A DNA stretch of 21,931 nt from a bacterium (lineage in GTDB: Bacteria > AUK180): NCBI GenBank assembly GCA_023144005.1, contig JAGLGN010000026.1, positions 1 through 21,931 on the forward strand. The letters are read 5' to 3'. This document shows, piece after piece, positions 1 to 21,931 of the stretch (its first letter is position 1; every line of letters starts with the position of its first letter). The notes below the pieces were generated by a model that was not told where the DNA came from, searched no databases, and saw nothing but the letters and a program-made list of their open reading frames with translations. The position numbers and the translations under genes are program-made.

Positions 1-53
1 AAAGCATATGTTAATAATGAAAAGAAGGCTCAAAACTCCATCAAATAATCTTT

Positions 54-81
54 ATTCAATTGTCAATTTTACATTGACAAT
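54..81. repeat. Degenerate 7-bp-period CAAT repeat (4 units)
   Basis: Four successive heptamers ending in AAT or CAT (ATTCAAT, TGTCAAT, TTTACAT, TGACAAT) lie end to end. The middle also forms a 9-bp inverted repeat (ATTGTCAAT / ATTGACAAT, loop TTTAC). The pattern matches the cleaner ACAATNN array after the tRNA at 21756-21790. Too short and degenerate for a CRISPR array; role unknown. Confidence 0.45.
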
Positions 82-101
82 TCAATGATGATATTCCCTT
101 C

Positions 102-235
102 GGGCTGATGCTATTTTGTTCCGTATTCAAGGCGCAAGGAACGCCGCATACCCACAGGGGTACGTAAGTAACGAGCAACGCAGAAGACAGAAAAAGAGCT
201 TCAGCCATTGTTACCGGATTTTGAATCAGAGCACT
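102..235. repeat. Intergenic repeat element, copy 1 (left end missing)
   Basis: Two blocks match the element at 2235-2379 in the same orientation. The left block is about 45 bp (GGCTGATGCTATTTTGTTC through AACGCCGCA, about 102-148). The right block is CCATTGTTACCG through AATCAGAGCACT (205-235). The centre differs and holds a small hairpin, TACCC-ACAG-GGGTA (149-162). The left terminal inverted repeat seen in copy 2 is not recognisable here. The right end stops exactly one base before the stop codon of the GGDEF gene. No open reading frame of interest. Probably a non-autonomous, MITE- or REP-like element; its family is not identified. Confidence 0.7.
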
Positions 236-249
236 TTAGTGTTCTGATT
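224..249. other. Near-perfect inverted repeat over the stop codon of the GGDEF gene
   Basis: AATCAGAGCACT (224-235) is followed after TT by AGTGTTCTGATT (238-249), 11 of 12 positions complementary. The two arms are the same sequence that ends the terminal inverted repeats of the element at 2235-2379, here placed head to head. It contains the stop codon and last codons (SEH) of the GGDEF gene. It could act as a 3'-end stem-loop, but no T-run follows on the minus strand, so it is not a typical intrinsic terminator. Confidence 0.7.
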
Positions 250-1357
250 TGAGCTCGCTGATAAATTCTTTGATGCTTTCTCTTGCCGTATCAGGTATCA
301 GGTCCATGAAATCAATGCCGATCTCAAAGAGAGAATCCCCCATTTTCTCGATACGGACAACCTTTCCATGTCCGGATATTCTCTCATCCAGATTGGGCAG
401 GCGGAATGAGATATCAAGTAATTGATCCAGATTAATAGGAAGTGCAGCTGAGAACAAAAGTCCTGTCTCAGAAAAATTCCTGCCGTCTGACATAACGAAA
501 TCTCCAACACCTTGGAATCTGTAGAGAAACTCAAAGGTCTTACCCAGCCGATAGAATCTGCGGCGTTCCTTCAGGAAGGTTACAACATCACCCTTTCCGT
601 TCCTCTTGGCTTGATAAAGAGCGGTATCGGCATGTTCGATCAACTCTTTTTCCCCGAACGCATCTATCTTATATGATGAGATCCCTGATGAGAAGCCGAT
701 CTTCATCTTGTTCTTTGAACTTACTGTAAGGCGTTCACAAAGAAGAAGCGCCCCATTGATATCAGTTTCGGGCAATAACATCGCAAATTCGTCTCCGCCG
801 TATCTGAAGAGATAATCAGCACCGCGCAATTCATTTCTAAGCAGGTCGGCGAATTGCTGCAAAACGGCGTCTCCCGCAGGGTGGCCCAGGGTATCATTGA
901 TCTGCTTAAAATCGTCCAGGTCAACCAGAACCAGGGTCAGAAATGTCCTGTACCTGTGTGCCCTGTCAAGCTCAATTCTCATTATCTGATGGAAAAATGC
1001 TCTGTTATATACGCCTGTTAAGAAATCGTGTATAGCATTTTTCTTTAGATTATTATAAGAAAAATAATCCATTATGAAAGGATGCGATATCATCTTCTTA
1101 TTGTCCATAAAGTAGTGGAGGATCACAACGCTCAGACTCGGCGGGGGATCAAACTTGTCTTTCATAAGATTGTAGGACTCAAGTATCTGCCCCCAGTCTT
1201 CATAAGCCTCTTTATATTTGGTCTCAATGTCCACGAAGATGTTCAAGGATTCAACATAAAATTTTTCATCCTCCATACTCCTCAGAGATTTCAGAAACAG
1301 TTTATTCACAGCTTTATTCTTTTCCAAGAGAGAAGTTATCTTCTTTCTTCTATCCAT
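236..1357 (-). CDS. Diguanylate cyclase with C-terminal PilZ-like domain (GGDEF-PilZ)
   Basis: A predicted cytoplasmic enzyme that makes cyclic di-GMP from two GTP and probably also binds it. With the start at 1357 the protein is 373 aa. Residues 1-105 form a helical region of no known family. The GGDEF domain (about 106-263) has the metal aspartate in VDLDDF (about 146), an intact GGDEF (187-191) and the late motif ADTALYQAKRNGKG. An inhibitory I-site RGAD (178-181) sits exactly five residues before GGDEF, so product inhibition is expected. The C-terminal domain (264-373) opens with RRRFYR (265-270) and NFSETG (294-299), matching the PilZ RxxxR and D/NxSxxG pattern. An in-frame TTG lies 15 bases upstream, but the GAGGGGG Shine-Dalgarno six bases before this ATG decides the start. 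It begins one base after the methyltransferase stop codon, so the two are co-transcribed. It is the only clear c-di-GMP gene beside the pilus-chemotaxis operon. Confidence 0.92.
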   Translation of the reverse strand: MDRRKKITSLLEKNKAVNKLFLKSLRSMEDEKFYVESLNIFVDIETKYKEAYEDWGQILESYNLMKDKFDPPPSLSVVILHYFMDNKKMISHPFIMDYFSYNNLKKNAIHDFLTGVYNRAFFHQIMRIELDRAHRYRTFLTLVLVDLDDFKQINDTLGHPAGDAVLQQFADLLRNELRGADYLFRYGGDEFAMLLPETDINGALLLCERLTVSSKNKMKIGFSSGISSYKIDAFGEKELIEHADTALYQAKRNGKGDVVTFLKERRRFYRLGKTFEFLYRFQGVGDFVMSDGRNFSETGLLFSAALPINLDQLLDISFRLPNLDERISGHGKVVRIEKMGDSLFEIGIDFMDLIPDTARESIKEFISELKSEH

Positions 1358-1358
1358 T

Positions 1359-2249
1359 TTATGCCCCCTCAAATAGTGAAATATATCGAACTCCGATCGT
1401 TCTCAGGACCGGAACATATGATAGTATCTTTTCCAGGAGCCCGGACAAAGGGAGTAATGTAAATATTTTTTCCGGTAAGAACATCCTGTAATATGTCTTC
1501 TTCTGTTTAAAGCCGTATCTACGCATCAGGCGTCTCAATTCCCCGGGAGAAAGCATTCTTTCATTGGCCTGAAAGATCTTCTTTCCTGTTTCAGGGTCAA
1601 TGTACTCAGAAGGAGTAAGGTAAATATCCCCGTCCATATGTTCATCTGGATCCAATTCCTTTCTCACATAACGGTCAAGACGCTCTTTATCAATATATTT
1701 CTTGAAGACCGGATTGTTAATATTCGATTCGGAAATGATCACCACTCCATCATTATTAAGTTTGTCACGAAGCAGTTTGAACAGGGTTTCCAAAGGGTGA
1801 ATATGCGAGATCGCCTCGGTGATCCAGATCAAGTCAAATTTTTGTTTTTCATCTAATTCGCTCAACCAGGAGAGCGCATCTCTTTCCATAATATGAAGGT
1901 CTTTTGAATTAAGATGATCCCTTAATTGCCGGAAGATCTGAAGACGATTTGATTCGATCTCGACTGCAAATACTTCGGCGCCATATTTGGCAAAAAGATT
2001 TGCGTCGATACCCAGACCGGCGCCTAACTCTAATACTTTTGGTGATTTACGGTTTTTCAACTCCCGAATAGCGGGAAATAGGCGTTCAGAATAGACAAAT
2101 GACGAATAAGCAGGAGATCTCTTGACGAAATGACGAGAAAGGTCTTCTTGTCGGATCTTGCTTTCAGCAAGATCTTTTATACTAAACCAATACTCTCTGA
2201 TCTCTTTTTTTATATGCAATTTTTTACCCCAAGTAGTGTTCTGATCCAT
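1359..2249 (-). CDS. Class I SAM-dependent methyltransferase
   Basis: About 296 aa from this start. The glycine-rich SAM-binding loop is VLELGAGLGID, followed by an acidic end of strand two (VFAVEIES), a motif like MERDALSWL and a strand-four motif FDLIWITEAISHIHP. The order is that of a class I (Rossmann) methyltransferase. The substrate cannot be told; the HIHPLETLFKLLRDKLNNDG stretch is like ubiquinone- or lipid-type family members. The reading frame is open up to an ATG at 2351, but all 34 extra residues would be encoded by the repeat element at 2235-2379. I therefore place the start at 2249 (MDQNTTW); neither start has a good Shine-Dalgarno, so this is uncertain. Even at 2249 the first five codons lie in the element's terminal repeat. 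It heads a two-gene unit with the GGDEF-PilZ gene. Confidence 0.85.
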   Translation of the reverse strand: MDQNTTWGKKLHIKKEIREYWFSIKDLAESKIRQEDLSRHFVKRSPAYSSFVYSERLFPAIRELKNRKSPKVLELGAGLGIDANLFAKYGAEVFAVEIESNRLQIFRQLRDHLNSKDLHIMERDALSWLSELDEKQKFDLIWITEAISHIHPLETLFKLLRDKLNNDGVVIISESNINNPVFKKYIDKERLDRYVRKELDPDEHMDGDIYLTPSEYIDPETGKKIFQANERMLSPGELRRLMRRYGFKQKKTYYRMFLPEKIFTLLPLSGLLEKILSYVPVLRTIGVRYISLFEGA

Positions 2250-2379
2250 AAATACGATGCCAACGGCTGATACTATTTTGTTCAGCATAAGAGGAGCAAG
2301 AAACGCCGCACTCATTGTTCGTTGGAATTGACTCAAATCTAAGCATTCCATTGTTACCGTCTTTATGAATCAGAGCACT
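2235..2379. repeat. MITE-like element with 22-bp terminal inverted repeats, copy 2
   Basis: The ends at 2235-2256 and 2358-2379 are inverted repeats that match at 19 of 22 positions; both begin AGTGNTCTGATNCATAAA when read inwards. Weaker complementarity continues inward for several bases. The interior shares two blocks with copy 1 at 102-235. It is about 145 bp, with no transposase. A clean target-site duplication is not visible. It lies between the osmC-like gene and the methyltransferase and contributes the leader and the first codons of the latter. Confidence 0.75.
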
Positions 2380-2385
2380 GTAATA

Positions 2386-2414
2386 ATTATATAACATTAT
2401 AGGGAGCAGGTCAA
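2386..2414 (-). promoter_or_regulatory. Sigma70-like promoter for the methyltransferase/GGDEF unit
   Basis: On the minus strand TTGACC (2409-2414) is followed by a 17-bp spacer and TATAAT (2386-2391). The -35 overlaps the stop codon of the osmC-like gene. The predicted start of transcription (about 2378-2380) falls on the outer edge of the repeat element at 2379, so the mRNA leader would be the element itself. Confidence 0.65.
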
Positions 2415-2818
2415 ATCTCCACACCATTCAATATTATTGAATATGTTATCTTCGCGGTGCTTTTCAGCATGGCGCTAACCGAACAATAACTGTCCTGCGA
2501 AAGCATCACAGCCCTTTTGGCAGAATTCTCGGTAACATCGCCCGTAATATGGTATTCCAGATGCAGGCTTGTATACACCTTGGGATGGTTTTCCGCCCTA
2601 TCTACCTTGGTAAGGACTATTTCGAACTCTTTTAATTCCTGTCTTTTCTTCTTTATGATCGATATGGCATCCATGGCGGTACATCCAAGCAGGCCGAAAA
2701 GCACCATCTGCATGGGAGAGGGAGCTAACCCATCTCCGGAATCCATGATCACTCCCTGGCTGCCGTTCGAGCCTATCGTTTGCAGGCCGGACCCCGTCCA
2801 TGTTGTCTTTAATTCCAT
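2411..2818 (-). CDS. OsmC-family protein (peroxiredoxin-like)
   Basis: 135 aa, the normal length for the family. OsmC proteins reduce organic hydroperoxides with a pair of cysteines; here they are Cys in LLGCTAMDA (about residue 46) and Cys in DSYCSVSAML (about 112), each in its expected setting. The APSPMQMVLFGLLGCT stretch is the typical start of the central helix. The YhfA/OsmC-like branch, rather than Ohr, is the best fit, and its physiological substrate is not known. AGGAG lies five bases before the ATG. It follows the PHP gene by 65 bp in the same direction and may be the last gene of the long operon or be read from a weak local promoter (TTGAAG, 16 bp, TATAAG on the minus strand). Confidence 0.88.
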   Translation of the reverse strand: MELKTTWTGSGLQTIGSNGSQGVIMDSGDGLAPSPMQMVLFGLLGCTAMDAISIIKKKRQELKEFEIVLTKVDRAENHPKVYTSLHLEYHITGDVTENSAKRAVMLSQDSYCSVSAMLKSTAKITYSIILNGVEI

Positions 2819-2883
2819 ATTATCTCCTTATAGTACATTGTCAAGAATCTTCAACCGCTTTGACAAATACAATATTTTCACTG

Positions 2884-4098
2884 TCATTCCCTCTCAAAAG
2901 CCCACTGCGAAATAAGGAATATGCCCATTCTCTCCAAAGGGAATTTCTCGGGAGGCATGGAGTTGAATGCCGCAAACAATTCTCGGCGGGGTAATAATCC
3001 GACTTCCACACCCGATAATGTTCTTACGGTGTGTTCTAAAAGAGGGGTTTTCTCAAAATACTTCCTTATTTTAGGATCTCCGACGAGTATTGTGTCAAGA
3101 GGATCTCCTTCCTTAAAGAGATTCTTGTAGGCATAGAAGATCGCGGAAGGGACCTTTCTGAACATCGAAAATCGTGAAAGTGCGTCAAGGGAGGTCAATG
3201 TCTTTGAATATGCCCCGTTGATGAGGGTCTTTTCCTCCGACTTCGGTGTAGAATAATCCCAGGAATAATCCCCTACCTTCTCCGCAATTTCAGATGTGTT
3301 TATGATGTACTCATCCTTCAGGCCGGTTTCGGACATCTCCTGAGCACTCTTGAAGTAGAATTGATCATTGGGGAATTTAAAACCCGAATAATAGCCGAAT
3401 CTGGTTCCGATGAGAAGTTCCTGCGCGAAGGCATCCTCCTTATTCAGATAATGCGCATCCTGCGCCGCGACGACCTTAACTTCCATCTTCCCCGCAAACT
3501 CGATCAAATGTTCGAACGCCTTTGTTTCATCGGGAATGAAATGGTCGGCAACTTCAAAATAGAGGTCCTCTCCAAAGAGATCTTTTAATTCGGATGCCAG
3601 CGACAATGCATTGTCGGTAGCGCCTGTAAAGAGGTATTGGGGAACCCCGCCATAATAACAGGCAGTAGTAATTATCAGTCCTTCACTGTAACGGGAAAGC
3701 AGCTCCACATCCAGTAAACCGCGTTCGACCGAACGCGGATGCATTCTGAAATAATTCTTTGTCCATGACTGATTATGCAGCATAATTAAATTCTGCAGGC
3801 CCTGATCGTTCTTTGCAATGACCACTAAGTGAAACCTCTCATTATCCTTGGTTTGAATGCTCTGCTGCGCATTTTTCACAAAATAAAATTCGCTGCCTAA
3901 AATCGGTTTGATATCGTGTTTATTTGCGGCCGTGATGAATCGGGGGAAAGCGGCCAGAGAATTATGATCTGTGAGAGCTACCGCTCGCTGACCGAGAAGA
4001 GATGCCTTTTCACAAAGCTTATCGCAGGAGATGATCCCATCATTGTGAGAACCGTCCGTATGAGTATGGATCGAGACATAATCCTGCTCTCTGACCAT
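2884..4098 (-). CDS. Stand-alone PHP-domain protein of the DNA polymerase III alpha (DnaE) type
   Basis: 404 aa. Residues 1 to about 260 follow the PHP domain of DnaE closely: SIHTHTDGS, AVALTDHNS, KPILGSEFYF, HLVVIAKNDQGLQNL, GLIITTACYYGG, AAQDAHYL. All the residues expected to bind the metal cluster are present: His11, His13, Asp44, His45, Glu70, His90, Cys147, Asp214 and His216. There is no polymerase palm, finger or beta-clamp motif, so this is not DnaE. The last 140 residues have no family I recognise. PHP domains act as phosphoesterases (3'-5' exonuclease or phosphatase); the substrate here is unknown. The ATG is two bases after the stop of the CheW-like gene, with no strong Shine-Dalgarno, so translation is probably coupled. 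Its place at the end of a chemotaxis-pilus operon is unusual. Confidence 0.85.
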   Translation of the reverse strand: MVREQDYVSIHTHTDGSHNDGIISCDKLCEKASLLGQRAVALTDHNSLAAFPRFITAANKHDIKPILGSEFYFVKNAQQSIQTKDNERFHLVVIAKNDQGLQNLIMLHNQSWTKNYFRMHPRSVERGLLDVELLSRYSEGLIITTACYYGGVPQYLFTGATDNALSLASELKDLFGEDLYFEVADHFIPDETKAFEHLIEFAGKMEVKVVAAQDAHYLNKEDAFAQELLIGTRFGYYSGFKFPNDQFYFKSAQEMSETGLKDEYIINTSEIAEKVGDYSWDYSTPKSEEKTLINGAYSKTLTSLDALSRFSMFRKVPSAIFYAYKNLFKEGDPLDTILVGDPKIRKYFEKTPLLEHTVRTLSGVEVGLLPRRELFAAFNSMPPEKFPLERMGIFLISQWAFERE

Positions 4099-4100
4099 GT

Positions 4101-4445
4101 TCAGGAACGGTCCAATATCTCTTCAGGACTTATTATTTCCGTGTTTTCCTGTATCTTCTTATAAATTCCAAATACCTCGCCGCAGCCGATGCCGAATTTT
4201 TTCTCCTTTACCTCAAGGACCAAAAGATACTTCTTTTCGATATCCACCGAAAGACCCAGTAATTTGGCGTTAACCACAGGGATAGACCCGTGCTCCATAT
4301 CAGCCATTTCAATGAATACATCCTTGTCTCCCGGATACGGAACGATCTTCGAAGGATAGCGATAGATATGACTCACATAAAGCGGGTCAATGGCATATTT
4401 CGCATCGCCGATGCCGATGTGCATATAATAGTTAACGGATGCCAT
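4101..4445 (-). CDS. Minimal CheW-like protein
   Basis: 114 aa, shorter than the usual 140-170 aa CheW. The pattern YAIDPLYVSHIYRYPSKIVPYPG, then GSIPVVNAKLLGL, then FGIGCGEVFGI follows the order of strands and turns in the CheW/SH3-like fold (interface strand, IPVV-DLR-like turn, GxxVD-like turn). The second subdomain seems reduced and the common NLRG-type motif is missing (MEHGSIPVV instead). CheW proteins join CheA to receptors; this divergent one may dock to another partner. It overlaps the end of pilT by 14 bp and runs two bases short of the PHP gene, so it is translated with PilT. Family assignment is moderately sure, function is not. Confidence 0.65.
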   Translation of the reverse strand: MASVNYYMHIGIGDAKYAIDPLYVSHIYRYPSKIVPYPGDKDVFIEMADMEHGSIPVVNAKLLGLSVDIEKKYLLVLEVKEKKFGIGCGEVFGIYKKIQENTEIISPEEILDRS

Positions 4446-5697
4446 AATGCTTATACAGTTCGACCAGCTCTTCCTTGTTCATTGTACGGGTCATGGCATC
4501 CTTTTTTGAGATGAGTCCTTTTTTCACAGCAACCGCGAATGCCTCGTTCATCGTCTGCATCTCATACTTCTTACCCACCTGAAGAGCGGAATAGACCTGA
4601 TGCAATTTATCCTCCCTGATCATCGCACGGATTGCAGGAGTAGGAACAAGGATCTCAGCGATCAGAGCACGGCCGCTTCTTCCCATTCTGGGAATGAGCT
4701 GCTGCGTCATAATCCCTTGGAGAACAAAAGCGAGCTGAGTTCTGACCTGGGATTGCTGATGCGCCGGAAAAACATCGATCATTCTGTTTATTGATTCAAT
4801 GGTGCTGTTCGTATGCAGGGTCGCAAAAACAAGGTGGCCCGTTTCCGCGATCGTAATGGCTGCGCCTATGGTCTCAAGATCTCTCATCTCACCGATCATA
4901 ATAACATCTGGATCTTCTCTCAATACATATTTAAGAGCAGTGGGAAAGCTTTCGGAATCCTCTCCGATCTGACGCTGATTGATGATCGATCTCTGATGCT
5001 GATGCGTGTATTCTATCGGATCTTCTATGGTGATGATATGAAGAGGCTTATTCCTGTTGATATAATTTATCATGGAGGCAAGTGTGGTGGATTTCCCCGA
5101 GCCTGTTGGTCCGGTGACCAGAACAAGGCCCTTGGGAACATCAACAAAACTTCTGACTGCAGATGGAAGGCCCAATTGATCAAAGTCAAGAATTGTATAT
5201 GGGATCTGCCTGATCGCGGTAGCGATCGCGCCGCGTTGTTTAAAAATATTCGCTCTGAAACGGGAGAGTTTCTGAATACCGAAGGAGAAATCAAGCTCAT
5301 TGCTCTGTTCAAAGTCCTTTTTCTGTTTATCTTTCAAAACCGAATACACCAGCGATTGGACCTTATCTGGAGTTAATTTGGAATACTGATACATCTTGTA
5401 AACATCCCCGTCAACGCGGACGCATGGAGGAATTCCAACGGTTAAATGGAGATCACTGGCACGGGACTCGACCATTTCAAATAGGAGCGTTTTCAGATCA
5501 GCGCTGGTTAAATTTGCTTTTGCTACATCAGGAGGCGGCGCCTTTGAGGGGTCTACTATAAAATAAACCTCTTTTCCCCTGAGTTTTCCTCTTGGAGTAA
5601 CATTCTTGGGAAGGTTCAATCCACCTGTAGCAACAGCATTCGCCTTCGGGGCCGAACTTGACTGACCCGTTTTCTCCACATTGTCAAAAAAAGCCAT
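4432..5697 (-). CDS. pilT: PilT-type type IV pilus retraction ATPase with N-terminal extension
   Basis: 421 aa hexameric ATPase that powers pilus retraction (twitching) at the inner membrane. The PilT/PilU N-terminal motif ASDLHLTVG is at about 80-88. The Walker A box GPTGSGKST is at 196-204, the Asp box IEDPIEY at about 224-230, Walker B IMIGEMRD at about 266-273 and the His box ATLHTNS at 292-298. AIRAMIRE (355-362) is a near match to the AIRNLIRE motif typical of PilT rather than PilB. Compared with usual PilT (about 345-365 aa) it has some 60 extra N-terminal residues, including a low-complexity SSSAPKAN stretch and a KEVYFIVDPSKAPPP segment. The start overlaps the cheR stop in TAATG with AAAGGAG upstream. 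Found among che genes, it is a likely output motor of this pathway. Confidence 0.92.
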   Translation of the reverse strand: MAFFDNVEKTGQSSSAPKANAVATGGLNLPKNVTPRGKLRGKEVYFIVDPSKAPPPDVAKANLTSADLKTLLFEMVESRASDLHLTVGIPPCVRVDGDVYKMYQYSKLTPDKVQSLVYSVLKDKQKKDFEQSNELDFSFGIQKLSRFRANIFKQRGAIATAIRQIPYTILDFDQLGLPSAVRSFVDVPKGLVLVTGPTGSGKSTTLASMINYINRNKPLHIITIEDPIEYTHQHQRSIINQRQIGEDSESFPTALKYVLREDPDVIMIGEMRDLETIGAAITIAETGHLVFATLHTNSTIESINRMIDVFPAHQQSQVRTQLAFVLQGIMTQQLIPRMGRSGRALIAEILVPTPAIRAMIREDKLHQVYSALQVGKKYEMQTMNEAFAVAVKKGLISKKDAMTRTMNKEELVELYKHYGIR

Positions 5698-6518
5698 TAT
5701 GTACTCCTTTTCTTCTTATATACTTTGTTTTTGTTCGAAACGACATCAAAAAGGGCCTTCCCATCTGAGAAGATCGTTTCAACCCGGCCCAAAACTAATT
5801 GGCCATCATCCCTGATATGTATTCTAAATGTGTTCAATATCTGATTCTGAAGCTCTCTGGAAAAATAAATGAACACATTGCGGCATAAGATAAGATCAAA
5901 TTTTACATCCCAGCAAGAGTTTATTAAATTCTGTATCTTGAATTCCACCTTATCACGGATCTCCGGAATAATATGGAAATAATTCCCCTGCCTTTGAGAG
6001 AACATATTAAAGACATTACGAAATCTCCCGTTAACACTGAAAAGAGATTTGGGCGTGTATACACCCTTCTGGGCAATTTCGACCGATGGCGTATCAATAT
6101 CTGTCGCGAAAACAGTAAATCTAAAATTTGCGCCTTTAGTGATTTTGTAATTTTGCAGAAGCATGGCGATAGAGTAAGCCTCTTCACCACTCGCACAACC
6201 GGCTGACCAGATATTCAGATGCCGCCGATCTGCGATCTCAGGAAGTATTGTGTCATAAATATAATCATATGTGGCCTCGTCCCTGAAGAATCTTGTTACA
6301 TTGATCGTAATGGTTTTGTATAGAACATTCAACTCTTTTTCATCGTCCAGGATGAGACTGATATAGTCATCGATATCTTCCAATTTGCATAGCATCATTC
6401 TTCTTTTGATCCTTCTGCTTAAACAGTTGATCTTATAGCTGGTGAAATCTGAATCGAACTTTTTCTTTAATATGTCAAATATTTCGTGGATCTTTACTTC
6501 ATTTAGAGGGTCTGCCAT
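5697..6518 (-). CDS. cheR: Chemotaxis protein methyltransferase CheR
   Basis: 273 aa. It methylates receptor glutamates with SAM in sensory adaptation, opposing CheB. The N-terminal helical domain (1-75) ends with TINVTRFFRD (71-80), the CheR signature. The SAM loop is WSAGCASGEEAYS (104-116), with ATDID (138-142), LILCRNVFIYF (209-219) and GQLVLGRVE further on. There is no C-terminal pentapeptide-binding insertion that I can see. It is joined to both neighbours by TAATG overlaps, with GGAG ahead of its own ATG. Confidence 0.95.
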   Translation of the reverse strand: MADPLNEVKIHEIFDILKKKFDSDFTSYKINCLSRRIKRRMMLCKLEDIDDYISLILDDEKELNVLYKTITINVTRFFRDEATYDYIYDTILPEIADRRHLNIWSAGCASGEEAYSIAMLLQNYKITKGANFRFTVFATDIDTPSVEIAQKGVYTPKSLFSVNGRFRNVFNMFSQRQGNYFHIIPEIRDKVEFKIQNLINSCWDVKFDLILCRNVFIYFSRELQNQILNTFRIHIRDDGQLVLGRVETIFSDGKALFDVVSNKNKVYKKKRST

Positions 6519-7822
6519 TATTTTTCTCCAATACTCTCTAAATTCGTTTTTGCGATCTTATTCTCCGGGTCGTGTTTTAAAGCATGCTTCCAGGCCTCCA
6601 CAGCTTGAGAGGTGTTACCCTCCTTGAGGTAGATCGCGCCGAGTTTCAGGTAGGTCTGAACATTGCCCGGTTGTATTTTTAATATCTCTTTGTACTTCCC
6701 AGTAGCATTTGTGAGGTCTCTGACCTTGTAAAAGTACCCCGCCATTTCCCAGAGCAAGGGAACATTACCCGAATTGTGCTTAAGACCCTGCTTCAGGTAG
6801 ACGACAGCCTTCTCGTCCTTTTTCAAACGAAAGAATATCTTTGCCAGAAGAAGGTATACAAATGGATGCTCGGGACTTATTTTTAAGACCTTGGTGAGAA
6901 CCTCCCCCGCATCTTTCAACTTGGAAAGGTATATGTCGCAAACAGCGATATATAAATAGATGATCGGATTGTCGGCAAACAAAGCAAGCACCTTCTGAAA
7001 TTCATTTAATGCCTGGCTATAAAGGCCTTCTTTAAAATAATTATAACCCTCATTAAAATACTCACTTTCACTTAAGAGGGATTCAACCTCTTCGGGGAAT
7101 TCCTTTCTCAATTCATCCGTAGCTGTCTCAGTTTCCGTAAGTACAATATTGCCATCCTTGATAAGTTTCTCTATTGCTTTGAATGTTTCAAAAAGTGAAT
7201 ACTTCCCCGAATTAAGGGCGCCGATCAGAGAGGGCGTCTTTTTTATGCCGTTCGCGAGACAATAGTCCAGATATCCCTTTGGGGTAGGCACTTTCACTAT
7301 TTTCACTCCCGATCTAAGGTTTAAATCTGAGAAATAAGTAGCGATCGCCTCGGCACGCATCAAGGAATCCATGATAAGCTTCTGAATATCGATCTTTATC
7401 CCGGATTTCTTGAACTTATCCATTTCCTGATTGGTCATGGCATTGAAAGTGAATTTACCGAATTCGATCCCAATGATATCCAGAAGAAGCTCTTTGATAT
7501 GTTCCGCTTTCATCTCATCCAATTTGGCCTTGCTAACGCTTTTCTCCTGGATCAAAAGGTTCAGGACCTCTGCCTGTTTCTTCGATTTTGACAAGAGCTC
7601 CTTGATCTTTTCCAAAGAGAGACCGGACTTAATAAAATATAGTTCTAATAAACTTGTCTTCAGAAAATTTGTTTCAACATTGCATATATTTCCATTGAGA
7701 ATGTATATATTGTACTTGAATTCATCTATGCCGACCTCCAATATACCGGTCTTCGTGGAAAAGAAGAAGAGTTGAAATATTGTCGGCAAATGTATTGTGT
7801 TTATATTTCCTTGAAACGTCAT
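6518..7822 (-). CDS. PATAN (DUF4388) domain protein with C-terminal TPR repeats
   Basis: 434 aa. The N-terminus, MTFQGNINTIHLPTIFQLFFFSTKTGILEV with YILNGNICNVE, is the PATAN/DUF4388 pattern; residues about 100-150 (HIKELLLDIIGIEFGKFTF) fit its second half. Residues about 155-250 look like a further helical region. From about 255 to 430 there are roughly five TPR units with the usual small-residue and aromatic spacing. PATAN proteins in cyanobacteria are known to bind the pilus motor PilB and steer phototaxis. That precedent, and the neighbouring pilT, suggest this protein links the Che pathway to the pilus motor; this is inference. The ATG follows the stop of the TPR gene by one base, with AGGAAG as Shine-Dalgarno. 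Confidence 0.85.
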   Translation of the reverse strand: MTFQGNINTIHLPTIFQLFFFSTKTGILEVGIDEFKYNIYILNGNICNVETNFLKTSLLELYFIKSGLSLEKIKELLSKSKKQAEVLNLLIQEKSVSKAKLDEMKAEHIKELLLDIIGIEFGKFTFNAMTNQEMDKFKKSGIKIDIQKLIMDSLMRAEAIATYFSDLNLRSGVKIVKVPTPKGYLDYCLANGIKKTPSLIGALNSGKYSLFETFKAIEKLIKDGNIVLTETETATDELRKEFPEEVESLLSESEYFNEGYNYFKEGLYSQALNEFQKVLALFADNPIIYLYIAVCDIYLSKLKDAGEVLTKVLKISPEHPFVYLLLAKIFFRLKKDEKAVVYLKQGLKHNSGNVPLLWEMAGYFYKVRDLTNATGKYKEILKIQPGNVQTYLKLGAIYLKEGNTSQAVEAWKHALKHDPENKIAKTNLESIGEK

Positions 7823-7823
7823 T

Positions 7824-9731
7824 TCATCTTCCTGTTGAACTTTCCAATTTTTTTATCCAATCACTGGCCTCGGTAATTCCCGAGCGGGCTTCCCTGATCT
7901 TCGCCTTATCTTTTCCTTCTTTTATAAACTCGCCCCAAAGCTCTTTTGCTTCCTTGTACCATGCCTTGTTGAAGAAAACCTTCGCCAGATAAAATTTCAC
8001 ATCAATGAAGTCGTCTTTCAATTCCAGGGTGCGGCGATACTCCCATGCCGCTTCATCCCACCATCCCGAAAATGCATAAACACTTGCCAGATTATAATGT
8101 GAAACGGGGTCATTAGGATCGATCTGAATAGCCTTGGTAAACATCTTTATCGCACCCTTAGCATTCTTGCTCATTTGATAAAGAGCGCCGAGGTTGATGT
8201 ATACCTCCTTTTGCTTCACTTTGTCCTTGATGAGTTTTTCATATATTGAGATCGCATCCGGCACCTTTTTTTCCCTGACATAAAGATTTGCCAGTTTCAT
8301 CTTATAATTAATATTATCCGGGGTAATGCTGATCGCCTCCAGAAGCAGTTTCCGGGCCTTATTATAATTTTTCAATTGACTGTTAAGCATAGAGAGTTCC
8401 AGATAGATACCGGGATTCTTCGGCTCCATTCTTAACCCCTCTTTCAGATATTTCTCCGCCTTATCAAAATTCTTGATCATCCTGTAGGCTCTACCCAATT
8501 TAACTCTGATCTCCTTTTTATTCGGGTTCTTCTTAAGGATCGAATTCAATTGTTCTATGGCTTTTTTATATTCCCCTTCCTCCAAAAGGACGGAAGAATA
8601 GATATCAATACCATCCAGAAAATTAGGATTGATCTTAAGCGATTTTTCAAGAAGTTTTTTTCCTCTCTCCCGGTTACCTTTCTCGTATAAGATATATCCG
8701 ATGAACCCTATTGCGTAATAATTGCCAGGATCACTCCCCTCCACCTCTTCAAAGATCTCAAGCGCGCGATCATGGTCACCCGTTTCATACTCCACCTTCG
8801 CGAGATTGATCTTTGCGTCAAGATAGTCGGGATTGATCGCCAATGCCTTGGTCAAATAGTCACGTGCGGGATCCGGCTGTTTTAAGGCATGGTATAGAAC
8901 ACCAAGATTATTCAACAATGTCTCATTGTCGTCCTCGAGTTCCATAGCTCTTTCAAGGTATTCTATCGCCATCGTGAATTGTTTCTCTTTGATATAGATC
9001 TTGCCGAGATTGATATGGGGCTCTGAGAATTCAGGATCCAATTCGACAGCTTCCTTTAATTTTTCAATGGCTTCACTTATCCGGTTAGTAGAGAGAAAAA
9101 CCTGTGCCATCGTATTCGCAACCCTTGCTTTATCAGGATCGCGTTTCTTTTTTAATACTTCGGCATCCTCTTCATACATTGCCATGGCTTTTTCATCTAT
9201 CGCTATTCTTTTGGTCTCCGCGAAGTTCGGATTGATCTCGATTGCGGTATTGTATTCTTCCTGGGCCTGATCATAGAAACCCTTTTCTCCGTATAGGAAA
9301 GAGAGGTTATAATGGGCAAGGGCATTCTTGGCATTTATGCTTAACGCCTTTTTGAATAGTTTAAGGGCATTATCATACATTCCCATGTGATAATATATCT
9401 CACCTAAGGAGTTATAAGCGTCGTCCATCTTCTTATTTTTTAAAATGGCCCTTTTATATAGGGCGATGGCATCGTCGTAGGTATAAACCGTTTTATCTTC
9501 TGATTCAGTTTCAAAGTCATAACCGTCTTCGATAGCCTTTTTCACTGCCTGCGCATAATTCTTTATGGCAAGAGTATATTCGGAATCCAGGGTAAGGGCT
9601 TTCTTGAAGGAATCGATGGCTTCTGCATAAAGTTCTTTGGAATAGAAAAAAGCTCCCAGATTGTTCAAAGACGCTGGAGAGTTCTCATCCACCTTCGCAG
9701 CGAATTTCTTAAAAAATTCTTTCTTACTCAT
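7824..9731 (-). CDS. Large TPR-repeat protein
   Basis: About 635 aa, nearly all tetratricopeptide repeats (roughly 14-16 units of 34 residues), recognisable from repeated patterns such as AYNSLGEIYYHMGMYDNALKLF and INLGKIYIKEKQFTMAIEYL. TPRs are protein-protein scaffolds. There is no signal peptide, so it is probably cytoplasmic. A charged stretch (about 90-100, FETESEDKTVYTYDD) breaks the repeats. The ORF is open to a TTG at 9752; the ATG at 9731 (MSKKEFF) is chosen because it overlaps the cheW stop by eight bases (ATGAGTAA) and begins a normal TPR N-terminus. Between cheW and the PATAN gene, it is a candidate scaffold for the pathway. Confidence 0.9.
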   Translation of the reverse strand: MSKKEFFKKFAAKVDENSPASLNNLGAFFYSKELYAEAIDSFKKALTLDSEYTLAIKNYAQAVKKAIEDGYDFETESEDKTVYTYDDAIALYKRAILKNKKMDDAYNSLGEIYYHMGMYDNALKLFKKALSINAKNALAHYNLSFLYGEKGFYDQAQEEYNTAIEINPNFAETKRIAIDEKAMAMYEEDAEVLKKKRDPDKARVANTMAQVFLSTNRISEAIEKLKEAVELDPEFSEPHINLGKIYIKEKQFTMAIEYLERAMELEDDNETLLNNLGVLYHALKQPDPARDYLTKALAINPDYLDAKINLAKVEYETGDHDRALEIFEEVEGSDPGNYYAIGFIGYILYEKGNRERGKKLLEKSLKINPNFLDGIDIYSSVLLEEGEYKKAIEQLNSILKKNPNKKEIRVKLGRAYRMIKNFDKAEKYLKEGLRMEPKNPGIYLELSMLNSQLKNYNKARKLLLEAISITPDNINYKMKLANLYVREKKVPDAISIYEKLIKDKVKQKEVYINLGALYQMSKNAKGAIKMFTKAIQIDPNDPVSHYNLASVYAFSGWWDEAAWEYRRTLELKDDFIDVKFYLAKVFFNKAWYKEAKELWGEFIKEGKDKAKIREARSGITEASDWIKKLESSTGR

Positions 9732-10143
9732 AGAATTCGAGAACCTTCTCAAGACTTAATATCATTATCGGTTTATCGTTGACCTTTCCTAAACCATATA
9801 CAAAATCCTCTTCGATACGGAAAATATTTTTATTTTCGCGGTTGATCTCATCCTCGGACAATTCCACGACCTCCAGAACCTCATCAATGACAAGTCCATA
9901 TTTCTCTTCCCGCCAAAGAACTATGATGACATCCTGGCTGCTGCCTTCTTCAAGAGCATCCATGGACAAGCGCTTTCTCAGATCAAGAACGGTGATGATC
10001 TCACCTCTGAGGTTCATAAATCCCGTAATGATCGGATTAACTCCGGGAACAGATTTTAATGAGAATTCTTTTACGATCTCCTTAACCTTCATTATGTCAA
10101 AACCGAATAGTTGATCTCCCAATCTAAAGGAAACAGATTTCAT
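9724..10143 (-). CDS. cheW: Chemotaxis adaptor CheW
   Basis: 139 aa, a single CheW domain. It couples receptors to CheA in the chemosensory array. Key patterns are FGFDIMKVKEIVK near the N-terminus, GFMNLRGEIITVLDLRKRL (about 41-59, the canonical NLRG-xxxPVxDLR region) and GLVIDEVLEVVEL (about 83-95). It is the most canonical of the three CheW-like proteins in this operon. The start overlaps the cheC stop in TAATG. Confidence 0.93.
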   Translation of the reverse strand: MKSVSFRLGDQLFGFDIMKVKEIVKEFSLKSVPGVNPIITGFMNLRGEIITVLDLRKRLSMDALEEGSSQDVIIVLWREEKYGLVIDEVLEVVELSEDEINRENKNIFRIEEDFVYGLGKVNDKPIMILSLEKVLEFYE

Positions 10144-10739
10144 TACACCAATCCTAATTTATCTAAAATAACCTTCAATCCATTATTGAAGGGCGCAAGT
10201 ATGAAATACGGAGTGTATTCCCTGGCCTTGTCCGAAAGATTGGTCTTAATAATGAAGATCTCTTCCGAAATATTGATCTCTGTCTCAAAAATATCTATAA
10301 AGATATCCTCAAGTGTCCCTGAAAAAAATGTAGGTACAGACGGTATCATGAGAAGGTTTATCATATCCCCCATGGCACCCAGATAATTGGCAGTGAGAAT
10401 ATTTCCGATCTCCTTAATTGTGGAAATGCCGTTCTCGTCCAATTGTGTCACTACATCGGTCTTGCCTGTCATGAGCCTGCTTACCATACTGATACCTTCG
10501 CTTTTCTCAACAAAAAACACATTCTTACCCGGAATCTCTCCCAGGATGACGAATTCCACCGCAAAGAATTCTTTATCTTTTAACGACGCGTGCAGATTGC
10601 TTCTATTGACAATATTTGTTTGAGGAATATCTATGGTGATCTCTCTATGTATCAGGCTTGCCAGAGCGGTCGCCGCATGGCCGGCGCCGATATTCCCCAA
10701 CTCCTTCAAGGCATCTATCTGTATATTAGTCAATTTCAT
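10143..10739 (-). CDS. cheC: CheY-P phosphatase CheC (two intact active sites)
   Basis: 198 aa. CheC dephosphorylates CheY-P and is stimulated by CheD. The family signature (D/S)xxxExxN followed 23 residues later by P occurs twice: Asp9-Glu13-Asn16 with Pro39, and the SxxxExxN in STIKEIGN with a matching proline in MIPSVP. Both half-sites therefore look functional, as in Thermotoga CheC. It lies two bases after cheA (stop TAG, GGAG within the preceding codons), which gives a strong translational link. A second, partly degenerate paralogue is at 14248-14871. Confidence 0.9.
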   Translation of the reverse strand: MKLTNIQIDALKELGNIGAGHAATALASLIHREITIDIPQTNIVNRSNLHASLKDKEFFAVEFVILGEIPGKNVFFVEKSEGISMVSRLMTGKTDVVTQLDENGISTIKEIGNILTANYLGAMGDMINLLMIPSVPTFFSGTLEDIFIDIFETEINISEEIFIIKTNLSDKAREYTPYFILAPFNNGLKVILDKLGLV

Positions 10740-10741
10740 TT

Positions 10742-12721
10742 CTACTCCAAGAGTGCCGCGATATCCAATATCAAAGCGGGCTCTCCATTTGAAAGAAGGC
10801 CTTTACCCGAATAGAGTTTTGCCTTCTTCAATATCGAATCAAGATTCTTGATAACCGTCTGCTGCTTGGAATGCAGCTGGTCAAAAACCAGTCCGGCGAT
10901 CTTGTCTCCGAGCTCTACGAATATTACTGGAAATACTTCTCTTTCTTGTCTCTCAAATCCAAGCACTTCATCCATACGGATCAGAGGGACGACCAGCTCA
11001 TTTCTGAGAAAGATCACTTCCCTGCCTTTTATGATCTGAATGCTATCCTTCGTCTGTTCCATTGTCTCTTGGATATTAGAGATCGGGATAAGGAATTTAA
11101 CACCGCGTACCGATACGATCAGCGTCTGAATAATAGCCAGGGTCATAGGCAGGACGATATGAAAGTTCGTTCCTTTTCCTTTAGTGGATTCGATCTTCAG
11201 AACTCCGTTCAGGGAATCGATCTTATTCTTGACAACATCCATACCCACACCGCGGCCGGATAACTCAGTAACCTTATCCGATGTTGAGAACCCGGGTTTG
11301 CATATGAGCATAAATACATCGGACTTGCTCATTGTGGAAAGTTTCTCTTTCGTCACAACACCCATTTTCAGGGCCTTACTCTGTATCTTATTGATATCCA
11401 GGCCATTGCCGTCATCGTTCACTTCTATAACTACACGGTTCTTCTCTCTGCGTGCGATGAGGTTTATATTCGCGGTTTCAGCCTTACCTAATTTCTTCCT
11501 CTCCTTCGGGGTTTCAACACCATGATCCACGGCGTTTCGGAGAAGATGAATGAGCGGCTCGTCTATCTCGTCAAGGATAACCCTGTCCAACTCAATGCCG
11601 CTGCCAGTAATGGTAATATTGACTTTTTTATTGAATTTTCTGGAAATATCTCTGACAATGCGAGGATACTTATTGAAAATATGTCCCACGGGTACCATTC
11701 TCGCCAGAAGAATTCTATCCTGAAGATTCGCTGTTATCCTCTGAAAGTTGTTTATCTCGTCATTAAGAGGTTTGATATTGTAATCTTTGGAAATGTCATC
11801 AAGCCGTATCGTATTGATGATCAATTCGCCGATTAGGTTGACAAGGGCGTCAAGATGCGATATCTTCACCTTAATAGTAGGTTCAACTATAGATTTCTTT
11901 TTCTTCTTGTCAATAGGGGCTGAGGGAGCGGCAACCGGAGGTTCAGGAGCATTTTGCTCGGAATTAAGGCTCTCCTTGCTTATCGGCTCCATTGAAATGC
12001 TATCGACCTCGCGAATGGAATTCAGGATCTGATATGTTTCATTTGGTTCCTGATCGCCTGTAAAAAAGACCACAAACTCATATAGGTCTTCACTTTCTTC
12101 AAGTTCTTCGGCGGCGGGGATCGTTTTGATTATGGTGCCGAGCTCAGACAATTTCTGTGTTATTTGAAATACCCTTACAGAGGGCATAACAGCATTTTTC
12201 GATATGTTAATGGTGAATTGAAGGACTGCGTTGCCGGTATCAAGTAATTGCTCGAAGGCCTTCGCCTCAAAGTCGCTATAGCTTATAACGATCCCATGTT
12301 CTTTCCTTACGGTTACAGCAGCATCCGATTCGGAAGAAAGGGTTCCAGAGAGAAATTTCCTGATCTTCGCCGCATGATCTCCGCTTCCTTCGGGTTCTTT
12401 TCCCGTTTCTGCAACACTATCCAGCATTGCCTTGAGATCGTCCAGCCATGCATAAAAAAGGTCAAAATCAGAGAGGCTGAAATCCAGTTTTCCCGATTTA
12501 ATCTGGCTGAATACATCTTCAAGCGCATGGGACACTTCCGATATGGAAATGAAGTTCATGGCGGAAGCCATTCCCTTCAAGGTATGTGTATTACGGAAGA
12601 TCAATTCTATATTCTCATTTCTTTCATTCCCGTTTTCGATCTCCAGCAAAGCATTGTTCATGCTCTCCATATAGTCAAAGGATTCACTAAGGAACATCTC
12701 CAGGTATTTATTGTCTTCCAT
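10742..12721 (-). CDS. cheA: Chemotaxis histidine kinase CheA
   Basis: 659 aa, a full CheA. The P1 domain (1-105) has the phosphorylated histidine His46 in NTHTLKGMASA. A P2-like CheY/CheB-binding domain is at about 140-245, then a Pro/Ala and Lys-rich linker (255-280). P3 dimerisation helices run from about 282 to 340. The P4 kinase domain has the N box HLLRNAVDHG (392-401), G1 DDGNGLD (436-442), F box GFSTSD (477-482) and G2 GRGVGM (489-494). The P5 CheW-like domain is about 530-659. Nothing essential is missing. There is no fused receiver and only one Hpt domain, unlike the multi-domain ChpA kinases of the Pseudomonas pilus pathway. The start overlaps the cheB stop (TAATG). Confidence 0.96.
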   Translation of the reverse strand: MEDNKYLEMFLSESFDYMESMNNALLEIENGNERNENIELIFRNTHTLKGMASAMNFISISEVSHALEDVFSQIKSGKLDFSLSDFDLFYAWLDDLKAMLDSVAETGKEPEGSGDHAAKIRKFLSGTLSSESDAAVTVRKEHGIVISYSDFEAKAFEQLLDTGNAVLQFTINISKNAVMPSVRVFQITQKLSELGTIIKTIPAAEELEESEDLYEFVVFFTGDQEPNETYQILNSIREVDSISMEPISKESLNSEQNAPEPPVAAPSAPIDKKKKKSIVEPTIKVKISHLDALVNLIGELIINTIRLDDISKDYNIKPLNDEINNFQRITANLQDRILLARMVPVGHIFNKYPRIVRDISRKFNKKVNITITGSGIELDRVILDEIDEPLIHLLRNAVDHGVETPKERKKLGKAETANINLIARREKNRVVIEVNDDGNGLDINKIQSKALKMGVVTKEKLSTMSKSDVFMLICKPGFSTSDKVTELSGRGVGMDVVKNKIDSLNGVLKIESTKGKGTNFHIVLPMTLAIIQTLIVSVRGVKFLIPISNIQETMEQTKDSIQIIKGREVIFLRNELVVPLIRMDEVLGFERQEREVFPVIFVELGDKIAGLVFDQLHSKQQTVIKNLDSILKKAKLYSGKGLLSNGEPALILDIAALLE

Positions 12722-13755
12722 TACTTTCTCATAAATTTTTCAATGATATCAGGCATTCCGCTGAGATCGGCTTCATAATCGGCATATCCCTCTTGGATAA
12801 CTGCACCCGGCATGCCCCAAATGAACGCGGAGGCGCGCGATTGAGCAGCCACCATTCCTCCGAAATCCTTGATAACTTTGCAGCCCAGCGTGCCGTCACG
12901 GCCCATCCCGGTAAGAACGATCCCGAGGGTGTTCTTTTTGAAAAGTTGGGCGGCGGAATCAAAAAGGTAATCCGCGGCAGGCCTAACTCCCCACAAAGGA
13001 GGTTCTTTGGTCAGGCTTGAAAAAAGGCGCTTGTCCTTGACATCTATCTTAAAATGATTATTCCCTTTTCCCAGGTAGATCTTATTCGGAAGCAGTGGTT
13101 CTTCGGCTTCAACTTCTTTTACCTCGATCTCTGATATTCTGTTCAAACGCTCAGAGAAACTCTTTGTAAAGGTCTGCGGCATATGCTGAACAAGAAAAAT
13201 ATACGCTCCCAATTCTGATGGAATAGAGGGAACTAATTTTTCCAGAGCTTTAGGACCGCCCGTAGAAGCCGCGATAACAATACATTTACCCATTATTCCC
13301 GCTTTAGATGCCTCCACCTTTCGAATATGCTCTCTGTTCAGACGCTGAATTTTCTCAATAGGTATCAATGCTATCTCTTGAAGTTTTGAAACGATCTTAT
13401 GCTTGATGCTTCTCAGATTAGGAGATATCACTCCGGACGGCTTCTGGATCACATCGACCGCGCCGCATTTCAATGCGTTCAAAGTCGGCATCGCGTCAAC
13501 TGCACCAAATGCGCTGAGTATCACGATCTTGGTGGGATTGTCCCTCATAATGGCACGAACAGATTCGATGCCGTCCATCACAGGCATTTCAATATCCATG
13601 GTGACTATGTCTGGTGACAGGGTCTTCACCATTTCAACCGCTTCAGCGCCATTTTTTGCCAGGCCGATAACCTCGAAACCATCGATATCAGAAACGATAT
13701 CTTTGATGATATTTCTCATTAAGGCTGAATCATCGACTATTAATACTTTCGTCAT
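12721..13755 (-). CDS. cheB: Protein-glutamate methylesterase/deamidase CheB
   Basis: 344 aa. It removes methyl groups from receptors and deamidates them. The receiver domain (1-120) has the acidic pair in LIVDDS, phosphorylated Asp54 in VTMDIEMP and Lys105 in IQKPSG. The esterase domain (about 155-344) has the catalytic Ser164 in ASTGGP, His191 in VQHMP and Asp287 in GMGRDGT, at almost the same numbers as in E. coli. The usual AQDEASAVVWGMP stretch reads AQSRASAFIWGMP, a small departure. The first four bases overlap the cheD stop (ATGA). Confidence 0.95.
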   Translation of the reverse strand: MTKVLIVDDSALMRNIIKDIVSDIDGFEVIGLAKNGAEAVEMVKTLSPDIVTMDIEMPVMDGIESVRAIMRDNPTKIVILSAFGAVDAMPTLNALKCGAVDVIQKPSGVISPNLRSIKHKIVSKLQEIALIPIEKIQRLNREHIRKVEASKAGIMGKCIVIAASTGGPKALEKLVPSIPSELGAYIFLVQHMPQTFTKSFSERLNRISEIEVKEVEAEEPLLPNKIYLGKGNNHFKIDVKDKRLFSSLTKEPPLWGVRPAADYLFDSAAQLFKKNTLGIVLTGMGRDGTLGCKVIKDFGGMVAAQSRASAFIWGMPGAVIQEGYADYEADLSGMPDIIEKFMRK

Positions 13756-14246
13756 ACTACTAAGACCGGTTTATTGATACTGACAACCTTCACCTTGCCG
13801 GATTTCAATTCCAATTCAATTGTCCGGCCGTAATCCTCGCCGGTAATCTCCGCTTTTAAAGGTATCCGCTGCTTGACCAGCTCTTCTTTAACGGCAATTA
13901 CATTGCGTTTTCCGATATCCATGGAATCCCGTTCTGATTCAAAAGAGAACATCTTCGCTCCACCAAAGATCTTTGCTTCAAAGTTTATTATGTCGCCGCC
14001 GGCCGAAATAAGACTTGAGATCATTGTCCTTATTGCGGTGTCGGCATACTTCCCTTCCTTTACCAGAGCGCTGCTCTTGGCAATAGAAGAAGAAGGCAAC
14101 ATAACATGGGCCATCCCTCCCAATTTCTTATCGGGGTCATAAATGGTTATTCCCACGCAGGAACCGAGTCCATAAGTAACAAGGACATCATTATCCTTGC
14201 CTACCTTGAAATCTCCCATTCCGACTTTTACTTTGATTCCTTCCAA
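13752..14246 (-). CDS. cheD: Chemoreceptor glutamine deamidase CheD
   Basis: 164 aa. CheD deamidates receptor glutamines and activates CheC. The catalytic triad is Thr24, Cys30 in GLGSCVGI and His47 in GGMAHVMLP, spaced exactly as in Thermotoga CheD. IFGGAKMF and the NVIAVKEELVKQRIPL region follow as in the family. It starts with TTG, four to five bases after GGGGAG; the length of the N-terminus before the Cys supports this start over the internal ATG. It begins one base after the stop of the CheC paralogue and overlaps cheB by four bases. Confidence 0.94.
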   Translation of the reverse strand: MEGIKVKVGMGDFKVGKDNDVLVTYGLGSCVGITIYDPDKKLGGMAHVMLPSSSIAKSSALVKEGKYADTAIRTMISSLISAGGDIINFEAKIFGGAKMFSFESERDSMDIGKRNVIAVKEELVKQRIPLKAEITGEDYGRTIELELKSGKVKVVSINKPVLVV

Positions 14247-14247
14247 A

Positions 14248-14871
14248 TTACTCCCCTTTCAATTTCTGCATGATAGAAAGAAAGGACTCCTCGGTAGGCA
14301 TAAAGATGATATCAAAGAGGATCTCACGCTCGGCAGTTACGAATTCGTTCTTAAGAAGCAGCAGTTCATTTGATTCCGAAGCTGATTCAATACAGAACTC
14401 ATCCACAATACTGCCAAGGATATCGTACTTGATCTGCGGTGCGGATTGGATCATAGGCGCATTGATCATATTACCTATCGCGGAAACGTACGAGGAGATG
14501 ATGATATTGCCGATCTCCAAAAGGACAGAGCGTACCATTTCCTGTTTATGATCATTGAAGTCAAGACCCTCGACCTTTTGCCGGATCAAGACCTCTGCTA
14601 TGCTCTTTGCTTCCTCAACTGAGAACAGTATGAGAAATCTAGATGGGTATTTGCCTGTCAAATAGGCAAATACAACGACCTTTTCCAATTCCGGCCCGCC
14701 AAGATTATCAGGCATCTCTTCGGGTGAGATCACATCCAGGGATGGGACTTGCATGGAAATCGGTTGCGCCAGTATTTCAGAAAGGGATGTCGCGGCATTG
14801 CCAGTGCCAATGCTGCACAGTTCTTTTAGAACATCCCGTTCAAACTCGCCCAACTCATGATAATACCCCAT
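14248..14871 (-). CDS. CheC-family protein with one intact site
   Basis: 207 aa. The second active-site signature is complete (SVLLEIGN, with the downstream proline in IQSAP). In the first one the asparagine is replaced: DVLKELCS, where Asn is expected at the last position, although the downstream proline (QVPSL) is kept. Such single-site CheC relatives may be weaker phosphatases, CheD-binding regulators, or resemble CheX/FliY. No FliN-like C-terminus is present, so it is not FliY. It lies between cheY and cheD, which suggests it is the direct CheD partner. GAGGG precedes the ATG; it starts two bases after the cheY stop. Confidence 0.85.
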   Translation of the reverse strand: MGYYHELGEFERDVLKELCSIGTGNAATSLSEILAQPISMQVPSLDVISPEEMPDNLGGPELEKVVVFAYLTGKYPSRFLILFSVEEAKSIAEVLIRQKVEGLDFNDHKQEMVRSVLLEIGNIIISSYVSAIGNMINAPMIQSAPQIKYDILGSIVDEFCIESASESNELLLLKNEFVTAEREILFDIIFMPTEESFLSIMQKLKGE

Positions 14872-14873
14872 AT

Positions 14874-15254
14874 TTAACCCTCAAGTATCCTTGTAATCGC
14901 CTCAATCACAGAGGACGGCTGAAAGGGTTTTACCACAAAGTCCTTGGCACCGGCCTGAATGGCCTCGATGACAAGTGCTTTCTGACCCATAGCGGAGCAC
15001 ATCAAGATCTTTCCATTGGGGTCGATCTTCATAATTGCCTTCACCGCTTCAATCCCCCCCATTCCGGGCATTACAATGTCCATTGTGACCAGATCCGGCT
15101 GCAGGCGCTGGTATTTTTCAACCGCCTCTTTTCCAGTACTGGCTTCACCGACGACTTCATAACCGTTCTTTTCAAGGATATCTCTTATCATGGTCCTCAT
15201 AAAGATGGCATCATCGGCAATTAGAACTTTAAGCTTATTTCCAGCTTCGTTCAT
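14874..15254 (-). CDS. cheY: Response regulator CheY
   Basis: 126 aa single receiver domain. The acidic pair is Asp14/Asp15 in IADDAIFMR, the phosphorylated Asp59 is in VTMDIVMPGM, the switch serine is Ser87 in MCSAMG and the conserved lysine is Lys109 in VVKPFQ. No output domain is attached, so it acts by binding a partner; with pilT and a PATAN protein in the operon the pilus motor is a candidate, though a flagellar switch elsewhere cannot be excluded. A strong AAGGAGG precedes the start, the best ribosome binding site in the operon, which suggests high expression. Confidence 0.94.
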   Translation of the reverse strand: MNEAGNKLKVLIADDAIFMRTMIRDILEKNGYEVVGEASTGKEAVEKYQRLQPDLVTMDIVMPGMGGIEAVKAIMKIDPNGKILMCSAMGQKALVIEAIQAGAKDFVVKPFQPSSVIEAITRILEG

Positions 15255-15265
15255 ACAAAACCTCC

Positions 15266-16009
15266 TTATTTGGCTTTTATTGCTTTTTCCAATTCAAGTT
15301 TCTCTTCGCTTGAGAAGAGATTATGCAAATTCACCAGTGATACCACGCTCTCCGTAGCGTCTCTGGTATACTTTAAAATTTTATGCAGATAGTCGTTAAC
15401 TCCGCTGATAAGTCTGGGAGGGTCGAACACACTTACTTGTTTGAGATAAATAACCTCTATGATCCTGCGGGTCAGGATACATATCTTTTTATCACCCAGA
15501 GAGCAAACAATACCAAAGTGCTTCCCTGGGTCATTGGGCAGGCCCAATTTCATCTCCAGGTTCACCACAGGGATCATTTCGTCTCTCAAATTAAAAAGAC
15601 CCTCGACATATTCTTCAACATTCGACAACGCATTAATCTTATCAACTATAACTATCTCAATAATGTGAAGGATATCAATGGCATACTCTCCTTCGCCCAA
15701 AGCAAAAGATATAACCTCACTGACCGCCGAGAGGCTCTCCTGATCTGTGAGAACAGGAGCATCTTCAGAGTGTTGATCTGTCGGGGTAAACCCCTCCGGT
15801 TCGGCAGAAGCCGCCTTCTCTTCGTTTTCCGCAGCGAATACCTCAACGGCAGATTCATCTGCGGTACGCTCAACTTTTTCAACCGCCTCATCCTGAACCG
15901 CGGCTGGGTCTTCCTTCAATACGGTCTTCTTCTTGGGAGAGGCTTTTTTCTTGATAGCTTTTCTTACCTTACCCCCTATCTTGAAGTAGTTATACTTATT
16001 TTTTGTCAT
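15266..16009 (-). CDS. CheW-domain protein with long charged N-terminal linker
   Basis: 247 aa. Residues 1-95 are low in complexity: a basic start (KVRKAIKKKASPKKK) and then an acidic, Ala/Glu-rich stretch, probably disordered. The CheW domain is at about 97-235: VISFALGEGEYAIDILHIIEIV, GLFNLRDEMIPVVNLEMKLGL (NLRD in place of the usual NLRG) and KICILTRRIIEVIYL. It is presumably a second adaptor that reaches other partners through its linker. It overlaps the cyclic-nucleotide gene by 14 bp and precedes cheY by 11 bp. The basic head could bind membrane or nucleic acid, but this is a guess. Confidence 0.85.
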   Translation of the reverse strand: MTKNKYNYFKIGGKVRKAIKKKASPKKKTVLKEDPAAVQDEAVEKVERTADESAVEVFAAENEEKAASAEPEGFTPTDQHSEDAPVLTDQESLSAVSEVISFALGEGEYAIDILHIIEIVIVDKINALSNVEEYVEGLFNLRDEMIPVVNLEMKLGLPNDPGKHFGIVCSLGDKKICILTRRIIEVIYLKQVSVFDPPRLISGVNDYLHKILKYTRDATESVVSLVNLHNLFSSEEKLELEKAIKAK

Positions 16010-16460
16010 TCTGCTCTTCGAGTTTAACCATCTTTTGATTCATCTGTTTCAGCCTTTCACTCAGCTTCTTCACGATATTTAAAAGAATCTTAAGGGCGAT
16101 CTCCGGTTCCTTGTAGATCATGTCATTGAAACATTTACGAGTGATGACCAAAAGTTGGGAATCCTCCGCTATCTTGGCAGTTGCTGATCTCTGATCCTCA
16201 TCGATCAAAGAAAGTTCCCCCAAATAATCCCCTTTCTTAATGGATACCAGAAAGATATTCTCCTCGTCATCTTTACTCTTTTTGTAAAGATCAACGACGC
16301 CCGTAAGAATTACATACATGATCCCCCCCTGCATTCCTTCAAAGAATAGAGTCAGTCCATTCTTGTAATCTTTTACGAATGCAAGTTGAAGAACCCTTTC
16401 CATCTCATCCTTGGTTAATCCTCTGAAAAGTGGGATGTTCTCCAGTAGTTTATAATCCAT
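15996..16460 (-). CDS. Single-domain cyclic-nucleotide-binding protein (Crp-like sensor domain)
   Basis: 154 aa from this start. LLENIPLFRGLTKDEMERVL opens the cNMP-binding fold, and GELSLIDEDQRSATA (81-95) is the phosphate-binding cassette with the expected Glu and Arg. There is no helix-turn-helix, so it is not a transcription factor; a C-terminal coiled helix (KKLSERLKQMNQKMVKLEEQ) could pair with a partner. It is the first gene of the chemosensory operon and may bring a cAMP or related signal to it. The ORF is open to an ATG at 16499, but that lies upstream of the predicted transcription start and has no Shine-Dalgarno, whereas AGGAAAA precedes the ATG at 16460. Confidence 0.88.
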   Translation of the reverse strand: MDYKLLENIPLFRGLTKDEMERVLQLAFVKDYKNGLTLFFEGMQGGIMYVILTGVVDLYKKSKDDEENIFLVSIKKGDYLGELSLIDEDQRSATAKIAEDSQLLVITRKCFNDMIYKEPEIALKILLNIVKKLSERLKQMNQKMVKLEEQNDKK

Positions 16461-16477
16461 AAGTTTTCCTATTCTTG

Positions 16478-16506
16478 ATTTTACTATATTTCCTCTCATT
16501 TATCAA
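16478..16506 (-). promoter_or_regulatory. Sigma70-like promoter of the chemosensory-pilus operon
   Basis: On the minus strand TTGATA (16501-16506), a 17-bp spacer and TAAAAT (16478-16483). Transcription should start near 16471, giving a leader of only about 11 bases that still holds AGGAAAA before the first ATG. A weaker second set (TTTGGA, 16 bp, TACAAT) lies further upstream. Confidence 0.7.
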
Positions 16507-16598
16507 GTATTTTTCCCCTTAATATTGTATTTTAGGGCACCTTTTTCCAAACGCATTTGAATACTTCAGCGGGGGTAATAATCAGCTGACCATGAATC

Positions 16599-16627
16599 TT
16601 GACTTATTTCAGGATTTTATGTACAAT
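16599..16627 (+). promoter_or_regulatory. Sigma70-like promoter of the envelope gene cluster
   Basis: TTGACT (16599-16604), a 17-bp spacer and TACAAT (16622-16627). The start near 16634 gives a leader of about 30 bases with GGAGG before the ATG at 16664. An 8-bp palindrome TCAGCTGA (16582-16589) lies ten bases upstream of the -35. The promoter is divergent from that of the che operon. Confidence 0.7.
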
Positions 16628-16663
16628 CAACGAAGTGAAGTATTAAATTTTTGGAGGTTTCTT

Positions 16664-17116
16664 ATGAAAAAAGCATTTTTTATGCTGATTTTACTTGCCG
16701 TTGCATTCTCGGGAACTTTTATGAGTGCCGAGCAGAACGTCATTATTATGGGTGGTCAGCCACAACAGCAGCAGCAGCAGTCCTACTCTTCCGGTGGTGA
16801 CCCGATCACGGCTTCTGCAATTGCCGCGGCGACTCATGTAAACAAGATGATGTGGTGGGGCGCCGGATGTCTTTTCGGTATCCTGGGTGTCGGTGCCGCA
16901 TATTTGATCGAGCCTTCTCCTCCCGCGACCATGCTTATGGGTAAGGATGCCAATTACGCGGCGATCTTCACCGAGAACTACAAAAATACAGGAAAGAGCA
17001 TTCAGACAAAATACGCGCTTTACGGCTGTCTTGTTGAAGGACTGCTCATCAGCCTTTATTACCTCTTTGTTATCATCCTTTTTGCTGAAGTAGCAGACGA
17101 TCTTTATTATTACTGA
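16664..17116 (+). CDS. Secreted/membrane protein of unknown function, glutamine-rich
   Basis: 150 aa, not recognised. A signal peptide is clear (MKKAFFMLILLAVAFSGTFMSAEQ, cleavage probably near SA-EQ). A run of six glutamines follows (PQQQQQQSY), encoded by CAA and five CAG at 16763-16780, a possible slippage site. Two hydrophobic segments come next: WWGAGCLFGILGVGAAYLI (about 65-83) and a longer one, LVEGLLISLYYLFVIILFAE, near the C-terminus. The protein ends DDLYYY. The open frame reaches upstream to an ATG at 16592, but that lies above the predicted promoter; GGAGG six bases before 16664 decides the start. It is the first gene of the rightward cluster. Confidence 0.8.
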   Translation: MKKAFFMLILLAVAFSGTFMSAEQNVIIMGGQPQQQQQQSYSSGGDPITASAIAAATHVNKMMWWGAGCLFGILGVGAAYLIEPSPPATMLMGKDANYAAIFTENYKNTGKSIQTKYALYGCLVEGLLISLYYLFVIILFAEVADDLYYY

Positions 17117-17119
17117 TCT

Positions 17120-17827
17120 TTGAAAAAGACACTTCTCGTATCACTGATACTCATCGTATCAGCGTTAGTCTTCGGAGACCGGATAAATAAACTGGTAGCC
17201 GTGGTCAATATTGAAGTGACCACGCCCAAGGAATCCACCGTCTCCGAAGGCCGTCTTTTCTATTTCGACTACAAAATCCTTTTAGAAGTTACAAACCCCA
17301 TTCAACAGAAGATGTTCTTCTCGGATAATGTTCTCTCCATATACTACCCTGACTCAAAGAAAGCATTCTTATTCCGATCCAAGATCACACAGACTTTCCC
17401 TTTATTCGCTGTTCTTCTCATGACGGTCGAAGATGATCTCGGCTTGACGCAATTGGGCTTCAAGCTTGAGAGGACAGAGAAAAAGAAGCAAGGAAAAATT
17501 TTCGTTTTTGTTCCCGAAAATGAGATGCTGCGTAAAGAACTGGAATCATATGAAGTTGAAATAGACGGCAACGGCCTGGTCCTGAGTATCAGGGTCTTCG
17601 CAAAAGGCAGGCGCCTCGTCTCCGAAACCGCTATCTCTGATTACAAAGAGACAGGAAATCTCAAATTACCTCATCTCATCAATACCATCAAATATGATGC
17701 TAAAGGGAATGTCGTAACCAGCGAAAAAATGACCATGGATTCCATCATCGTTAACGCAATGATCCCGAAAAGGGTAAAGGAATTCTCTCTGCCCGAAGAT
17801 GCCGAGGTGGAAGAGATTGACTGGTAG
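17120..17827 (+). CDS. Exported LolA-like protein
   Basis: 235 aa with a signal peptide (MKKTLLVSLILIVSALVFG). The start is a TTG three bases after the preceding stop, without a visible Shine-Dalgarno, so it is probably translated by coupling. The body fits the outer-membrane lipoprotein carrier fold: SEGRLFYFDYKILLEVTNPIQQ, NVLSIYYPDSKKAF, ending with VVTSEKMTMDSIIVN. The similarity is of pattern only. LolA-type proteins bind lipid acyl chains in a half-barrel in the periplasm; a role in lipid or lipoprotein transfer for its neighbours is possible but unproved. Confidence 0.6.
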   Translation: MKKTLLVSLILIVSALVFGDRINKLVAVVNIEVTTPKESTVSEGRLFYFDYKILLEVTNPIQQKMFFSDNVLSIYYPDSKKAFLFRSKITQTFPLFAVLLMTVEDDLGLTQLGFKLERTEKKKQGKIFVFVPENEMLRKELESYEVEIDGNGLVLSIRVFAKGRRLVSETAISDYKETGNLKLPHLINTIKYDAKGNVVTSEKMTMDSIIVNAMIPKRVKEFSLPEDAEVEEIDW

Positions 17828-18260
17828 ATCTCTCATTCTCCTATTCGCGCTCATATTTCTATTAATACCTTCGACGATTTTCTCAGATGACACAGATAAT
17901 ATCAACTTCCTTCTGAACAATTATTCTTTCAAACAGAAGGAGAGTTTTGAATATCAGAAGCCCGTTTTTGATCGCTTATTCACTTTCAATGAACTTGTTT
18001 TTCTCGGAAGGAATCTGATACGATTATATCAGACCTTCATTTCATCCCAGGATCTGACAGTATGCATGTTCCATCCCCATTGCTCCTTATACGCGGATTG
18101 GGCGATCAATGAGTATGGAGCTATTCAAGGAGGCCTCATGTCCTCAGACAGAGTACTGCGGTGCAATGGATTCGGCTCCTATTATTATCCTGACATTCTT
18201 CCCGACGGAAAGATATTTGACCCCCCGGAGTATAATGCGCTATGGCAAAAAAATCCCTGA
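17799..18260 (+). CDS. YidD-domain protein with N-terminal signal/anchor
   Basis: 153 aa, against about 70-90 aa for ordinary YidD (membrane protein insertion efficiency factor). The YidD pattern is at about 70-140: FLGRNLIRLYQTFISS, CMFHPHCSLYADWAINEYG and SSDRVLRCNG, with the conserved cysteines. Ahead of it is a hydrophobic stretch (RSLILLFALIFLLIPSTIFS) that looks like a signal peptide or anchor, and a 40-residue spacer. This would place the domain outside the cytoplasm, unlike E. coli YidD, so a different role is likely. The ATG overlaps the previous gene by 29 bp; a TTG at 17817, nine bases after GAGG, is an alternative start and leaves the signal peptide intact. Confidence 0.82.
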   Translation: MPRWKRLTGRSLILLFALIFLLIPSTIFSDDTDNINFLLNNYSFKQKESFEYQKPVFDRLFTFNELVFLGRNLIRLYQTFISSQDLTVCMFHPHCSLYADWAINEYGAIQGGLMSSDRVLRCNGFGSYYYPDILPDGKIFDPPEYNALWQKNP

Positions 18261-19051
18261 TCTTCGTTTTGCTGATCCTTACTTCTTTTGCTTTTGGAAG
18301 TACTGAACAAAAAGACCCCTATTCAAAGGACAATATGCTTAACTTCGTGAATTACCTCTATGAATTGAACGAATTCGAGAGATGTGTTTCCGAAGGCCTC
18401 CGGACCGCATTGATCCACCCCGAATCCGGAAAAGAGATCTACCCCCAGGTAGTAAAAAGTTATTTCAAACTTAAAAAATACGGCGCTGCAGTTGAGCTTA
18501 TCGACAAGAATCAGCTTGGATTCAAGGATTCCCTGGCCTACGGCCTTTTTAAAAGCAAGAATTATTCCCGCCTCAGCTCAATGACCGCTGAAACCGATTT
18601 TCAATTGGAAATGATACTGGCGGGGCATCTCATCTTAGATAATATGGAGGGCTTCAGAAACAGTCTGGCGTATATTGAAGGAAGTACAGCTACCCGAAAT
18701 CAGAAGGCGTTAATGAAATTATTCCAAAAAAGACTTCAATTTAAAACCAAAAGCCCGCTTACCGCAGGACTGCTCTCTACTCTTGTTCCGGGTTTGGGGC
18801 GCATTTACGCGGGAAGGCTGGCTGACGGCTTGTTCTCCATGATCTATATTTCCCTGATGGCGTATAAGGTTTACTATTCCTTTGACAAACAGGGTATAAA
18901 CAGCATCGAACCTTGGTTATGGGCTGCAATGGATCTATATTTTTATGTAGGAAATATCTATGGCTCCGTAGTTGCCGCCAAGATCCGTACCCGTGATTTT
19001 CTCAGGACAATGGAAAATGAAATTCAACTTTCTATCAGTATTAATTTTTAG
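18242..19051 (+). CDS. Exported protein with helical repeats and C-terminal membrane region (copy 1)
   Basis: 269 aa. A signal peptide (KSLIFVLLILTSFAFGS) is followed by TPR-like helices (about 25-160: NFVNYLYELNEFERCVSEGL and similar). The C-terminal region (about 177-255) begins KSPLTAGLLSTLVPGLGRIYAGRLADGLFSM and continues as two or three hydrophobic helices. That pattern is like the TM2/DUF5683 class of small membrane domains. The next gene has the same layout. The start lies ten bases after CGGAG and overlaps the YidD-like gene by 19 bp. Function unknown; an envelope role with the YidD-like protein is inferred from linkage. Confidence 0.75.
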   Translation: MAKKSLIFVLLILTSFAFGSTEQKDPYSKDNMLNFVNYLYELNEFERCVSEGLRTALIHPESGKEIYPQVVKSYFKLKKYGAAVELIDKNQLGFKDSLAYGLFKSKNYSRLSSMTAETDFQLEMILAGHLILDNMEGFRNSLAYIEGSTATRNQKALMKLFQKRLQFKTKSPLTAGLLSTLVPGLGRIYAGRLADGLFSMIYISLMAYKVYYSFDKQGINSIEPWLWAAMDLYFYVGNIYGSVVAAKIRTRDFLRTMENEIQLSISINF

Positions 19052-19841
19052 CATTTCTCTTATTCTGAGCGCTGCTCAATCACCTGCACAAACAGCAGAA
19101 AGATTGTATAAAGCAGGAGCTTTGGAACAAGCGGTCACAGAGTATTTAAGAGCGACGATGATGGATCAGGAGAATCCGGGCAATTTCCTTCGAGCGGGAG
19201 AAATTCTCAGAGAATTAGGGAATTTTAAAGACAGCAATACCTATCTTGAAAGAGCCATGTTTCTGGAAAATGAGCGGACTCAAAGAGAAGAGATACGGCT
19301 GATGATAGGCTCGAATCATCTTCTTGCCGGCAATTATGTCGCTGCGGAACTTGTCATTGAGCGCTTATCAGATGAAACCGTTGAAAGACATTGCGAAATG
19401 ATCAATATCATGCGTATCTTGATCCTTATTTCCACCAATAGGGAAAAAGAAGCATTGGAAACCGCGGCGAGCGCGGAAAAAAGAGCCGGTATCAAAGCTC
19501 TTTCAGGGGAAGTGATGAAATTAAGCAGATTAAAAATATCTCCATCCAAAGCCACATTCATGTCCACTATCCTTCCCGGCTCCGGACAATTACGGGCAGG
19601 AGACTCCAAGAACGCCGCCAATGCGGTTTTGCTCAATGGAACTATTTTCTACCTCTGGGGATCATTGCTCATTGATCAGAATTTCACGGATTTCTTTTAC
19701 TATTTGATCACTTTTAAGAGGTATTATAACGGACAGCGGGAAAAGGCTGGTATAATTGCTCAAGAAAGGAATGAACAGTTGAACTCCATGATCAGGTCAA
19801 CATTTATGGAGTATCTTAAAAGGAATTATCAGGGCCTGTAA
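19017..19841 (+). CDS. Exported protein with TPR-like repeats and C-terminal hydrophobic region (copy 2)
   Basis: 274 aa. A signal peptide (MKFNFLSVLIFSISLILSAAQS) leads into TPR-like helices (AERLYKAGALEQAVTEYLRA, NFLRAGEILRELGNFKDSN). The region SPSKATFMSTILPGSGQLRAG corresponds to the STLVPGLGRIYAG motif of the preceding gene, followed by hydrophobic helices, so the two are probably diverged tandem paralogues. The open frame extends to an ATG at 18972; the ATG at 19017 is chosen because it begins the signal peptide and follows AGGA. It overlaps the previous gene by 35 bp. At its 3' end it overlaps the opposite-strand gene by 13 bp. Confidence 0.75.
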   Translation: MKFNFLSVLIFSISLILSAAQSPAQTAERLYKAGALEQAVTEYLRATMMDQENPGNFLRAGEILRELGNFKDSNTYLERAMFLENERTQREEIRLMIGSNHLLAGNYVAAELVIERLSDETVERHCEMINIMRILILISTNREKEALETAASAEKRAGIKALSGEVMKLSRLKISPSKATFMSTILPGSGQLRAGDSKNAANAVLLNGTIFYLWGSLLIDQNFTDFFYYLITFKRYYNGQREKAGIIAQERNEQLNSMIRSTFMEYLKRNYQGL

Positions 19842-20548
19842 TATTTGCTGCTTTCCTTTAGATGTTCCGAGATGATCTTCTTATTAATTATTCCCGCTTG
19901 CATATACTTGAGGACATCAGCCGGGCCTGCCTTTTGAATTCCGGTATCTTCGCGGAACAGACCGATAACATCATTGTTCACTATTCCAAAGAAATCCTTC
20001 CAGAAGAGAACTTCGAAATCTTCAGAATCCACCCTTTTCAGAAATTGAAGAGCCGCTTTCTTATCACCGTAAAAGCACAATACCTTGAACATATCCTGAA
20101 AGAATGCGGGACTTTCGTATCCATCCAGATCATCGAGAAATTTGAATACCTCCTTCCTTGTAGCAAAGGTTAGAAGATAGCGCAATTTAAGAGAGCTGTA
20201 GAGATAGCTGCTCTTAAATTCATCCGAGCTGCGCTTCAGGATCTTCAGGGCTTTTCTCTGCTTTTTGAAAGATATATAATACATCAAGAGATACAGGTCG
20301 GCAGCGGCACCTTCTCGCTCGACAAAGAAATTAATATCGGAAACAACCCTGAGCAAAGAGGCGGGAGTGAAGTAAATCCTGGCGCTTTTGATATTGACTA
20401 GAGCTGACTCTAATCTTTTTATATTCCGGTCGGTTAAGACAACTTCAGGAAGGTCCCAAGCGTCTGCCGGCACCGGGGACGATACAATGAGAAAGGCAAT
20501 TAAGACAAAAGCGGCTTTTTTAAACAAGATGCGTCTGCCTATATTCAT
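19829..20548 (-). CDS. Secreted helical protein of unknown function
   Basis: 239 aa, not recognised. There is a signal peptide with a basic start ([22 protein letters not shown]) and a likely cleavage after PADA. The rest is predicted largely helical, with repeating patterns (LYLLMYYISFKKQRKALKILKR, FKVLCFYGDKKAALQFLKRV) that look like degenerate TPR/HEAT-type units. The start overlaps the end of the threonine aldolase by 29 bp and has AGGG six to nine bases upstream, so the two are co-transcribed. Its 3' end overlaps the opposite gene by 13 bp. It may belong functionally with the helical exported proteins to its left, but this is a guess. Confidence 0.72.
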   Translation of the reverse strand: MNIGRRILFKKAAFVLIAFLIVSSPVPADAWDLPEVVLTDRNIKRLESALVNIKSARIYFTPASLLRVVSDINFFVEREGAAADLYLLMYYISFKKQRKALKILKRSSDEFKSSYLYSSLKLRYLLTFATRKEVFKFLDDLDGYESPAFFQDMFKVLCFYGDKKAALQFLKRVDSEDFEVLFWKDFFGIVNNDVIGLFREDTGIQKAGPADVLKYMQAGIINKKIISEHLKESSKYYRP

Positions 20549-21554
20549 TTATCCCTGCAAACAATCTTTCAAGATCATCATGGTCAATGTCATTATGGAA
20601 TGTCACTCTGATCCTGTCCCAATGCGGGATGATCAGGACTCCCCTTTCTTCCAGGAAAGCTATTAATTTCATATTATCCGGGACATAGAAGTAAACCATA
20701 TTGCTATGTACTTCAGCGGGAGTCAATCTGAAGGGCTCACCCAGAGAAGCGATGAATTCACCGAACTTTCGAGCCATTTCATGATCCTCCCCAAGCCGAG
20801 AGATCATCTTCTCTAAAGAGATCAGGCCAGCAGCAGCCAAGATGCCTGATTGACGCATACCTCCTCCCATCTGCTTGCGGACCCTTCTGGCGTCACGCAT
20901 GCTGGCTTTGTCGCCGGCAAGTATGGAACCGACGGGAGCGGCAAGTCCCTTTGACAGACAGAACATCACGGTATGGGCAAATCTCGCGATCTGCGTTGCA
21001 GGGATCTTCAGGTATTCTGCGGCATTGAATATCCTCGCGCCGTCCATATGGACTTTCAAGGAGTGCCTTTGCGCTAATGCCCAAAGTTTCTCTAAATAAT
21101 CAAGGCTCAAGACAACACCGCCGTCATCATTATGCGGATTTTCAATACAGATAAGTGAGGTTTTAGGAAAATGGACATCCTCGGGCCGTATCCTGCGCTC
21201 GATCTCGCCCAGGTCGATATACCCCATTTCACTCTGCAATGTAATGGCCTGTAATCCGGCATTGATACCCAGGCCGCCCACTTCATGCTGAACGATATGA
21301 GATGATTCGGAAAGCAGAACCTCTTCACCCGGATGTGTATGCAGTCGGAGTGCGATCTGATTTCCCATCGTGCCGGATGGTACAAAAAGAGCTTCGTCCT
21401 TGCCCAGAAGCTCCGCGGACTTTATTTCAAGCTTCTTGACCGTGGGATCATCGCCCCACACATCATCACCGACCTCTGCTGTGAACATGGCTTTTCGCAT
21501 CTCTTCTGTCGGGCGGGTAACGGTATCTGAACGGAAATCTGATATTTTGCGCAT
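20520..21554 (-). CDS. ltaE: Low-specificity L-threonine aldolase
   Basis: 344 aa, PLP-dependent enzyme that splits L-threonine or allo-threonine to glycine and acetaldehyde in the cytoplasm. The signature [18 protein letters not shown] opens the protein, followed by [22 protein letters not shown] (His86), a [11 protein letters not shown] motif (Asp171) and [12 protein letters not shown], with Lys202 as the expected PLP lysine. GGGMRQSG also matches the family. Length is normal. GAGGAG before the ATG is strong. It is the first gene of a short leftward unit with the secreted helical protein; no glycine or serine pathway genes are nearby. Confidence 0.94.
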
Positions 21555-21575
21555 CTTACTCCTCGTTTAATAGGA

Positions 21576-21604
21576 ATTTTACCATATCGAGTTTATTTTT
21601 CCAA
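21576..21604 (-). promoter_or_regulatory. Extended -10 promoter of the threonine aldolase unit
   Basis: On the minus strand TTGGAA (21599-21604), a 17-bp spacer ending TGG, and TAAAAT (21576-21581). The TGG before the -10 is an extended -10 element. The predicted start lies some 15 bases before the aldolase ATG. Confidence 0.6.
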
Positions 21605-21620
21605 ATGTGAAATAAATCAA

Positions 21621-21649
21621 TTGCATTGACACAAGAAAATTGTTATAAT
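21621..21649 (+). promoter_or_regulatory. Extended -10 promoter of the tRNA-Leu gene
   Basis: TTGCAT (21621-21626), a 17-bp spacer ending TGT, and a perfect TATAAT (21644-21649). Start predicted near 21656, a few bases before the tRNA. A perfect TTGACA at 21626 is only 12 bases from the -10 and is not a usable -35. Confidence 0.7.
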
Positions 21650-21660
21650 GGTTCTTGGCT

Positions 21661-21747
21661 GCCGGGATGGCGAAATTGGCAGACGCGCATGGTTCAGGAC
21701 CATGTGGGGGCAACCCTGTGCAGGTTCGATTCCTGTTCCCGGCACCA
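21661..21747 (+). tRNA. tRNA-Leu (anticodon CAG), CCA encoded
   Basis: Acceptor arms GCCGGGA (21661-21667) and TCCCGGC (21737-21743) pair fully, followed by A and an encoded CCA. The anticodon stem CATGG/CCATG encloses the loop TTCAGGA, anticodon CAG at 21695-21697. A long variable arm (GGGGG CAA CCCTG) marks it as class II, and the T loop is TTCGATT. It reads leucine CUG codons. No integrase or attachment-site copy of its 3' end is seen in the window. Confidence 0.97.
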
Positions 21748-21755
21748 CGTTAAAC

Positions 21756-21790
21756 ACAATAAACAATGTACAATCAACAATGGACAATTA
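21756..21790. repeat. Perfect 7-bp-period ACAATNN array, five units
   Basis: ACAATAA, ACAATGT, ACAATCA, ACAATGG, ACAATTA lie end to end without interruption. The first five bases of each unit are constant and the last two vary. It begins nine bases after the tRNA. The same period and core are seen, less clearly, at 54-81. Role unknown. Confidence 0.8.
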
Positions 21791-21865
21791 AAGATAAAAG
21801 TATGATGTTCAAAAATTAAAAGCAAAACCAATATCCGCACCCGTAACCGAAAAATAGTTATTTCA

Positions 21866-21893
21866 TTTACCCCATTAATTATTCTGTTACAAT
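21866..21893 (+). promoter_or_regulatory. Possible promoter facing out of the window
   Basis: TTTACC (21866-21871), a 16-bp spacer ending TGT, and TACAAT (21888-21893) with an extended -10 TGT. No gene begins before the window ends, so the target is unseen. Confidence 0.35.
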
Positions 21894-21931
21894 CGTTTCA
21901 CGCCGAACCCCAATCAAGATATGGGACATGT

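Follow-up and report, generated by a model that had tools for sequence, protein, structure and literature searches.

Even for Pseudomonas and Myxococcus it has yet to be settled how a chemosensory array acts on the motors of the type IV pilus, and the question is raised again by a locus in which a full set of che genes is encoded together with a pilus retraction ATPase. The window analysed here, 21,931 bases long, is one entire contig of a draft genome of 2.67 Mb (G000, 96% complete). Our collection's share of the phylum comprises seven genomes in two families, all of them drafts: the window's own family, with five genomes in four genera (G000 to G004, of which G001 is 91% complete in 360 contigs), and a sister family with two (G005 and G006). 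The reading that we favour, and consider probable, is that the locus is a type IV pilus-directed, nutrient-sensing chemotaxis operon, in which phosphorylated CheY (CheY-P) would act via TPR and PATAN scaffolds on pilus polarity and pilus motors.

Gene content of the operon

Fifteen genes, all on the minus strand, extend from 16499 down to 2884 with intergenic gaps of −29 to +11 bp, in the order cNMP-cheW1-cheY-cheC1-cheD-cheB-cheA-cheC2-cheW2-TPR-PATAN-cheR-pilT-cheW3-PHP. A preliminary description of the sequence had already noted the co-oriented packing of che, PilT, PATAN-TPR, TPR and PHP genes; every gene named there was placed by Pfam and NCBIfam profile searches, which confirmed all of the products, while the operon boundary then drawn at 16460 moves to 16499, where the first gene starts. 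Promoter and terminator scans returned matches at chance level only. Downstream of the PHP gene, a gap of 65 bp is followed by genes for OsmC, a methyltransferase and a GGDEF-PilZ protein, again on the minus strand. The last of these (236..1372; Pfam GGDEF 2e-40, PilZ 2.2e-09, and synteny) adjoins the operon in G003 and G002 as well, and because this neighbourhood is kept its product is a possible c-di-GMP partner.

The first gene of the operon (15996..16499) encodes a 167-residue protein with a cyclic-nucleotide-binding domain (Pfam PF00027, 2.1e-18), and alignment shows its binding-cassette motif, GDYxGExSLI..RSATAK, to be conserved in all five family genomes. CheW1 (15266..16009; PF01584, 3.7e-23, residues 98-235) carries an N-terminal extension of about 95 residues. 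CheY (14874..15254), identified by PF00072 (7.7e-32) and its orthologs, is a lone receiver domain whose identity phylum-wide is 82-98%, the least divergence of any operon product in the more distant relatives. CheC1 (14248..14871; PF04509, 4.9e-13; NCBIfam CheC, 119 bits) retains the second ExxN phosphatase motif intact in the alignment, and no ortholog has kept the Asn of its first motif; both motifs are intact in the window's copy of CheC2 (10143..10739; PF04509, 1.5e-17). The receptor deamidase/methylesterase CheD (13752..14246; PF03975, 6.5e-32) has conserved GSC and AH(V/I)M motifs in alignment, and CheB (12721..13755) is a methylesterase with a receiver domain (NCBIfam NF001965, 361 bits against a cut-off of 293; Pfam 1.5e-56). 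CheA (10742..12721), assigned from its Pfam domains and a tree, consists of one Hpt, a P2, a dimerisation, an ATPase and a CheW domain, and no receiver was matched by Pfam. The methyltransferase CheR (5697..6518; PF01739, 4.7e-48) lies beyond the scaffold genes.

Three CheW-like proteins had been proposed, and all three do match the CheW profile, although they are not equivalent. CheW2 (9724..10143; PF01584, 6.2e-31) is the core coupling protein. CheW3 (4101..4445; PF01584, 1.6e-06, profile positions 3-93 of 138), 114 residues long and found among the seven phylum genomes only in the window's family, is divergent and C-terminally shortened: compared with CheW2, its profile alignment stops at residue 94 of 139, and the last third of the domain is missing. 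FrzB is also a shortened CheW. Its deletion, however, is an internal stretch of 20 residues (PMC6952110), whereas CheW3 lacks the C-terminal third, and we do not equate the two.

Between cheW2 and cheR lie the two scaffold genes. The larger (7824..9752) encodes a TPR protein of 642 residues when read as a TTG-started ORF (Pfam TPR_2, 2e-75), with TPR superhelices as its PDB matches; its true start is probably the ATG at 9731, seven codons inside that frame. We regard this protein as putatively SgmX-like in kind, a likeness drawn from its TPR character. The smaller (6518..7822) encodes a PATAN (DUF4388) domain (PF14332, 7.7e-17) followed by a C-terminal TPR array (TPR_2, 7e-21); by Pfam, PATAN is fused to TPR only and not to a receiver. 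In the AlphaFold model the C-terminal TPR helices are confident and the PATAN part is of low confidence, too weak for a fold search.

The retraction motor gene (4432..5697), which overlaps cheR by 1 bp, was assigned by TIGR01420 (480 bits, cut-off 319), PDB ranking and a tree. Its product has an N-terminal extension of about 60 residues and the Walker A, Walker B, LHT and AIRxMIRE motifs, and its best PDB matches are Geobacter-type PilT (421 and 419 bits), as against 271 bits for PilU. It is a true PilT/PilU-family type IVa pilus ATPase, nearer to solved PilT than to PilU. The last gene (2884..4098) encodes a stand-alone PHP module as in DNA polymerase III alpha, with no polymerase attached (PF02811, 1.3e-37; PDB DnaE PHP, 7.9e-31), in which alignments show conserved metal-ligand-type motifs, HTHxxGS, TDH, CYYG and QDAHY; its AlphaFold model (pLDDT 56) is too weak for a fold search. 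That the cyclic-nucleotide-binding and PHP proteins tie in nucleotide signals is speculation. The signalling chain as a whole looks functional, judged by the conservation of CheY identity and of the CheC, CheD, cyclic-nucleotide-binding and PHP motifs.

A shared core and a family-specific tail

The full fifteen-gene order is found on single contigs in G003, G004 and G002 and, in G001, on two contigs with the break inside the PATAN gene, so that it is conserved in all five genomes of the family. This recurrence argues that the operon is not a chance arrangement. The sister family differs. G005 retains the genes from cheY to cheR, including TPR and PATAN-TPR, and a short contig of G006 has PATAN-TPR with cheR; in both, cheR is followed by a phosphohexomutase-like gene (named from its sequence) and there is no pilT at that place. 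Therefore, the che, CheC, TPR and PATAN genes are a shared core, and pilT, cheW3 and the PHP gene form a tail specific to the window's family. The preliminary description had called for a search of related genomes for the same gene order, and had held that it would fall if pilT, PATAN and TPR genes proved unlinked to che genes in close relatives. Linkage of all three was found in five of five family genomes; the unlinking was found by half for PilT, which the sister family keeps outside the operon, and not for PATAN or TPR.

The PilT ortholog of the sister family, 66-67% identical, is a stand-alone gene at housekeeping loci, located among carbamoyltransferase/carbamate kinase-like genes in G005 and among murJ/ogt-like genes in G006 (neighbours named from sequence). 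In a PilT tree, operon-borne PilTs and these orthologs form one group with a support of 94, separate from two further PilT groups in the phylum. A short N-terminal motif of the G..VYF type is confined to the operon-borne PilTs and missing from the sister-family copies, a difference that is no more than suggestive.

Related clusters were sought in other lineages through CheA. Of 290 genomes searched, 45 matched at E 1e-90, and 40 stretches of up to 20 kb each (up to 10 kb per side) were read around the best outside CheA matches. Five of these (L193, L202, L205, L206 and L218) contain the same CheW-CheY-CheA-CheC-TPR-PATAN order as the operon, and in a CheA tree their proteins fall with the window's group in one 19-row set with 99% support, within which the two together do not make up a single clade of their own. 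In L205, the genes that come after the unit encode a TPR-roadblock protein, an MglA-like protein and a DnaA-type protein. Since the pair recurs in five other lineages, once with this MglA-like gene, TPR and PATAN together repeatedly accompany CheC-type che systems, and in one lineage MglA as well. These clusters differ from the operon in that CheB, CheR and CheD had no match beside any of the five, and PilT had none in any of the 40 stretches. With only two families to compare, the lack of PilT in the che-TPR-PATAN clusters of other lineages leans towards gain of the pilT tail in the window's family rather than its loss in the sister family.

These distributions bear on what PilT does in the operon. 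An alternative to which we give a chance not far short of even is that extension and polarity (PilB and MglA) are the route by which the che-TPR-PATAN core steers pili, and that pilT is co-expressed only and is no direct target. Such an arrangement would fit the sister-family operons, which have kept che, TPR and PATAN yet have no pilT, with a PilT ortholog standing alone elsewhere; it would also fit the PilT-free neighbourhoods of the other lineages, the two other PilT clades across the phylum, and the published target of PATAN, which is PilB as cited in PMC10519157. It accounts less readily for the constant position of pilT across five genomes and four genera, for its 1-bp overlap with cheR in the window, and for the N-terminal motif found in operon-borne PilTs only. 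This alternative is a narrower form of the pilus-directed reading and is compatible with its first half. That pilT belongs to the operon suggests co-regulation of retraction, and the pathway may plausibly control PilT directly. A specific version, in which CheY-P, via PATAN-TPR or TPR and CheW3, would use the N-terminal extension of PilT to dock or gate it, with taxis then achieved by control of retraction and not only of extension or polarity, seems to us unlikely.

Output, input and proposed pathway

FlhA is absent from all seven phylum genomes, while four control genomes were positive. We therefore reject the reading of the locus as a flagellar chemotaxis operon beside unrelated neighbours, which is now exceedingly improbable, although the che proteins that its CheA, CheC and CheD most resemble in kind are flagellar and archaellar ones of the Thermotoga/Halo type. 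Type IV pilus genes are present: G000 has a cluster of pilD (prepilin peptidase), pilM, pilN and a secretin gene, and a pilin, and there are several PilB-like ATPases as well as PilT-like ones. MglA is matched in six of the seven genomes; in G000 it is flanked by two roadblock genes, with a PATAN gene next in line, and the solved structures closest to it are named MglA (PDB, 259 bits). The other family genomes have a roadblock-MglA-roadblock-PATAN arrangement that is alike by sequence. Taken together, the absence of FlhA, the presence of pilus genes and the fact that pilT, PATAN and TPR stay with che throughout the family's five genomes make the pilus the most likely output of the operon. The pilus-directed taxis first proposed for this locus thus gains on these three counts, while the part of it that rests on pilT is weakened by the position of that gene outside the operon in the sister family.

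Instead of taxis, the operon might run a surface programme with matrix, c-di-GMP or cNMP output, Dif- or Wsp-like, using PilT for surface sensing, and the cyclic-nucleotide-binding protein at its head, the GGDEF-PilZ gene downstream and the occurrence of CheC and CheD in Geobacter Dif-like clusters (PMC2577667) could be read in that way. However, the full CheR/CheB/CheD adaptation set, the lone-receiver CheY, the CheC phosphatases and the siting of the receptor next to a solute-binding protein are typical features of a taxis system for soluble nutrients, PATAN and TPR indicate a motor, and single-domain response regulators are typical of the Fla and Tfp families and not of ACF (PMC3447774). 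We consider such a programme quite unlikely.

The operon contains no receptor gene; there is no MCP in the window, and five are encoded elsewhere in G000. In G001 a sole receptor was found, together with one detectable CheA. This receptor has orthologs in all five family genomes (56-94% identity), is the only one that does, and has a 37% ortholog in G005. Accordingly, it is the best candidate for the input of the operon. The pairing of receptor and operon is one of co-occurrence in few genomes, with G001 a draft of 91% completeness. In G000 the ortholog has HAMP and MCP domains and has as neighbours a solute-binding protein, two ABC permeases, an adenine deaminase and a phosphopentomutase-type metalloenzyme; by sequence, the gene order is similar in G002 and G004, and shorter stretches of it are found in G003, G001 and G005. 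The receptor probably senses the transporter's substrate, for which a sugar or a nucleoside is a guess from the neighbouring genes.

From the gene content and order, the motifs, the absence of FlhA, the pilus and MglA genes and the conserved receptor, we infer the following protein contacts and behaviour for the pilus-directed operon. The membrane chemoreceptor encoded elsewhere, beside the solute-binding protein and ABC permeases, would signal to CheA through CheW2 and probably CheW1, and CheA would phosphorylate the single CheY. CheR, CheB and CheD would set receptor gain by methylation and deamidation, and CheC1 and CheC2 would dephosphorylate CheY-P. CheY-P would act through the large TPR protein and the PATAN-TPR scaffold on polar pilus machines that the MglA/roadblock polarity module also governs, the outcome being which pole pulls. 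PilT, the shortened CheW and the PHP phosphoesterase-like protein would tie the supply of the retraction motor, and possibly its docking, to the signalling complex. Two more che systems are encoded in G000, and in G003, of the same genus, one of them has MglA at a distance of about 5 kb, so polarity could belong to that other system.

Relation to known chemosensory systems

The operon resembles the Pil-Chp system of Pseudomonas aeruginosa in that a chemosensory array would steer type IV pili. In Pil-Chp, the chp genes have pilT and pilU close by, the CheA (ChpA) is large, with multiple Hpt domains and a receiver, and the response regulators number two, PilG and PilH; the system is not known to have CheC, CheD or PATAN. 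The operon departs from this Tfp-class pattern of a multi-Hpt CheA with PilG/PilH: a single Hpt and no receiver were matched in its CheA, and its one CheY stands alone. The CheA-CheY fusion (FrzE) and two-receiver regulators of Frz are likewise not seen in the operon's CheA and CheY. By gene content, the operon has the CheA with P2, the CheC, the CheD and the single-domain CheY of an F1-like flagellar pathway, but no flagellum was detected (no FlhA in seven of seven genomes). PMC3447774 gives an overview of the Tfp, Fla and ACF families, and reviewers draw PilT/PilU inside the Pil-Chp system (PMC12632253).

In the Tax/Pix phototaxis systems of Synechocystis, PATAN is likewise found in che clusters and PATAN regulators bind the extension motor PilB, as cited in PMC10519157 and PMC7690835, where no CheC/CheD or pilT is described for these clusters. 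PATAN is fused to CheY there, whereas here it is fused to TPR and CheY is separate. Dif-like clusters of Geobacter contain both CheC and CheD (PMC2577667), and the operon shares their CheC and CheD with CheA, CheW and CheY; in Dif-like clusters (Geobacter, Myxococcus) the receptor is in the cluster, while the operon has none and has CheB and CheR. The text of PMC2577667 mentions no pilT, PATAN or TPR. CheC and CheD thus do occur in pilus-linked che systems, a partial correction to the preliminary description; the triple of CheC/CheD, PATAN and PilT that it thought new was indeed not found in the open-access papers searched, nor was any paper among them joining DUF4388 to chemotaxis.

In Myxococcus xanthus, the 14-TPR protein SgmX connects MglA to polar PilB (PMC11580455, PMC7668184), PATAN proteins co-occur with SgmX (PMC11580455), and earlier work had placed PATAN genes close to mglA and mglB (PMC4316618). 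This module resembles our system in its TPR scaffold, in PATAN by co-occurrence, in MglA and in the control of polar PilB; the descriptions of it include no chemosensory operon built of these genes, and here MglA lies in a separate cluster. The components are known, and their combination of a full che set, pilT and pilus-linked scaffolds in one operon appears undescribed. It joins signalling proteins, TPR/PATAN scaffolds and a retraction motor in one operon-like block conserved family-wide, and places CheC/CheD phosphatase and adaptation chemistry in a lineage without a detected flagellum. With the same scaffold pair encoded beside an MglA-like gene in another lineage, it offers a compact parts list linking chemotaxis, polarity and pilus retraction, and the gene set points to cells that crawl toward nutrients by pilus pulling.

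PilT extension and downstream flank of the operon

The PilT encoded in the operon (gene at window 4432-5697) carries an N-terminal extension (residues 1-64) in which a short motif, G..(V/I)(Y/F)F, is confined to operon-borne orthologs; ortholog comparison did not find it in the stand-alone PilTs of the sister family. Downstream of the operon lie genes for a GGDEF-PilZ fusion (236-1372), a methyltransferase and OsmC. Synteny comparison revealed that this order is conserved in two other genomes of the family (G003 and G002), suggesting a possible link between the operon and c-di-GMP.

Second PilT paralog and a receptor locus

A second PilT paralog of the window's genome, C1, which has a match in G003, belongs to a same-strand run (L052:7767-14469). 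Also in this run are genes for a histidine kinase, a lone receiver and an HD-domain protein, as well as one that, judging by sequence, encodes another receiver protein. At L141:7735-15999, a single run comprises a chemoreceptor, a solute-binding protein, two ABC permeases, an adenine deaminase and a phosphopentomutase-type gene. Gene order is similar in relatives, and the run may be a nucleoside or sugar chemotaxis-uptake unit.

Neighbours of PATAN and che genes elsewhere

PATAN-family genes in G001, of the same family, and G006, of the sister family, adjoin genes named recA-like from their sequences only (L045:5725-7995 and L047:2395-4177). In other lineages, genes next to che-TPR-PATAN clusters encode proteins with a DnaA-ATPase domain, which in one of them is present twice (L205:2-1297 and L193:17221-19296). 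In the che-TPR cluster of another lineage, directly after a cheC, lies a gene (L192:6216-8333) for a 705-aa protein that, by eye, looks like an actin-type ATPase.

Follow-up and report, generated by a model that had tools for sequence, protein, structure and literature searches.

The window, the whole 21,931-nt stretch of DNA analysed here, contains a chemosensory operon of 15 packed genes on one strand (−), running from a cNMP-binding protein (beginning at 16499) to a PHP protein (ending at 2884). Junctions between the genes range from −29 to +11 nt, and a 65-nt gap follows the PHP gene, which is the last of the 15 and lies in the che operon where the preliminary description had placed it. 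The first gene (15996..16499) encodes a single-domain cNMP-binding protein (Pfam, 2.1e-18) with an intact, conserved phosphate-binding cassette, GELSLIDEDQRSA, and no HTH. It is followed by a CheW with an N-terminal extension (15266..16009; Pfam), and by CheY (14874..15254), a CheC-like protein (14248..14871), CheD (13752..14246) and CheB (12721..13755), these four assigned from sequence and synteny. The CheA kinase (10742..12721), recognized from its sequence, carries a CheW-like regulatory domain at its C-terminus. Next come a CheC-like phosphatase (10143..10739; Pfam), a further CheW (9724..10143; Pfam), a 642-aa TPR protein (7824..9752), a DUF4388 and TPR protein (6518..7822; Pfam), the CheR methyltransferase (5697..6518; Pfam) and a PilT-family type IV pilus ATPase (4432..5697; TIGR01420, 3.1e-144). 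A short CheW-like protein (4101..4445; Pfam CheW, 1.6e-06) lies directly upstream of the PHP gene.

The surroundings of the operon provided several separate observations. Downstream of the PHP gene (236-2818, −) are OsmC, methyltransferase and GGDEF-PilZ genes, in an order shared with genome G004 (GGDEF 51% identical) and absent in G002. A dispersed repeat of ~104 nt, the ends of which match each other inverted, occurs at 90-230 and 2265-2382; the genome holds roughly 40 copies at least, mostly 86–92% identical, some of them in local arrays ~100 nt apart. Where the methyltransferase ORF (1359-2351) begins, it is overlapped by a diverged copy of the repeat, and translation probably starts further inside the ORF. 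On the other side, a divergent cluster of mostly short proteins without assignment (16592-19841) includes a gene (17799-18260, +) for a protein whose YidD domain (2.8e-17) is preceded by a signal-like N-terminal extension. The operon itself encodes no receptor; an MCP of ~572-578 aa, found outside the che clusters in every genome of the family (G000:C6:83911-84408, with one counterpart each in G001-G004), is a candidate receptor for it.

We identified the PHP protein (2884..4098, −; 404 aa) as a polymerase-less derivative of DnaE from its ORF, from Pfam, NCBIfam and PDB matches and from a tree. PHP was its sole Pfam match (E 1.3e-37). The NCBIfam DnaE models matched over residues 7-279 only, with scores far under their cut-offs (TIGR00594, 201 bits against a cut-off of 434; E 2.3e-59). 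Its top PDB match was Taq PolIIIalpha (7.9e-31), and its best solved relatives were the PolIIIalpha proteins of Taq, M. tuberculosis and E. coli. The search for a PolX-type PHP or nucleotidyltransferase domain with NCBIfam returned DnaE/PolC models and weak matches to other PHP models, and no PolX. In the AlphaFold model, which is reliable for the PHP domain only, this domain (~aa 7-280; 3259..4080, −) mostly had pLDDT values of 70-96, and the values beyond residue ~280 were <50. Foldseek aligned the modelled PHP part with DnaE PHP domains over 274-283 columns at an rmsd of ~3; the next-best matches were RNase AM and the C. violaceum PHP-fold amidohydrolase 2yb1 (AMP-bound).

The gene is not a DnaE cut off at a contig end, because the stop codon lies within the contig, and a separate full-length DnaE of 1203 aa is encoded on another contig of the same genome. 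Between two species of the genus its dN/dS was 0.098, similar to that of the neighbouring genes, indicating purifying selection; this value, together with conservation in seven genomes, ruled out a pseudogene or assembly artefact. Apparent internal stops in some matches came from alignments that extended beyond the natural stop. An anti-phage defence role was also considered, and PADLOC gave no match for the window's PHP protein.

All nine metal residues named in the preliminary description were found at their positions (H11, H13, D44, H45, E70, H90, C147, D214 and H216). They spell HHDHEHCDH, which fits the HHDHEH[C/H]DH set, equals the ligands of proofreading DnaE PHP domains, and is the pattern by which a 2026 survey of bacterial polymerases calls a PHP site active (PMC12926913). 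In M. tuberculosis DnaE1, the nine-ligand set holds three zinc ions (PMC5636811). When 13 polymerase-less relatives were aligned with 20 DnaEs, the nine residues were unchanged in all 13, proteins that span 25–48% identity. From its sequence we assign the protein to the PHP superfamily (PF02811) as a member of the active nine-ligand type, for which metal binding and hydrolysis are predicted. A non-catalytic scaffold, in which a metal-stabilised PHP barrel and a remnant of the palm would act as an array adaptor, would fit the way the family pairs with interaction modules such as CheW and TPR, and the PHP domain of E. coli DnaE does have a structural role (PMC3666897). However, purely structural PHP domains lose their ligands, with five of nine altered in E. 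coli (PMC5636811), and the invariance of all nine across the 13 divergent proteins argues most against a scaffold, which we consider quite unlikely.

The 140-residue C-terminus, described earlier as unassigned, proved to be a degenerate DnaE palm. We set the C-terminal parts of 12 family members against a profile built from 20 full-length DnaEs in hhalign, and obtained one collinear match (prob 97.5, E 5.4e-12) to residues 457-593 of the host's own DnaE. Reversed and shuffled DnaE profiles gave probabilities of 0.3 or less. Four other subsets of the family pointed to the same DnaE region (prob 81-95 for three, 3.4 for one), and a profile built just from the window's own family, too weak by itself (prob 4.4), fell at the same place. 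The profile-profile alignment thus ruled out a new domain. The host DnaE has its GRGS motif at 395, DVDLD at 435 and the third-Asp motif KWDILGL at 593, and the DVDLD Asp pair and the third Asp are the residues generally recognised as catalytic in C-family polymerases. In the 404-aa protein the PHP domain is joined directly to the part of the palm that follows the Asp pair, and the chain ends at the motif preceding the third Asp; DVDLD, the GRGS region and the KxDxLGL third Asp of a C-family palm were not found in it, since the protein aligns only to 457-593 after the PHP domain. On this alignment, the C-terminus (~aa 288-404; 2887..3237, −) is a degenerate version of the palm's second half; the stretch that holds the Asp pair has been deleted. 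The TIGR00594 match and the palm remnant both indicate common descent with DnaE. With the Asp pair gone and the chain ending before the third Asp, the protein cannot polymerise by the DnaE mechanism. The preliminary view of a stand-alone PHP enzyme without a polymerase part was therefore right about the loss of the polymerase site, but it had overlooked the palm remnant.

These features bear on whether the ancestral chemistry was kept, in which case the protein, working on its own, would degrade DNA or short RNA as a 3'-5' exonuclease or nanoRNase; candidate substrates include pGpG from c-di-GMP and DNA imported by the pilus. Polymerase-dead PolX proteins retain a PHP exonuclease (PMC9226535), the nine ligands are common to proofreading DnaE PHP domains (PMC5636811), and, polymerases aside, RNase AM has the closest fold; PilT is in the operon and a GGDEF-PilZ gene is downstream. 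Yet the parts that hold DNA (most of the palm, the fingers, the OB domain and the clamp-binding part) are gone, no repair or replication genes are nearby, and the associations of the family are with CheW, TPR and cyclases. We regard an exonuclease or nanoRNase as improbable, though with a real chance of being correct.

The preliminary description had proposed a search for stand-alone DnaE-PHP proteins and their neighbours. We sought relatives in 386 genomes spread over the domain, and found close polymerase-less relatives in only a few lineages besides the host class. In all, there were 14 polymerase-less proteins from four candidate-phylum lineages, with CheW, TPR and cyclase associations. 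A maximum-likelihood tree of PHP domains separated these 14 from 24 DnaEs by a branch with 100/100 support, which indicates one family and not repeated truncation of local DnaEs. Four relatives consist of PHP and TPR (574 and 594 aa in G215 and G074; 602 and 586 aa in G275 and G138), two are larger (861 and 850 aa in G182 and G035), and a second G275 relative, open at the contig end, has at least 1342 aa. A contig scan returned mostly Bacteroidota DnaE, and one close copy. The PHP-TPR gene adjoins dTDP-rhamnose-type genes in G215 and G074 (L148, L149), and in G275 and G138 (L150, L152) its neighbours are an ArgC-like gene on one side and acetate kinase on the other.

Several of the genomes compared are fragmented. 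Within the host class, sampled by seven genomes, a CheW-like gene stood directly upstream of the PHP gene in 7/7 genomes and in both families. Three other genera of the window's family (four in total) have the same operon order as far as their contigs extend, and in G002 opposite-strand genes follow PHP, which places it at the true operon end there. In the second family (G005, G006), the CheW gene precedes PHP and the remaining neighbourhood is different: in G005, Rnf genes, a CpsB-type PHP phosphatase and Ppx/GppA are upstream, and in G006 the CheW gene is broken by the contig end. The neighbourhood thus differs between families but the CheW-like and PHP genes stay together, so that these two form the constant unit. 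The CheW-like protein in the window has 114 aa, and in all five members of its family the CheW domain ends ~45 positions early; the G005 counterpart is full length (163 aa). Such stable linkage to che genes is expected of a chemosensory array component, for which physical association with CheW or CheA is predicted. Relatives from other phyla had no CheW neighbour in the stretches read, and the che linkage is limited to one class. Neither outcome by which the preliminary description would have been refuted was seen in the class, as the homologues kept their metal ligands and the link with che genes held; linkage to PilT was found only in the window's own family, one of the two. Taken as a whole, the earlier reading stood on the free-standing enzyme, its ligands and the che operon, but not on the C-terminus or the generality of PilT.

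Gene context also bears on the possibility of some other small-molecule phosphoesterase, acting on a sugar phosphate, nucleotide-sugar or polyphosphate-like compound and tied to surface polysaccharide or energy state. The TPR members beside dTDP-rhamnose-type genes or acetate kinase would suit such a role, as would the G005 copy that comes after CpsB/CapC and Ppx/GppA genes. The context varies by lineage, however, the PHP domain is of the DnaE type and not the CpsB or HisPPase type, and one member is fused to a cyclase; we think this alternative unlikely.

That fusion is the long G275 protein (L151:2-4027, −; G275:C511), which combines PHP and palm remnant with tandem class III cyclase domains and an AAA/STAND part. 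Over 430 aa, its cyclase pair aligns (8.8e-16) with the soluble adenylyl cyclase of humans; C1 retains the pair of metal Asp residues and C2 the N/R motif, a division that is usual in functional tandem cyclases. The fusion matches Pycsar cyclase models (PADLOC) through its cyclase domains only. Its closest relatives, the PHP proteins of G182 and G035, each neighbour a gene for a sAC-like cyclase-AAA-TPR protein of 1287-1300 aa (L153, PHP at 6998-9580 (+) and cyclase at 10707-14567 (−); L187, PHP at 7545-10094 (−) and cyclase at 3651-7550 (+)). The PHP and cyclase genes are convergent and touching in G035, and are separated by one small gene in G182, so that the neighbourhood is kept in two genera. 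The G182 protein gave a weak C-terminal PilZ match (0.012), and G035 gave none. In the window's genome we counted 27 matches to class III cyclase domains, but this count is weak evidence because such cyclases are common (71/116 sampled genomes at E 1e-15). Confinement of the cyclase link to one clade suggests one or two events and not many. The PHP-cyclase fusion is nonetheless a strong point for nucleotide signalling, though limited to one clade, and the idea of a nucleotide signal put forward in the preliminary description is better supported because of this fusion and the conserved PHP/cyclase neighbours in other phyla. The intact cassette of the operon's cNMP-binding protein also counts for it. 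Furthermore, the PHP enzyme Sb-PDE cleaves cAMP and cGMP weakly (PMC5460133), so that hydrolysis of cNMPs by a PHP site is chemically possible.

Our preferred explanation, held tentatively and at somewhat less than an even chance, is that the protein is a DnaE-derived, metal-dependent phosphoesterase of the chemosensory complex that is docked through CheW and acts on a nucleotide signal. The catalytic palm of a DnaE ancestor was excised and all that followed it lost, with retention of the nine-ligand PHP site. We infer that the CheW-like partner may dock PHP on the CheA/CheW array, where the site would cleave a phosphodiester or phosphomonoester bond in the signal, either a cyclic mononucleotide or a short oligonucleotide. 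Cleavage would lower the signal reaching the cNMP-binding protein or some other receptor, thereby resetting or tuning the pathway, and the output could pass via CheA/CheY to PilT-driven movement. Several points weigh against a nucleotide signal: the TPR-type members are near dTDP-rhamnose or acetate-kinase genes instead, the known chemistry of DnaE PHP is that of a DNA 3'-5' exonuclease, after DnaE the closest folds are those of RNase AM and a nucleotide phosphatase, and cyclases are common while the cyclase link is in one clade and the che link in one class. A broader proposal is that the family forms a new class of nucleotide second-messenger phosphodiesterase, DnaE-derived, wired through CheW in one lineage and fused to sAC-type cyclases in another as a synthesis/hydrolysis pair; we regard this as rather doubtful, but with a substantial chance.

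Comparison with known systems places the protein closest to the PHP domain of DnaE1 (DNA polymerase III alpha), with which it shares the closest sequence and predicted-fold match, the same nine ligands and a C-terminus collinear with the second palm half. Unlike DnaE1, it is without the GRGS region, DxD pair, third Asp, fingers, OB and clamp motif, and its family forms a separate clade from every DnaE sampled. As a precedent, non-canonical PolX and PolX-like proteins come nearest in kind, having given up polymerisation while their PHP site stayed intact (PMC9226535, PMC12926913); these belong to another polymerase family, however, and the PolX-like proteins are repair-type exonucleases, whereas the window's PHP is linked to signalling genes. 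Sb-PDE, compared by description only, is likewise a free PHP enzyme that cleaves phosphodiesters, but it is a secreted catabolic enzyme of Sphingobium and a separate PHP protein. RNase AM and 2yb1 share the PHP fold, but at 10–17% identity, and are of a shorter, non-DnaE PHP type. By analogy only, the G275 fusion resembles GGDEF-EAL dual signalling proteins in having a cyclase and a phosphoesterase in one polypeptide, although the domains are unrelated (sAC-type cyclase and PHP in the fusion) and the hydrolytic role of PHP is predicted.

Two surveys of bacterial polymerases discarded sequences without a polymerase domain (PMC3919608, PMC12926913), and because both required this domain the polymerase-less PHP family was outside their scope. 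We found no literature that connects PHP domains to CheW, or to adenylate/adenylyl cyclase, in a way relevant here, in a search that covered subscription journals thinly and leaves priority unproven. The PHP protein is probably a signalling enzyme of a kind not reported before, with an activity that is predicted. It would represent a replicative polymerase reduced to a PHP phosphoesterase and recruited into signalling, a parallel to polymerase-dead PolX. If the nucleotide-signal idea is true, the family would add a DnaE-derived type to the signal hydrolases of bacteria, and would bring into the chemosensory complex a nucleotide-cleaving enzyme in addition to the CheY phosphatases.
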